From assembly GCF_028622115.1 (NCBI RefSeq), contig NZ_CP097263.1, forward strand, positions 3,162,001 to 3,226,000: a stretch of 64,000 bases of DNA, read 5' to 3'. A program made the translations under genes and the position numbers. Below the pieces are notes generated by a model that was given only the letters and a program-made list of their open reading frames with translations, was not told the DNA's origin and ran no database searches. This document shows, piece by piece, positions 1 through 64,000 of the stretch (within the stretch, counting starts at the first letter, position 1; the number at the start of each line of letters is the position of its first letter). The DNA is from Kutzneria chonburiensis (lineage in GTDB: Bacteria; Actinomycetota; Actinomycetes; Mycobacteriales; Pseudonocardiaceae).

Positions 1-112
1 CACCGTCGAGCAGCACCTGACCCGGATCTACCGCAAACTCGGCGTACGGCACCGCGAGGACCTGCTGGACAAGTTCTCGACCGTGTTCATGAGCCGTGAA
101 CGGAGCGGCTGA
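1..112 (+). CDS. LuxR-family regulator, C-terminal end only
   Basis: Only the last 36 residues are in the window (frame from base 2, TGA at 110-112). They read as the end of a LuxR-type helix-turn-helix: TVEQHLTRIYRKLGVRHRED, where the TVxxHLxxIYRKLGV pattern is the recognition helix and following helix of the GerE/LuxR domain. Such a C-terminal HTH is typical of LAL (MalT-like) and PAS-LuxR pathway regulators in actinomycete PKS clusters. Which class this is cannot be told without the N-terminus. It converges on the flavoprotein gene and overlaps its 3' end by 26 bp. I infer that it is a cluster regulator and a candidate for the protein that binds the tandem TAGGGG boxes found in this cluster. 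Confidence 0.8.
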   Translation, partial: TVEQHLTRIYRKLGVRHREDLLDKFSTVFMSRERSG

Positions 113-2143
113 GACCGACCACTCGATGTGCCGCACGCAGGCCCTCCGCAGTGGCGCGGACGGCGTTGAGGCCGTCGGAACCGACGGCGCCGCCGGCGGT
201 GACGACCGGGATACCGGCCTCGCTCAACGGCGCGACGAGATCCTGCACGGGGAGCTGGCCGACGGCGAGGACGACGTGGTCGGCGGCGATGGAGCGGTCG
301 GTGCCCTCCGCGTCGGTGACGACGACGCCGGCGGGGGTGATCTCCCGGTAGGTGATACCGGTGAGCATCCGCACGCTGGCGGACCTCAAGTGCTGCATGA
401 CGACCCAGCGGGTGCTGGGGCCGATGCCCTCGCCGATCCGGCGACCGCGCCGCAGCAGCGTGACCTCACGCCGCGCGGACGACTCCGCGCCGTGCCGCGG
501 GATGCTGTCGCCCTCGACGTACCGGGCGAGGAACTCCTCCGGCGTGGCTTTGGCCTTCGGGTCGGCGGTCAAGGTGTGGGCCAGATCGACGGCGATGCCA
601 CCGCCGCCGATGATGACCACCCGCCCGTCGAGCGCTTCGGGATCGGCGAAAGCCTCGGCGTAGTCCCGCACATGGGGAAGCTCCACGCCGGGCAGGGATA
701 GCCGGGCGGGGACGACGCCGGTGGCCAACACGACGCCGTCGAACGACCGCAGCTCCGGGATGTCCTCGACGCCGATGCGACGGCCCAGGTGCACGGGCAT
801 GCCGGCGTCGAGCAATTCCTGTACGTGGTGGCCGATGGTCTCGGCGAAGTCCGCCTTTCCCGGCACCTGGGCGGCCAGGCGGAACTGACCGCCGGGCTGG
901 GCCGCCGCTTCGTACACCTCGACCTGGTGGCCGAGGCCGGCCACCGTGCGGGCGGCCTCAAGGCCGGCGATGCCGGCGCCGATCACGACGTAGCGGCCGG
1001 ACCGGCCACCGCGACGAGATGAGGGAAACTCGACTTCGTGCCCGGCCCGGGGATTGACGAGGCACGACACCGGTTCCGCGCCGAAGGAGCGGTCGATGCA
1101 CGCCTCGTTGCAGGCGATGCACAGGGTGACCTGGTCGGGGCGGCCGGCGGCCGACTTGGCGACGATCTCCGGGTCGGCCAGGAACGGCCGGGCCATGGCC
1201 ACGAAGTCCAGCTCGCCGCCGGACAGGGCTTCGTCGGCCTGCGCGATGCTGGTAAAGCGGTTGGCGGTGATCACGGCGACGTCGTGGTGGCCGGCGGCCA
1301 GCAGTGCGCGTTTCAGCGCTTTGCCACTGGCCGCCCAGGTGCCGACGGGGACCTCGGACTGCACGGTGGGCACCGGTGACTCATGCCAGCCCACGCCGAC
1401 GGACAGCGCGTCGGCCCCGGCCCCGGCCAGCGCCACCGCGAGCGCGGTGACCTCGGCGGCCGGGGTTCCTCCGGTCACCAGGTCGTTCCCGGAGATACGG
1501 AAGAGCACCGGGAAGTCCCGGCCCACGGCGGCGCGGATCCGGCACAGCACCTCCAGCGGAAACCGGCGCCGCCGTTCGGCGTCACCGCCCCATGCGTCGT
1601 CACGCTGGTTGGTCAACGGTGCCGTGAACTGGTTGATCAGATAGCCCTCGGAGCCCATCACCTCCACGGCGTCGAAGCCGAGGGCCCGCGCGGTGCGCGC
1701 GCCCTCGACGAAGTCGTCGATCGTGGCCGCGATGTCCGCGTGGGTCATTTCCTTGGCGTGCAACGATTGAAGCTGCTGTGCACGGGCGACGGGGCGACCG
1801 GGTGAACGCCGCCGTCTTCGGGCTTGGCATACCGCCCGGCGTGGAAGAGCTGGAGCGCGATCCGCCCACGGCGGTCGTGCACCGCCCGCACCGCCGCCGC
1901 GAGGGCCGTACGGCTTCGAGGGTCGCCGATCACCGCATACCCGGGGCCGCCCACGCCGGCGGCGTTCACCGCCACTCCCCCGGTGACGATGAGCGCCGCG
2001 CCGGCGCGCTCGGCGTAGAACGCGGCCAGGGCCGTGCCGTCATCGTCCCTGGTCTCCAGGTTGAGATGCATCGCGCCCATCACGATGCGATGCGGGAGTT
2101 CCATCGTGCCGATAGCACCGGCCCGGAACACGTTGTCGTACAT
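87..2143 (-). CDS. 2,4-dienoyl-CoA reductase-like flavoprotein (FadH/OYE family), frameshifted
   Basis: Two frames together make one protein of about 685 residues, normal for the FadH family. The first 127 or so residues (from ATG 2143) are the start of an OYE-type TIM barrel. After a one-base shift near 1765 the second frame carries the rest of the barrel, a 4Fe-4S motif (CIACNEAC, 11 residues, then C) and a Rossmann fold (VVIGAGIAGLEAA) for FAD/NAD(P). The first frame would otherwise stop at a TGA at 1746. One extra T in TTG at 1763-1765 restores NRLHAKEMT and the family pattern. The ATG overlaps the stop of the upstream reductase by one base, so it is the last gene of the starter-unit operon. 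Homologues are known in ansatrienin-type CHC clusters, where they reduce dienoyl-CoA intermediates. It may be a sequencing error, a true pseudogene or a -1 frameshift. Confidence 0.8.
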
Positions 2144-2973
2144 CAGGAATCACGGGTCGGGCGGGGCGGCAGCCGCAGCGCTTCGCCGGCGTCGGCGAAG
2201 AACGGCGGCGCGACCACGCTCAGGCCGCCGTCGACGACCAGGCTCTGGCCGGTGAGGTAGCCGGCGCCGTCGCCGAGCAGAAAGGCGACCGTGTCGGCCA
2301 TCTCCTGCACGGTTCCGGGTCGCCCGGAGGGGACGCGAGCCAGGACGCTGTCCATCTCGGGCATGCCGTCGACGCCGTAGAAGTAGGTCAGCGAGTCGGA
2401 GTCGATCAGGCCGCCGTTCACCGCGTTGACGTTGATCCCGTACGGCGCGAACTCGACCGCCATGTACCGCACCCACGCCTCGATCGCCGCCTTCATCGCG
2501 CCGAGCGCGGCGTAGGTCGGGAAGGCGCGGATCGATCCGTAGGACGACAACGCGACGATGCGGCCGCCGTTGTCCATCAGCCGGACGGCCTGCTGGGCGC
2601 CGAGCACGAAGGGCCGCAGGTTCATGGCATAGGCACGGTCCAGGTGGTGCTGGCGGAGGTCGAGGATGTTCTTGAACGCGCTGGCGGCGGCGTTGGAGAC
2701 GAAGTGGTCCAGCCGTCCGTAGCGCCTGTCGACCTCGTCGAACAGGGCCGTCACACCGTCGGCCGTCTCGACGTCGGCCTGGACCGCGATGCCCCGCCCG
2801 CCCGCTTCCTCGACGTCGGCAACGGTTTTCTCGGCCAGGTCGGCGTTCTTCTTGTAGTTGACGACCACGGTGCCGCCCTGGCGGGCCAGCGTCAGCGCGA
2901 GGGCCCGTCCGATGCCGCGCGAGGCGCCGGTGATCAGGGAGATCGTGGCGTCGTCTGACTGCTTGTCGCTCAT
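2143..2973 (-). CDS. chcA: SDR enoyl-CoA reductase, ChcA-like (1-cyclohexenylcarbonyl-CoA reductase)
   Basis: This 276-residue short-chain dehydrogenase has the cofactor motif TGASRGIG near residue 17. Its active site is a Tyr followed by six residues and a Lys (YAALGAMK), not the usual YxxxK. The YX6K spacing is that of enoyl reductases such as FabI and FabL, and fits ChcA, which reduces the alpha,beta double bond of 1-cyclohexenylcarbonyl-CoA and earlier ring intermediates. The ATG overlaps the stop of the acyl-CoA dehydrogenase (ATGA) and the stop overlaps the next ATG, so translation is coupled. With the EPSP-like/ligase fusion, dehydrogenase and flavoprotein around it, a role in CHC-CoA starter formation is likely. 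The specific substrate is inferred from context and motif, not shown. Confidence 0.75.
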   Translation of the reverse strand: MSDKQSDDATISLITGASRGIGRALALTLARQGGTVVVNYKKNADLAEKTVADVEEAGGRGIAVQADVETADGVTALFDEVDRRYGRLDHFVSNAAASAFKNILDLRQHHLDRAYAMNLRPFVLGAQQAVRLMDNGGRIVALSSYGSIRAFPTYAALGAMKAAIEAWVRYMAVEFAPYGINVNAVNGGLIDSDSLTYFYGVDGMPEMDSVLARVPSGRPGTVQEMADTVAFLLGDGAGYLTGQSLVVDGGLSVVAPPFFADAGEALRLPPRPTRDS

Positions 2974-4139
2974 CGCGCGGCTCCAGTGGTTCCGGCCTGC
3001 CGCAGGAGTTCGCGGAAGACCACGGCTTTCTGCACCTCGTTGGTGCCTTCCTCGAAGCGCTGCGCGCGGGCGTCACGGTAGACGCGCTCGATCTTCTGGG
3101 ACTTCCAGTAGCCGAGTCCGCCGTGGATCTGCAACGCCTTGTCGGTGACGGTGGTCAGCATCGTCACCGCGTGCATCTTGGCCATCGAGGACTGCATGGA
3201 CGCGTCCTCTGCCCCCTCCTCGAAGCGGCGCGCGGCGTGCAGCACGAGCTGGCGGGCCGCCTCGATGTCGGCCGCGTTCTCGGCCAGCATGAACTGGATG
3301 GCCTGGCGCTCGGTCAAAGTCTTGCCGAAGGTCACCCGGGAGCGGGCGTAGTCGACGGCGAGCTGCTGGGCCCGCCGGGCGAGGCCGACGCAGCTCATCG
3401 CGACGGAAATCCGCGACGGCGTAAGGAATCCGCCGAGGAACACCGCCAGCCCCTGCCCTTCCTCGCCGAGCCGGTGGTCCACGGGAACCGGGGTGCGGTC
3501 GAAGACGATCGAGGCGTGGTCGGTGCCGGTGACGCCCATGGTGTTGGAGGCATCCTCGGCCCGTACGCCGGGCGCGTTCCGCGGCACCAGCAGGGCGACC
3601 GTGCCGTCGTGGCCCGTGCTGCCGGCGACCCGCGCCGCCAGCAGGTAGTAGTCGCAGCGCATCCCGAACGTGATCAGGTGCTTGTGGCCGGACAGGTAGT
3701 AGGTGTCGCCCTCCCGCACCACCGAGGTCGTGATGTCGGCGCCGGTTCCGTTGCCCGGCTCGGTCAGCGTGAAAGCGATCTTGATCTTGCCGAGCACGGC
3801 CGGCACGACGAAGCGCTTGCGCTGCTCGGCGGAGGCGTGGCCGTCCATCGACCGCCAGATGCCGTTGACGACATGGACGATCATGCGCAGGGAGCCGTGG
3901 GAGCGGGAGAAGATCTCCATCAGCTCCATCCACTGCGTGAACCCGATGCCCTGGCCGCCGTACTCCAGCGGGGCGGCCAGCCGCAGGAACCCGAGCTCGT
4001 TGAGCTCGGTCCACACCGCCTCCGGCACCTCACCGGTCTCCTCGATCCGCTCGGCCCAGCGCTCGCCCGGACCCCGCACCCACTGCTCGACGGCGTCGCG
4101 GAGCTTGTCGAACTGCTGCCCGTCCATCATCTGTCGCAC
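2970..4139 (-). CDS. acyl-CoA dehydrogenase (ring dehydrogenation in starter pathway)
   Basis: This 389-residue flavoprotein has the acyl-CoA dehydrogenase layout: an alpha-helical N-domain, a beta middle domain with FTLTEPGNGTGAD, and a C-domain with IHGGLGYWKSQ. Near the end is the catalytic-base motif FEEGTNEVQ, whose Glu matches the conserved EGTxEI position. The GTG at 4139 is chosen because GGAG lies 8 bases upstream; a later ATG pair 9 bases in is possible. It starts 14 bases after the fusion gene stops and overlaps the ChcA-like gene by 4 bases. In shikimate-to-CHC pathways an enzyme of this family is found with ChcA and the dienoyl-CoA reductase. Its exact step here is an inference. 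Confidence 0.82.
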   Translation of the reverse strand: MRQMMDGQQFDKLRDAVEQWVRGPGERWAERIEETGEVPEAVWTELNELGFLRLAAPLEYGGQGIGFTQWMELMEIFSRSHGSLRMIVHVVNGIWRSMDGHASAEQRKRFVVPAVLGKIKIAFTLTEPGNGTGADITTSVVREGDTYYLSGHKHLITFGMRCDYYLLAARVAGSTGHDGTVALLVPRNAPGVRAEDASNTMGVTGTDHASIVFDRTPVPVDHRLGEEGQGLAVFLGGFLTPSRISVAMSCVGLARRAQQLAVDYARSRVTFGKTLTERQAIQFMLAENAADIEAARQLVLHAARRFEEGAEDASMQSSMAKMHAVTMLTTVTDKALQIHGGLGYWKSQKIERVYRDARAQRFEEGTNEVQKAVVFRELLRQAGTTGAAR

Positions 4140-4153
4140 TGCGTCCTCTCCTT

Positions 4154-7150
4154 TCACTGCACGGCATGAGGGCGCAGGTGGCGTGCCCTGGCCCGCAGTT
4201 CGAACTTCTGGACCTTGCCGATCGGGTTGCGCGGCAGGTCGGGCACGAGCTGGAGCCGTTCCGGCCAGTACTGCTTGGCGGTCTGGTGCCCGTCCAGGTA
4301 GCGGCACATCTCGTCGAAGTCGAGCAGCGCGCCGTCCCTGAGCACGACGAACGCGCAGGCCCGCTCGCCGAGCCGGTCGTCGGGCATGGCCACGATGGCC
4401 ACGTCGTCGACGGCGGGATGGCCGAACAGCAGCTGTTCCATCTCGGCCACCGGGATCTTCTCGCCGCCGCGGTTGATCACGTCCTTGATCCGGCCGGTGA
4501 TGCGGACATGGCCCGATTCGTCCAGCACCGCGAGGTCCCCGGTGCGGAACCAGCCGTCCGGGGTGAAGGCCTCGGCGGTCAGGTCGGGTCGGTCGAGGTA
4601 GCCGTCGAACGTCGTCGGCGAGAGGATCTCGAAGTTGCCCTCGGCGCCCGCCGGCAGCACCGCGCCGCGGTCGTCGGTGACCCGCAGCCGCACGCCGGCC
4701 AGGACTCGACCGTCGGTGCCCCAACGGAGTTCCGGCGCGTCGGTCGGTGTGGACAGCGCACCGAGGCAGGTTTCGGTGGTGCCGAAGGCACCGCATACCT
4801 TGGTGCCCAACACTTCGCTCGCGTGCTCGGCCAGCGACCGCGGCACGGTTGCGCCGGTGGCCACGAAGATCCGCAGGTGCTTGGGCGCCTCGCCGATCTC
4901 CTCGACCGCCTTCACCAGGTCGGCCAGGAACGGCGTGGCGGCCTGGACGAACGTGGCCCGGTGGTCGTTCAGCGAGACGACGGCACGCCGCGGATCCCAT
5001 TCGGATTGCAGGATCTGGGGCACGCCCAGCACGGTCGCCAGCGTCATCCCGTACAGGAAGCCGGTCTGGTGGGCGAGCGGGGACGGCACCCACACGGCGT
5101 CCTCGGCGCCGAGGCCGAGGTGCCGTATCTCCATCGAGACGGCACGAACCAGGTTCGAGGACGGCTGCACGACACCCTTCGGCTCGCCGGTGGTGCCGGA
5201 GGTGAACAGCAGCTGCGCGGTCGCATCGGCCGACGGGTGGATCGCGTCAAGCGCTGCCCGGTCGACCGTCGTCGCCTCCAAAGCGCTCGCCCAGTCGTGC
5301 AACTGGACGCCGGCCGGAGCCGGCCGTGGCAGTCGGCTGGAGCCGCCCGATCGGGCCAGCACCACGACGTGTTGCAGGTTCGTCGTGTCCGGGCCGCCGG
5401 TGGCGGCGAGGGCGACGGCCTCGTCCGCGGGACGCCGAGACCGGTACTCGTCCATGACGACGAGCACACGGGCCAGCGAATGCCGCAGGACGAAGCCGAG
5501 TTCGCGTTCGCGGAAGAACGGCATGATCGGGCAGCAGACGGCGCCGATCCGCAGGGCCGCCAACGACAGCACCACGAACTCGATGCGGTTGGGCAGCTGG
5601 TAGGCCACGATCTCGCCCGGCCGCACACCGAGGTCGAGCAGCAGCGCGGCGGCCTTGTCCACCCGGCCGGCCAGCTCGCTCCACGTGACGACCGAATCGC
5701 CGTCCGGACGCACGTCCACGACGGCGGTGTCACCAGGCCGGGCCGCGGCGTGCCGGGTCAGCCACTCGGGCAGGGTGACCTGGGCGGCTTGGTCGGGATC
5801 CGCGACGACGCGGTCGGGGCCACGGCTGCGGGTGGCGCGGGCGGGACCGGACTCGACGGACGCCGGCACGCCGACAGCGTTGAGCATGTCGAGGAAGCCC
5901 GGGTACGAGATGCGATAGGCGTTGGGGTACGACAGCGTGGAGTGGCCGCGGGCCCGCGATGCGGCGACGGCCATCGACATCAGCACCCGATGGTCGTTGT
6001 ACGACGACAACTCCGCGCCGACCAGACCGTCCACTCCGGACACTCGCAGGGTGTCGTCGGCCAGCGCCAGCTCGGCCCCCATGGTGTTGAGCTGGAGCAT
6101 CGCGCCGGCCCGGTCGGACTCCTTGAGCCGGGTGTGCGCGACGTTGCGGAACACCGACTCGCCGTGCGCGAAGGTGGCGAGGGTGGACAGGATCGGCAGC
6201 ATGTCCGGCACGTCACGGCAGTCGACCTCGACGGCCTTCAGCAGCGGGCCGTCCTGCTGGATCCGGACGCCGCCGGCCGCCGCGTCCAGTTCCATCGGAA
6301 CGCCCATGGAGCGGGCGATGTCGATGAAGTCGAACTCGGGGTGGTCGGCGGGACCGCCGGTCAGGCTCGGGATGCCGCGCAGCACCACGTCGGCGGGGTG
6401 CAGCGCGGCGGTCGCGATGGCGAACGCCGCGGAGCCGATGTCGGGCGGCAGCGTCAGCTCGGTCGGCCGCACGCTCTGGTGCGGCGCCACTTCGAAACGC
6501 CGCCAGTCGGGGGTTACGGTCACCTCGAGGCCGAACTGCCGCATCATCGCGACGGTCAGCTCCAGATAGGTGCGTTCGTTGAGTTCCCCGCTCACGGTGA
6601 TGGTGGTGGGGCCGGTGGCGAACGGCGCGAGCAGCAGCAGCCCGGAAATCCACTGCGACAATGTGCCGGCAATGGTCACCTCACCGCCCGCGGGCCGCTG
6701 GCCGTGCACCTGAATCGGCGGGCAGTCGTCCGCCGACTCCAGGCGCACACCCATCTGTTCAAGGGCTCGCAGCAGCGGGCCGACGGGGCGGTTCCGGAAG
6801 TATTTCTGCCCGGTGATCGTGACCGCGCTGTCCGAAAGGGAAGCGAGCCCGATCATGAAATAGAGGGTGGTGCCGGAACTGCCGGCCGAGACCGTGTCCC
6901 GGACCGGCCGGTAGCGGCCGCCGCGTCCCCGCACCACGAAGGTGTCGCCCTCGCGGGTGATCCGCACGCCGAGGCCACGCAGCAGCCGAACGGTGTACTC
7001 GACGTGCCGGGCGTCGGAGAGGCCGTGGATCCGGCTCTCCCCGTCGGCCAGCGACGCGAGGATGAGGGCGCGGTGCGCATGGTATTTGGAGTTCGGCACG
7101 ATGATGTCACCGGTGATCCGGTGCTGAATTCCCTTGACGAGAAGATGCAT
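4154..7150 (-). CDS. EPSP-synthase-like / acyl-CoA ligase fusion for shikimate-derived starter
   Basis: This 998-residue protein joins two enzymes. Residues 1 to about 425 are an EPSP synthase (AroA) fold: VPNSKYHAHRAL in place of PGSKSxSNRAL, RPVGPLLRAL, LSQWISGLL, TRLKESDR and NDHRVLMSM. The loop before the last strand reads YRISYPGF where EPSP synthases have RKTFP, so the catalytic Lys411 (E. coli numbering) appears lost; Ser23 is Tyr and NAGT is SAGS. Residues about 465 to 998 are an adenylate-forming ligase: LLFTSGTTGEPKG (A3), AFGTTE (A5), GWFRTGDLA (A7), GRIKDVINRGGEK (A8), PRNPIGKVQK (A10 Lys). EPSP-like proteins occur in CHC clusters, where an early elimination from shikimate has been proposed. 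The ligase would make the CoA ester. A tandem TAGGGG box lies 65 bases upstream. A housekeeping aroA role is unlikely. Confidence 0.85.
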   Translation of the reverse strand: MHLLVKGIQHRITGDIIVPNSKYHAHRALILASLADGESRIHGLSDARHVEYTVRLLRGLGVRITREGDTFVVRGRGGRYRPVRDTVSAGSSGTTLYFMIGLASLSDSAVTITGQKYFRNRPVGPLLRALEQMGVRLESADDCPPIQVHGQRPAGGEVTIAGTLSQWISGLLLLAPFATGPTTITVSGELNERTYLELTVAMMRQFGLEVTVTPDWRRFEVAPHQSVRPTELTLPPDIGSAAFAIATAALHPADVVLRGIPSLTGGPADHPEFDFIDIARSMGVPMELDAAAGGVRIQQDGPLLKAVEVDCRDVPDMLPILSTLATFAHGESVFRNVAHTRLKESDRAGAMLQLNTMGAELALADDTLRVSGVDGLVGAELSSYNDHRVLMSMAVAASRARGHSTLSYPNAYRISYPGFLDMLNAVGVPASVESGPARATRSRGPDRVVADPDQAAQVTLPEWLTRHAAARPGDTAVVDVRPDGDSVVTWSELAGRVDKAAALLLDLGVRPGEIVAYQLPNRIEFVVLSLAALRIGAVCCPIMPFFRERELGFVLRHSLARVLVVMDEYRSRRPADEAVALAATGGPDTTNLQHVVVLARSGGSSRLPRPAPAGVQLHDWASALEATTVDRAALDAIHPSADATAQLLFTSGTTGEPKGVVQPSSNLVRAVSMEIRHLGLGAEDAVWVPSPLAHQTGFLYGMTLATVLGVPQILQSEWDPRRAVVSLNDHRATFVQAATPFLADLVKAVEEIGEAPKHLRIFVATGATVPRSLAEHASEVLGTKVCGAFGTTETCLGALSTPTDAPELRWGTDGRVLAGVRLRVTDDRGAVLPAGAEGNFEILSPTTFDGYLDRPDLTAEAFTPDGWFRTGDLAVLDESGHVRITGRIKDVINRGGEKIPVAEMEQLLFGHPAVDDVAIVAMPDDRLGERACAFVVLRDGALLDFDEMCRYLDGHQTAKQYWPERLQLVPDLPRNPIGKVQKFELRARARHLRPHAVQ

Positions 7151-7215
7151 GGGGTATGTCCACTCCTAGACATTTCGCCTTGGTGAATGCTCTCAGCATC
7201 GGATCGGTTCGCTGT

Positions 7216-7232
7216 CCCCTAGCGACCCCTAG
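7216..7232 (-). promoter_or_regulatory. tandem TAGGGG box (cluster operator) upstream of starter-unit operon
   Basis: The plus strand reads CCCCTAG twice, 10 bp apart (7216-7222 and 7226-7232). In the direction of the fusion gene this is CTAGGGG, three bases, CTAGGGG. It ends 65 bases before the ATG at 7150, the same distance as the box before the MFS gene. Tandem GGGG-containing direct repeats resemble MalT-type boxes, so a LAL/LuxR regulator is a plausible binder. That assignment is inference. Confidence 0.6.
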
Positions 7233-7262
7233 TTCGGCCGGGCCGGCCGCCCATATCTCGGA

Positions 7263-10200
7263 CTAGTCGACATTTCGCTCGACGAGTGCGAGCAGTTCCT
7301 CCGCGGTGGCCGATTCGATGTCGTCCGACAGCGGGCTTTCCGGTAGTGCGGCCGTGCCGTCGAGTCGGGCCAGCAGGGCGTCGAGCCGGGAGCCGAACCG
7401 CGCCCGGTCGCCGCGCGCGGCGTCCAGCAGGGTGTGCTCCAGCCAGTCCAGCTTGGCCAGGATCTCGTTGTTCAGGGCGTCCGGGTCGAGTTCGAAGCGC
7501 CGGCTGAGATAGTCGGCCACCGCCGTAGGGCTTGGGTGGTCGAAGACGAGGGTGGTCGGCAGCGCGAGGCCGCTGGCGTCACCGAGGCGGGTGCGCAGTT
7601 CGACCGCCATGAGGGAGTCGAATCCCATGTCGGTGAAGGCGCTGTCCACGGCGACGGCCTGCGGCGTGGCGTGGCCCAGCACGTCCGCGACCTCGGCCCG
7701 TACCAGATCCAGCACGGCGCCGCGCCGCGTCTCCGCATCCATGGCCGCGAAGCGCTCGGTCAGGTCCGACCGGGCCGGGGCTTCGTCGGTGGGCTCCGTC
7801 AGGTGTCGGAGGAGAGGGCTGGGGCGGTTGCTGGCGAAGACGTGGGCGAAGCGGTCCCAGTCGACGTCGACCACGGTGACCGTCGTGTCGTCACGGTCCA
7901 GGGCCTGGCCGAGAGCAGCGGTGGCGCCTTGAGGCGAGAGGGCGCGGACGCCGCGGCGCAGCATCTGCTCCTGGAAGCGGTCGTCGGCCATGCCGCCGCC
8001 GCTCCAGGGTCCCCAGGCGACAGCCGTGCCGACGGCGCCACGCGCCCGACGCCGCTCGACCAGCGCGTCCAGGTGGGCGTTGGCGGCGGCGTACGGGCCG
8101 TTGCCCGCGCTGCCCCAGGTGCCGGCGATGGAGGAATACACGACGAACGCCGTCAGGTCGTCCCCCAGCACGTCGTCGAGGATTTCCGCGGCGGTGACCT
8201 TCGCGTCGGCCACCGCCGCGAAGTCGTCCCCGACGAGCTCCGTCAACGGTTTCTCCGCGGCGACACCGGCCGCGTGCACCACCGCGTGGACGGGCGCGCC
8301 TTCAGCGGCCAGGCGCTCGGCCAGCTGGGCGACAGCGTCGCGGTCGGTCACGTCGCACGCCGTCAGGTCGACCTTCGCGCCGAGCTCCTCCAGTTCCGCG
8401 CGGAGTGCCTCGGCGCCGGGGGCGGTGGGGCCACGTCGGCTGGCGAGGACCAGCCGGGACGCACCCCGTGAGGCAAGCATGCGGGCGGTGTGCGCACCGA
8501 GCGCTCCCGTGCCGCCCGTGATCAGCACCGCCCCGTCCGTCCACGGGTCTGCGGCAGGCGCGTGAGCGCCACCCGGGTCGGCCTTGAGACGACGCGCGTG
8601 AAGGCCGTCGCCGCGCAGTGCCACCTGGTCCTCCCCCGCAGTCCCGGAAAGGACGGCAGCCAAGCCGGCCGGCTCCCCTTCGACGGGGAGGTCGATCAGA
8701 CCGCCCCACAGCGCCGGGTGTTCGAGGGCGGCGACGCGACCGAGGCCCCAGACCTGGGCGTGCCAGGGATCCGGTGCGGCGTCCGACGGCCCGGTGCGCA
8801 CGGCACCCCGCGTCAGCGTCCACAGCCGGGTCGACACGTCCGCGTCGTGCAGGGCCTGCACGAGCACCATGGTGGCTAGGGCCCCGGCCGCGACGCCGCG
8901 GTGCTTGGCGTCCTCACCGCCGGCCTCCGCCAGCAGGGACACGACCCCCGCCACCGGGCCGTCGGCGGTCGCGGCAAGCTCCTTCGCCAACGTCGCGCGG
9001 TCCATGCCGTGCGGATCGACGGTGATGATCCGGGGGTCGGCGCCGGCCGCGGCGAGCGACCGCCGTACGACGTCGGCCGTCGCGGTGTCGCCGGGTACGA
9101 CAACCCACCACCTGCCGTCGAGCGATGCCGTGTCGTCCACGGGTAGCCGGTCCCACGCGATTCGGTACCGCCAGTCCGCGACCTGAGCGGGCGTGGTGGC
9201 GCGGCCGGCCGTGTCCTCCTCCAGCCAGTAGCGCTCGTGCTGGAAGGCGTACGTGGGGAGCCGGACCTGCCGGCCCTCCCCGAGCACTGCCGTCCAGTCG
9301 ACGGATACCCCCTGGGCGTACCCAGCGCCGAGGGCCTTGAACAGGGTGCGTACCTCGGGCTGGTCACGTCGCGCGGAGGCGACGACCGGTTGCGCCGCCA
9401 GCGGTGCCAGCACGGCGTCCGGCCCCAGTTCGATCAACACGTCGGCGTCCATGGCGGTCAGGGCGTCGGCGAAGCGGACGGCGTGCCGGGCGTGGGCCAC
9501 CCAGTATTCAGGTGTGGCAAAGGAATGGCTCGTGTCGGCCGTGGGCACGACCGGGATGGACGGCTCGTGAAATGTCAGCTCACCGAGGAACGCGGCGAAC
9601 TCGTCGAGCATCGGCTCCATCAACGGCGAGTGGAACGCGTGGCTGACCCGCAACCGGGTCGTGCGGCGACCCCGCGCACGCCACTGGTCCGCGATCCGCA
9701 GGACGTCGGCTTCCGTCCCGGAGACGACGACGGCTTCAGGGCCGTTCACGGCCGCGATCGCCAGGTCGGGTAGGTCCGCGAGGCTCGCGGCCACCTCTGC
9801 CTCGCCGGCGGCGATCGCCAGCATCGCACCGCCTACCGGCAACGCCTGCATCAACCGCCCACGCACCACCGCCAACCGAGCACCGTCCACAAGGGACAAC
9901 ACACCGGCCACCACCGCAGCAGCGATCTCCCCCACCGAATGCCCTGCCAACACGGAGAATTCCACGCCCCACGACTGCCACAACCGCGCCAACGCCACCT
10001 CGAACGCAAACAACGCCGGCTGCGCAAACTCCGTACGCTCCAACACATCCGCCGGCCCCGACCACATCACCTCACGCAACGACCGCCCCAACAACGGATC
10101 CACCGCCGCACACACCTCGTCCAACGCCGCGGCGAACACCGGGAACCGCCCGGCCAGCTCACGGCCCATTCCCACGTGCTGAGCGCCTTGACCGGAGAAC

Positions 10201-13200
10201 AGACCCGCCACGCGGCCGGGGCCGGCGGGCACCGCTCGGCCCCGGTCGGCAAAGACATCAAGGGCACCAAGCAGTTCGTGCCGGTCCTCGGCCACCAGCA
10301 CCGCCCGATGGTCGTGACGGGACCGCGTCGTGACCAGTGACCACGCCACATCGGCCAGGTCGAGCCCGGGGCGGTCGAGCAGGTGGGAATGCAGGGCACG
10401 GGCCTGTGCGGTCAACCCAGCCGCGCTGCGAGCGCTGAGCACATACGGCAGCAGAGCCCGAGCAGCGGGACCGGTCGAAACGGGCTCGATCGGATCGCCC
10501 TCTTCCAGCACGATGTGTGCGTTGGTGCCGCTGATGCCGAACGACGACACACCGGCCACGCGCTGACGGTCGCCACGGGGCCAGGGGCGTTCCTCGGTGA
10601 GCAGCCGCACGGTCCCGGGCGACCAGTCGACCTCGGGTGACGGCGTGTCGGCGTGCAGCGTGCGGGGCAACAGTTCGTGCCGCAGGGCCTGCACCATCTT
10701 GATCACGCCGCCGACGCCGGACGCCGCCTGCGCGTGGCCGAGGTTCGACTTGAGCGAACCGAGCCACAGCGGCCGTGCCGGCTCACGGTCCTGGCCGTAG
10801 GTGGCGATCAGGGCGTGGGCCTCGATGGGGTCACCGAGCCGGGTGCCGGTGCCGTGCGCCTCGACGGCGTCGACCTCGGTGGCCGCGACGCCCGCCTGCG
10901 CGAGCGCCGCCTCCACAACGCGTTGCTGCGCCGGACCACTCGGGGCAGTCAGGCCGTTGGACGCGCCGTCCTGGTTGACGGCCGAGCCACGGACCACCGC
11001 GAGGACCTCGTGCCCCAGCCGACGCGCGTCGGACAGCCGTTCCACGACGAGCACGCCGACGCCCTCGGCCCAGCCGGTGCCGTCGGCGGCGGCGGCGAAC
11101 GACTTGCACCGGCCGTCGGCGGCCAGCCCGCCCTGGCGGCTGAACTCGACGAAGATGTGCGGCGACGCCATCACGGTCGCGCCGCCGGCCAGCGCGAGAT
11201 CGCACTCGCCACGGCGCAGCGCCTGGGCAGCGAGGTGCAAGGCGACCAGCGAGGACGAGCAGGCGGTGTCGAGCGTGACCGCCGGGCCCTGGAGCCCCAG
11301 CAGGTACGAGATGCGCCCCGACATGACGCTGTTGCTGTTGGCGATGCCGATGATCCCCTCGAGGTTCGCCGGCGTGCTGCTCAGACGGGAGAAGTAGTCG
11401 TTGTACATGGTGCCGACGAACACGCCGGTGCGGCTGTCGCGCAGGCTGTCGGGGGCGATGCCGGCGTGCTCGACGGCCGCCCACGACGTCTCGAGCAGCA
11501 GGCGGTGCTGTGGGTCCATGGCCAGCGCCTCACGGGGCGAGATGCCGAAGAAGGCCGCGTCGAAACCGGCGACGTCGTCGAGGAATCCGCCCTCGCCGGC
11601 CGAGGAGGTGCCGGCCCGGGAGCGGTCCGGGTGGCTGAGGCCGACCAGGTCCCAGCCACGGTCGGTGGGGAAGCCGGCGACGGCGTCCCGGCCCTCCGCG
11701 ACGAGCCGCCACAGGTCCTCGGCCGACGCGACACCGCCCGGGTAGCGGCAGGCCATGCCGACGATGGCGACGGGCTCGTCGGCGACGGCCGTCCTGGTCG
11801 TGACCGGCTGTCGAGGGCGTGACGACGGCTCGGCGAGCTGGCTGTTCAGGTGTCGGGCCAGCGCGCCGGCGGTCGGGTGGTCGAAGACCAGCGTCGCCGG
11901 CAGCCGGACACCGGTCGCGGCCGACAGGCGGTTGCGCAGCTGCACGGACATCAGGGAGTCGAACCCGAACTCGCCAAGCGGGCGCTCGGTGTCGACGGCG
12001 CTCAGGTCGCGGTGCCCGACGGCCGCGGCGATCTCGGTCCGTACGAGATCGGACAGCGCCTTGGCACGGTCCGCAGCCGCAAGCACGGCCAGGTTCGTCG
12101 ACACCGTCTTCTGGCGCGGTTGCAGCGCCGTGAAGAACGGGGCCGGACGGGTGCTGGTGAACACAGGCAGGAAGCGCGGCCACGCCACGTCGGCCAGCAC
12201 GCGGTCCTCGCCGAGGGACACCGCCGCCGACAGGGCTGCCATGGCGTCGTCGACCGGCAGCGGGACAAGCCCCTGGCGGCGCAGCCGCCGCTCCAGGTCG
12301 GCGTCGACCATGCCGCCGCCCGACCACGGACCCCAGGCCAGCGCCGTGCCGGCCCGGCCGCGGGCGCGGCGGCGGGCGGCCAGCGCGTCGAGCACGGCGT
12401 TGCCCGCCCCGTACGCGCTCTGCCCCGCCCCGCCCCAGACGCCGGAGACGGACGAGAACACGACGAAGGCGTCCACGTCACCGAGCACCTCGTCGAGGAC
12501 CCGGGCACCGCTCGCCTTGCCGTCCATGACGGCGTGGAACCGGTCGAGGGTGGTCTCCAGCAACGGTGTCTCATCGGCGACGCCGGCCGCGTGGAACACC
12601 GCGCGGACGGGCGTGCCGGTGTCCGCCGCCGCACGCACCAGTTCGGCCATAGCGGACCGGTCGGTGACGTCGGCGGCAACGATCCGCGCCGGGGTACCGG
12701 TGGCGGCCAGCTCGGCCAGCAACTCCTGCGCGCCGGCCGCCTCGGCGCCTCGGCGCGAGACGAGCAGCAGCGAGCAGCCGCCGAGACCCGCGACCCAACG
12801 GGCGACATGGCCGCCCAACGCCCCGGTGCCGCCGGTGATCAGCACCGTGCCGGACGGCGTCCAGTCGGTGGGCTGCGCCGGCCGCTCCGGCCTGACCAGG
12901 CGCCGTACAAACACGCCGTCGGGCCTGAGCCGGATCTGGTCCTCGCCCGAGCCCGCGGTGAGCAGGCCGGCCAGGCAGTCGAGGTCGGGCCGCACGCCGG
13001 CCGGCGGCAGATCGACCAGGCCGCCCCAGCGTTCCGGCAGTTCCAGGGCCGCCGCGCGGCCCGCGCCCCACACGGCGGCCGTGTCGAGCTCGTCGTCGGA
13101 CTCGTGGGTCAGGCACCACACCGGCGCGTCCACACCGGCCTCGGTAAGCGCTTGCAACGCCGTGACAAGGACGTCCGGGTGCGCGGCGAACAACAGCACG

Positions 13201-16200
13201 CCGTCCACGACCGCGTTGACCAGCCGTGCCGTGAGGGCGGCGCGGTCCTCGGAGAGGTCGACGGAAACCGTGTGCGCGGCCATGTCCCGGGTCCAGGAGA
13301 CGTCCGTCGCCGGTGGCGCGAGGACAAGCCAGGTGCCAGGGAGCTGGTCGGCGCGCGGTGGGTCGGGCAGCCGCTGCCACGTGACCTCGTAGGCCAGGCG
13401 ATGCACGCGCCCGTCCGCACGGGACCCCAGCCGGGCTGCCCGCAGCACCAGTTCGCCGACGGTGAGGACCGGGTCGCCGGCACTGGTGACGGCGTCCAGG
13501 CGAACGGTCTCGCCGCCGGTCTGTAGGCGCACACGCAGTTCGGACGCGCCCGTGAGATGCACGGTGGCCCGGCCGAAGGCGAAGGGCAGCCGGACCTGCT
13601 CACCAGCGTCGGCGGCCAGCGGATGCAGGGCGGCGTCCAGCAACGCGGGGTGACAGCCGTACCGGCCGTCGCGGGCCTCCTCGGGAAGGACGACCTCGGC
13701 GTACAGCTCGTCCCCGGACCGCCACAACGCCCGCAGGCCGCGGAACGCCGGGCCGTAGCCGTAGCCACGGGCGGCGAGCGTGCCGTAGAGCTCGTCGACC
13801 GGCAGCTCCTCGGCGCCCGCCGGCGGCCACTGCTCCACGGTCCACGCCGAGAACTCCTCCGCCACGAGCCGTCCCGTGGCGTACTCCACCCACTCGCCGT
13901 CACCACTGCGGCCCCGGATCACCAGTGCGCGTTCCGGCGCACCCTCCGGTTCCACCCAGACCTGGACGTCGACGCCGACGGCCGGCAGCACGAGCGGGGC
14001 CTGCACGACGAGGTCGGCGACCTGCCGCCACCCAACCTGCCGGGCAGCGCGCAGGGCGAGCTCCAGGAAACCGGTGCCGGGGAACAGCACCGTGCTGTCC
14101 ACCGCGTGGTCGGCCAGCCACGGGTCCTGGGCCGGCGAGATCCGGCCGGTCAGAACCACGCCGCCCTGGCCCGGCAGTTCCACGACGCCGGACAGCAGGG
14201 GGTGCTCCAGCGCGTCGGCCCCGGCGCCCGTGAGGGCTGGCGGTGCGAGCCAGAAGCGCCGGTGCTGGAACGGGTACGTGGGCAGGTCGGCCCGGGCAGC
14301 CGCCGGGAACACGGTCGTCCAATCGACCTCGACGCCGTGCGCATGGGCCTCGCCGAGCGCGGTCACCAGCGTCAGGGCCTCGCTCTGCTCACGGCGGCAA
14401 CTCGGCAGCACCGTGCCACCGTCGATCAGCGGCGTCAGTACCGCGTCGGGCCCGATCTCGACCACGACGTCCGCGTCAAGCCGCGTGACGGCGTCATGGA
14501 ATCGCACCGCGCGGCGGGCGTGGTCGACCCAGTAGGCCGCGCTGGCGAACGGATGCGTGGTGTCGGCCGAGGCCACCACGGGTAGCTTCGGCTCGCGGCG
14601 CTCCAGTTCCTCCGCCACCGCAAGGAATTCGTCCAGCACCGGTTCCATCAGCGGCGAGTGGAAGGCATGGCTCACCCGGAGCCGGCTCGTGCGACGGCCA
14701 CGCTCGCGCCAGATCTCGGCGATCCGCTCGACCTCCGCACGCGCGCCGGAAACCACCACCGCCTCCGGGCCGTTGACCGCGGCGATGCCGACGAACGCCG
14801 GATCCCCCAGCGTCGCAGCGACCTCCGCCTCGCCGGCGGCGATCGCCAGCATCGCGCCGCCTGCCGGCAACGCCTGCATCAACCGGCCACGCACCACCGC
14901 CAACCGGGCACCGTCCACAAGGGACAACGCGCCGGCCACGACCGCGGCGGCGATCTCGCCCACGGAATGCCCGGCCAACACGGAGAATTCCACGCCCCAG
15001 GACTGCCACAGCCGGGCCAGCGCCACCTCGAACGCAAACAACGCCGGCTGCGCAAACTCCGTACGCTCCAACACATCCGCCGGCCCGGACCACATCACCT
15101 CGCGCAACGACCGCCCCAACAGCGGATCCACCGCCGCGCACACCTCGTCCAGCGCACCGGCAAACACCGGGAACCGCTCGGCCAGCTCACGGCCCATACC
15201 CATGTGCTGAGCGCCTTGACCGGAGAACACCGCCGCGATCCGGCCACCGCCTACGGCCACCGGGGTCACGTCGCTGAGCGCCGCAAGCACGGCGTCACGG
15301 TCGCCCGTGACCGTCGCACGGTGGTCGAATGCCGTGCGGTGCACGGCCAGCTCCCGCGCCGCCCGCGTGAGCGACAGCCACGGCCGCGCCGCCAGATGGT
15401 CCCGCAGCGCCGCCGCCTGGTCGCGTACGGCATCCGGCGTCCGGCCCGACAGCACCAGCGGCACCAAGACTTCCGCCAACGGCGTCGAGGGCCCGTTCTC
15501 GGCGGCGGCCTCGGGGATGAACTCCTCCAGGATCACGTGCGCGTTGGTGCCGCTCATACCGAATGAGGACACGCCGGCGCGGCGCGGGCGGTCCTCGACC
15601 CGCTCCCACGCGCGGTCTCGGTCCAGCAGCGCGACCGTGCCGGCGGACCAGTCGACCTCGGTCGACGGACGGTCGGCGTACAGGCTGCGTGGCAGCACGC
15701 CGTGTCGCAGCGCCTGCACCATCTTGATCACGCCGGCGACGCCCGCGGCCGCCTGGGTGTGGCCGATGTTCGACTTCAGCGAACCGAGCCACAGCGGCCG
15801 CCCCGCCGAACGGCCGCGTCCGTACGTCGCCATCAGGGCCTGCGCCTCGATGGGATCGCCCAGTCGCGTGCCCGTCCCGTGCGCCTCTACGACGTCGATC
15901 TCGTCCGTGCTCAGCCGAGCGCTGCGCAGCGCCGCGTCGATCACGCGCTGCTGCGCGGGACCGCTCGGCGCCGTCATGCCGTTCGAGGCGCCGTCCTGGT
16001 TGACCGCGCTGCCCCGCACCACGGCCAGCACCTCGTGCCCCAGCCGCAGCGCGTCCGACAGCCGCTCCACGGCCAGCACGCCCACACCCTCGGACCAGCC
16101 GGTGCCGTCGCCGTCGTCGGCGAAGGAGTGGCAGCGGCCGTCGGTGGACAGCACCCGCTGCCGGCTGTACTCGACGAAGAACGTGGGGCCGGCCATGATC

Positions 16201-16904
16201 GCGACGCCGCCGGCCAGCGCCAGATCGCACTCGCCCGAGCGCAGCGCCTGACACGCCAGGTGCAGTGAGACCAGCGACGACGAGCAGGCGGTGTCGACAG
16301 TGACGGCCGGCCCTTCAAGGCCGAGGTGGTAGGCGACCCGGCCGACGGCCATGCTGCCCGCGCTGCCCATGTGGACGTAGCCCTCGAACCCGTCCGGTGC
16401 CTTGCCGATGAAACGGCTGCCGTAGTCGTGGTGCATGACGCCGGTGAACACGCCGGTGCGGCTGCCGCGCAGGTCGGCGGGACGGATGCCCGCGCTCTCC
16501 AGCGCCTCCCAGGTCGTCTCCAGCAGCAGCCGCTGCTGCGGGTCCATGGCCAGCGCCTCGCGCGGGCTGAGCCCGAAGAAGTCGGCGTCGAAGAGGTCGA
16601 TGTCGGTGAGGAAGCCGCCTTCGCGCGTGTACGACTTCCCGACGGCGTCCGGGTCGGGGTCGTAGAGGGCGGCCACGTCCCAGCCGCGGTCCCGTGGGAA
16701 GCCGCTGATGGCGTCACGCCCCTCCGCGACCAGCCGCCACAGGTCGTTGGCGCCGTGCACGCCGCCCGGGTACCGGCAGCCGATGCCGACGATCGCGATC
16801 GGCTCGTGGGCCCGCGTCTCGGCGTCCCGCAGCCGCGACCGGGTCTTCTGCAGATCGGTGGTGACCTTGCGCAGGTAGTCGACGAGCTGGCTTTCGTCTG
16901 TCAT
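7263..16904 (-). CDS. type I PKS2: modules 2 (KS-AT-DH-KR-ACP) and 3 (KS-AT-KR-ACP)
   Basis: The protein has 3213 residues; ATG 16904 is chosen over GTG 16913 for the AGG 8 bases upstream. Residues 1-30 are a coiled-coil docking helix. Module 2: KS about 34-460 (Cys207, HGTGT, SNIGH), AT 557-860 (GHSVGE with Ser647, HAFH 746-749, so malonyl-CoA), DH about 900-1160, KR 1352-1560 (Ser, Tyr1498, Asn), ACP Ser1650. The DH motif is [10 protein letters not shown], so the usual Gly of HxxxGxxxxP is Ser937; the Asp of LLDAALH (1090) is present. Module 3: KS from about 1709, AT with HAFH (malonyl), KR, ACP, then a C-terminal docking tail, no DH and no thioesterase. Both KRs lack LDD and have Trp 8 residues before the Tyr, the A-type pattern. 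It should take the chain from PKS1 and leave a 3-hydroxy-diene on its last ACP. Confidence 0.95.
9841..10200 (-). repeat. near-identical AT-domain block, copy in module 3
   Basis: This 360-base stretch in the module 3 AT aligns without gaps to 14869-15228 in the module 2 AT, and long runs are identical. Codon choice inside it differs from the rest of the gene: many TTG, GCG, TTT and GTG codons where the surroundings prefer CTG and GCC. This points to recent duplication or gene conversion of an AT segment, possibly from a foreign donor. Confidence 0.75.
14869..15228 (-). repeat. near-identical AT-domain block, copy in module 2
   Basis: This is the partner of 9841-10200 and has the same length of 360 bases. 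It covers the AT region around GHSVGE. It differs at scattered positions, mostly third bases that move it toward the codon use of the rest of the gene, so it looks partly ameliorated or partly converted. Confidence 0.75.
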
Positions 16905-16981
16905 GTCTGGCACCTATCGGCTTCGCGGCTGTCGGCCCGGCGGCGGGAACAGCAGTGGTGGCAACGGGTTCACACCCGGGG

Positions 16982-24208
<7,227 letters not shown>

Positions 24209-24245
24209 AGAAAACAACCCAAGCAAGAGGGCGCCGGCCATAACA

Positions 24246-24262
24246 CCCCTACCACCCCCGAA
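24246..24262 (-). promoter_or_regulatory. tandem TAGGGG-like box upstream of PKS1
   Basis: The plus strand has CCCCTAC at 24246-24252 and CCCCGAA at 24256-24262, again 10 bp apart. Read toward PKS1 this is TTCGGGG, three bases, GTAGGGG. The distal half is degenerate. The gap to ATG 24208 is 37 bases and the RBS there is weak, so a very short leader or leaderless mRNA is possible. Confidence 0.5.
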
Positions 24263-24305
24263 TGCGCGAATTCGGCCGGGAAAAGAAATACGGCGGCACG
24301 GCACT

Positions 24306-24322
24306 TGAGGGGGACATAGGGG
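24306..24322 (+). promoter_or_regulatory. tandem TAGGGG-like box upstream of aminotransferase gene
   Basis: The plus strand reads TGAGGGG (24306-24312) and ATAGGGG (24316-24322) with 10-bp spacing. It lies 36 bases before ATG 24359, nearly the same gap as for the divergent PKS1 box. The two boxes sit back to back in the 150-bp divergent region, so both genes are probably controlled together. Confidence 0.55.
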
Positions 24323-24358
24323 TTGCCCGACCCCGAGGCCGACCGGCAGGTTTCCGAT

Positions 24359-25432
24359 ATGCGAGGACCACAGCCGCGTCCGGAACTGCATTCCCTAGCC
24401 GCGCACGCGGCCGGCCGAGCGGGCGGTGCGCCGACCGCGGAACTCAAACACCTGCTGGCGGCGAACGAGAATCCGTACGATCCGCTGCCCGGTGTCCTTG
24501 ACGCGGCCGTCGCCGCCGCCGGGCAGTTCAACCGCTACCCCGATATCGGCTGCGAACGACTGATCGACGCGCTGGCCCACCGTTTCGACCTGCCGCCCGC
24601 CCGATTCGCGGCCGGCGCCGGGTCGGTGAGCGTCATCCAGTCGCTCGTCCAGGCCATGACCGCGCCGGGGGACGAGGTGATCCACGCCTGGCGGTCGTTC
24701 GAGGCCTACCCCATCATCACGAAAGCCGTCTGTGGCGCGACCGCGGTCGGGGTCCCGCTGACCGACGACGGGCACCACGACCTCACCGCCATGGCCGACC
24801 GGATCACCGAACGGACCCGGCTGATCTTCATCTGCACCCCCAACAACCCCACCGGCACGACGGTGCGCCGTGACGAGCTGGCGGAGTTTCTCGGCCGTGT
24901 TCCGGAGAACGTGCTCGTCGTGCTGGACGAGGCCTACGCCGAATTCGTGCGGGACGAGGACACGCCGGACGGCATCACCCTGTGCCGCGAATACGCCAAT
25001 GTCGCCGTGGTGCGGACGTTCTCCAAGGCGTATGGCCTGGCCGGCTTGAGGATCGGGTATGCCGTCGCCCCGGAATCCGTCGCCGCGGCGCTGCGCATGA
25101 CGGCGCCCTACGGGGTCAGCCAGATCGGGCAGGAGGCGGCCATCGCTTCGCTGGCCGCCGAACGTGAGGTCATGCACCGGGTCGACGCGGTCATCACCGA
25201 GCGCCGCCGGATGGAGGACGTCCTGGCCGAACAGGGCTGGCCGGTCACCCGCTCCCAGGCGAACTTCGTCTGGCTCCCCATCGGCGACCGCGGCGGTGAC
25301 TTCGCCGCTGCCTGCGGTCGGGCCGGCATCGCGGTGCGGGTGCTCGGCACTGACGGAGTCCGGGTCACCGTCGGCTCTCCGGAAGCCAATGACCTGTTCC
25401 TGGCCACGGCGGCCGAAGCTCGACTGGGATGA
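24359..25432 (+). CDS. HisC-like PLP aminotransferase (fold type I)
   Basis: This 357-residue enzyme matches the histidinol-phosphate/aromatic aminotransferase family. It has NENPY near the N-terminus, a YPD segment, CTPNNPTG (cofactor and substrate contact), VLDEAYAEF, and the Schiff-base region [16 protein letters not shown] with the PLP Lys. ATG 24359 is preferred. TTG 24323 would add 12 residues but would start directly at the operator. The gene diverges from PKS1 and its stop codon directly abuts the end of the NmrA-like gene. Its position and shared operator suggest it acts for the polyketide rather than in histidine synthesis, perhaps adding an amine to an aldehyde or ketone. The amine acceptor is unknown. 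Confidence 0.85.
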
Positions 25433-26077
25433 TCACCGGAATGCGTGCTCGATCGGCGTCGGTCCGGCCGTCGCCTGCCAGACGCCTTTGATTCCCTGCG
25501 CCAACACGGCACGGATCGCGTGGGCGCAGTCGCCGCGGGAGAGCTCGTCACCGACGGTCGGCACGCCGTCGGGGCGGGCCCGCACGGTCCCCAGCGGGGG
25601 ATCGTCGGTCAGCATGCCCGGGCGCAATACGCACCAGTCCAGGTTTCGCCCACGCACCACCTGTTCGGCGGACCGCTTCTCGGCCAGGTAGGCGTCCAGT
25701 TCGTCGCCGAGTTCATCGCGGTCCCGTGCGGTGGGCAGGTGGGTGCTCACCATGACGAACCGGCGGACGCCGCAGTCCTCGGCCGCGTCGCACAACTGGG
25801 CCGTCGGCGCGGACGCCGCCGCGCCGAGCGAGCCCGGGCCGGTGCCGGTGCCCGCCGCCAGCACCACGGCGTCCGCGCCGCGGACGGCCCGTTTCAGCTG
25901 CACGTCGAGGTCGGATCCGTTGGTGTCAAGCAGGAACGGCTCGATGCGGGCGGCACGCATGCGCTCCGCGTCGCCGGCTCGCAGGACCAGTCCGACCGGT
26001 GTGTTCCCGTCGGCCAGCAGGTAGGACGCGAGCCGGCCGCCGAGACCGGTGGTCACCCCAGCAACGACAACCCGCAT
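25433..26077 (-). CDS. NmrA-like NAD(P)-binding protein (atypical SDR)
   Basis: This 214-residue protein has an N-terminal Rossmann motif VVVAGVTTGLGGRLASYLL and a typical NmrA/atypical SDR layout (ADAVVLAAG, RRFVMVSTH, LRPGMLTDD). No classical YxxxK is evident. ATG 26077 is chosen because GAGGAG lies 8 bases upstream; GTG 26086 would overlap that site. It lies 51 bases after the P450 gene and is likely the last gene of the MFS-hydrolase-P450 unit. It may be an oxidoreductase in tailoring or a redox sensor. I cannot choose between these. Confidence 0.75.
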   Translation of the reverse strand: MRVVVAGVTTGLGGRLASYLLADGNTPVGLVLRAGDAERMRAARIEPFLLDTNGSDLDVQLKRAVRGADAVVLAAGTGTGPGSLGAAASAPTAQLCDAAEDCGVRRFVMVSTHLPTARDRDELGDELDAYLAEKRSAEQVVRGRNLDWCVLRPGMLTDDPPLGTVRARPDGVPTVGDELSRGDCAHAIRAVLAQGIKGVWQATAGPTPIEHAFR

Positions 26078-26128
26078 CGCGATCACTCCTCTATGGACTG
26101 CCTACTTCGGACGCAGAAATTCCTCGGT

Positions 26129-27319
26129 TCACCAGCGCACCGGCAGGCTGCGCACGCCTCGGACCCTGATGCCCGGCAGCCAGTCGAGACCGGCCGGATC
26201 GATGTCTAGCGCCAGCTCGGGACAGCGGCGCAGCAGGCTCAGGATCGCGACCCGGCTTTGCAGCCGCGCCAACCCGGCGCCGAGACAGAAGTGGATGCCG
26301 TGGCCGAAGGCGACGTGGCCGCCGCGGGTGCCGCGGTGGAGGTCGAACGTGTCGGGTCGCTCGAACTGGGCCGGGTCGCGCCCCGCCGCCGCGATGCTGA
26401 CCAGAACCGTCTCCCCCGGCGGGATCTTCGTGTCGCCGTAGCCGATGGTCTCGGTGGTGAACCGCTTGGTCGACGTCTCCACCGGGCCGTCGTGGCGCAG
26501 CATCTCCTCGACCGCCTGGTCGATCAGGCCCTCGGGGTCGGCCCGCAGCGCCGCCAGCTGTGCCGGATGCGTCAGGAGCGTGCGCACCCCGTTGGAGATC
26601 AGGTTGGCCGTGGTCTCGTGGCCGGCGATGATCAGGATGAACACCATCGAGCGCAGCTCGGGGACCGACAGCCGGTCGTTGTCCTCCGCGTTCGTCCGCA
26701 ACAGCGAGGAGATCAGGTCCCCGGTGGGCGTGGCCCGGCGCTTGTCCTCGATCAGGTTCTTCAGGTAGTCGGTCAGGGCCAGCCCGGCCTGCGCGAACCC
26801 ACGGCTCTTCCACCAGGCGATGGTGTCCGGCTCGGCCGGCACCAGCACCCGCTCCGTCCAGTCGCGGAAGTCCTCCCGGTCGGCGAACGGGACCCCGAGC
26901 AGCTCGCAGAGCACGGTGATCGGCAGCGGCGACGCCAGCGCCGCGACCAGGTCCGCTCTTCGCCCACCGGCCGTCATCTCGTCGAGCAGACCGTCGGTGA
27001 TCTCCTGGACGCGCGGGCGCAGCGCCTCCACCCGGCGCGCGGTGAACTCCCGCGAGACCAGCCGTCTCAGCCGCGTGTGGTCCGGCGGATCGGTGATCAG
27101 GACGTGCCGCTCGTCCTCGCTGGGCGGGTCGAGGCACTTGGCCAGCCGGGGATCGGCCAGCGCCGCCCTGGCCTCGTCGTAGCCGACGATCAGCCAGAAC
27201 CGGTCGCCGTCGGCCAGCACGATCTCGTGCACCGGCCCGGCCTCGCGCAGCCGGGCGTAGTGGGGGTACGGGTCGGTGAAGAACTCGGGCCCGTACGCGC
27301 TCAGGTCGACGGTCACCAT
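26129..27319 (-). CDS. cytochrome P450 (bacterial class I, CYP107-like)
   Basis: This soluble P450 of 396 residues carries the I-helix motif AGHETT, the K-helix ExxR in EEMLRHDGPV, and the heme loop FGHGIHFCLGA with the Cys ligand. Length and motifs fit the macrolide and polyketide hydroxylases of actinomycetes. Its ATG overlaps the last 7 bases of the hydrolase gene, so the two are translationally coupled. A ferredoxin gene is not present nearby, so electron partners must come from elsewhere. It probably hydroxylates the polyketide. The site cannot be predicted. Confidence 0.92.
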   Translation of the reverse strand: MVTVDLSAYGPEFFTDPYPHYARLREAGPVHEIVLADGDRFWLIVGYDEARAALADPRLAKCLDPPSEDERHVLITDPPDHTRLRRLVSREFTARRVEALRPRVQEITDGLLDEMTAGGRRADLVAALASPLPITVLCELLGVPFADREDFRDWTERVLVPAEPDTIAWWKSRGFAQAGLALTDYLKNLIEDKRRATPTGDLISSLLRTNAEDNDRLSVPELRSMVFILIIAGHETTANLISNGVRTLLTHPAQLAALRADPEGLIDQAVEEMLRHDGPVETSTKRFTTETIGYGDTKIPPGETVLVSIAAAGRDPAQFERPDTFDLHRGTRGGHVAFGHGIHFCLGAGLARLQSRVAILSLLRRCPELALDIDPAGLDWLPGIRVRGVRSLPVRW

Positions 27320-28263
27320 AACGAGGACGCCGTCTCGGCCGGATATTCCACGGCGGTGAGGTAGTCGAGGCCGGTCAGCGGCTGGTCGGTGAAGAACCGC
27401 AGCACCAGGTCGGCCCAGTCGACATTGCGTTCGAGGAAGGAGACGTGGCAGGTGTCGCGAATGGTCGTGAACGCCGCGCCATCGATGTCCGCGGCCATGG
27501 CCCGCACCAGGTCAGGGGGCGTGAGGTCGTCGTGCTCCCCGGTCACGCACAGGGCGCGCATCCCGGAGATCCGTCCCGGTTGCGCCGCCGGATGGTCGAC
27601 CAACCGCTGGGCGACGGCGAGGTACCGCACCATTTCCGCCTCGGTCGCCGTGCTCAGGTGTTCGAGCAGGGCCCGCTGGACGGCCGCCCGGTTGTGCACG
27701 GTCCGGGCCGGGTCGCCGTTCACGCACAGTTCCACCAGCTTGCGCGCGAATTCGTCGGCCCGGCCAAGGGTCAGCCAGTGTTCCAGTTCGGCGAACCTGG
27801 GCCGCATGGTCTCGCTCCACGCCGCGCCGGTGAGGATCAACCGCGCGATCCGATCCGGGTGCTGCTGGGCGAACCGGTGCGTCGGCGCGGTGCCGAGGCT
27901 GACGCCGAGCAGGTTGACGCGGGGTAGCTCCAGCTCGTCGAGCAGGTAGGCCAGTGCGTCGGCGTCGAACTCGTAGCCGACGGTCCGCGGCACCGGATCG
28001 GGCGAGTACGAGCCCGGCGGCTCCATGCAGACGATGGTGGCCGAGTCCTGCCAGTACTCGTCGTAGCGGTGGTAGCTGCGGATGTTCTGGAACGCCGCGC
28101 ACAGGACGACGATCGGCTCGGTGACCGGTGCCGGGCACTCGAGGATCCGGCAGGCGAACTCGTAGCCCTGGTACGAGAAGTGCCTGACCTGTTCGGCCGC
28201 GGAGCCGTCGGCCATGGTTGCGTTCTCCGATCCGCCGGCGACCCGGCGCAGTGGGGTGGTCAT
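27313..28263 (-). CDS. alpha/beta hydrolase, possible stand-alone thioesterase or esterase
   Basis: This 316-residue protein has the alpha/beta-hydrolase nucleophile elbow GVSLG (Ser), a later acid in GEHDD, and a His in DTCHVSFLE, so the triad is complete. The region after the first strand (CAAFQNIRSYHRYDEYW) is unusual and has no HG oxyanion motif. The start overlaps the MFS stop as ATGA. Its Leu codon three from the end, counting the stop, is TTA (27319-27321), rare in such genomes and overlapping the P450 start, so bldA-type control is possible. With no TE in the PKS proteins here, a release or editing role is a fair hypothesis, but an ester hydrolase is equally possible. Confidence 0.82.
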   Translation of the reverse strand: MTTPLRRVAGGSENATMADGSAAEQVRHFSYQGYEFACRILECPAPVTEPIVVLCAAFQNIRSYHRYDEYWQDSATIVCMEPPGSYSPDPVPRTVGYEFDADALAYLLDELELPRVNLLGVSLGTAPTHRFAQQHPDRIARLILTGAAWSETMRPRFAELEHWLTLGRADEFARKLVELCVNGDPARTVHNRAAVQRALLEHLSTATEAEMVRYLAVAQRLVDHPAAQPGRISGMRALCVTGEHDDLTPPDLVRAMAADIDGAAFTTIRDTCHVSFLERNVDWADLVLRFFTDQPLTGLDYLTAVEYPAETASSLW

Positions 28264-29504
28264 GCGGTGGCTTCTTCGACGGTGTCGGTCGACGGGATGC
28301 GCGGTGTGCGGCCGAATGCGGTCAGCACCAGTGCGACGACGACGAGCGCCGCACCGGCGGCGACGGGCAGCGCGGGCCCGAAGGAGTCGAGCAGTACTCC
28401 GCTCAGCACCATGCTGAGCGCGCCGCCGCCCGTGGTGGCCATGGCCATCCAGCCGAACGCCTCGGCCCTGCGGTCCTGCGGGGACGCCTCGGCGATCTGC
28501 TCGTAGGTGGCCGCCAGCGTCGGTGCGATGGCCGTCCCGCCGAGGAACAGCACCACGATGACCAGCCAGAGCGGCACCGTATCCAGAATTGGCGGGAGCA
28601 CGACGGCGAGCGCGGCAATCCCGACGGCCATCCCGGCGACCCGCGGCGTCCGGGGCATTCCCCGGGCAAAGGTGCTCAGCGCGAACCCGCCGGCCAGCGA
28701 TCCGAGCGTCCAGCCGGCGGTCAGCACCCCGGCCAGTGCGGGACGGCCCATGTTCTGCGTCCAGGCCACCACCGACAGGTTCACGGCGAAGATCGCCGCC
28801 GTGACCAGCAACGCGATGGCGACGACGCGGACGAACGGCCCCTCGGCCAGCAGTGACCGCCGGGCGACGCGCTTTCCGTGCTGCGGCAGCGGTTCGCCGC
28901 CGAGGCCGACGCGGCTGAGCGCGGCGGCGAAGACGAGGGCCGAGACCAGGGCCAGCAGGCCCGTGACACCGACGGCCCAGAACGGCCCGGCAACCGCGAT
29001 GACCGCGGCGGCGAGCAGCGGCCCGGTGGTGGTGATCACCTCCGACGCCGTCGCCTCAGCCGTGTAGAGCGCGGGGGTCAGCTCAGCGCCGACGATCTTC
29101 GGCCATACCGCCCGGCTGATCTGTGACACCGGCACGGCACTGAGCCCGGTCACCAGTGCGACGGCCACGACCACCGGCCACCCGGACGCGGGCACCGTCG
29201 CCGCGAGCGCCACTATCACGCCCAGCCCGGTCGCGTACCCGATACCCGTGATCATCAACAGCCGGCCCGTCGAGCCGCGGTCCGCCGCCCGTCCTCGCAG
29301 CGGCGCGGCCGCGCCCTGTCCCAGCGTCAGCGCACAGCCGACCAGGCCGACGATGACGTACGAGTTGCTCCAGCGCACCAGCATCAGCGCCAGCGCGACC
29401 GGCAGCGCCGACACGTTGAGCCGGCCCAGCATCGACCACAGGAACAGTTGGGGCAGACCGGGAACCTTCAGCAGGTCCTTGACGCCACCCATCGGTTGAG
29501 ACAC
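28260..29504 (-). CDS. MFS transporter, probable product exporter
   Basis: The 414-residue protein has about 12 hydrophobic segments and the overall look of an MFS drug/metabolite efflux permease (for example LRGRAADRGSTGRLL after the second or third helix as the MFS loop). GTG 29504 is chosen because AAGGA lies 6 bases upstream; a GTG at 29528 has no such site. It is the first gene of an overlapping set (MFS, hydrolase, P450, then NmrA-like). The tandem TAGGGG box 65 bases upstream links it to the PKS regulon, which supports export of the cluster product. Confidence 0.88.
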   Translation of the reverse strand: MSQPMGGVKDLLKVPGLPQLFLWSMLGRLNVSALPVALALMLVRWSNSYVIVGLVGCALTLGQGAAAPLRGRAADRGSTGRLLMITGIGYATGLGVIVALAATVPASGWPVVVAVALVTGLSAVPVSQISRAVWPKIVGAELTPALYTAEATASEVITTTGPLLAAAVIAVAGPFWAVGVTGLLALVSALVFAAALSRVGLGGEPLPQHGKRVARRSLLAEGPFVRVVAIALLVTAAIFAVNLSVVAWTQNMGRPALAGVLTAGWTLGSLAGGFALSTFARGMPRTPRVAGMAVGIAALAVVLPPILDTVPLWLVIVVLFLGGTAIAPTLAATYEQIAEASPQDRRAEAFGWMAMATTGGGALSMVLSGVLLDSFGPALPVAAGAALVVVALVLTAFGRTPRIPSTDTVEEATA

Positions 29505-29569
29505 GTGGGGTCCTTCCCGGAAGGTCACCGTGAGGCCCCGAGTCCACCAGAGCCGGCAACCAGCCAGAA

Positions 29570-29586
29570 CCCCTACGCGCCCCTAT
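29570..29586 (-). promoter_or_regulatory. tandem TAGGGG box upstream of MFS/hydrolase/P450 operon
   Basis: The plus strand reads CCCCTAC (29570-29576) and CCCCTAT (29580-29586). Toward the MFS gene this is ATAGGGG, three bases, GTAGGGG. The 10-bp spacing and the 65-base distance to the start are identical to those of the box before the EPSP-like/ligase gene. Confidence 0.6.
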
Positions 29587-29596
29587 CCCGACGTGA

Positions 29597-31978
29597 TCAC
29601 AACCGGTGATCCAGGCGGGTGCGGAACTGGGCTGCCCGTGCCCCGTCGACGTCGGCGACCAGGGATCGGGCCTCCAGCCAAGCCAGCCGCGCCTGGTCGG
29701 GTTTGCCCAGCAGGCTCAGCGTTGTCGCGAGGCTGTCGAGCGCCACCGCCAGCTGCCACCGGTCGCCCAACCGGCGCTGGATTTCCGCGGACCGCCGGAA
29801 GAAGTTGGCGGCGTCGTCCAGGCGTCCCAGCTGTCGGTACGCCACCCCGGTGACGTGCAACGCCTCTGCCTCAGTGCCGTCATAGCCGAACTGGCGCAAC
29901 AGGACTGCGGCGCTATGGCTGGAGGTCAGTGCGCTCTCCGGTGACCCCTCTGCCAGTTCCAACCGGCCTTGCTGGAGGAGCACGAGCCCCTCCAGCAAGG
30001 TGTTGTCGTGGGCTTCGGCGTGGGCCAGGGCACGGTGGAGCGAGTCGCGGGCTTGGGCCGGCTTGCCCTGCTCGATCAGGACTTCCGCCACGTAGGACAG
30101 GGAGAAGGCCTCCTCGGTGTCCTCACCGAGTTCTCGGTACTCGGCGATGGCCTGCTGGAGGTGACGTTCGGCTTCGGCCAGGTGGCCGAGGTCCCGCTGA
30201 ACGCAGCCGAGGTTGCCGAGCAGGATAGCGGCGAGGAGCGGGGCTTCCTCCTCGCGCGCGATGGCCAGTCCTCGCTCGTATTCGGCCCGCGCCTCCTGGA
30301 GCCGCCAATCGCGCATATGCGTGATCGCAAGGCCATTCAGCGCGTTCGCGACACCAAGCCGGTCCCCCAAGCCGTCGAAGAGGTCCCGTGCGGCCTCATA
30401 GTGTTCGACGGCCCGCATCGAGTGTTTGCCCAGCCGGTGTCGCACGCCGAGATTCCAGTGGATGACCGCCTCACCCCGGCGATCGCCGCAGCGTCGGGCG
30501 GCGTCGAGGGCAATGAGGTCGATCTCCAACCAGTCGCCCAGCGGATCGCGCATGCCGCTGATTTCCATCAACACCGCGGGAATCTGCCAAGCGGCTCGAT
30601 CAAGGCCGGAGGCCGCGGCCGTTCGGACGGCGGTCATGAGGTTCGCGCGTTCCCGCTCGTACCACTGCGCCGCATCGCGGTGATCCGTGAAGGTCATCTG
30701 CGGGATCTCGTCGCTGAAAGAGTCCAGTGGAAGGGGGATTGCCCGTCCCCCACCTCTGATGGCGTCAACGGCGGCGGCCGAGGTGCGCAGGTACCACTGA
30801 AGCACGCGGTCAAGGGCGGCGCGCTGCTCGCCCGGCGGCTCGTCCTGGTGCGCCTGGTCAGCGGCGTAGGCGCGCATCAGGTCGTGGAACTGGTAGCGGC
30901 CCGATCCCATGTCCTCCAACAGATGCGCCCCGACCAGCGTGTCAAGCAGACGCCGGACCTGGCGCACGGCGGTCCCGGTCAGCGCGGCCGCCGCGTCGCG
31001 GCTGAACTCGGCGCCAGGGTGCAGGCCCAGTAACCGGAAGGCTCGTGCGGCATCCGGCGACAGAGCCCGGTAGGACCAGGCGAACACGGCACGGACGGCG
31101 TCGGCCTCGTCATCGTCCTCAGTGGACAGTGCGTCCCACAGGGAGGACTCGTCGCGCAGATCCTGGATCAACTCGCCCAACGGCATCCCCGGCCGGCTGG
31201 CGGCCCGCTCAGCGGCGACACGCAGCGCCAGCGGCAGCCGCGCGCACAGCCGGGCCAGCTCGGCCAGCTCGCCGGCGTCGTCCGCCGCACGGTAGTCGGC
31301 GGTGACCTCGCGCAGCAGTGCCACGGACTCCGTGTCGGACAACATCTCCACGGCGATCCGTCGCGCACCCTCGCGCGCCATCAGGCCCGGCAGGCGGCTA
31401 CGGCTGGTGACCAGGACCAGGCAGCCCGCCGTGCCCGGCAGCAGCGGCCGGACCTGTCCGACGGTCGCGGCATTGTCCAGGACGACCAGGATCCGCTTGT
31501 CCGCGACCAGCGAGCGATACAGGCCCGCCTTGGCTTGGACGTCGACCGGAATCCGGTCGACCGGCACGTCCAGCCCCCGCAGGCAATGGCCGAGCGCGTC
31601 ATCCGCGGTCAGCGGCGTGCCGGGGTCGTAGCCACGCAGGTTCACGTACAGCTGTCCATCGGGAAACCGGTCCTTGGCCCGATGTGCCCAGCGGACCGCC
31701 AACGCCGTCTTGCCCACCCCGGCTGTGCCGGCGATCACCGCGACCGTGGCCATGTCGCCATCGTCCGACAGCCAACCGTCCAGCCGCTCCAGCTCGACGA
31801 CCCGGTTGACGAACCCCCGCACGTCCACCGGCAGCTGCCGTGGCACCTGGGCGGCGCGCTGACCGGCCTGGTGGAAGTGAACCCCACCGCTGATATCCCG
31901 CGCCTGCACCACATCGCCGGCCGACCCCGACAGACTCGACCAGGTGTCCCCCGCGCCGGGCTCAGCTGCCTCGGGCAT
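29597..31978 (-). CDS. NB-ARC (STAND) ATPase with TPR repeats, no DNA-binding domain seen
   Basis: This 793-residue AfsR-like protein begins with a short segment containing VVQARDISGGVHFH, a motif I know from N-termini of actinobacterial NB-ARC/TPR proteins, with no recognisable HTH or SARP domain. The NB-ARC part has the P-loop GTAGVGKTALAV (near residue 85), the Walker B-like ILVVLDNA and LVTSRSR. A winged-helix part follows, and residues about 490-780 are TPR-like helical pairs. It probably acts as a signal-responsive switch or scaffold. It faces away from the MFS gene's promoter and may or may not belong to the PKS cluster. GTGATCAC repeats lie upstream of its start and over its stop, suggesting local control. 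Confidence 0.85.
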   Translation of the reverse strand: MPEAAEPGAGDTWSSLSGSAGDVVQARDISGGVHFHQAGQRAAQVPRQLPVDVRGFVNRVVELERLDGWLSDDGDMATVAVIAGTAGVGKTALAVRWAHRAKDRFPDGQLYVNLRGYDPGTPLTADDALGHCLRGLDVPVDRIPVDVQAKAGLYRSLVADKRILVVLDNAATVGQVRPLLPGTAGCLVLVTSRSRLPGLMAREGARRIAVEMLSDTESVALLREVTADYRAADDAGELAELARLCARLPLALRVAAERAASRPGMPLGELIQDLRDESSLWDALSTEDDDEADAVRAVFAWSYRALSPDAARAFRLLGLHPGAEFSRDAAAALTGTAVRQVRRLLDTLVGAHLLEDMGSGRYQFHDLMRAYAADQAHQDEPPGEQRAALDRVLQWYLRTSAAAVDAIRGGGRAIPLPLDSFSDEIPQMTFTDHRDAAQWYERERANLMTAVRTAAASGLDRAAWQIPAVLMEISGMRDPLGDWLEIDLIALDAARRCGDRRGEAVIHWNLGVRHRLGKHSMRAVEHYEAARDLFDGLGDRLGVANALNGLAITHMRDWRLQEARAEYERGLAIAREEEAPLLAAILLGNLGCVQRDLGHLAEAERHLQQAIAEYRELGEDTEEAFSLSYVAEVLIEQGKPAQARDSLHRALAHAEAHDNTLLEGLVLLQQGRLELAEGSPESALTSSHSAAVLLRQFGYDGTEAEALHVTGVAYRQLGRLDDAANFFRRSAEIQRRLGDRWQLAVALDSLATTLSLLGKPDQARLAWLEARSLVADVDGARAAQFRTRLDHRL

Positions 31979-32001
31979 ACGGCCCCCTCCGCCCCGTGAA
32001 G

Positions 32002-32023
32002 GTGATCACATTACCGTGATCAC
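32002..32023. promoter_or_regulatory. paired GTGATCAC palindromes upstream of the NB-ARC/TPR gene
   Basis: Two copies of the self-complementary 8-mer GTGATCAC lie at 32002-32009 and 32016-32023, centres 14 bp apart, 23 to 45 bases before the ATG at 31978. A third copy (29593-29600) covers the gene's own stop codon and is followed by GGTGATCC. The position suits an operator, but the binding protein is unknown. Confidence 0.45.
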
Positions 32024-32033
32024 GGGGCCGGCT

Positions 32034-32065
32034 GGCCGCTCCCGGGATGGCCCGCGGGAGCGGCC
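32034..32065 (-). terminator. GC-rich hairpin after the DUF4342-like gene
   Basis: GGCCGCTCCCG (32034-32044) pairs with CGGGAGCGGCC (32055-32065), an 11-bp perfect stem with a 10-base loop. It lies 38 bases past the DUF4342-like stop and has no T-tract, as is usual for actinomycete terminators. Confidence 0.55.
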
Positions 32066-32103
32066 GGAGAAGCCGCTTTCAGCTGACGAACCCCCGTCCG
32101 CCG

Positions 32104-32382
32104 CTACGCCTGCTCGGTGTCCACCGTCGTGCCGGCCTTGCGGCGGTCCTCGAGCTTGATGTCGCACTTGCCGACCAGGGCGACACCGGCGCCGACCGCG
32201 GTGGCGACCGGGGCGATCAGACCGGCGACCAGGCCGAGGGCGACGGGCACCTCCAGCACGACGTCGTCCCGGCTGTCACGTACCACGACGCGACGGTTGA
32301 TGCCCTCGCTGACCAGCCCGCGAACGGCGTCGACCACCGAGTCGACGGCGGTGCGGGTGGACTCGGGCTTGGACTCGCTCAT
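32104..32382 (-). CDS. small DUF4342-like protein
   Basis: This 92-residue protein has an N-terminal helical half and a C-terminal half with a conserved-looking stretch VVVRDSRDDVVLEVPV, followed by a Gly/Ala-rich hydrophobic segment (about 60-80). This matches the small DUF4342 family, whose function is unknown. ATG 32382 has GAGGGAG just upstream. It is bounded by a hairpin on each side and is probably transcribed alone. Confidence 0.65.
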   Translation of the reverse strand: MSESKPESTRTAVDSVVDAVRGLVSEGINRRVVVRDSRDDVVLEVPVALGLVAGLIAPVATAVGAGVALVGKCDIKLEDRRKAGTTVDTEQA

Positions 32383-32450
32383 GACTCTCCCTCGAACTGC
32401 GGATGTCCCCTTGACGACTCCAGACTGCCCGCGAACCGCGCACGCTGCCA

Positions 32451-32466
32451 TCAGGGTTTGCCCTGA
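32451..32466 (-). terminator. short hairpin after the membrane protein gene
   Basis: TCAGGG (32451-32456), TTTG, CCCTGA (32461-32466) forms a 6-bp stem with a 4-base loop, 20 bases past the stop of the polytopic membrane protein. It is weak but well placed between that gene and the DUF4342-like gene. Confidence 0.35.
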
Positions 32467-32486
32467 CCCGCGCCTGATTCCGGCGT

Positions 32487-33761
32487 TCACCGGCACGTCA
32501 GGGGTGAATCGGCCGGCACCACCACGTCCAGGACGGTGGTGCGGGCGGAGTCGACAAGGCGCTGCACGGCGATGGGCAGTCCGACCACGGGAATCAGCCA
32601 CGCCAGCACGTAGAGCCGATCGCCCTGGGTGACCTCGGGGTGGGCCGCGGTCAACGCGAAGCCCAGTGCCCCGCAGGCCAACACCAGCAGCGCGACGAAC
32701 CGGTCACGGCGCCACATCGCCCAACCGCCGACCACGGAGCCCGCCAGCAGCGTCACGTTCATCGGGGTGAACGTCAGCCACTGGAGCCAGTAGCGACCGT
32801 TGACCTCCAACAGCCGTGCGAACGGGTCGGGCACGTCCGGCTGGTGGAAGTGGTCGGTGAACGAGTCCTGGAGCGACTCGGCCATGCCGGGCAGGCGAAG
32901 CAGGCTGGACACCAGCACGACGGCACCCGTCACCGCCGCCCCGGTCACGCCGAGGAACAGCAGACCGCGCCGGTCCCCGGCCCGCCGCCACAGACCCACC
33001 AGGGCCACGACGACCAGCACGCCCGCGAAGGGAAGGGCCGTCGAGTACTTCACCAATCCGGCCACCACCAGCCCGGCAATCAGGGTCGCGATTCCCGAAC
33101 GACGCCGGCCGGTGCTCAGCAGCACCGAACCGAGCATCGCCGCGACGACGCCGAGCAATGCGGGACCTTCGGAGAGTGACAACACGCCCCACGTCCCGGT
33201 CGGCAGCACATACAGCAGGGCCTGCCCGACCGCGGCCACCGATGACCGCAGGCCGACGGCGATGAGCAGATACCAGAGCAGAATTCCGGCCAGCAGGGTG
33301 CAGCCGACGGGAACCGCCCAGAGGGCAATCCGCATTCCGGCCAATGGCACCAGTGCGGCCACCGCGAGCGGATAGCCGATCCGCGGCGTGAAGATCTGGT
33401 GATAACGCGGCTGCCCGGTGAATTCGACGTTGTCGGTGTTGTCCGCGACACAGCTCCGCCTTGACCGCGCGGGATCGAACGCCCGGTCGGGGACCATTCG
33501 CGCATCATTGGCCTGCGCCTGGTGTCTTGCCTGGTCGGCACACCACTGGCCGACGGTCTTCTCGACGGCCGTCTGCTCGCTGTCGCCGAGGAACCGATAG
33601 GCGATGATGGAGTACTGGTTGCTGTCGGGAAAGAGCGTCGATGACGGCGCGACCAGGATCTGAACGAACAGGAAGATCAATGCGACACCACAAGGCCACT
33701 TCCAGGACCACGGTCGAAGTTCCCCCCGTTCGCCACGGGAGAACCGCAGCGGCTTGCCCAT
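32487..33761 (-). CDS. polytopic membrane protein, GT-C glycosyltransferase-like
   Basis: This 424-residue protein has around ten hydrophobic helices. A large extracytoplasmic loop follows the first helix (about residues 45-115) and contains the acidic motif LFPDSNQYSIIAYRFL, typical in position for GT-C enzymes that use polyprenyl-phosphate sugars. ATG 33761 is preferred over the TTG one codon earlier, with AGGA 8 bases upstream. No clear family name can be given. It may glycosylate cell-envelope polymers or proteins. It lies alone between a HEAT-repeat gene and the DUF4342-like gene. Confidence 0.6.
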   Translation of the reverse strand: MGKPLRFSRGERGELRPWSWKWPCGVALIFLFVQILVAPSSTLFPDSNQYSIIAYRFLGDSEQTAVEKTVGQWCADQARHQAQANDARMVPDRAFDPARSRRSCVADNTDNVEFTGQPRYHQIFTPRIGYPLAVAALVPLAGMRIALWAVPVGCTLLAGILLWYLLIAVGLRSSVAAVGQALLYVLPTGTWGVLSLSEGPALLGVVAAMLGSVLLSTGRRRSGIATLIAGLVVAGLVKYSTALPFAGVLVVVALVGLWRRAGDRRGLLFLGVTGAAVTGAVVLVSSLLRLPGMAESLQDSFTDHFHQPDVPDPFARLLEVNGRYWLQWLTFTPMNVTLLAGSVVGGWAMWRRDRFVALLVLACGALGFALTAAHPEVTQGDRLYVLAWLIPVVGLPIAVQRLVDSARTTVLDVVVPADSPLTCR

Positions 33762-33970
33762 CAAGAAGTCCTGTCAGTCGGTGATTGTTCCCGGAGAACG
33801 TGACTTTCTCCGTTGTGAACAATGAGTCACCGCACGACGCGGCCGTACCGCCGATCGGGGCCGAGAACCGGCAACATTGATGTCATCGACGATGTCGGGT
33901 AAAAGCGACGCGCCACCACCTCGATTATGTCGGAAGCGCGCCGAAAACGCCATACAAATTGCCGGTCGAG

Positions 33971-35410
33971 TCAGGCAACCGCTCGCAGTGCCGCGGTGGC
34001 GGCGGACCGGACGGCCGGGTGGGGGTCGGCCAGGGCGTCGGCGAGGAGGTCACGCAGGCCGTCGGGGGCAGTTCGGCCCAGGGCGGTCGCGGCGTTGGCC
34101 CGCACGCGGGGCCGGGGATCACGCAGGGCCTTGGTCAGCAGCGGAAGCGTCTTCTCGTGGGTGATCCGCCCGAGCGCGGCGGCGGCGCGGGACCGGACCA
34201 ACTCGTCGTCGTCCTTGAGCGCATGGGTCAACGTCCAGAGGGATTCCGGGTCGGCCAGTTGGCCGATGACCCAGGTGACGGCGCGGCGGACGCGGACGTC
34301 GGAATGGCCGATGGACAGGTAGGGCCGCGTGCCGATTCGGGCGAGGATGCGCCCGGCGAGCTTGCGGACGCGCCGCTCGTCGGTGGTCACCAGCACCTCG
34401 GTCAGGGTGGGCATGACCGAGTCGTCGGCCAGGCGGGCGAGGCCGGTGAGGGCGACGTGGACGTGCACGCCGTCGCAGGCGGCGGCCAGTCGGCCGACAG
34501 CGTGGTGATCGCCGTGCTTGGCCAGCACGCGGAAGGCCCGCGCGCGCACGGCAGGGTCGACATCGTCGGTTGCCTTGAGGGCGGCGGCGCCGGCTAACGG
34601 CCCGCCGATCCGGTTCAAGGCCAGCAGGGCACCCTCGCGAACGTAGGCCGCTCTGTGGTCGAGCAGCGGCACGATCGCCGGCGCGGCGTCCAGCGCCTCG
34701 AGTTTGCCCAGTGCTTCGACCACGGGCAGCGCCACGGTGCCCTCGGACTCGCGTAAGAGCTCGATGAGAGGCCCGGCCGCTTCGGCGACGCGCAGATTGC
34801 CGAGCACCTCCGCTGCCGCGACGCGGCGCGGGCGACGAAGGCGGACGTGCTCGATCAGCACGGGCGCGACGCTGAGATCACCGGCCCGGCTCAGCGCGCG
34901 GATGATTGCTGGTGTGGCGCCGTGATGCCCGTGCCCCAGCGCCTCGGCCAGGACGTCCAGCCGTCTCGGGTTGCTGGAATCGGCGATGCGCCGGGCGGCG
35001 TGGCTGCCGAGCCAGGCCCGATCGGGGCCTGGCTCGTTCATCACGGTGACCAGCAGGTCGAACACCTCGTCCGAGGACTCGGCGGTCAGGCCGTCCAGTG
35101 CGGCCTGCACGACATAGGCGTCGCGGTCGGACAAAGCCCGCACGAGGACCGGCTGATGGGCGTGATCGCGGCCGGAGCCGAGGGCTCTGACCGCGATGGC
35201 GCGGACCGTGCCGCTCCGGTGGGCCGCCAGCCCGGTCAGCCAGGCCGCCCCGGCCGGTTCGGACACCACCTCGTGCGCGTGCTCGTAGAGCGCCTTGTGC
35301 GCCTGGGTACGCGCCGCCGACCAGGCTTCCGGCTTGATCGGTTCGAGGTTGACCAGCCGGGCGACGAGTGCATCCCCGATGGCGGTGTCCGAATCATGAT
35401 GTTCGTGCAT
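33971..35410 (-). CDS. HEAT-repeat protein
   Basis: This 479-residue soluble protein consists almost wholly of HEAT/PBS-lyase-type helical repeats of about 30 residues. Clear examples are VRAIAVRALGSGRD, VRSRAAAALGRITHE, VRANAATALGRTAPD and VRSAATAALRAVA. No catalytic motif is visible, so it is likely a binding scaffold. It starts 42 bases after the levanase gene on the same strand and could be read through from the fructan operon, although no functional link is evident. The N-terminus is His-rich (MHEHHD). Confidence 0.75.
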   Translation of the reverse strand: MHEHHDSDTAIGDALVARLVNLEPIKPEAWSAARTQAHKALYEHAHEVVSEPAGAAWLTGLAAHRSGTVRAIAVRALGSGRDHAHQPVLVRALSDRDAYVVQAALDGLTAESSDEVFDLLVTVMNEPGPDRAWLGSHAARRIADSSNPRRLDVLAEALGHGHHGATPAIIRALSRAGDLSVAPVLIEHVRLRRPRRVAAAEVLGNLRVAEAAGPLIELLRESEGTVALPVVEALGKLEALDAAPAIVPLLDHRAAYVREGALLALNRIGGPLAGAAALKATDDVDPAVRARAFRVLAKHGDHHAVGRLAAACDGVHVHVALTGLARLADDSVMPTLTEVLVTTDERRVRKLAGRILARIGTRPYLSIGHSDVRVRRAVTWVIGQLADPESLWTLTHALKDDDELVRSRAAAALGRITHEKTLPLLTKALRDPRPRVRANAATALGRTAPDGLRDLLADALADPHPAVRSAATAALRAVA

Positions 35411-35452
35411 GGCGTCCAGTGTGCCCGGCCGCGCCAGCGAGATTCCGCCGGC

Positions 35453-37414
35453 TCAGTCGCTCAGCAGCAGCTGGTCGACCACGAGGTGGCCCCACTTGCC
35501 GGTCGCCTGGTCGATCACCCGCACCTGGGCGCTCTTCCCCTGGAATTGGCTGACGTCCCAGTCGACGGGTTTGAGCACCCCGGTGTCGTCGCCGGTCGCC
35601 GTCCGCACCACGGTGCCGTTGACGACCAGGTTGATCGAGGTCTCACCGGGCTTCCCGTGTGGATGGCGTCCGCCCGCGACCAGGAAGTGCACGTGGTTTC
35701 GGTCCAGGGTGAACGTCGGCGAGGTGATCGTGCCGGTGGCCGGGTCGCTGGACGTGTCCAACACCGCGTTGCCGACCATGCCGGGCACCTGCTCGACCGA
35801 CGGCCTGGTGCCGGCGAAGCTGCCGGTGGTCGTCCAGCCCAGGTCGTAGGCCGCGCCTTCGAAGCCGGAGACCAGCTCGGCCGGACGCTGGGCCAGGTTC
35901 TGGAACTCGGTGACCGTGGTGTTGGCGAAGGTGCCGCTGCCGCCGCTGGTGTAGAGGTTGATGCCGGTGTCGGACGGGTCGGCGAACACCTCGCTGGAGT
36001 GCACGTACCGCCCGTCGTCCACGAAGACCTCGATCGTCGTGCGGTCGACCAGGATCCGCAGGTGCGCGCTGGTCTTGGCCGGACTCCACGGCGCGTGGCT
36101 CTCGCCTCGGCCGCCGGTGGTGTCGGGCTCGCCGGTCTGCCGGCGGTTCAGGTAGCTGTAGTCGTGATATATCCCCACATCCGCGTGACGTGTGCCGTCG
36201 GCCGACGCCCGCAGCTGCAACCCGATGTTGTCCAGCCGGGTCCAGCTGACGTCGGTGTCCAGCTCGTAGGCGGTGCCGTGGTAGGCCAGCGGCACCAGGC
36301 CGTTGTCGACCTGGATGGTGCCGAGGTTGGTCACGGAGGAGGCGTGGGACGCCAGCGCGGGTGTCGGCTGAGACGCCAGCGCATACCCGTCCGCGTAGTG
36401 CTTCAGCGTGATCTGGCGGACGATCGAGTCGGTGCCGTTGAAGCCGTCCGAGGCCCAGGTCGGCGTGGTGTCCGCGTACGCCCAGTTGTTCATCCAGGCC
36501 ATCCCGTACCGCCGGTCCAGCGGCGCGGCCGGGTCCTCCCACGTGACTCCGGCGTACCAGTCGAAGCCCTGGTCCAGCCATTGCGGTGTGGCCGAGTCGG
36601 GGGTGAACCTCGCCCCGTCGAAGGACCCGGTCCAGTACGCGTACGTGTTGGGCATCCCGGCCGACATCCCGTTGGCGCTCAGGCCCAGCACCCAGTGCAT
36701 GGTGCCGTCGTCGGCGCGGATCTGGAACAGATCCGGGCATTCCAGCGTGCCGTAGGTGGTCACGAAGTCCGACCGCTGCGTCCACGTCTTCAGGTCGGGC
36801 GAGGTGAAGAAGCCGATCCGGTCGCCCTCGGTGATCGCCGCGACCCACCGGCCGCGGGCGGTGTCCCGGACGATCTTCGGGTCCCGGAAGGCGCCGCGGC
36901 CGCCGTTGGGGATCACCGGCGTGTCGCCGTAGGGACGGAACGTCCGGCCGCCGTCGATGGAGTACCACAGGAATTGCGCCTGCGGCCCGGAGCCGTTGGT
37001 CGGATGATCCATCTGCGTGACCAGCTGCACCACCGCGCCGGCGCCGAAACCGGCCGTGTTCCCGGTGTCCACGACCGTGGAGCCGGACCAGAGGTCGTAG
37101 TTGGCGTTCGTCTTCTTCGGCGCGGCAATGCCTTGGTCGGCAAAGGCGACACCGTCGGCGCTCGTCGCGAGCCGCCAGGCGGTGCCGACCTGCGTCGGGT
37201 AGTCGGCGTCGTAGAGGTAGTAGTAGTTGTACTTCCCGTTGACGTACACCGGCCGCTGGGGATCGTTCTTCCAGTGGTCGGGCACCGTGAAGTGGTACTG
37301 CGCGCGATACGTGGTCGCCGCCGACGCCGGGGCCACGGGACCGAACACCCCGGTGGCTACCACCGCCACCGCAACCGCGAGCGCTAACCGAGGCTTGCTC
37401 GTCTTTGAGCTCAT
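35453..37414 (-). CDS. secreted GH32 levanase/fructan beta-fructosidase
   Basis: This 653-residue enzyme has a signal peptide (MSSKTSKPRL, then a hydrophobic run to APASAA). The GH32 five-bladed propeller shows WKNDPQRPVYVNG (nucleophile Asp in NDP), FRDPKIV (RDP motif) and LECPDLF (acid/base Glu). NDPQ in place of NDPN is common in levanase-type enzymes. A beta-sandwich follows (about 330-500), and a C-terminal module (about 510-653) resembles the tail seen on levanases. GGAGG lies 5 bases before ATG 37414. It is the extracellular step of the fructan operon: it would cut levan or inulin outside the cell, and the ABC transporter then imports the products. Confidence 0.88.
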   Translation of the reverse strand: MSSKTSKPRLALAVAVAVVATGVFGPVAPASAATTYRAQYHFTVPDHWKNDPQRPVYVNGKYNYYYLYDADYPTQVGTAWRLATSADGVAFADQGIAAPKKTNANYDLWSGSTVVDTGNTAGFGAGAVVQLVTQMDHPTNGSGPQAQFLWYSIDGGRTFRPYGDTPVIPNGGRGAFRDPKIVRDTARGRWVAAITEGDRIGFFTSPDLKTWTQRSDFVTTYGTLECPDLFQIRADDGTMHWVLGLSANGMSAGMPNTYAYWTGSFDGARFTPDSATPQWLDQGFDWYAGVTWEDPAAPLDRRYGMAWMNNWAYADTTPTWASDGFNGTDSIVRQITLKHYADGYALASQPTPALASHASSVTNLGTIQVDNGLVPLAYHGTAYELDTDVSWTRLDNIGLQLRASADGTRHADVGIYHDYSYLNRRQTGEPDTTGGRGESHAPWSPAKTSAHLRILVDRTTIEVFVDDGRYVHSSEVFADPSDTGINLYTSGGSGTFANTTVTEFQNLAQRPAELVSGFEGAAYDLGWTTTGSFAGTRPSVEQVPGMVGNAVLDTSSDPATGTITSPTFTLDRNHVHFLVAGGRHPHGKPGETSINLVVNGTVVRTATGDDTGVLKPVDWDVSQFQGKSAQVRVIDQATGKWGHLVVDQLLLSD

Positions 37415-37438
37415 GCCGACCTCCAGAACGGAAAGGAA

Positions 37439-38394
37439 CTACAGAACACTCAGCCGTTTGCCGTCCCACGCCACCGGCCTGGGATCGCTGATGTCGCCGA
37501 CGAAGCCGTCCTCGCCGCGGTTGTGGAACGCCAGCAGCACCCAGCGGCCGTCGGACCGGCGGCGGATCAGGCGTCCGCTGTAGCAGCGGTCGTCGGTGAC
37601 GGGCTCGGCCGCCGCGATGTCGAACGGCCCGAGCGGACCGCCGGCCGGGGCGGCCCAGACGCCGCCGGTCGTGCCGGTCGCGCGGCGGTCGGCCGAGGCA
37701 TGCTCGGCCAGGCAGGAGAACAGCAGGACCGGCCGGCCGTCGATCACCTCGACCTGGGTCACCTCCAGCTGCCCGAATCCCCGTGGCCCGGGGCCGTCAA
37801 CGGTGGCCGCGGTTCCCAGCGGCGCAGGTCGGCGGAGACCGCGTGGCCGATGACGCCGCGCTCGAACGGTTCGCCGGTGGTGGCACGGGCGGTGATGAGC
37901 ATGTGCCAGCCGTCGCCGTCCGGATCGGCGAACACCCACGGGTCGCGGAACGCCTCGTCGTGCCAGACGCCGGCGTCCAGCGTCTCGTACCACCGGGAAT
38001 CGGCGGCCAGCACCGGATTCTCCGGATTCCGTTGCCAGACAAGCAGATCCTGGGACGTCGCGTAACCGATCCGCTGGACGTTGCGGCCGTCGGGGGCGGC
38101 CGTCGCGCCGGTGTAGAACAGGAACCACGTGCCGTCCGGATGCCGTACCACCGAACCGGTCCACGTCGCCAGGTCGTCGAACGCCGGGGCGTCCGCGCGG
38201 ACCAGGGCATCCTCGACTCGGTTCCAGCTCACCAGATCGGCCGAGACGGCGTGGCCGACCGACGCGCGGTAGTGGCGGGCCTCGGGGTCGTGCAGGGCCT
38301 TTGAGGCGTAGAGGAAGAACAGGTGGTAGCGGTCGCCGTCGTCGGCGAACCAGAAGTCCCAGACCCAGGAGTCGGGCAGCGAGAACATCCTCAT
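37439..38394 (-). CDS. cytoplasmic GH32-like beta-fructosidase, frameshifted
   Basis: Two frames join to give about 318 residues with a five-bladed beta-fructosidase fold: SWVWDFWF (candidate nucleophile Asp), TWTGSVV, and FRDPWVF (the RDP motif of GH32/GH68). The first frame (from ATG 38394) ends in LTAPGHGD and then stops early. The second resumes as FGQLEVTQVEV and runs to TAG/TGA at 37439. One added T in GATT near 37776 restores GDFGQLEV. There is no signal peptide, so it should act on imported oligofructosides. Its ATG overlaps the permease stop. GH43/GH68-type activity is an alternative. Confidence 0.75.
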
Positions 38395-39281
38395 CCCTTC
38401 ACGCCGCTGGCGGCGACACTGCTGACGAACGCGCGCTGGAAGGCCAGGAACACCACGAGCACCGGCAGCGTGATCATCGAGGTGTAGGCCATGACCTCGC
38501 CCCAGGCGGTGTTGTCCTGGAAGAAGTACTGGAGGCCGACCATGACCGGCCGCAGGTTCTCGTCCTGCACGACCATGCTCGGCCACAGGTACTGGTTCCA
38601 GGCCGGCAGGAAGGTCAGGATGGCCACGGTGGCGAACGCCGGACCGGACAGCGGAACGGCGATCCGCCGGTAGATGGTGAGCCAGCCGGCGCCGTCGATC
38701 CGGGCCGCCTCGTCGATGGCGGTCGGGATGGTCGAGAAGTACTGGGCGAACAGGAAGATCGAGAAGCCGTTGGCGATGAACGGGATGATCTGCACCTGGT
38801 AGGAGTCCAGCCAGCCGAAGTCGTACTCGACCCGCCCGTGCTGCAACACCAGGGTCGGCAGCTGCGAGACCCAGTAGACCATCGGCACCGCGATGGTCTC
38901 GAACGGCACGATCAGCGTGGCGATGACGACGCTGAGCACCACGCCCCGGCCGGTCCAGCGCAGCCGGGAGATCGCGAACCCGGCCATCGAGTTGATCACC
39001 AGCCCGGCGCCGACGATCGCCACCGTGACGAGCACCGAGTTGAGCAGGAACCGCCCGACCGGGACCCGGTCGAACACCCCGGCGTAGTTGCGCAGGCTGA
39101 TGTCGCCCAGCGGCAGGAACGCCCGCCAGCCGCCGAGGTCGGACAGGATCTGCCCGTCCGGCTTCAGGCTGGAGACGATCATGAACACCAGGGGGAACAG
39201 GAAGAACACGGCCAGTCCGACCAGCACGAGATAGGTCCAGACCCGCCGGCGGCGGCGCAGCACCGGGTCAGGCACGGCCAT
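38391..39281 (-). CDS. CUT1 ABC sugar permease (MalG-like)
   Basis: This 296-residue protein has six predicted membrane helices and the cytoplasmic EAA loop AIDEAARIDGAGWLTIYRRI, which contacts the ATPase. Length and order fit the second permease of carbohydrate uptake-1 systems. It overlaps the first permease gene by 14 bases and the GH32-like gene by 4. No ATP-binding subunit is encoded nearby, as is usual in actinomycetes that share an MsiK-type ATPase. Confidence 0.92.
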   Translation of the reverse strand: MAVPDPVLRRRRRVWTYLVLVGLAVFFLFPLVFMIVSSLKPDGQILSDLGGWRAFLPLGDISLRNYAGVFDRVPVGRFLLNSVLVTVAIVGAGLVINSMAGFAISRLRWTGRGVVLSVVIATLIVPFETIAVPMVYWVSQLPTLVLQHGRVEYDFGWLDSYQVQIIPFIANGFSIFLFAQYFSTIPTAIDEAARIDGAGWLTIYRRIAVPLSGPAFATVAILTFLPAWNQYLWPSMVVQDENLRPVMVGLQYFFQDNTAWGEVMAYTSMITLPVLVVFLAFQRAFVSSVAASGVKG

Positions 39282-40230
39282 GGCTGGAGTCCTTGTCTCG
39301 GGTCAGGAAGCGCTGCACCAGCGCGATGACGAGCACCAGCACGAAGAACACCAGCGACAGCGCCGAGCCGTAGCCGATCTGCTGCTGGTGGTAGCCCATC
39401 CGGACGGCGTGGTAGACCAGCGTCGAGGTGGCGTCCACCGGGCCGCCCTGGGTCATCACGTCGATCTGCACGAACAGGCCCAGCGCGGCGATGGTGATGG
39501 TGATCAGCACGAAGACCCGGGTCGGGCGCAGGCACGGCCACGTCACGTCGCGGAACTGCCGCCACGGTCCGGCGCCGTCGATCCGCGCCGCCTCGTACAG
39601 CTCGCCGGGGATGGTCTGCAGGCCCGACAGCCAGATCAGCATGTGGAAGCCGACCGCCTGCCAGATCGACAGCACGATGATCGCGGCCAGCGCCGTGCTC
39701 GGGTTGTTCAGCCAGGCGGTGCCCTGCCAGGCGCCGAGGGTGATCGAGTTGATGAAGGAGTTGACCAGCCCGTCCGGCTGGTACATGAACTTCCACAGGA
39801 TGGAGACCACCACGATCGAGGTCACCACCGGGATGAAGAAGATGACCCGGAACGCGACCGCGCCGCGGATCTTCTGGTTCACCAGCAACGCCAGCGCCAG
39901 CCCGAACCCGGCCTGCACCGGCACCACGACCACCGCGAAGCAGAACGTGTTCAGCAGCGAGCGGACGAAGGTGGGGTCGGCGGTGAAGGCCCGGACGAAG
40001 TTGTCGAGGCCGGTGAAGGCGATCGGTTCTGGTGAGACCAGCCGGGCGTTGGTGAACGACAGCACGAAGCCGAGGATCACCGGGACGATCAGGAACGCGG
40101 CCAGCAGCAGCACGGCCGGCGCGACCATGGCCCAGCCGGCACGGCGCTCGGCGCGCAGGTCGACGCGGATCCGTTGGCGTGGAGAGGAAATCGCGGCCAC
40201 GCGGGTTTTCGACGGGGAGATCGCCGTCAT
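39268..40230 (-). CDS. CUT1 ABC sugar permease (MalF-like)
   Basis: This 320-residue permease has a 30-residue cytoplasmic N-tail, six helices and the EAA motif LYEAARIDGAGPWRQFRDVT. It is the first of the two permease subunits of the probable fructo-oligosaccharide importer. It follows the solute-binding protein gene after 57 bases and overlaps the next permease, so stoichiometric expression is expected. Confidence 0.92.
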   Translation of the reverse strand: MTAISPSKTRVAAISSPRQRIRVDLRAERRAGWAMVAPAVLLLAAFLIVPVILGFVLSFTNARLVSPEPIAFTGLDNFVRAFTADPTFVRSLLNTFCFAVVVVPVQAGFGLALALLVNQKIRGAVAFRVIFFIPVVTSIVVVSILWKFMYQPDGLVNSFINSITLGAWQGTAWLNNPSTALAAIIVLSIWQAVGFHMLIWLSGLQTIPGELYEAARIDGAGPWRQFRDVTWPCLRPTRVFVLITITIAALGLFVQIDVMTQGGPVDATSTLVYHAVRMGYHQQQIGYGSALSLVFFVLVLVIALVQRFLTRDKDSSHGRA

Positions 40231-40287
40231 GGGAGGTGCCTTCCCGCTCGGCCCGCCCGGCGTCGCCGCCGGGCGGGGAACGACGGT

Positions 40288-41568
40288 CTAGAAGCCGTAG
40301 TTGTTCTGCGACTTGATGTCGGTGTCGATCGCCTGCGCTGCGGTGTCCAATGTGGACTTCACGGCGGCGCCGTTCATGATGTCCTTGGCCGCCTTCTCGA
40401 AGGTCGAGGAGATCACCGGGTAACCGGGCGTGGCCGGCCGGGCCAGGGCGAACTTCCGCGACAGCACCGTGAACTGGTGCAGGGCGCCGGTGTCGCTGAA
40501 GTACTTCGACGCCGCCGCGGCGCTCGCCGTGCTCGGGATGACCACCTGGCTGTCGGCGAAGGCGGTGAGATACTTGTCCTGGAAGCTGAACTTCAGGTAC
40601 GCGCGGGCCCCGTCGGCGTTCGGGCAGCCGGCCGAGATGCCCCACTGCCAGGAACCGCCGCCGATCTTCGGGCCCTTGCCGAAGTCCACCGGCGGCAGGA
40701 TCAGCAGGTCGCCGCCGACCGCGGCCAGCGCGTCCTTGGCGTTCCACACGCCGGTGTAGCTCAGCGCGACCTTGTTGTCGATGAAGCGCTGGTTGCCGAC
40801 CGGGCCGGCGTTGTCCACCCACTTGTCCTTGAACGCCTGCTGGAACCAGGTGAAGAACCGCACGGCGTCCGGGCCGTTCAGCGCGCCGTCGGCGGACTTC
40901 ATGGTGCCGCGGTTGATCAGGTCGCCGCCGGCGCTCTGCAGCATCGGCGAGTAGGCGTACGACCACCACTCCCCCGTGTCGGCGGCCCCCAGGTCAAGTG
41001 GTGTGGCGTAGCCGTTGGCCTTCAGCGTCGTCACGGCCGCGTCGAACTCGTCGAGCGTCCAGGGCTTGTCCACGGTGGGGATCCGGATGTTGTTCTTGTC
41101 CAGCACCGATTTCCGGGCGAAGATCGACAACGCCGCGTCCCAGTAGCCGGCCGAGTAGACGGTGTTGCGGTAGCGGCCGACCGTGGTGGGCAGCAGGGAG
41201 TTGATCAGGCTGTCCGGCAGGCCGAGCGGCTGGAGGTAGCCGGCCCAGGCCCAGTTCGGCATCACCGGGCCGTCCATGTCCAGCAGGCAGGGCAGCTTGT
41301 GCGCGGCGGCGGCCGCGGTGATCGCGTCGTTGTAGGAGCCCTGCGGGAAGTTCTGCTGGACGATCTTGTACTGGTGCTGGGACGCGTTGAAGTCGGCGAT
41401 GATCTGCTTGTACACCGCCAGTTCGCCGGGATTGCCGGCCGAGTGCGTCCACATCGTGATCTCGCCGGGGGCGCCGGCCGAGTCCTGGCTCGCGCGGGCG
41501 CAGCCGCCGAGCGCGAGCGCCGCGGACAGGCCCGCCGCTACTATGACCGAGAGAGACTTGCGCTTCAC
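40288..41568 (-). CDS. sugar ABC transporter solute-binding lipoprotein (fructan operon)
   Basis: This 426-residue family-1 extracellular solute-binding protein has a lipoprotein signal, MKRKSLSVIVAAGL followed by the lipobox LALGGC, so it is anchored by its Cys to the outer face of the membrane. GTG 41568 is taken as the start because it gives a normal signal peptide; the RBS is weak. It follows the LacI gene after 95 bases and precedes two permeases and two GH32-type enzymes, which point to fructo-oligosaccharides as ligand (inference). Confidence 0.9.
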   Translation of the reverse strand: MKRKSLSVIVAAGLSAALALGGCARASQDSAGAPGEITMWTHSAGNPGELAVYKQIIADFNASQHQYKIVQQNFPQGSYNDAITAAAAAHKLPCLLDMDGPVMPNWAWAGYLQPLGLPDSLINSLLPTTVGRYRNTVYSAGYWDAALSIFARKSVLDKNNIRIPTVDKPWTLDEFDAAVTTLKANGYATPLDLGAADTGEWWSYAYSPMLQSAGGDLINRGTMKSADGALNGPDAVRFFTWFQQAFKDKWVDNAGPVGNQRFIDNKVALSYTGVWNAKDALAAVGGDLLILPPVDFGKGPKIGGGSWQWGISAGCPNADGARAYLKFSFQDKYLTAFADSQVVIPSTASAAAASKYFSDTGALHQFTVLSRKFALARPATPGYPVISSTFEKAAKDIMNGAAVKSTLDTAAQAIDTDIKSQNNYGF

Positions 41569-41663
41569 CGTGGGTTTCTCTTTCCCGGAGCGCGACCGGC
41601 CGTCGCCTCCGTGCCGGATGGCAGCGCCAACTGCCATGTGGAGTGCTGTGATCCGCCGCCGGC

Positions 41664-42698
41664 TCAGTCGCCAAACTGGGCCGGCGGCGGGCCGACCGAG
41701 GCCCGTCGCACGATCGGGCAAGGCATGAGATGCGGGGCCGCCGGGTCGGCCTCGCGCAGTCCGAGGGCGACCTCCATCGCCCAGCGGCCCATCTCGTAGT
41801 GCGGGAGTGCGACCGTGGTCAGCGGCGGGTCGAGCTCGGCCGCGACCAGCTGCTGGTCGTCGTAGCCGACGACGGACAGGTCATCGGGCACCGAAAGGCC
41901 GCGCTGGTGCGCGGCCGCGTAGGCGCCCATCGCCATGCGGTCGTTGAAGCAGAACATCGCCGTCGGCCGGCGGCCCGCCGGCAGGTCCAGCAGCCGCCGG
42001 GCCGCCGCCCGCCCGCCGCCGGCCACCGGTTCGGCCCTGGCGTGCAGGAAGGGATCCGGCTCGATCCCGGCCTCGGCCAGGACCTGGAGATACCCCTCGC
42101 GCCGCAGCCGCGAGGCGACGAGGTCGAACCGCTCCTCGGCGTCCAGGTAGGCGATCCGGCGGTGCCCGGCCGCCACCAGTTCGCGTACCGCCGCCATCCC
42201 GCCGGCCCGTTCGTCGGGCACGACCGCGGCCCGGTTCGCCGTGGCCGGCGCGCAGTCGAGCAGGACGGCGTCCTCGGGCAGATCGGCCGGCACCTCGACC
42301 ACGCGGTGCCACATGCACGCGTAGATCATGGCGTCGACCTGCTGTCCGCTCAGGGCTTGCAGCGCCTGCCGCTCCGCGCCGACGTCGCCCTCGGTGTCGA
42401 CCAGGATCACCAGCCGCCCGTGTTCGCGGGCCACGTCGTTGGCCCCGGCCAGCATCCGCCCGGCGAACGGCGTGGTCGCGATCGTGTCCGAGACCAGGCC
42501 GACCAGCCGGGTCTGCTGGGTGCGCAGACTGCGGGCCACCGAGTTCGGCTCGTAGCCGACCGCCTCGGCCGCCTCGCGCACCCGCTGCTGGGTCTGCGGT
42601 GAGATGCGCGCGGTGTTGACGCCACTGAGCACCATCGACACCGTCGCCGTCGACACCCCGGCGCGGGCCGCCACATCGGACATCCGGACTCGACCCAT
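41664..42698 (-). CDS. LacI-family repressor of the fructan operon
   Basis: This 344-residue regulator has the LacI HTH at the very N-terminus (MSDVAARAGVSTATVSMVLSG), the hinge helix region (SVARSLRTQQT) and a periplasmic-binding-protein-like effector domain (LVGLVSDTIATTPFAG to the C-terminus). ATG 42698 has AAGGGA 7 bases upstream; a GTG one codon earlier is possible. A perfect palindrome TTAATCGATTAA lies 22 bases upstream of the start, so it is likely autoregulated and represses the downstream transporter and hydrolase genes until a sugar binds. Confidence 0.92.
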   Translation of the reverse strand: MGRVRMSDVAARAGVSTATVSMVLSGVNTARISPQTQQRVREAAEAVGYEPNSVARSLRTQQTRLVGLVSDTIATTPFAGRMLAGANDVAREHGRLVILVDTEGDVGAERQALQALSGQQVDAMIYACMWHRVVEVPADLPEDAVLLDCAPATANRAAVVPDERAGGMAAVRELVAAGHRRIAYLDAEERFDLVASRLRREGYLQVLAEAGIEPDPFLHARAEPVAGGGRAAARRLLDLPAGRRPTAMFCFNDRMAMGAYAAAHQRGLSVPDDLSVVGYDDQQLVAAELDPPLTTVALPHYEMGRWAMEVALGLREADPAAPHLMPCPIVRRASVGPPPAQFGD

Positions 42699-42719
42699 CA
42701 CGGCGTCCCTTCCGGCTGT

Positions 42720-42731
42720 TTAATCGATTAA
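42720..42731. promoter_or_regulatory. LacI-type operator, fructan operon
   Basis: TTAATCGATTAA is a perfect 12-bp palindrome with a central CG, as in LacI-family operators, and lies directly upstream of the LacI gene. It is strikingly AT-rich against the GC-rich background. A second, less regular candidate, ATGGCA with TGCCAT eight bases apart (41618-41637), precedes the solute-binding protein gene. Confidence 0.65.
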
Positions 42732-42763
42732 CTACAGGTTAAGCGAGTATGCAGCGCGGTACT

Positions 42764-43324
42764 TCACCCGTCAAGGGCCGGCCGCATGCCGAAGGCGAGG
42801 AGCAGGGTGATGCCGGCCAACAGGAACAAATCGCCGATGCTGGCCACGGCGTGCAGGGGCGGGACCGGAATGATGTCGCCGAGCCAGGCCAGGTGCGTCG
42901 AATCGACAGCAGGCACGTTCTTCGGGCCACTGTCGAAGTCTCCGGGTCGCTGCCCGGCGAGGACGGCCGCGGCGCGGGAGTAGGGCATGCGGCCGTTGCC
43001 GGCGATCGCGATGCCGTTGAGCACCGCGCCGGCCAGCACGGTCAGCCCGGACACCTGGAGGGGGCGAGAGCGGCGGGGCAGGTTGAGCATGATCCACAGG
43101 CACATCAGCGCGAAGACCGGTACGAGCATCGGAAGATGCGCCTCGTCCTGAAGCAGGTGCCGCAGGCCCGCCAGGCGGTACTGGGCGAGCTGGATCGCGG
43201 CGGCGGTCCACGGCAGCCACCAAGCGCGCAGGCGCAGTGCGGTCAGATGACGCAGCCGGCCGCCGGCAAGGTAGCCGGCGGCCAGGCCGGTCAGTATCGG
43301 CAGACAGAAGACGAGCAAGGACAT
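42764..43324 (-). CDS. DUF5317-like membrane protein
   Basis: This 186-residue protein has about five hydrophobic segments and the motifs NGIAIAGNGRMPYS and LAWLGDIIPVP, with SIGD near the end, which I associate with the DUF5317 family of unknown function. Its ATG is one base after the stop of a 30-codon gene with a strong RBS, so the two form a mini-operon. A copy of the 21-bp GTACGGG element lies upstream of that pair and suggests control by the neighbouring HTH/NB-ARC/TPR regulator. Confidence 0.7.
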   Translation of the reverse strand: MSLLVFCLPILTGLAAGYLAGGRLRHLTALRLRAWWLPWTAAAIQLAQYRLAGLRHLLQDEAHLPMLVPVFALMCLWIMLNLPRRSRPLQVSGLTVLAGAVLNGIAIAGNGRMPYSRAAAVLAGQRPGDFDSGPKNVPAVDSTHLAWLGDIIPVPPLHAVASIGDLFLLAGITLLLAFGMRPALDG

Positions 43325-43417
43325 TCAGCCGCCGGTCACGTCCGGAGCACCGACGGTGTAGACGATCGTGGCCAGCGTGGCCACGGCGAACAGGGCCTGA
43401 TACAAGCGATATCTCAT
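43325..43417 (-). CDS. 30-residue single-pass membrane peptide
   Basis: A short gene with a near-perfect RBS (AAGGAGG, then TGTGCG, then ATG 43417) encodes MRYRLYQALFAVATLATIVY and ten further residues ending GAPDVTGG. The basic start and the hydrophobic run of residues 8-22 indicate a small membrane peptide. Its TGA is directly followed by the ATG of the DUF5317-like gene, so translation is coupled. Function is unknown. It could be a leader, a regulator of its partner or a membrane-inserted toxin-like peptide. Confidence 0.7.
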   Translation of the reverse strand: MRYRLYQALFAVATLATIVYTVGAPDVTGG

Positions 43418-43470
43418 CGCACACCTCCTTGATGGACCAGGCTGGAGGAGGACACGGGGTGAAGTCCCGA

Positions 43471-43491
43471 TTCCCGTACGAACCCGTACAC
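43471..43491 (-). promoter_or_regulatory. 21-bp GTACGGG element, copy facing the membrane-peptide operon
   Basis: Read on the minus strand the element is GTGTACGGGTTCGTACGGGA plus one A, with two GTACGGG heptamers 10 bp apart. It is the exact inverted copy of 45845-45865. It lies 53 bases before the ATG of the 30-residue peptide gene and 49 bases before the GTG of the divergent regulator, so it could serve both. Confidence 0.65.
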
Positions 43492-43499
43492 CGCGCACC

Positions 43500-43505
43500 T
43501 AGAAT
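43500..43505 (+). promoter_or_regulatory. possible -10 box of the HTH/NB-ARC/TPR gene
   Basis: TAGAAT fits the TANNNT consensus of actinomycete sigma-70-like promoters. It begins 10 bases after the proximal heptamer of the 21-bp element (43471-43491) and lies 36 bases before GTG 43541. The -35 position would overlap the element, as at activator-dependent promoters. Confidence 0.4.
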
Positions 43506-43540
43506 TCGCCGTCAGGGGAACGGTTTCAGCCAACGGGGGC

Positions 43541-45871
43541 GTGGTGGGCGAGCAGCCGATGCCGGATCCGGACGGGGCGGCGGATCTGGCCGGGTTCATC
43601 GATCTGCTCGGGCAGCTGCGGGCGTGGGCGGGGATGCCCTCGTACCGGTTGCTGGCCAAGCGGGTGGGGTCACAAATGCAAGGGGCGGTGCCGCTCTCGA
43701 CGGTGGTGGACGTGTTCAAGGCCGAGCGTCGCCGTCTTGATCTGGATCTGGTGGTCGCCGTGGTGCGGGCGCTCGGTGCGGACGAGCCGACGGTGCGGCG
43801 CTGGCGCACGGCGTGCGTCCGAGTGCACGGAGAGGCGAAAACCGGTGGCACGGCGGGGGTACTGGGTCAACTGCCCACCGACCTGGTCACGTTCACCGGC
43901 CGCCGGCAGGAACTCACGCGGCTGATCGAGGCGGCGACCCGGCCCCGTGACGACGAGGGCGCGAACACGGTGGTGATCTCGGCGATCGAAGGGATGGCCG
44001 GGGTCGGCAAGACCCAGCTCGCCATCCGCGCGGCCCACCAGCTGGTCCGCTCGGGCCACTTCCGGGATGTCCAGCTGCACGTGAACCTGCGCGGCTTCGA
44101 CGCAGAGCTGCCGGCCGCCGACCCGTCCGCGATCCTCGAGGCCTTCCTGCGCCAGCTTGGCGTTCCGGTCCGGCAGATCCCCGCCACCCGCGACGAGCGG
44201 GCGGCCATGTTCCGCGACCGGCTGCGCGACCGGCACGCCCTGATCCTGCTGGACAACGCCGCCGACGAGGACCAGGTCCGCGATCTCATCCCGGCCAGCC
44301 CCACCTGCCTGGTCCTCATCACCAGCCGCCGCAGCCTCACCGCGCTCGACAACGCCGCCCCGCATCCGCTCGACGTCTTCACCGAGTCCGAGTCGCTCGA
44401 CCTCCTCGCCCGGATCGCCGGCGCCGAGCGCGTGGCGGCCGAACCGGCCGCCGCGGCCGACATCGCCGAATACTGCGGCCACCTGCCGCTGGCCGTCTCA
44501 CTGGCCGCCGCGCGCCTGCGCTCCCGACCCGCCTGGACGTTGCGGCATCTCGCCGACAAGCTGCGCGACGGACGCCTGAACGCCATCCACTCCGGCGGTC
44601 GCGGCCTGCGCCCGGCCTTCCATCTCTCCTACGAGGAACTCGCCGAGCCACTGCGCCGGATCTTCCGGCTGCTCGGGCACCACCCCGGCCCCGACACCAC
44701 GCCGGCCCAGCTCGCCGCCCTGGCCGACATCACCACCGACGAGGCCGAGGATGCCCTGGAACAACTCCAGGACGAGCACCTCGTCACGCAGCCCACGATC
44801 GGCCGCTACGAACTCCACGACCTGCTTCGCCTGCTGGCCGTCGAGCTGGCCGCGGCCGAGCCGGAGCCGGATCCCGCCGCCCCGCTGACCCGGCTCGCCA
44901 CGTGGTGCGTGGCCACCGGATACGCCGCCGCCGTGGCCATCAACACCCCGAACCTCACCGGCCGTGCCCCCGAAACGGCGTCCTTCGCGGACTACGACGA
45001 GGCCCTGACCTGGTTCGACCGAGAGCGCAACACCCTCGCCGCGGTCCAGCGGGCCGCCGCGGAAGCCGGTCTGCACGATCACGTGTGGCAGCTCGCCGAA
45101 GCCCGGAAGCACTTCTTCGTCCTGCGCCGCCATCTCGACGAATTCCGGACGGCCCAACAGCTCGCCGTGGCCGCCGCGCGGGCGGCCGGCGACCGCAGGA
45201 CGCAGGCCGCGATGATCGGCGCGCTGGGCGGCGTGTACTGGATGACGGGACAGCTCGACGAATCGGAGGACTGCTGCCGGCAGGCTCGCCGTCTCCATCA
45301 GGAACTCGGCGACGTGCGCGGCGAGGCGGCGGTGCTGATTTCCCATGGCGTCGTGCACAATCAGCGGGGAAACCACGAGGGCAGCGTCGACCTGATCACG
45401 CAGGCCCTCGACCTGCTCGACGGTCCGGACACGCTCAAGCTGCGCGCGATGGCGCTGGTGAACCGTGCGGTGGTGGACAAATACGGCCCGGGCCGCCGTC
45501 CACGCGCCGTCAGCGAGCTGCGCGAAGCCCTGGCGATCTTCCGGCAGTGCGAGGACCGCCACAACGAAGCCTTCGCCCTGGGCAATATCGCCGACTTCCT
45601 CCTGATGGACGCCGATCTCGACACGGCACTGACCCTCTACGGCGAACAGCGGGAGCTCGGCCGGCAGCTCGGCGACGCCTACATCGAGGCGGAGGCGCTG
45701 CGCGGCACCGGCGACGTCCACGCCGCGACGGACCACACCGCCGACGCCCGCCAGGCCTGGTCCGAGGCCCTCGCCCTGTACGAGCAGATCGACCACCCCA
45801 AGGCCGCCGAGGCCCGACAACGCCTCAGCCGGCCCGATTCCGAGGTGTACGGGTTCGTACGGGAAAGGTGA
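43541..45871 (+). CDS. XRE-type HTH / NB-ARC / TPR regulator
   Basis: The protein has 776 residues. Residues about 15-95 form the actinobacterial XRE-like HTH region (GFIDLLGQLRAWAGMPSYRL). NB-ARC follows, with the P-loop GMAGVGKTQLAI near 153, ALILLDNA (Walker B-like) and LVLITSRRS, then a winged-helix part with LSYEEL and YELHDLLRLL. Residues about 500-770 are TPR pairs (DDTA-like helices such as AAVLISHGVVHNQRGNHEGS). GTG 43541 follows GGGGG; ATG 43559 is an alternative. Its last codons themselves form the second 21-bp element. A small secreted peptide gene lies 60 bases downstream. By family logic the TPR part would sense a ligand, NB-ARC would switch state with ATP, and the HTH would bind DNA, perhaps at the flanking elements. 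Confidence 0.88.
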   Translation: MVGEQPMPDPDGAADLAGFIDLLGQLRAWAGMPSYRLLAKRVGSQMQGAVPLSTVVDVFKAERRRLDLDLVVAVVRALGADEPTVRRWRTACVRVHGEAKTGGTAGVLGQLPTDLVTFTGRRQELTRLIEAATRPRDDEGANTVVISAIEGMAGVGKTQLAIRAAHQLVRSGHFRDVQLHVNLRGFDAELPAADPSAILEAFLRQLGVPVRQIPATRDERAAMFRDRLRDRHALILLDNAADEDQVRDLIPASPTCLVLITSRRSLTALDNAAPHPLDVFTESESLDLLARIAGAERVAAEPAAAADIAEYCGHLPLAVSLAAARLRSRPAWTLRHLADKLRDGRLNAIHSGGRGLRPAFHLSYEELAEPLRRIFRLLGHHPGPDTTPAQLAALADITTDEAEDALEQLQDEHLVTQPTIGRYELHDLLRLLAVELAAAEPEPDPAAPLTRLATWCVATGYAAAVAINTPNLTGRAPETASFADYDEALTWFDRERNTLAAVQRAAAEAGLHDHVWQLAEARKHFFVLRRHLDEFRTAQQLAVAAARAAGDRRTQAAMIGALGGVYWMTGQLDESEDCCRQARRLHQELGDVRGEAAVLISHGVVHNQRGNHEGSVDLITQALDLLDGPDTLKLRAMALVNRAVVDKYGPGRRPRAVSELREALAIFRQCEDRHNEAFALGNIADFLLMDADLDTALTLYGEQRELGRQLGDAYIEAEALRGTGDVHAATDHTADARQAWSEALALYEQIDHPKAAEARQRLSRPDSEVYGFVRER
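45845..45865 (+). promoter_or_regulatory. 21-bp GTACGGG element, copy facing the small secreted peptide gene
   Basis: GTGTACGGGTTCGTACGGGA plus one A lies inside the last codons of the regulator gene and 65 bases before ATG 45931. It is identical to the minus-strand reading of 43471-43491. A further single GTACGGG follows at 45884-45890. Both copies point toward a small-peptide gene at similar distance. Confidence 0.65.
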
Positions 45872-45930
45872 CCGCACGACACCGTACGGGGCACTGTGGA
45901 GTCTCGAACGACTCCTACCGAAGGAAACCG

Positions 45931-46088
45931 ATGAAACGCCTGGCTGCCGCCATTTTCGGCACGAGCGCGCTGCTCGTCGCCATCCTGCTCTCCCCGTCCA
46001 CGGGGCCAGCACGCCCGACGCCGCGCAGTCGGACAACGGCCCGAGCTACTCCACGAACGCGACCGCCACGGAGTACGGCCTCCTGTGA
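45931..46088 (+). CDS. small secreted peptide precursor (about 52 aa), frameshifted in a G run
   Basis: GAAGGAAACCG precedes ATG 45931. The first frame gives a signal peptide: MKRLAAAIFGTSALLVAILL then SPSTG. That frame then runs on through the terminator with no stop. From the GGGG run at 46002-46005 the GC-rich third-position pattern moves to the next frame, which reads ASTPDAAQSDNGPSYSTNAT then ATEYGLL and stops at TGA 46086-46088, four bases before a strong hairpin. One extra G restores a single 52-residue precursor. The mature part would be about 25 residues, Ser/Thr/Asn-rich. I do not recognise a family. Its place behind an HTH/NB-ARC/TPR regulator suggests a signal peptide or a secreted effector. 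Confidence 0.55.
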
Positions 46089-46091
46089 TCG

Positions 46092-46133
46092 ACGCTGTTC
46101 CGGTTGTCCGAACTCGGACAACCGGAACAGCGT
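46092..46133. terminator. strong bidirectional hairpin between convergent genes
   Basis: ACGCTGTTCCGGTTGTCCGA (46092-46111) is perfectly complementary to 46114-46133, giving a 20-bp stem (18 to 19 usable pairs) with a tiny loop. It lies 3 bases past the peptide stop on the plus strand and 4 bases past the glycosidase stop on the minus strand, so it can end both transcripts. Confidence 0.85.
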
Positions 46134-46137
46134 TGCC

Positions 46138-48792
46138 TCAGCGGCCGGTGGAGCGGGCGACCGTCGGGGCTCCGGCGACGAACTTGGCGAGGGTGACGGT
46201 GTCGAGGTTCGGGCCGTACGCCGTGGCGTTGCCGAGGAGCAGGGTGCCGGTCGCGGTGGTGAGGGTGAGCGGGATCGTCTTGTCCCAGTAGCTGTTCCAC
46301 GCGTAGTCGTTGCGGAACGCGGCCCGGGTGGCGGCGCCGCCGGACTCGGTGATGTCGAGGAATCGGCTGATCACCTGGGGGTTGTAGTTGATGGCCCCGG
46401 CCTTGTCGGCGTTCGCCGCGCCGAGCACCAGCTGGTAGTCGCCGGCGCCGAAGCCGGACGGGCGGGGGATGCCGAGGGTGTTGCCGGCCCCGTTGCCGAG
46501 GTAGCCGACGTCGTGGACCGTGCCGGAGGCGTCGGCGGAACCGTTCGATCCGGCGGCATCGGTCTGGACGCGGGCGGCGCCGGACATGGGCAGGGCCTCG
46601 GCCTCCGAACGGAAGACGTTGGCGGGGTTGGCATCCGCGGCCTTCTGGGCGGCGCCGCGCAGGGTGGTGATGCCGTCGAGGGTGGCGCCGGCGGGCGCGG
46701 TGACCTTGAGCTCGTTCACGCCCTGGGGCAGGAAGACGCGAACGGTGGCGTTCCACGGCCCCGCGTGGCTGACGGCCGGGAGCTGGACGGCGCGGCCGTT
46801 GACCGCCAGGGCCAAGGCGCTGGCCCCGGTGGTGCGGAACTGCGTAGTGACGTCGTAGTACCCGGTTTCGGCCGTGGTGGCGAAGAAGGTGGCGCTGCCG
46901 GAGCCGGACAGCGAGGCACGGCCGGCCTCGCAGGTGAGGCTGGCGCCGCCGGCGAGGCGGGCATCGACGGCGGGGTAGGTGGCCTGCTCGCCGTTCGTCA
47001 CGTCGTACAGGTCGAACCGGTCGAGGGTGATGTCCGCGCCCGGCAACACGGTGCTGCCGTCCTTGCTCGCACGGACGGACAGCGTGTGGGTGCCGGCGCT
47101 GAGGCTCACCGTCACATCCGCGGTCCCGCGGTATCCCCACCCCAGATCGGCGGAGTACTTGACGAGCTGGTTGTACGTGCCGTCGACGAAGAACGCGTGC
47201 TGACCGGGCTGCTGGTTGGATCCCGAGAGGATGCTCAGCCGGTAGGTTCCGGTGCGCGGCACGGTGACGGACCAGGACGCGGCGGAGTCGGCCTTGTTGA
47301 ACGAGCCGACGTCACGGCTGCCCGAGGCCATGAACGACCACTCCCGAGACGGGTCCTGGGCGTAGACCGTGGCGTCGGTGAGCGTCGCGTTCTCGGCTTC
47401 GGTGGTGTTCACCAGATCGGTTGCGACGGGCTGGAGGGCGGTGGTCGCGGGGGTGAGTTCGACCTGGTAGCCCGCATACCGGTCGCGGTTGGGAATGGTC
47501 ACCGTGACCTTCCCGGCCACGACGGCGGCGGTCGCCGACACGACGACGGGCGGCTGGAGCGAGGCGCCTTCGGCGCCGTTGAGCCGGTCCTGCCGAACCT
47601 GGACGTGCACCGAGGAGCCGAACACCTTGGGGTCGACGCCGCTGATGTTCACGGCGACGTCGTTGGAGCCGCCACCGACCAGCACGGTGGCCTTCTTCTG
47701 CGCGGTGTCGACCGCGCCGATGGCCTGGAGGGTGTCGGGCACGTTCAGCTGCGGCGGGGTGACCTTGACGGTCCGTGCGCCGGTGAGGTCGCCGTACCAC
47801 TTGAACATCCACCAGCCGCCGTTGGCGCCGTTGTTGCGGGACGAGTTGTCCGAGAGGTTGCCGGCGTAGTTCCAGAAGGCGGTCTGCGCGTCGACCTTCG
47901 CGTCCTCGAACATGGCCAGCCACTGCACGAGCTGCCCGGGCACGCCCATGTCGCGCAGCATCCCGTACTCGGTGATGTTCACGGGAATTTCCGGGATACC
48001 AAGGGTGGTCAGCAGTTGCCGGTACTGGGTGACGTGGCCGCGGAACGTCGCGAGGTTGTTGGTGCCGAGCTCGTGCCAGATGAAGACGTCCGGCAGCTGG
48101 TTGTGGGCCTTGGCGTAGCTCAGGAAATCGGTGCTGCGGTCGGCGTGCCACGACGAGTCGCCGGGGCCGCCGATCTTGGCGTGGCCGAGGCCGTGCGCGG
48201 CGTACACCGACTGGATGGTGTCGTAGGCCGCGCTCCAGTCGGCCAGGAACTGGTCCTTCTGCGTGGACCAGTTCGGGTACCAGTTGCCGCCGTCGGGCTC
48301 GTTGAACGGGATGAAGATGTAGTCCCGGGGATGCGCGGACTTCGTCGCGACCTTCTCCACGGCCGCCTTGAGGACGGGCAGGTAGTCCCACACGCCGTCA
48401 TGGTCGGCGTCACCGGGTCGGTGGCCGCTGTTGTAGGGCCAGTCCGGATACGCGTCCTGGACGTAGACGTACAGGTCCTTGCCGCTGCCGGCGAAGAAGG
48501 ACTTCTCGACGTTGAGGGCGTCCCCGCTGGGGTGCTGTAAGCCGTCCGGCGGCTTCTGGGACGTGTTGGTGACATGCGCGCCGTCGAGCACGGCCTGGCT
48601 CGGCACGCCGTCGTCACCAAGGCCGTAAAGCGTTCCGCTGGCACCGCCACGGAAGGTGCCGGTCGTCTGCGAGAGGTCGACGTTGAGGGTGTCGGCCGAA
48701 GGCCCGGCCAAAGCCGGGGCGACACTGCCCATGATGAGGGCCAAGGTCAAACCGAGGATTGCTCGGTTTCGGACGCGTGCGTGCACGGACAA
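46138..48792 (-). CDS. secreted clan-A glycoside hydrolase with CBM35/CBM6-like modules
   Basis: The protein has about 884 residues. The start is taken as TTG 48792 (AGG 7 bases upstream); GTG 48786 is possible. A signal peptide (RAILGLTLALIMGSVAPALA) is followed by a TIM-barrel-type domain with IFIPFNEPDGGNW (likely acid/base Glu) and VNITEYGM (likely nucleophile Glu), a clan GH-A pattern that recalls GH39 and GH5-like enzymes. The exact family is not certain. After a beta domain come two carbohydrate-binding modules (from TTEAENATLTD and from VFRSEAEALPM). It is last in the minus-strand operon after the LacI gene. The target is probably a plant- or fungus-type polysaccharide. Confidence 0.75.
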   Translation of the reverse strand: MSVHARVRNRAILGLTLALIMGSVAPALAGPSADTLNVDLSQTTGTFRGGASGTLYGLGDDGVPSQAVLDGAHVTNTSQKPPDGLQHPSGDALNVEKSFFAGSGKDLYVYVQDAYPDWPYNSGHRPGDADHDGVWDYLPVLKAAVEKVATKSAHPRDYIFIPFNEPDGGNWYPNWSTQKDQFLADWSAAYDTIQSVYAAHGLGHAKIGGPGDSSWHADRSTDFLSYAKAHNQLPDVFIWHELGTNNLATFRGHVTQYRQLLTTLGIPEIPVNITEYGMLRDMGVPGQLVQWLAMFEDAKVDAQTAFWNYAGNLSDNSSRNNGANGGWWMFKWYGDLTGARTVKVTPPQLNVPDTLQAIGAVDTAQKKATVLVGGGSNDVAVNISGVDPKVFGSSVHVQVRQDRLNGAEGASLQPPVVVSATAAVVAGKVTVTIPNRDRYAGYQVELTPATTALQPVATDLVNTTEAENATLTDATVYAQDPSREWSFMASGSRDVGSFNKADSAASWSVTVPRTGTYRLSILSGSNQQPGQHAFFVDGTYNQLVKYSADLGWGYRGTADVTVSLSAGTHTLSVRASKDGSTVLPGADITLDRFDLYDVTNGEQATYPAVDARLAGGASLTCEAGRASLSGSGSATFFATTAETGYYDVTTQFRTTGASALALAVNGRAVQLPAVSHAGPWNATVRVFLPQGVNELKVTAPAGATLDGITTLRGAAQKAADANPANVFRSEAEALPMSGAARVQTDAAGSNGSADASGTVHDVGYLGNGAGNTLGIPRPSGFGAGDYQLVLGAANADKAGAINYNPQVISRFLDITESGGAATRAAFRNDYAWNSYWDKTIPLTLTTATGTLLLGNATAYGPNLDTVTLAKFVAGAPTVARSTGR

Positions 48793-48820
48793 GGGGGTAC
48801 CTGCTTTCAACGAAAGGGAC

Positions 48821-48832
48821 GAAACGGTTATC
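48821..48832. promoter_or_regulatory. possible LacI-type operator before the CBM-bearing hydrolase
   Basis: GAAACGGTTATC overlaps the LacI stop codon and lies 28 bases before the hydrolase start. It resembles the inner part of the TGAAACCGCTATCA site at 55226. It is imperfect and may be chance. Confidence 0.3.
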
Positions 48833-49880
48833 GACGGCGCGGCGGGGCCGTGCTCTCCCTGATGGCGATCGGCGGTTCGACGGTCTCCAGCGCGAGCGGC
48901 GACTCGCCGTTGAGCAGGGCCAGCAGCTGGGCCGTGCCGTGCCGGCCGAGCTCGGCGAAGTCCTGGCGCGCGGTGGTGAGCGCGGGGATGAACATGGCGG
49001 CGAGCGGATGGTCGTCGAAGCCGACGACGCTGATGTCGGCCGGCACCCGCAGCCCGGTGTCGTGGATCCCGCGGATGACGCCCATCGCCGTTTCGTCGTT
49101 GCCGCAGAAGATCGCGGTGACGGCGGGATCCCGGGCCAGGCGCACGCCGATCTCGTACGCGGTGGTGATCTCCCAGGACACGTCCTCGATGGACGGGATC
49201 GGGCTGCCGTTGCGCTGGAGCGCGCTGCGCCACCCGGTGGTCCGGCCGTCCTCCTTGCCCGAGGGCGGGATCCGCACGTGGTGGACGGTGCGGTGGCCCA
49301 GACCCAGCAGGTGCTCGGTCAGGCCGGCCGCGGCCTCGGACTCGTCGAGCACGGCCTGCGGCACACCGGGCTCGGGGATGCCCGAGAGCGCCACCACCGG
49401 CACGGCCGGCTCCAGGGCCTTGAGCGCGGCGACGCCGGGCGGGTCGAACTTGAGCACGACCACGCCGGCGACCGACTGCCGCAGCACGGCATCGGCGGCC
49501 GCCCGGACGTCGTCGTCCCGCTCGCTCTCCACGACCACGATGATCACCACGAAGCCGGCCGCCCGAGCGGATTCCTCGACGCCCCGAATGGCTTCGGCGT
49601 AGCCGTAGCGGGAGGTGTTGGCGGCGACGATCGCGATGGTGTTGGAGCGCCGGGAGGCCAGCACCTGGGCCGCGGCACTGGGGCGGTACCCGAGTTCGGC
49701 GATCGCCCGCTCCACTCGACGGCGACGTTCCTCGCTGACCCGGGCCGCGCCGGTGAGCACCCTCGACACCGTCGGCACGGACACGCCCGCGGCCCGCGCG
49801 ACGTCGGCGATGGTCGCCGGCCGGTCGGGCGTCGGGAACGTCATGGACCCATTATGGGAGCCCGCTTCGAGCCGCTTCAT
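48828..49880 (-). CDS. LacI-family repressor of the glycan operon
   Basis: The protein has 350 residues from ATG 49880, which overlaps the permease stop as ATGA and has GGAG 7 bases upstream; ATG 49844 would give 338 residues. The LacI HTH ATIADVARAAGVSVPTVSRV is near the N-terminus, the hinge region is AAAQVLASRRSN, and the effector domain follows (TIAIVAANTSRYGYAEAI onward). It is cotranscribed with the transporter. The TGWWAGCGCTWWCA-type palindromes between the GH36 and GH29 genes are its likely targets. The effector is probably a galactose-, fucose- or mannose-containing sugar. Confidence 0.92.
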   Translation of the reverse strand: MKRLEAGSHNGSMTFPTPDRPATIADVARAAGVSVPTVSRVLTGAARVSEERRRRVERAIAELGYRPSAAAQVLASRRSNTIAIVAANTSRYGYAEAIRGVEESARAAGFVVIIVVVESERDDDVRAAADAVLRQSVAGVVVLKFDPPGVAALKALEPAVPVVALSGIPEPGVPQAVLDESEAAAGLTEHLLGLGHRTVHHVRIPPSGKEDGRTTGWRSALQRNGSPIPSIEDVSWEITTAYEIGVRLARDPAVTAIFCGNDETAMGVIRGIHDTGLRVPADISVVGFDDHPLAAMFIPALTTARQDFAELGRHGTAQLLALLNGESPLALETVEPPIAIRESTAPPRRR

Positions 49881-50698
49881 TTGACGGCTCCGCTCGTGAT
49901 GCCGGAGATGATCTTGCGCTGCATGACCACGAAGGTGATCAGCAGCGGCAGGCTCATCAGGATGATGTAGGCGAAGATCAGGTGCCAGTTCTGGAGGTAG
50001 AGCCCGCTGCTGGCGACCTGGTACAGGTTCAGCGGCAGGGTGTCGATGCGCCCGCCGATGACGAAGAGCGCGTAGAACACGTCGTTCCAGACGTACAGGC
50101 AGATCAGGATCGTCGCCGTGGCGATGGTCGGGCCGAGCAGCGGCAGGATGATGCGGAAGAAGACGCGGGCCGGCCCCGCGCCGTCGACCCGCGCGGCTTC
50201 CTCGAGCTCGACCGGGATCGTCCGGACGAAGCCCGTGGTGAAGAAGATCACCGTCGACAGGTACATGCCCATGTACACGCCGATCATGCCGACCGCCGTG
50301 CCGGCCAGCCCGAGCTGGCGCAGCAGCAGCACCAGCGTGACCACGGCCGGCGGCAGGACGATGCCGCTGATGCCCAGCGCGTAGACGAAGGCGATGGCCT
50401 TGCCGCGGCGGCGGCCGAGGACCCAGGCCGCCATGGACCCGAGGATGAGCACGCCGGCCACCGACACGGCCATGATCAGGACGCTGCCGAGGAAGGCCGG
50501 GATCATGCGGCCCTGGTCGAACACGGTCGCGATGTTGTCGAACAGGTGCCACCGGGTGGGCGGCGCGAGGTTCGGGTTGAGGGCTTCGGCCCTGTCCTTG
50601 CCGGCCGTGGCGATGACCAGCCAGAACGGGACGCCCAGGAGCAGCACCACGAGCCCGATGGCCACCACGGGCTGGACGAGCCGCCTCGCGCCGGTCAT
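49877..50698 (-). CDS. CUT1 ABC sugar permease (MalG-like), glycan operon
   Basis: This 273-residue permease has six helices and the EAA loop VELEEAARVDGAGPARVFFR. Its ATG overlaps the stop of the first permease (ATGA) and its own stop overlaps the LacI start, so the set is tightly coupled. It uses an ATPase encoded elsewhere. Confidence 0.92.
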   Translation of the reverse strand: MTGARRLVQPVVAIGLVVLLLGVPFWLVIATAGKDRAEALNPNLAPPTRWHLFDNIATVFDQGRMIPAFLGSVLIMAVSVAGVLILGSMAAWVLGRRRGKAIAFVYALGISGIVLPPAVVTLVLLLRQLGLAGTAVGMIGVYMGMYLSTVIFFTTGFVRTIPVELEEAARVDGAGPARVFFRIILPLLGPTIATATILICLYVWNDVFYALFVIGGRIDTLPLNLYQVASSGLYLQNWHLIFAYIILMSLPLLITFVVMQRKIISGITSGAVK

Positions 50699-51630
50699 GA
50701 GAGCACGTCCTCTCGCTTGCGCAGCAACCGGATGACGGGGAAGGCCAGCACCGCGACCATCAGGAACAACATCAGGCTCATGGTGGTGGCCTGGGCGAAC
50801 AGGCCCTGGCCGAAGGTGCGGAAGACGAAGATGTTGAGCAGTTCGGTGCTGCCGCCGGGGCCGCCGCCGGTGGTGGCCTGGACGATGTCGAACCCGTTCA
50901 TCGAGCCGAGCAGCGCGGTGGCGACGTTGAACGTGATGGCCGGGGCGAGCAGCGGGAAGCGGATGGTGCTGAACGTCCGCCACCAGCCGGCGCCGTCGAT
51001 GCGGGCGGCTTCCAGCACGTCCGCCGAGATCGTCTTGAGGCCGGCGAGGTAGATGAGCATGGACAGGCCCATCCACTTCCAGGCGTGCACGAGCGCGACG
51101 ACGACGATGGTCCAGGTGGTGCTGCCCAGCCAGGCGATGTCCACGTGCTGTCCGGTGACGAAGCCCAGTATCGCGTTGAGGGCGCCGTCGGGCTTGAGGA
51201 ACGCCTGGAAGATGTAGCCGACGGCGAGGGCGGACATGATGACCGGCACGAAGAACGCCACCCGGGCGGCCCGGTTGATCCGAGTGTCGTCCTCCAGGAC
51301 GAGGGCGAGGATCAGCCCGAACAGGTTCTGGAACAGGGCGACCAGCACCGCGTAGACCAGCGTCGTCCGCAGGTCCGCCAGCAGGCTGCCGTTCTGGAGC
51401 AGCGAGGTGACGTTGTCCAGGCCCGCGAACTCGATCCGGGTCTTGAAGCTCGACCAGTCGGTGAACGCGTACACGAAGTTGAACACCGTCGGCAGGAAGA
51501 AGAACACCACGAGCACCGCCAGGGCGGGGCCGAGGAACCACGCGGGATGGTCCTGGCGGTGTCGGGGCCTGGGCCGGGCTTCCGCCGGCGCGGCGGTGCG
51601 CGGACGCGGTGCGGTGAGCTGCGCGGTCAT
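50695..51630 (-). CDS. CUT1 ABC sugar permease (MalF-like), glycan operon
   Basis: This 311-residue permease has a Pro/Arg/Ala-rich cytoplasmic N-tail, six helices and the EAA loop LEAARIDGAGWWRTFSTIRF. It starts 3 bases after the stop of the solute-binding protein gene and overlaps the next permease by 4 bases. Confidence 0.92.
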   Translation of the reverse strand: MTAQLTAPRPRTAAPAEARPRPRHRQDHPAWFLGPALAVLVVFFFLPTVFNFVYAFTDWSSFKTRIEFAGLDNVTSLLQNGSLLADLRTTLVYAVLVALFQNLFGLILALVLEDDTRINRAARVAFFVPVIMSALAVGYIFQAFLKPDGALNAILGFVTGQHVDIAWLGSTTWTIVVVALVHAWKWMGLSMLIYLAGLKTISADVLEAARIDGAGWWRTFSTIRFPLLAPAITFNVATALLGSMNGFDIVQATTGGGPGGSTELLNIFVFRTFGQGLFAQATTMSLMLFLMVAVLAFPVIRLLRKREDVLS

Positions 51631-51633
51631 GAG

Positions 51634-52953
51634 CTAGAAGCCCTTCGCGCCCTGGGCCTTGGCCAGGTTGGCGAACTGCTGCTGCGTCGCCTGGGTCACC
51701 TGCGGCGGGGTCTTGGTGCCCTGGATCATGTCGCCCAGGTTCAGGTACAGATCGGGGTTGGCGATCGCCAGCGCCTGCATGGAGCCGACCGAGGTCTGCA
51801 CGGCGGCCGCGGACGCCTTGAGCGCGTCCGGCACGCTCGACGGCGTGTCCACACCCTGCTCGATGGACACCGTCGACTGTGCCTTGACGAAGTCGGCGTA
51901 GCCGTCGCCCATCCAGTACGCCAGGAACTGTCGGGCCGCGGCCTCGCGCTTGGCGTCACCGCTCTTGAACGCCACCAGGGCGTTGCTCTGGTCCGGGATG
52001 AACGTGCCCACGTTGCCGGTCGGCGAGATCGGGAAGAAGCCGATCTTCTGGTTGAGCGTCGCGGTGTCGGCCATCGCCTGGAGCTCACCGAAGAACGAGT
52101 TCACCTGCACGGCCATCGCGGCCTCGCCGCCGAGCAGGGCCTTGCCCTGGTCCTCGAACGTCGCGGTCTTCAGGTTGGCGTTGAACAACCCTTCGGCGAT
52201 GAGGCCCTGGTAGGTGTCGACGGCCTTCTGGATGGTCGGATCGGTGAACTTCTCCTGAGCGCTGTTGATCCGGTCCCACAGCCCGCTCTTCGCCGCGTCG
52301 GCCAGCTGGACCTGGACCCACCACTGGGTGGCCCACGGGGCTCCGCCGCCGCCGAAGTCGTAGAACGGGGTGACGCCCTTGCTCTTGAGCTGACGGGCGT
52401 CGGTCAGGAACTCGTCCCAGTTCTTCGGCGTGCCGGCGATGCCGGCCTTGGCGAAGACTTCCTTGTTGTAGTACACGCCCTCGACCGCGGGGGTGCTGAT
52501 GAGCGCGGCATAGCGAGTGTTGTTCAGCTTTCCGGTGATGTCGCCGAGGTTCGCCGCGTACTTGGCCGCCCACGGGGCGCCGTCGAGCGACTGGAGGTTC
52601 TGTGTCGCGTTCAGCGAGGTCAGCTCGGAGGCCGTTGGCTGCCAGAAGGCGAGGTCCGGCTTGTCGCCGGTGGCGACCTTGGTCTGCACGCCCTGCTCGT
52701 ACGGGTCGGGGATGGTGACGACGTTCACCTTGGCGCCCGTGGCTTTCTGGAAGCCGTCGATGACCGACTGCGGGGTCTTGTTGGAGTTCTGGGCGGCCCA
52801 GACGGTGAGCGTGACGCCGTCGAGCTTCGTCGACTGGGACGGCCAGTCCGCGGGACCGGAGTCCGCGCCCGGCGCGGCGGGGTTGCTGCATCCGGTGAGC
52901 AGTGCGGCGCTCACGGCGGCGACGGCGATGGCGCCTCTCCATGCGTGCTTCAT
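51634..52953 (-). CDS. sugar ABC transporter solute-binding lipoprotein, glycan operon
   Basis: This 439-residue family-1 binding protein has signal MKHAWRGAIAVAAVSAAL with the lipobox LLTGC. The body shows the usual two-lobed sugar-binder pattern (VTLTVWAAQNSN at the start, GDKPDLAFWQP, PAVEGVYYNKEVF). AGGA lies 9 bases before ATG 52953. It follows the alpha-galactosidase gene after 41 bases, so the ligand is probably an oligosaccharide released from the same glycans. Confidence 0.92.
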   Translation of the reverse strand: MKHAWRGAIAVAAVSAALLTGCSNPAAPGADSGPADWPSQSTKLDGVTLTVWAAQNSNKTPQSVIDGFQKATGAKVNVVTIPDPYEQGVQTKVATGDKPDLAFWQPTASELTSLNATQNLQSLDGAPWAAKYAANLGDITGKLNNTRYAALISTPAVEGVYYNKEVFAKAGIAGTPKNWDEFLTDARQLKSKGVTPFYDFGGGGAPWATQWWVQVQLADAAKSGLWDRINSAQEKFTDPTIQKAVDTYQGLIAEGLFNANLKTATFEDQGKALLGGEAAMAVQVNSFFGELQAMADTATLNQKIGFFPISPTGNVGTFIPDQSNALVAFKSGDAKREAAARQFLAYWMGDGYADFVKAQSTVSIEQGVDTPSSVPDALKASAAAVQTSVGSMQALAIANPDLYLNLGDMIQGTKTPPQVTQATQQQFANLAKAQGAKGF

Positions 52954-52994
52954 GACCGTTGTTCCTTCGGCGGAGGTCGGATGGGGGTCGGGAC

Positions 52995-55145
52995 TCACGC
53001 CGACGGCGTGAGGACGAGCGTGCGAGCGGTCGGGGCGGGCACCGTCGACCGGACGGCGAGGGTGCCGGTTTCGGCATGCCACCGGGTCTCCCACGCGGGC
53101 AGGGACCGGGGGAAGACGGTGTCGACGGTGACGTCTTTTCCTTGCAGGGCCGGGAAATGCAGGTACATCTGGTCAGGCCCCTCGCCGCGGTCCCACACCG
53201 ACACGACGACGTGCTCGGGCGTGTGCAGGGCAGCGGCGATCCACCGGTCGTCCCAGCCGGGCAGGCCGAGAGGCCACGAGGGGGTGGACTCGATGAGGCC
53301 GGTCCGCAGGCGGCGAGCCGCGTCGACGGCTTCCCGCACCAGGGCGAGCTGGGCGGTGTCCATCCGGTTGAGGTAGCCGGAGAGGTAGAAGCGTCCGGCG
53401 AGTCCCGTCACGAGCGTGAACGCGCTCGCTTCGAGGCTCATCTCCGGCTGCGGGTAGGCCCAGCTGGCCGCCGTCTCGGGGAGCATGGACAGCGGGGCGG
53501 CGGCCGCGATCGGCGGGTAGCGCAAGGGATCCTGCTGGTCCGAAGTGGACTGGAGCTGCATCCGGGACAGCAGGGCGGCGTCCGCGCGCATGCCTCCCGA
53601 CGAGCAGTTCTCCAGGACCAGACGCGGGTGCCGGTCCAGGATCCCGTCGAGCCAGGCCAGCTGCGCCCGGTTGTGGCCGAGCAGCCCCGCGCCGACGCTG
53701 GGCGCGTCGCGGTCGGTGCCCGGACCGGCGTTGATGTTGTAGTCGAACTTGAAGAAGCCGATGCCGAACTCGGCCACCAGGCGGTCGATGACGCCGTCGA
53801 GGTGGGCGCGGGCGGCCGGGTGCCGCAGGTCGAGGTGGTAGCGGCCCTGCTCCTCGACCCGGAATCCGCCCCGTTGCAGGAAAGCATCCTTGGGCAGGCG
53901 CTCGGCGACGGGACTGTTGACGCCGACCACCTCGGGCTCGAGCCAGAGCCCGGGCACCATGCCGTGCTCGCGGATGGCAGCGACGACTTCCTTGAGGCCG
54001 TTGGGAAAGCGGGTCGTCGACGGCGCCCACTCCCCCACGCTGTCCCACCAGTCCGGGGAATTCGAGTACCAGCCGGCGTCGATGCAGAACGTCTCGACGC
54101 CGACGGCCGACGCCGCCTCGACCAGGGGAAGCAGTTTCTCGGTCGAGGGGTCGCCGTTGAGCGTGTTCATGTAGTCGTTGAAGACGATGCTGGGGCGCGT
54201 GTTGTCGACGTGCGGGCGGCGGTCACGACGGCGGGCCCCGGTCAGGGCGGCCGCGGCGGCCGTGAGGTCACGGCCCACCGCGACGACCGCCGGCACCGCG
54301 GTGAAGGACTCGCCCGGGGCAAGCCGTTGGGACCACTGGTGATCCCAGTCGGTCGGGCCGGCGAGGGCGAAGTAGCAGTCGCCCCGGTGCTCGCCGACCT
54401 CCCACCGCCAGGGGCCGTTGTGCACCACTTCCCACAGCCACGCCACGTGATGGTCTTCCGACCGCACGCCGGCCACGGGCAGGTGCCCGCCGGTCGACCA
54501 GGTGCCGTTGGCGGTGCGGATCACGGCCTGGCGGGGAGTGTGGCCGGTGAGGTCCTCCCGCAGCGTGGGCAGGAGAGTTCCTTGGCGCAGCGTGCTTTCG
54601 GTCCAGCGGCCCTCGCCGAGCCAGTCGCTGGATCCCTCCACGAGGACCCACCCGCCGGCCGGGTCCTCGAACCCGGGGCCGGCCGCGCCGCCGAAGGGCG
54701 ACACCCAGCTCGTCACCGAGACCAGCAGGACGTCGTGCCCGGTGGCGTTCACCACGGAGGTGCTGGTGCGAAAGGCGCCGTCGCGCCCGGTGATCAGCAG
54801 CTGCGCGAGGATGCCGTCCGGCGTCGCCAGCTCGAACCGGATCGAGTTCTCGGCCAGCTCGTGCGCGACGTAGCGCAGCTCGGCCCCGACCGACGTCTGG
54901 ACCAGCCGGCTGTTGGCCAGCGTGTGGCCGCGGCCGGCGGCCAGGATCTCGACCAGGGGCAGCCGGGAGGCCGTCGTGACCTCGCAGCTGTCGGTCTCCA
55001 GGCTGAGCAGGTGCAGCGGGGTGTCCGCGGCGTGGCCGAAGCTCAGGCGCAGACCCGGCACCGCCCAGTCGACGCGCTCCAGGCTCGCGGCCTCCCGGTC
55101 GTCGGGCACCGAAGGGCCGGCATCTGTGATAGCGCTTTCAAGCAA
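52995..55145 (-). CDS. GH36 alpha-galactosidase
   Basis: The 716-residue protein matches GH36: a beta-sandwich N-domain (1 to about 290), a TIM barrel with FNDYMN, CIDAGWY, WLEPEVV, the nucleophile Asp in FFKFDYN, and a candidate acid/base Asp in STSDQQD after NCSSGGMRADA, then a C-terminal beta domain. TTG 55145 is chosen because AAGGA lies 8 bases upstream and no ATG fits. There is no signal peptide, so it is probably cytoplasmic and acts on imported alpha-galactosides. It leads the minus-strand operon (GH36, binding protein, two permeases, LacI, CBM-bearing hydrolase). A LacI-type palindrome covers its first codons, so repression would block the gene at its start. Confidence 0.88.
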   Translation of the reverse strand: MLESAITDAGPSVPDDREAASLERVDWAVPGLRLSFGHAADTPLHLLSLETDSCEVTTASRLPLVEILAAGRGHTLANSRLVQTSVGAELRYVAHELAENSIRFELATPDGILAQLLITGRDGAFRTSTSVVNATGHDVLLVSVTSWVSPFGGAAGPGFEDPAGGWVLVEGSSDWLGEGRWTESTLRQGTLLPTLREDLTGHTPRQAVIRTANGTWSTGGHLPVAGVRSEDHHVAWLWEVVHNGPWRWEVGEHRGDCYFALAGPTDWDHQWSQRLAPGESFTAVPAVVAVGRDLTAAAAALTGARRRDRRPHVDNTRPSIVFNDYMNTLNGDPSTEKLLPLVEAASAVGVETFCIDAGWYSNSPDWWDSVGEWAPSTTRFPNGLKEVVAAIREHGMVPGLWLEPEVVGVNSPVAERLPKDAFLQRGGFRVEEQGRYHLDLRHPAARAHLDGVIDRLVAEFGIGFFKFDYNINAGPGTDRDAPSVGAGLLGHNRAQLAWLDGILDRHPRLVLENCSSGGMRADAALLSRMQLQSTSDQQDPLRYPPIAAAAPLSMLPETAASWAYPQPEMSLEASAFTLVTGLAGRFYLSGYLNRMDTAQLALVREAVDAARRLRTGLIESTPSWPLGLPGWDDRWIAAALHTPEHVVVSVWDRGEGPDQMYLHFPALQGKDVTVDTVFPRSLPAWETRWHAETGTLAVRSTVPAPTARTLVLTPSA
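55127..55140. promoter_or_regulatory. LacI-type operator over the GH36 start
   Basis: TGATAGCGCTTTCA is a 14-bp near-perfect palindrome with the central GCGC of many LacI/GalR operators. It lies within codons 2 to 7 of the alpha-galactosidase gene. A roadblock type of repression is possible. Confidence 0.65.
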
Positions 55146-55225
55146 GATCGAAATCCTTCTCGGGCGGAATACGGGCCAACGGGAGGCGTGAGCATCAAGG
55201 GATAGCGTGTGACCAGGGCCACTCG

Positions 55226-55239
55226 TGAAACCGCTATCA
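55226..55239. promoter_or_regulatory. LacI-type operator in the GH36/GH29 divergent region
   Basis: TGAAACCGCTATCA differs at one base from the reverse complement of the 55127 site. It is central in the 221-bp divergent region, where the two promoters are expected. Confidence 0.55.
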
Positions 55240-55339
55240 TTCTTAGCCTCGCCACGGCCGCATGGCAAGGGCGGAAATTTCATCGAAACTCTTGACGTTC
55301 CCGGCCGCAGGCGGCGACCATTTGCTCGGTGTCGTCTGC

Positions 55340-55353
55340 TGTTAGCGCTAACA
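55340..55353. promoter_or_regulatory. LacI-type operator before the GH29 gene
   Basis: TGTTAGCGCTAACA is a perfect 14-bp palindrome, 13 bases before ATG 55367, just upstream of the GAGG ribosome site. Together with the sites at 55127 and 55226 it gives the consensus TGWWAGCGCTWWCA. Confidence 0.7.
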
Positions 55354-55366
55354 ACGAGGTGTGCGC

Positions 55367-57634
55367 ATGAGCTCGTCCCCCGAGAACTCCCTGTCCCGCC
55401 GGCAGTTCACCGCGCTCGCGGCCGGCGGCCTCGCGGCGACGGCACTGCCGACCGCGCTCGCCGGCCCGGCTGCGGCGGCCGGCCGACCCGAGCGGTACCA
55501 GCCGACCTGGCCTTCGGTCGACGGGCATCCGCCCGCCCCGGAATGGTTCCAGGACGCCAAGTTCGGCATCTACTGGCACTGGGGCGCCTTCACCACGCCG
55601 GAGTTCGGCAGCGAGTGGTACGGCCGGAACATGTACAGCCCGGGCAGCGCCGAGAACGCCCACCACAAGGCCATCTACGGCGACCCCAGGGTGTGGGGCT
55701 ACGACCGGTTCATCGACGGCGGCGCCGACCTGGCCGGCAACCACGTCCAGTTCGCACCGGAACTGGTTTCCCAGGGCGGACAGTTCGATCCCGAGGACTG
55801 GGCCAGGACGATCAAGGCGTCCGGCGCCAGGTTCGCCGGCCCGGTGGCCGAGCACCATGACGGCTACTCGATGTGGGACAGCAAGGTCAACGAGTGGAAC
55901 TCCGTCGACCGCGGGCCAGGGCTCAACCTGCTCGACCTGTTCGCCGAGGCCGTGCGCGGGCAGGGCCTCAAGCTGCTCGTCGCCATGCACCACGCGTTCA
56001 ACTACAACGGCTTCTACGACTTCGCCCCGCCGCAGAGCGACCCGAGCCTGCGCAAGCTGTACGGCCAGCTGCCGCGGGCCGACGAGGACCAGCTGTGGCT
56101 GGCCAAGCTCAAGGAGGTGGTGGACCGGGCCCGGCCGGACGTGCTCTGGCAGGACTTCTCCCTCGACGCCCCCGGCTACTGTTTCAACAGCGGTCCCTGC
56201 GCGGTCGGCGAGCAGCAGCGCCTCGAGTTCCTGGCGTACTACTACAACCGGGCGCAGGAGTGGGGCCGGGAGGTCGTCGCGACGTACAAGGTGTTCGATC
56301 ACGGCTTCACCACCGCCGGCGAGGTCGCCGACTACGAGCGCGGCGGGCCGGCCGACATCGTCACGCCGTACTGGCTGACCGACGACGCGATCAGCAGCAG
56401 CAGTTGGAGCTACACCCAGGGCATCGGCTACTACTCCAGCACGCAGATGATCCACGGGCTGATCGACCGGGTCAGCAAGGGCGGCACCATGCTGCTCAAC
56501 ATCTCCCCCACGCTGGAGGGCACGATCCCGGCCGAGCAGCGGGCCGTGCTCGCCGACTTCGGCGCCTACCTCGGCCGGGTCGGCGAGTCGATCTACAGCA
56601 CCCGCAGCTGGGACGTGTACGGCGAGGGCCCGACCAAGATGGGCGGCGGCTCGTTCGTCGCGCCGAAGGTCGGCACCGCCACGGACTTCCGGTTCACCCG
56701 TGACAAGGCCCGCCGCGTGCTCTACGCGACCGTGCTGGCCTGGCCCGGGGCGACGGCCGACGTCACCACGTTGTCCAGCAGGCGAATCGACCTGAGCACG
56801 CTGAAGTGCGTCGAACTACTCGGCACGCAAGGCTCGTTGACCTACACCCAGGACCACCGGGCACTGCACGTCACGCTGCCGCCGGCGAAGCCGTTCGAGT
56901 CGCAGGCGTACGTGCTGAAACTGACCTTCGCGGGCCAGATTCCGGTGCTGGGACCCGAGTCCGGCGCGACCGCGTTCGCCGACCGGAACTACCGGGGCGC
57001 AAGCGCCGCGCTGTCGGTGGGCGGCTACTCCTCGGCCCAGCTCCAGGCGAAGGGCTTGGCCCCCAAGAGCATTTCCGCGCTCTGGCCGGCGGATGGCTAC
57101 CTGGCGCTCGGCTACCCCGGCGACAACTTCACCGGCACGCCCTCGACGTTCGTCTCGGCCACCCCGGACCTGCGTGGCTTCGACAACGCCATCGTGTCGA
57201 TGCGGGTGAGCTTCGATCCCGCCCGGTGGTTCCGGATCGTCAACGTCACCAACGGGCTCGCCATGGACGGCGGCGGCTCGGTCCCGGCCGGCAGCAAGCT
57301 GAAGATCTGGACCCCGGACGACAGCACCAACCTCCAGTTCGCCGCCGCCGACACCGGTGACGGCTTCTTCCTGCTGACCAACCGCACCAACGGTCTCGTC
57401 GTCGACGGGGCCGGCGCGACCGCCGAGGGAGCCAATCCCGTCCAGACGGCGTACACCGGCGCCGCGAGCCAGCAGTGGTCCATCACCGACACCGGGAACA
57501 ACCTCTACGTGATCGCCAACCGGGCGACCGGTCTTGTCCTGGACGGAGGCGGCAGCGTGCCATCGGGGTCGCCGTTGAAGCAATGGCCCGACGACGGCAG
57601 CCCTAACCTCCGCTGGCAGTTCTTCGTCGTCTGA
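55367..57634 (+). CDS. secreted GH29 alpha-L-fucosidase with ricin-type CBM13
   Basis: The protein has 755 residues; ATG 55367 follows GAGG by 7 bases. A Tat signal (SRRQFTALAAGGLAA) ends near AGPAAAA. The GH29 barrel shows WFQDAKFGIYWHWGAFTTPE, AEHHDGYSMWDS and DVLWQDFS, where the Asp is the expected nucleophile, followed by a beta domain. The C-terminal part, about residues 600-755, is a ricin-like beta-trefoil (RIVNVTNGLAMDG and LVLDGGG repeats), so it binds sugar polymers outside the cell. It is divergent from GH36 and shares the LacI-type operators. It would remove terminal alpha-L-fucose from complex glycans. Confidence 0.9.
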   Translation: MSSSPENSLSRRQFTALAAGGLAATALPTALAGPAAAAGRPERYQPTWPSVDGHPPAPEWFQDAKFGIYWHWGAFTTPEFGSEWYGRNMYSPGSAENAHHKAIYGDPRVWGYDRFIDGGADLAGNHVQFAPELVSQGGQFDPEDWARTIKASGARFAGPVAEHHDGYSMWDSKVNEWNSVDRGPGLNLLDLFAEAVRGQGLKLLVAMHHAFNYNGFYDFAPPQSDPSLRKLYGQLPRADEDQLWLAKLKEVVDRARPDVLWQDFSLDAPGYCFNSGPCAVGEQQRLEFLAYYYNRAQEWGREVVATYKVFDHGFTTAGEVADYERGGPADIVTPYWLTDDAISSSSWSYTQGIGYYSSTQMIHGLIDRVSKGGTMLLNISPTLEGTIPAEQRAVLADFGAYLGRVGESIYSTRSWDVYGEGPTKMGGGSFVAPKVGTATDFRFTRDKARRVLYATVLAWPGATADVTTLSSRRIDLSTLKCVELLGTQGSLTYTQDHRALHVTLPPAKPFESQAYVLKLTFAGQIPVLGPESGATAFADRNYRGASAALSVGGYSSAQLQAKGLAPKSISALWPADGYLALGYPGDNFTGTPSTFVSATPDLRGFDNAIVSMRVSFDPARWFRIVNVTNGLAMDGGGSVPAGSKLKIWTPDDSTNLQFAAADTGDGFFLLTNRTNGLVVDGAGATAEGANPVQTAYTGAASQQWSITDTGNNLYVIANRATGLVLDGGGSVPSGSPLKQWPDDGSPNLRWQFFVV

Positions 57635-57798
57635 GCGGCGCATTTCGACATCTTTTCGATGAACAAAGAATGCCCGTCCACGACATCGCCCGATATTCGA
57701 TTGATTCGACATTCCCGCGGCGGCGAATTCAGTGAACGTGAACAAAATTCATCTCTTTGCCGCTGTTTTCGACGGGCGTTCGATGCTGGACTGCGGCC

Positions 57799-60423
57799 AT
57801 GATCAGGGCCGGCTGGCGCAGTCACCTCACCACAGTGCTGTTGATCGCGGCGTTCGCCGTGCCGGGGGTGCCGGCGAACGCCGCGGTCATCGATCCGGCG
57901 GCGCTGGTCGACACGTTCGTCGGCACCACCGGCGACGGGCACGACTTCCCCGGCGCGGACACGCCGTTCGGCATGATGCAGTGGAGTCCGGACACGTCGT
58001 CGCGGCCGAAGGGCGGCGGCTACGAGTACAACGACTCGACCATCCGGGGCTTCAGCCTGACCCACGTCGCCGGCCCCGGCTGCGTCGCCGCCGACGACGT
58101 GCCGTTCCTGCCGACCACCGGGACGATCAGCAACCCCGGCTCGGCCACGGCGTCCTTCACGCACGCCAAGGAGAGCGCCTCCCCCGGCTACTACTCCGTC
58201 GGCCTCGGCTCCGGCGTCACCGCGGAACTGACCACCGCCACCCGGTCCGGCATCGGCCGTTTCACCTACCCGGCCGGCACCCCGGCCAACATGATCATCA
58301 AGGTGGGCGACAACCCGAGCCCGGTCTCGGCCAGCAGCGTCACCGTGGTGGGCAACGACACGATCACCGGCTCGGTCACCGGCGTGGGCTTCTGCGAGGC
58401 GAACAACCCGTTCACGCTGTACTTCAGCGCGACCTTCGACCACCCGTTCACCGCGTCCGGCAGCTACAACGGCGGCGAGTACGTCACCTTCGACACCTCC
58501 GCCGGCTCCGTCGTGCAGGCCCGCGTCGGCATCTCGTACGTCTCCGCGGCCAACGCCAGGTCCAATGTGGACTTGGAGATTCCGGGCTGGGGCTTCGACA
58601 CCACGCGGGCGTCGGCGTACCAGGCGTGGAACGCACGGCTGGGCCGGATCAAGATCGCCGGCGGCACTTCGGGACAGCAGCACGTCTTCTACACGGCGCT
58701 GTACCACTCGCTGTTGCACCCCAATGTGTTCAGCGACGTCAACGGCCAGTACCTCGGCTTCGACAACGCCGTGCACACGACGGCCGCCGGCCACTCCCAC
58801 TACGCCAACTACTCCGGCTGGGACATCTACCGCACCCAGGCCCAGCTGTCGGCACTCATAGCACCCGATGCCGCCAGTGACATGGCGCAGTCGATGGTCG
58901 ACGACTACCGGCAGGGCGGCACGCTGCCCAAGTGGGCCATGAACAACGCCGAGACCTACATCATGGTCGGCGACCCGGCCGACGCCGTGCTGGCCGACTA
59001 CTACGCCTTCGGTGCCCGCGACTTCGACACGTCCGGCGCGCTGGCCGCGATGGTGCACCAGGCGACGGCCACGAACAACGCCCGTCCCGGCGGTGCGTAC
59101 CTGGACAGCTTCGGCTATCTGCCCACCGACAGTCCCTACGGCTGCTGCCACTACTACGCCGGCGTCTCCTCGCAACTGGAGTACGACACCGCCGACTTCG
59201 CGCTGTCCGCCTACGCCGCCGCGCTCGGCGACACCGCCGACGCCGCCAAGTTCCGTGACCGCGCCCAGAACTGGCGCAACATCTTCAACCCCAGCAGCGG
59301 CTACCTCCAGCCCCGGCACTCCAACGGCCGCTGGATGACCGGCTTCCTGGCCGCGCCGATCAGCGGCGGCACCAACAGCAACGACTTCGCCGAAGGCGAC
59401 TCGCTCATCTACACCGGCATGGTGCCGTTCAACATCGCCGGGCTCGCCGCCGCCAAGGGCGGGAACGCGGCGATGGCCAAGTACCTCGACGGCGTGCTCA
59501 GCGGCTACACCGGGCTGCTCAGCCTGGCCGGCCTCCAGTCCAACATGGGCAACGAGCCCAGCTTCGAACTGCCATGGGAGTACGACTACATCGGGCAGCC
59601 CTACCGCACCCAGCAGGTGGTGCGGCAGATCCAGGACCAGCTCTGGACCGACACCCCCGGCGGCCTGGCCGGCAACGACGACCTCGGCGCGATGAGCGCC
59701 TGGTACGTGTGGTCGGCGCTGGGCCTGTACCCCGAGACGCCCGGCACCGCCGACCTGGCGCTGGGCAGCCCGCTGTTCACGTCGGCCGCGATCACCCTGC
59801 CCGGCGGCCACACGCTGACGATCAACGCCCCACAGGCCGCGGACAACGCCCCGTACGTGCAATCGCTGGCGTTGAACGGTTCTGCCTGGAACAACGCGTA
59901 CCTGCCGGCGTCGGTGATCTCCGCCGGCGGCACGCTCGACCACACGCTGGGCACGTCGGCCAACACCTCGTGGGCATCGGCGCCGTCGGCCGCGCCGCCG
60001 TCCTACGATGGCACGGCGACGCCTTTCCCAGCCGAACCCATCGGTGCCGTCACGTCATCGCTGGCCGGCAACTGCATCGACGTCGCGAATGCCAGCAATG
60101 CCAACGGAACCGCGGTCCAGCTCTACCCGTGCAACGGCAGCAACGCCCAGACCTGGACCGTGGTGCCGGACGGCACGGTGCAGGCGCTCACCAAGTGCCT
60201 CGACGTCACCAAGGGCGGCACCGCGAACGGCACGCAGGTGCAGCTCTACGTCTGCAACGGCACGGCATCGCAGCAATGGCAGTCCACATCGGACGGGCAG
60301 CTGGTCAACCCCCAATCGGGTCGTTGCCTCACCGACCCGGGCAACAGCACCACCGCCAAGACACGGCTGGAGATCGACGACTGCCAGCGGGCCACCGGGC
60401 AGCTGTGGGGGCTACCGCACTGA
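57799..60423 (+). CDS. secreted GH92 alpha-mannosidase with ricin-type CBM13
   Basis: This 874-residue enzyme has a signal peptide (MIRAGWRSHL, hydrophobic run, VPANAA). The GH92 N-domain begins DTFVGTTGDGHDFPGADTPF then GMMQWSPDT, and the catalytic domain has GWDIYRTQ, WAMNNAET, and GNEPSFELPWEY with the family Glu. Family members are calcium-dependent exo-alpha-mannosidases that trim N-glycan or yeast mannan side chains. The last 130 residues form a ricin-like trefoil (GNCIDVANAS, KCLDVTKGG and GRCLTDPG repeats). The RBS before ATG 57799 is weak and TTG 57757 is an alternative. It follows the fucosidase after 164 bases and overlaps the convergent GH38 gene by 12 bases. Confidence 0.9.
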   Translation: MIRAGWRSHLTTVLLIAAFAVPGVPANAAVIDPAALVDTFVGTTGDGHDFPGADTPFGMMQWSPDTSSRPKGGGYEYNDSTIRGFSLTHVAGPGCVAADDVPFLPTTGTISNPGSATASFTHAKESASPGYYSVGLGSGVTAELTTATRSGIGRFTYPAGTPANMIIKVGDNPSPVSASSVTVVGNDTITGSVTGVGFCEANNPFTLYFSATFDHPFTASGSYNGGEYVTFDTSAGSVVQARVGISYVSAANARSNVDLEIPGWGFDTTRASAYQAWNARLGRIKIAGGTSGQQHVFYTALYHSLLHPNVFSDVNGQYLGFDNAVHTTAAGHSHYANYSGWDIYRTQAQLSALIAPDAASDMAQSMVDDYRQGGTLPKWAMNNAETYIMVGDPADAVLADYYAFGARDFDTSGALAAMVHQATATNNARPGGAYLDSFGYLPTDSPYGCCHYYAGVSSQLEYDTADFALSAYAAALGDTADAAKFRDRAQNWRNIFNPSSGYLQPRHSNGRWMTGFLAAPISGGTNSNDFAEGDSLIYTGMVPFNIAGLAAAKGGNAAMAKYLDGVLSGYTGLLSLAGLQSNMGNEPSFELPWEYDYIGQPYRTQQVVRQIQDQLWTDTPGGLAGNDDLGAMSAWYVWSALGLYPETPGTADLALGSPLFTSAAITLPGGHTLTINAPQAADNAPYVQSLALNGSAWNNAYLPASVISAGGTLDHTLGTSANTSWASAPSAAPPSYDGTATPFPAEPIGAVTSSLAGNCIDVANASNANGTAVQLYPCNGSNAQTWTVVPDGTVQALTKCLDVTKGGTANGTQVQLYVCNGTASQQWQSTSDGQLVNPQSGRCLTDPGNSTTAKTRLEIDDCQRATGQLWGLPH

Positions 60424-63400
60424 CACGGCCACGGCCGGTGTGTACCAGACCCGGCCGTGGCTGACCACCCGTACCAAGGCCCACCAGTGCGAACCGATGC
60501 GGGCCGTGCTCGAGGCCGTTGCCTGGAAGGAGATCGACGCGGTGCCGCCGGCCGCGATCGTCAACGGCTGGGTCCTGGGCTCGATCCGCACGTCGTCGGA
60601 CCAGGTGCCGTACGGGCTGATCAGCGTGGCCTCGGCCCGGATCTCGCTCTGGGCCTGGTTTTCCACCAGCACCGGCAGTTCGACGGTCTGTCCGGGGGCC
60701 AGCTCCAGCACGTCCGCGCCCAGCCGCACGGTGACGAAGTCGACCAGCAGTTCACCAACGACGACCTCACACGTGTCCTCGAGAACCTGCCCCAGGTCGT
60801 CCCGGATCCGAGCCGCGAGCAGGCGGCGACCGGGCGCGGTGGCGCGCACGGCCACCGTGAACTCGGCGAATTCGTCGGGTTTGAGGTCATAGTCCAGCCG
60901 AGCCGGCGGTTCGGCGACGAGCCCATCCGGTATCACGAGTTCGACGACGCCGGACGCGGGACGGCCGCTACAGCTGACCGTCACCCGCACCTCGGCTGTG
61001 CCGCCGGGATCCAGGTGCAGCCGCGGGTCGATGTGCACGCTGGTCGGGAGGTTGCCGAGCGGCGCAGGCCCGGCGTTGTGCCGCCAGTAGCGGGTGAACA
61101 CCGGCTGCACGGGCTCCTGCGTACGGGCCAACTCCACCTCCGAGCCGGTCCGCTGGGAGGAAGGAGTGAGCCGCAGCGTCGCGACGTCGGCAGCGGTCAG
61201 TTCCACCTGGACTAATCCACTATGGACGGTCAATGGTCCGGTGTTTCGCTCCTCCAGGACATCTGTGCGACAAGCCGCCGACACGCCGCCGTGCAGACCG
61301 ACGGTGGCCGTCACCGGCGTGCCGGTTGACTCGTACACCCGCACTGTGACGCCGTCTTCCGGGGCGGGCTTCGCTGCGGTGAGCAGCACCTCGGGCGGGG
61401 ACACCGTGATGAGACTGAGCTCCGCCGGCAGGTCGCCCGGCGCACTGGGCACCGGCCGGGCGTGCACGGGGTGGTTGACGTCCTGACCGGCGCGGGTGAA
61501 GCCGGCTCGCCGCCAGTCGCCGGCACCGGACACCAGGCTCAGGTCAAAGGTGTGCGACCAGTGCTGCCAGGCGAAACTGGAGCCGTCCGGGGCGGTGCGC
61601 CGTTCGCCGTCGATCCACACTCCGCACGGCCAGCCGCTGCACGAACGCATCAGCGAGACGTGCAGCGTGCCGTCGGGAGCGACGACAAACCCTGGCGTGC
61701 CACGGTTCACCACTGCCACCGAATGATTCACCGCCGGATCGGGCGTTGCCGCGAGCCCGCCCGGCACCTCCACGCACGCGTCGTCGAGGTCGCCGAGCAG
61801 CGCCTCGAGGTCGGTGACGATCAACACCGGCAGGTCGCGGGGGCCACGGAGATCGGCGTCGGGTTTCCAGACCTCGCTCCGGGGCCTCAGCGGCGGCACG
61901 AAAACGCGACCGTGCTGGTCCAGCGCCTGCCGGTACGGATCGCCGGCGCTGTCCAGAACCTCGTCCGCGAAAGCATTGCCGCCCACCACGATCCGCACAT
62001 CGGGCAGGTTCGAGTCGACGTCCAGCGAGCCGTACCGCGGCCCCGCCGGCAGCGTGCGGGTCGCGGTCACTCCCTTGGCCACCAACGCCGCGAGCAGCTC
62101 GCGCACCAGCCGCTCGCCCTCGGCGGCCACCACCTCGGCCACTCCGATGCAATGGTCCTGGCGGTCCTGGAGCCGCAGCCGAACCGGGCTCGACAACCCG
62201 GCCCAGGTGTGCGCAGGGCTGTCGAGCGTCCAGAGATGCTCGGCGGCGTCAACGTCAGGAAAACCGAAGGACCGGCCCACGGCGGCGAACCCGACCTCGG
62301 CGACGGGCAGGGTGCCGGGCAGATCGAAGGCAAACCTGGCCCGCAGCAGGTGATCCTGCCCGATGGAGCCGTCCACGATGGTCCGTATGTCTACTCTGGA
62401 CAGTCCGCGCCAGAGCACAGTGTGTTGGGTGATCCGCAGCCCGCCGAGCGTCAGGATGCTGACAAGCCGTTCGCCCAGCGGACTTGTCTCCACGCGAACC
62501 TCGGCCGAAGTCTCGCCGCTGCCCCGACCAGGGCCGGCCGGCAGCAGGTGCCATGGCCCCTCTTCCCACACCGGGTGCTGTGTGTGTTCGGCCTGGAGCA
62601 CCAGTTCCGCGGCCAGACCACCGTCTCGCACGAGCTCGCGGTCGCTGCGCCGATCACGTACGCGAGACAGGGCACCGCCCCGGGCCGGATCGGCCTCGAC
62701 CAGGAAGGCGTCGTTCTCGATCGGCCGACACGCTTCGGCAGTCCAGGTGGGCGGCACGGTTGAGGCGTCCACGGCCCGGTACACGCGGTATCCGCACGCC
62801 GGCAGTTGCTCGGCGAGGAAGGACACCGTGACCTCGGCCAGCGTCCCATCCGGCCGACGCACCACGCCGTCAGTCACGGCGGGCACAGTTTTCCCTTTCG
62901 GGTCAACGATTTCGACACCGTCAGGCAGATCACGCAAGGTCACCGTGACGATGGCGTTCCGGGCGAAGGACAGGGTGTTCACCGCCAGCACAGCCACCCC
63001 CGGCCCGGACGTGTCCACCCGCGACGCCAAGTAGTCGAGACCACCGGCCAAAGCCTCGCGACCCAGCTCGTCGGCCTCCCGCCAGCCCGTGAGCAGATCG
63101 AGGTAGACCTGATCCGACTCGGTGCCGGTGATCGCGTCGTGGTGCGCGCCGTACACCAGCTGCCGCCAGGCCTTGTCCAACGCCTCGACGGGATGACGGG
63201 CTCCGAGCAGCCAGGCGAACGTGGCCACCCGCTCACCGTCCAGAACGGACACCTCAGCGGCCCGCTGCGCCTGCTTGGTGTCGATGTAGGAGACGTCCTT
63301 GCCGGTGTAGACCGGATTCATGTCCCGGGTCTGCGGCGAGAACACGATCGACCGCGCAACGGCATCGGCCCGCACGGCGGCGAAGAACTCGCGCGGCAGG

Positions 63401-64000
63401 CCGACCACGAACCGAGGCCACACATAGCGGGCGTTCCACTCCCGGTGGATCTGCGTGCAGAACCGGGACGGCACGTTGTGGTCGTGGCCGACCGGCAGCA
63501 GCACGTTGCGGGTCGCCGCCACCTTCCGCAGCAAGCTGAACTGCCGGTACGCCTCGGCCATCGCTTCGTCCACACTGGACTTCCGCTCGATGTCCCAGCC
63601 GGCCACGTAGTGATCGGCCAGGTAGGCGGTGAGCAGGCCCCGCCCGCTCGGCGCGATCCACTCGAACTCCGACGGGAACTGCATCCGCGTGATGTCGCCG
63701 GTGTGCCGCTTCGCGCCGACATGGTGCCACGGGCCGCGCGCCCACACGCTCGAGTCCAGGCCGGCGTCGGCCATCAGGCCCGGATACGCCGGATCGTGCC
63801 CGAACACGTCCAGCATCCACGCCGAACGGGGATCGCCGCCGAGCACGTCACGCTGGTAGCCGACGCCGAGCACGGCGTTGCGGATGGTCGACTCCGGGTG
63901 GGTCAGGTTGGTGTTGGCCTCGTTGTAGTTGCCGCCGACCAGCTCGATCCGCCCGTCCCGGATGAACCGGCGCAGATCGCCGCGGTCGGCCGGGAACGCG
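60412..64000 (-). CDS. GH38 alpha-mannosidase, 5' end outside the window
   Basis: The reading frame stays open to the right edge, giving about 1195 residues without the N-terminus. GH38 marks are GGNYNEANTN near the edge, WMLDVFGHDPAYPG with the nucleophile Asp, and HHDAITGTESDQVY. Long C-terminal beta domains follow. The last 300 residues include Ig-like or NPCBM-like beta sheets (GGTAEVRVTVS, GQTVELPVLVEN), longer than in a minimal GH38. Together with GH92 and GH29 it fits stepwise trimming of mannose-rich glycans. Whether it is secreted cannot be judged without the start. Confidence 0.9.
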   Translation of the reverse strand, partial: AFPADRGDLRRFIRDGRIELVGGNYNEANTNLTHPESTIRNAVLGVGYQRDVLGGDPRSAWMLDVFGHDPAYPGLMADAGLDSSVWARGPWHHVGAKRHTGDITRMQFPSEFEWIAPSGRGLLTAYLADHYVAGWDIERKSSVDEAMAEAYRQFSLLRKVAATRNVLLPVGHDHNVPSRFCTQIHREWNARYVWPRFVVGLPREFFAAVRADAVARSIVFSPQTRDMNPVYTGKDVSYIDTKQAQRAAEVSVLDGERVATFAWLLGARHPVEALDKAWRQLVYGAHHDAITGTESDQVYLDLLTGWREADELGREALAGGLDYLASRVDTSGPGVAVLAVNTLSFARNAIVTVTLRDLPDGVEIVDPKGKTVPAVTDGVVRRPDGTLAEVTVSFLAEQLPACGYRVYRAVDASTVPPTWTAEACRPIENDAFLVEADPARGGALSRVRDRRSDRELVRDGGLAAELVLQAEHTQHPVWEEGPWHLLPAGPGRGSGETSAEVRVETSPLGERLVSILTLGGLRITQHTVLWRGLSRVDIRTIVDGSIGQDHLLRARFAFDLPGTLPVAEVGFAAVGRSFGFPDVDAAEHLWTLDSPAHTWAGLSSPVRLRLQDRQDHCIGVAEVVAAEGERLVRELLAALVAKGVTATRTLPAGPRYGSLDVDSNLPDVRIVVGGNAFADEVLDSAGDPYRQALDQHGRVFVPPLRPRSEVWKPDADLRGPRDLPVLIVTDLEALLGDLDDACVEVPGGLAATPDPAVNHSVAVVNRGTPGFVVAPDGTLHVSLMRSCSGWPCGVWIDGERRTAPDGSSFAWQHWSHTFDLSLVSGAGDWRRAGFTRAGQDVNHPVHARPVPSAPGDLPAELSLITVSPPEVLLTAAKPAPEDGVTVRVYESTGTPVTATVGLHGGVSAACRTDVLEERNTGPLTVHSGLVQVELTAADVATLRLTPSSQRTGSEVELARTQEPVQPVFTRYWRHNAGPAPLGNLPTSVHIDPRLHLDPGGTAEVRVTVSCSGRPASGVVELVIPDGLVAEPPARLDYDLKPDEFAEFTVAVRATAPGRRLLAARIRDDLGQVLEDTCEVVVGELLVDFVTVRLGADVLELAPGQTVELPVLVENQAQSEIRAEATLISPYGTWSDDVRIEPRTQPLTIAAGGTASISFQATASSTARIGSHWWALVRVVSHGRVWYTPAVAVSVR

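What the first reader, a model, noticed from the sequence alone, without database searches (positions are those of the whole stretch)
43325..46133. Candidate peptide/TPR-receptor cassette with twin identical 21-bp elements
An XRE-HTH/NB-ARC/TPR regulator is bracketed by two exactly identical 21-bp elements in inverted orientation (43471-43491, 45845-45865). Each element, read outward, holds two GTACGGG heptamers 10 bp apart. Each points to a small-peptide gene at similar distance (53 and 65 bases): a 30-residue membrane peptide coupled to a DUF5317-like protein, and a 52-residue precursor with a signal peptide just behind the regulator. The second copy is embedded in the regulator's own last codons. 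TPR receptors paired with a downstream exported pre-peptide recall Firmicute Rap/NprR/PlcR systems, and the regulator followed by a small gene recalls afsR-afsS. The signalling role is inference.
Basis: partly seen in the sequence, partly recalled or inferred. Interest (0 to 1): 0.8.

Follow-up and report, generated by a model that had tools for sequence, protein, structure and literature searches.

The report
DUF5317-linked small peptide signalling cassette
A 30-residue membrane peptide in this actinomycete belongs to an unrecognised family of tiny peptides that sit beside one membrane protein (DUF5317) and signalling genes, which suggests an undescribed peptide-signalling system; the signalling role is not yet shown.

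Summary
The twin elements are real: 22 bp identical (43471-43492, 45844-45865), with a core that occurs exactly twice in the 10.4-Mb genome, both here. The second 'peptide' (45932-46088) is not encoded in any single frame, and a scan of 29 regulator relatives found none like it, so that half fails. The first peptide (43325-43417) is the discovery. A profile trained on peptides outside its group ranks it first among the window's small ORFs. Such peptides of about 24-35 residues (basic start, one membrane helix, '..GA', short tail) lie in 57 of 103 DUF5317 loci. Whole-genome search finds them in 25 of 40 DUF5317-bearing genomes and 1 of 40 without. Most of these loci also encode membrane sensors with an ECF S-component-like model and diverse outputs (histidine kinase, GGDEF-EAL, HD-GYP, SpoIIE). 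In the window, and in two genomes of another genus, the neighbour is instead an XRE/NB-ARC/TPR regulator. Best reading: DUF5317 handles a peptide signal that a STAND/TPR regulator, acting at the twin elements, reads or controls here. The association is shown; processing, sensing and binding are inferred. No paper naming DUF5317 or PF17248 was found in the library searched.

The parts
42764..43324 (-). DUF5317 (PF17248) membrane protein, 186 aa
   Evidence: Pfam 55.3 bits against cut-off 25; AlphaFold2 model pLDDT 92, pTM 0.84; 4 PDB fold matches at E<=10, best E 5.5, none at E<=0.001
43325..43417 (-). 30-residue membrane peptide of the DUF5317-linked family, just upstream of DUF5317
   Evidence: Held-out profile: best of the window's small ORFs, E 0.0016, next window ORF E 2.3; homologues beside DUF5317 in L038, L039, L040, L077, L079, L080. 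No Pfam or NCBIfam match at E<=1
43471..43492 (-). 22-bp element copy 1 (two GTACGGG, period 10) between the divergent genes
   Evidence: operator role inferred
43500..43505 (+). TAGAAT, a possible -10 of the regulator; copy 1 would overlap its -35 region
   Evidence: Sequence reading; inference only
43541..45871 (+). HTH-like/NB-ARC/TPR (STAND-type) regulator, 776 aa; start codon uncertain
   Evidence: NB-ARC 49.8 bits, TPR_12 58.5 bits; HTH_31 weak, E 0.002
45844..45865 (+). 22-bp element copy 2, inside the regulator's last codons
45884..45890 (+). third GTACGGG heptamer
45932..46088 (+). former 'second peptide': a signal-peptide-like start and a C-terminal half in different frames; not an intact gene as it stands
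   Evidence: searched as two pieces, which found no relative beyond weak hits (E 0.14 or worse) in the loci then held
46090..46135 (.). very stable hairpin (terminator-like) between converging genes
   Evidence: Fold energy -45.8 kcal/mol for 46080-46145, z -8.5

Best explanation
The cassette is the window's version of a widespread, undescribed DUF5317-peptide module. The divergent operon (peptide, then DUF5317) makes a 30-residue membrane-inserted pre-peptide and its dedicated membrane partner. DUF5317 inserts, cuts or exports the peptide; the short tail after the helix (..GA | tail) is the likely signal. In many lineages a neighbouring membrane sensor with an ECF S-component-like domain reads it and drives a histidine kinase, c-di-GMP enzyme or phosphatase. 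Here, and in two genomes of another genus, the neighbour is instead a cytoplasmic XRE/NB-ARC/TPR regulator, which would sense the peptide or its state. It would control itself, the peptide operon and the short unit behind it through the two 22-bp elements. Shown: the peptide family, its link to DUF5317, the neighbouring sensors, the twin elements. Inferred: maturation, signalling, receptor role, DNA binding.
For: Peptide-DUF5317 link: at 12 bits or more the seed profile finds 68 small ORFs in the DUF5317 loci, 0 in 36 control loci and 0 in reversed sequence. With the iterated profile at 10 bits or more, 57 of 103 loci have the peptide (68 ORFs; 0 in controls, 1 in reversed sequence). Whole genomes: 25 of 40 with DUF5317 against 1 of 40 without at E<=0.001, Fisher p 4e-9; 52 of 55 hits within 7 kb of a DUF5317 gene. 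Many of the 40 had supplied profile rows, so the held-out test matters: a profile from 60 peptides outside the window's group puts the group's seven DUF5317-adjacent peptides on top of 1412 small ORFs (an eighth, L139, is missed), and 0 of 2000 shuffles of the window peptide reach its score. In the window's family, E<=1e-4 hits are in 3 of 50 genomes, all with DUF5317. Signalling link: of 72 loci with 3 kb on both sides, 42 have peptide and sensor, 6 peptide only, 5 sensor only, 19 neither; the peptide lies directly upstream of the sensor gene in 32 of 57 peptide loci. Outputs of 26 distinct sensors: HD-GYP 9, GGDEF 8 (7 with EAL), histidine kinase 8, SpoIIE 1. The sensor domain model is most like ECF S-components (best E 0.008, none below 0.001). 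TPR link: XRE/NB-ARC/TPR in L038 and L040; BTAD STAND regulators beside DUF5317 in L089, L153, L154 and AAA_16-LuxR in L161. Elements: two places in 10.4 Mb, both here.
Against: The window's tail (PDVTGG) lacks the W and the K/R found in 58 of 68 tails each, and is one of 2 of 68 without any W, F, Y or H. The conserved part is the helix and GA, not a variable tail as in most pheromones (recalled), which also fits a non-secreted membrane subunit. 46 of 103 DUF5317 loci show no peptide, 16 of them held only as short stretches. The STAND-regulator loci L089, L153, L154 and L161 lack a recognisable peptide. In G076, Micromonospora (two loci) and Nonomuraea the neighbouring regulators are other kinds or none. 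NB-ARC/TPR regulators are numerous in these genomes (19 matches in the window's own), so their adjacency could be partly chance. The L038/L040 regulators (36% identity) are not the closest relatives of the window's; closer ones (L004-L008, 38-44%) have no DUF5317 or peptide 1 within 1.5 kb. L038 and L040 hold no close match to the double GTACGG element (regular expression; the script was run on L035-L046 only in part, one search covered L001-L034), so the operator is not shown to be shared. Proline after GA in the window's group would hinder ordinary signal peptidase (recalled). Sensor-like domains also occur in genomes without DUF5317 (G417 strongly, others weakly). L139 was missed by the held-out profile (E 5.5), and its 60 training peptides had been collected with a profile that included the window's group. 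No expression, binding or peptide data exist.
Confidence: 0.45

Rival explanations
1. The peptide is not secreted. It is a small membrane subunit that binds DUF5317 and, in other lineages, the neighbouring sensor, and tunes them inside the membrane, as small regulators such as MgrB do (recalled). The XRE/NB-ARC/TPR gene is just the local transcription regulator.
For: The helix and GA are the conserved part; the tails are only 4-9 residues; the peptide is directly upstream of the sensor in 32 of 57 loci; DUF5317 has invariant polar residues N81, N103, D150, S162, D165 in 58 of 58 sequences that could form a binding site.
Against: W and K/R enrichment in the tail and tandem copies with alternating tails (L124, L126, L133) look more like a recognised ligand.
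Confidence: 0.33
2. Peptide and DUF5317 are a membrane-active peptide and its immunity or control partner (toxin-antitoxin or bacteriocin-like), with an ordinary autoregulated HTH gene beside it.
For: Small hydrophobic cationic peptide next to a dedicated membrane protein; patchy distribution (4 of 390 family genomes); repeat expansion in G076 and DUF5317 copies that look broken in L040 and L079.
Against: Coupling to signalling outputs in other lineages. L040 and L079 keep the peptide although DUF5317 looks broken, the reverse of what immunity needs. No PADLOC search was made.
Confidence: 0.1
3. One reading: an RRNPP-like TPR receptor with an exported pre-peptide encoded just behind it.
For: TPR repeats, a signal-peptide-like start at 45932 behind a plausible ribosome site, and the second element in front of it.
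Against: No single reading frame; no such gene behind any of 29 regulator relatives scanned, 28 testable; the receptor is 776 aa with NB-ARC against 250-500 aa.
Confidence: 0.05

Closest known systems
PF17248 (DUF5317)
   Same: The 186-aa neighbour is a member above the curated cut-off
   Different: Pfam lists no function; no paper in the library names DUF5317 or PF17248, and the partner peptide has no Pfam or NCBIfam match above chance
AgrBD/AgrC and ComQX/ComP peptide signalling (recalled)
   Same: Tiny precursor, dedicated partner gene and multi-membrane-span sensor encoded together
   Different: Unrelated proteins: DUF5317 gives no AgrB match and has no invariant Cys or His; the sensors resemble ECF S-components and feed four kinds of output
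RRNPP (Rap, NprR, PlcR) systems, PMC10075063 (passages read)
   Same: TPR-bearing regulator beside a small peptide gene
   Different: Regulator 776 aa with NB-ARC, peptide divergent and coupled to DUF5317
AfsR and other STAND regulators
   Same: NB-ARC and TPR architecture; best NCBIfam matches are HaaT and AfsR
   Different: No BTAD domain and far below the model cut-offs (342 of 1125; 335 of 1430)

Membership tests
DUF5317-linked small-peptide family (defined here) | Scores above unrelated small ORFs with a profile not trained on its own group | tested here: met
   E 0.0016, next window ORF E 2.3; 0 of 2000 shuffles reach the score
DUF5317-linked small-peptide family (defined here) | Adjacent to a PF17248 gene | tested here: met
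   Peptide stop at 43325, DUF5317 start at 43324
DUF5317-linked small-peptide family (defined here) | Aromatic/basic tail after GA (common, not universal) | tested here: not met
   Tail PDVTGG; 66 of 68 tails have W, F, Y or H and 58 have K or R
DUF5317-linked small-peptide family (defined here) | Neighbouring MASE9-like / S-component-like sensor (common, not universal) | tested here: not met
   None in window 38001-48000; NB-ARC/TPR regulator instead
PF17248 (DUF5317) | Score above curated cut-off | tested here: met
   55.3 against 25 bits
RRNPP quorum sensing | Receptor of 250-500 aa | tested here: not met
   776 aa; criterion from PMC10075063
RRNPP quorum sensing | Receptor carries TPRs | tested here: met
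   TPR_12 58.5 bits
RRNPP quorum sensing | Adjacent 10-100 aa propeptide exported by SEC | tested here: inconclusive
   The downstream candidate has no single frame; the divergent 30-aa peptide is adjacent but SignalP was not available
AfsR (SARP) regulator | BTAD domain and AfsR model score | tested here: not met
   No BTAD; 334.8 against 1430 bits
Agr system | AgrB-type peptidase | tested here: not met
   Only PF17248 matched at E<=0.1
Peptide signalling system in function | Released peptide changes receptor output | not testable with these tools
   Needs experiment

The most novel reading that the evidence does not exclude
An unrecognised peptide-signalling system spread over many families of the window's phylum: membrane pre-peptides of about 24-35 residues are matured by DUF5317, and the released 4-9-residue tails are read by sensors with an ECF S-component-like pocket that drive histidine kinases, c-di-GMP enzymes or phosphatases. 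In the window's family it has been rewired to intracellular STAND/TPR receptors that act through paired direct-repeat operators.
Probability: 0.35. Interest if true: 0.92.

Novelty: new variant of a known kind. Interest (0 to 1): 0.74.

Why it matters
Peptide signalling is well known in Firmicutes but poorly documented in Actinomycetota (recalled). A small-peptide family that predicts the presence of DUF5317 and of sensors with four kinds of output gives a first testable role to an uncharacterised membrane family (PF17248). It also offers short synthetic peptides to try on c-di-GMP and kinase pathways, and it would show the same peptide module read either by a membrane sensor or by an NLR-like (STAND/TPR) regulator.

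Tried and rejected
Second peptide behind the regulator: rejected as an intact gene. Regulator homologues as a route to the cassette: the best relatives (L004-L008, 38-44% identity) have no DUF5317 or peptide 1 match within 1.5-kb flanks and no downstream peptide in the scan. The element as a family-wide motif: rejected. A DNA pattern for T-x-x-Y-T-x-G-A-P over 374 class genomes gave only the window and one hit inside a 384-aa ORF that looks, by eye, like an acyltransferase. A ribosome-site hairpin in front of the peptide: folds no better than shuffles (z 0.83). DUF5317 as a known fold: no PDB match at E<=0.001. Sensor domain as diagnostic of DUF5317 genomes: rejected, hits occur in genomes without it. 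The exact peptide motif of the window's group in distant DUF5317 loci: absent from L047-L076; only the looser family motif is there. Literature: ten searches. DUF5317, PF17248, MASE9 with HD-GYP, and TM0504 gave no paper; MASE9 alone gave one unrelated paper (listing only); the broader searches were seen as listings and only PMC10075063 was used (passages). The library holds only openly licensed papers, so print elsewhere is not excluded. DUF5317 outside the window's phylum (Thermotoga maritima and Thermus composti ring in the controls) was not examined.
Full report
1. What is there. The regulator (43541-45871 +, 776 aa) has NB-ARC and TPR domains and a weak HTH_31 match at its N-terminus. The identical inverted elements are 22 bp long (43471-43492 and 45844-45865). 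GTACGGG-N3-GTACGGG occurs exactly twice in the 10.41-Mb genome, both times here. The genus sample (7 genomes, own included) has one further place, in G002; the TTC form is in 1 of 390 family genomes, this one. Two occurrences 2.4 kb apart, flanking one gene and identical over 22 bp, are not chance.

2. The second peptide fails. From ATG 45932 the frame stays open through the strong hairpin at 46090-46135 (z -8.5 for 46080-46145) into an opposite gene; the residues that end at 46088 are in another frame, without a start codon in this stretch. Whether this is decay, recoding or a sequencing fault cannot be told here. In a scan of 29 regulator relatives none had a short signal-peptide ORF within 350 bp downstream; L032 runs into its locus end, so 28 were testable, and the scan asked for a ribosome site and a strong hydrophobic stretch.

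3. The first peptide holds. DUF5317 is rare in the window's family (4 of 390 genomes by protein search). Of these 8 loci, 7 carry next to DUF5317 a peptide of the form LAT[LI][LV]YT[VI]GAP plus 4-5 residues; the miss is the MAG contig, L078. The peptide lies before DUF5317 in the window and in Micromonospora, behind it in the others.

4. The family is much wider. A DUF5317 search of 396 genomes of the window's phylum (by its named relatives, Actinomycetota) hit 108. I examined 103 loci: 16 short stretches (30 less 14 covered by longer ones), 79 longer regions, the other 7 loci above and 10 kb of the window; part of the places listed was not fetched. With the iterated profile at 10 bits or more, 57 of 103 carry at least one such small ORF, 68 ORFs in all, with 0 in the control loci and 1 in reversed sequence; two of the 68 score below 12 bits (L105, L141). 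They fall in 15 of the 28 families represented among the loci of the phylum sample. With the seed profile at 12 bits or more: 68 in these loci, 0 in 36 control loci (237 kb, from the regulator and pattern searches, mostly the window's own family or order; five are longer versions of others), 0 in reversed sequence; at 8 bits, 70, 1 and 7. Whole-genome search in 80 genomes that I picked (40 with DUF5317, 40 without): 25 of 40 against 1 of 40 have a hit at E<=0.001, and 52 of 55 hits lie within 7 kb of a DUF5317 gene; the exceptions are G475 (no DUF5317 found, 62% complete), G454:C136 and G472:C4. Since many profile rows came from these genomes I made a held-out test: trained on 60 peptides outside the window's group, the profile puts the group's seven DUF5317-adjacent peptides (two of them identical) on top of 1412 small ORFs, the window peptide at E 0.0016 and the next ORF at 2.3; an eighth, L139, is missed (E 5.5). 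None of 2000 shuffles of the window peptide reaches its score (16.7 against at most 12.1 bits). The 60 had been collected with a profile that included the window's group, so the independence is good but not complete. In 50 genomes of the window's family, three have a hit at E<=1e-4 (G000, G159, G218, all in short frames, all beside DUF5317); G076, the fourth with DUF5317, scores E 0.002 in a 150-aa frame lengthened by a repeat; 8 further genomes have hits at E 0.001-0.1, in frames of 99-807 aa. No Pfam or NCBIfam model covers the peptide: best stray E 0.04 and 0.11.

5. What sits beside it. 66 of 103 loci also encode a protein that matches a profile built from neighbouring membrane sensors (0 of the 36 control loci). 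Pfam MASE9 is above its cut-off in 11 of 26 such proteins scanned, below it in 4 and absent in 11. Of 72 loci with at least 3 kb on both sides, 42 have both peptide and sensor, 6 the peptide only, 5 the sensor only and 19 neither; in 32 of 57 peptide loci the peptide is directly upstream of the sensor gene on the same strand. Of the 26 distinct sensors, 9 have HD-GYP-type, 8 GGDEF (7 with EAL, one cut), 8 histidine-kinase and 1 SpoIIE outputs; three of them (L063, L092, L097) are in loci without a detected peptide, and L055 and L104 are the same gene. The sensor domain model (pLDDT 90.9) matches ECF-transporter S-components best (RibU, FolT, ThiT and the biotin component among ranks 1-25; best E 0.008, none at or below 0.001; query TM about 0.36-0.52), that is, membrane proteins that hold a small ligand. 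The sensor domain is not exclusive to DUF5317 genomes. In G218 and G159 the divergent neighbour is an XRE/NB-ARC/TPR regulator like the window's (36% identity over the shared part), though it is not its closest relative and such genes are numerous. STAND regulators of other types adjoin DUF5317 in L089, L153, L154 (BTAD) and L161 (AAA_16-LuxR), without a recognisable peptide.

6. DUF5317 itself. The model is confident (pLDDT 92, pTM 0.84), helical with strands around residues 150-162, and without a PDB match at E<=0.001. G22, N81, G99, N103, D150, S162, G164 and D165 are invariant in 58 of 58 sequences. No Cys or His is invariant (one column has His in the majority, but not in the window), so an AgrB-like thiol mechanism is unlikely; a processing role is a guess.

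7. How it probably works. The tails after '..GA' are 4-9 residues, 58 of 68 with W and 58 with K or R. I read them as signals made by DUF5317 and read by the S-component-like sensor, and in the window's family by the TPR regulator. The window's own tail (PDVTGG) is atypical and the helix is the better conserved part, so a membrane-subunit role is the main rival. Copy 1 lies between the divergent genes, 53 bp before the peptide's ATG, next to a possible -10 (TAGAAT 43500-43505) of the regulator; copy 2 lies 66 bp before the broken downstream gene. Autoregulation through these sites is the simplest inference.

8. Confidence. Peptide family membership and the DUF5317 link: about 0.95. Link to signalling genes: about 0.85 for the family at large, 0.6 that the window's regulator and peptide belong together. 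Peptide signalling as mechanism: about 0.45.

Noticed in passing
L039 6036-6461 (G076): The peptide gene beside a DUF5317 gene with an internal gap carries a long Phe-Ala repeat (a hexanucleotide repeat) in front of LATLLYTVGAPGDSH, possibly a variable or decaying copy.
   Followed up: no
L040 3600-4060 and L079 2000-2700: DUF5317 looks broken or truncated while the peptide beside it stays open.
   Followed up: no
L124, L126, L133: Four peptide genes in tandem before DUF5317, alternating between GAGWKP-type and GARWKP-type tails; L127 has one such pair.
   Followed up: partly
model of L095 1470-2174; sensors of L099, L116, L118, L128, L158 and others: The MASE9-like sensor domain has an ECF S-component-like predicted fold.
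   Followed up: partly
L038 6906-7424 (G218), L040 4058-4534 (G159): A secreted-looking Cys-rich protein lies between the regulator and DUF5317; the L038 copy has no Pfam match at E<=0.01.
   Followed up: no
window 45898-45915: Short hairpin GGAGTC-TCGAAC-GACTCC between the third heptamer and the broken downstream gene.
   Followed up: no
window 7263-24391: Two very large opposite-strand genes, by eye polyketide synthases, hold exact direct repeats within and between them at offsets of about 5.0 and 5.4 kb; no domain search was made.
   Followed up: no
window 38391-42701 and 46138-49233: The cassette sits between what looks like a sugar-transport operon with a LacI regulator (LacI; transport genes by eye) and an opposite-strand protein with a CBM35 domain.
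   Followed up: no
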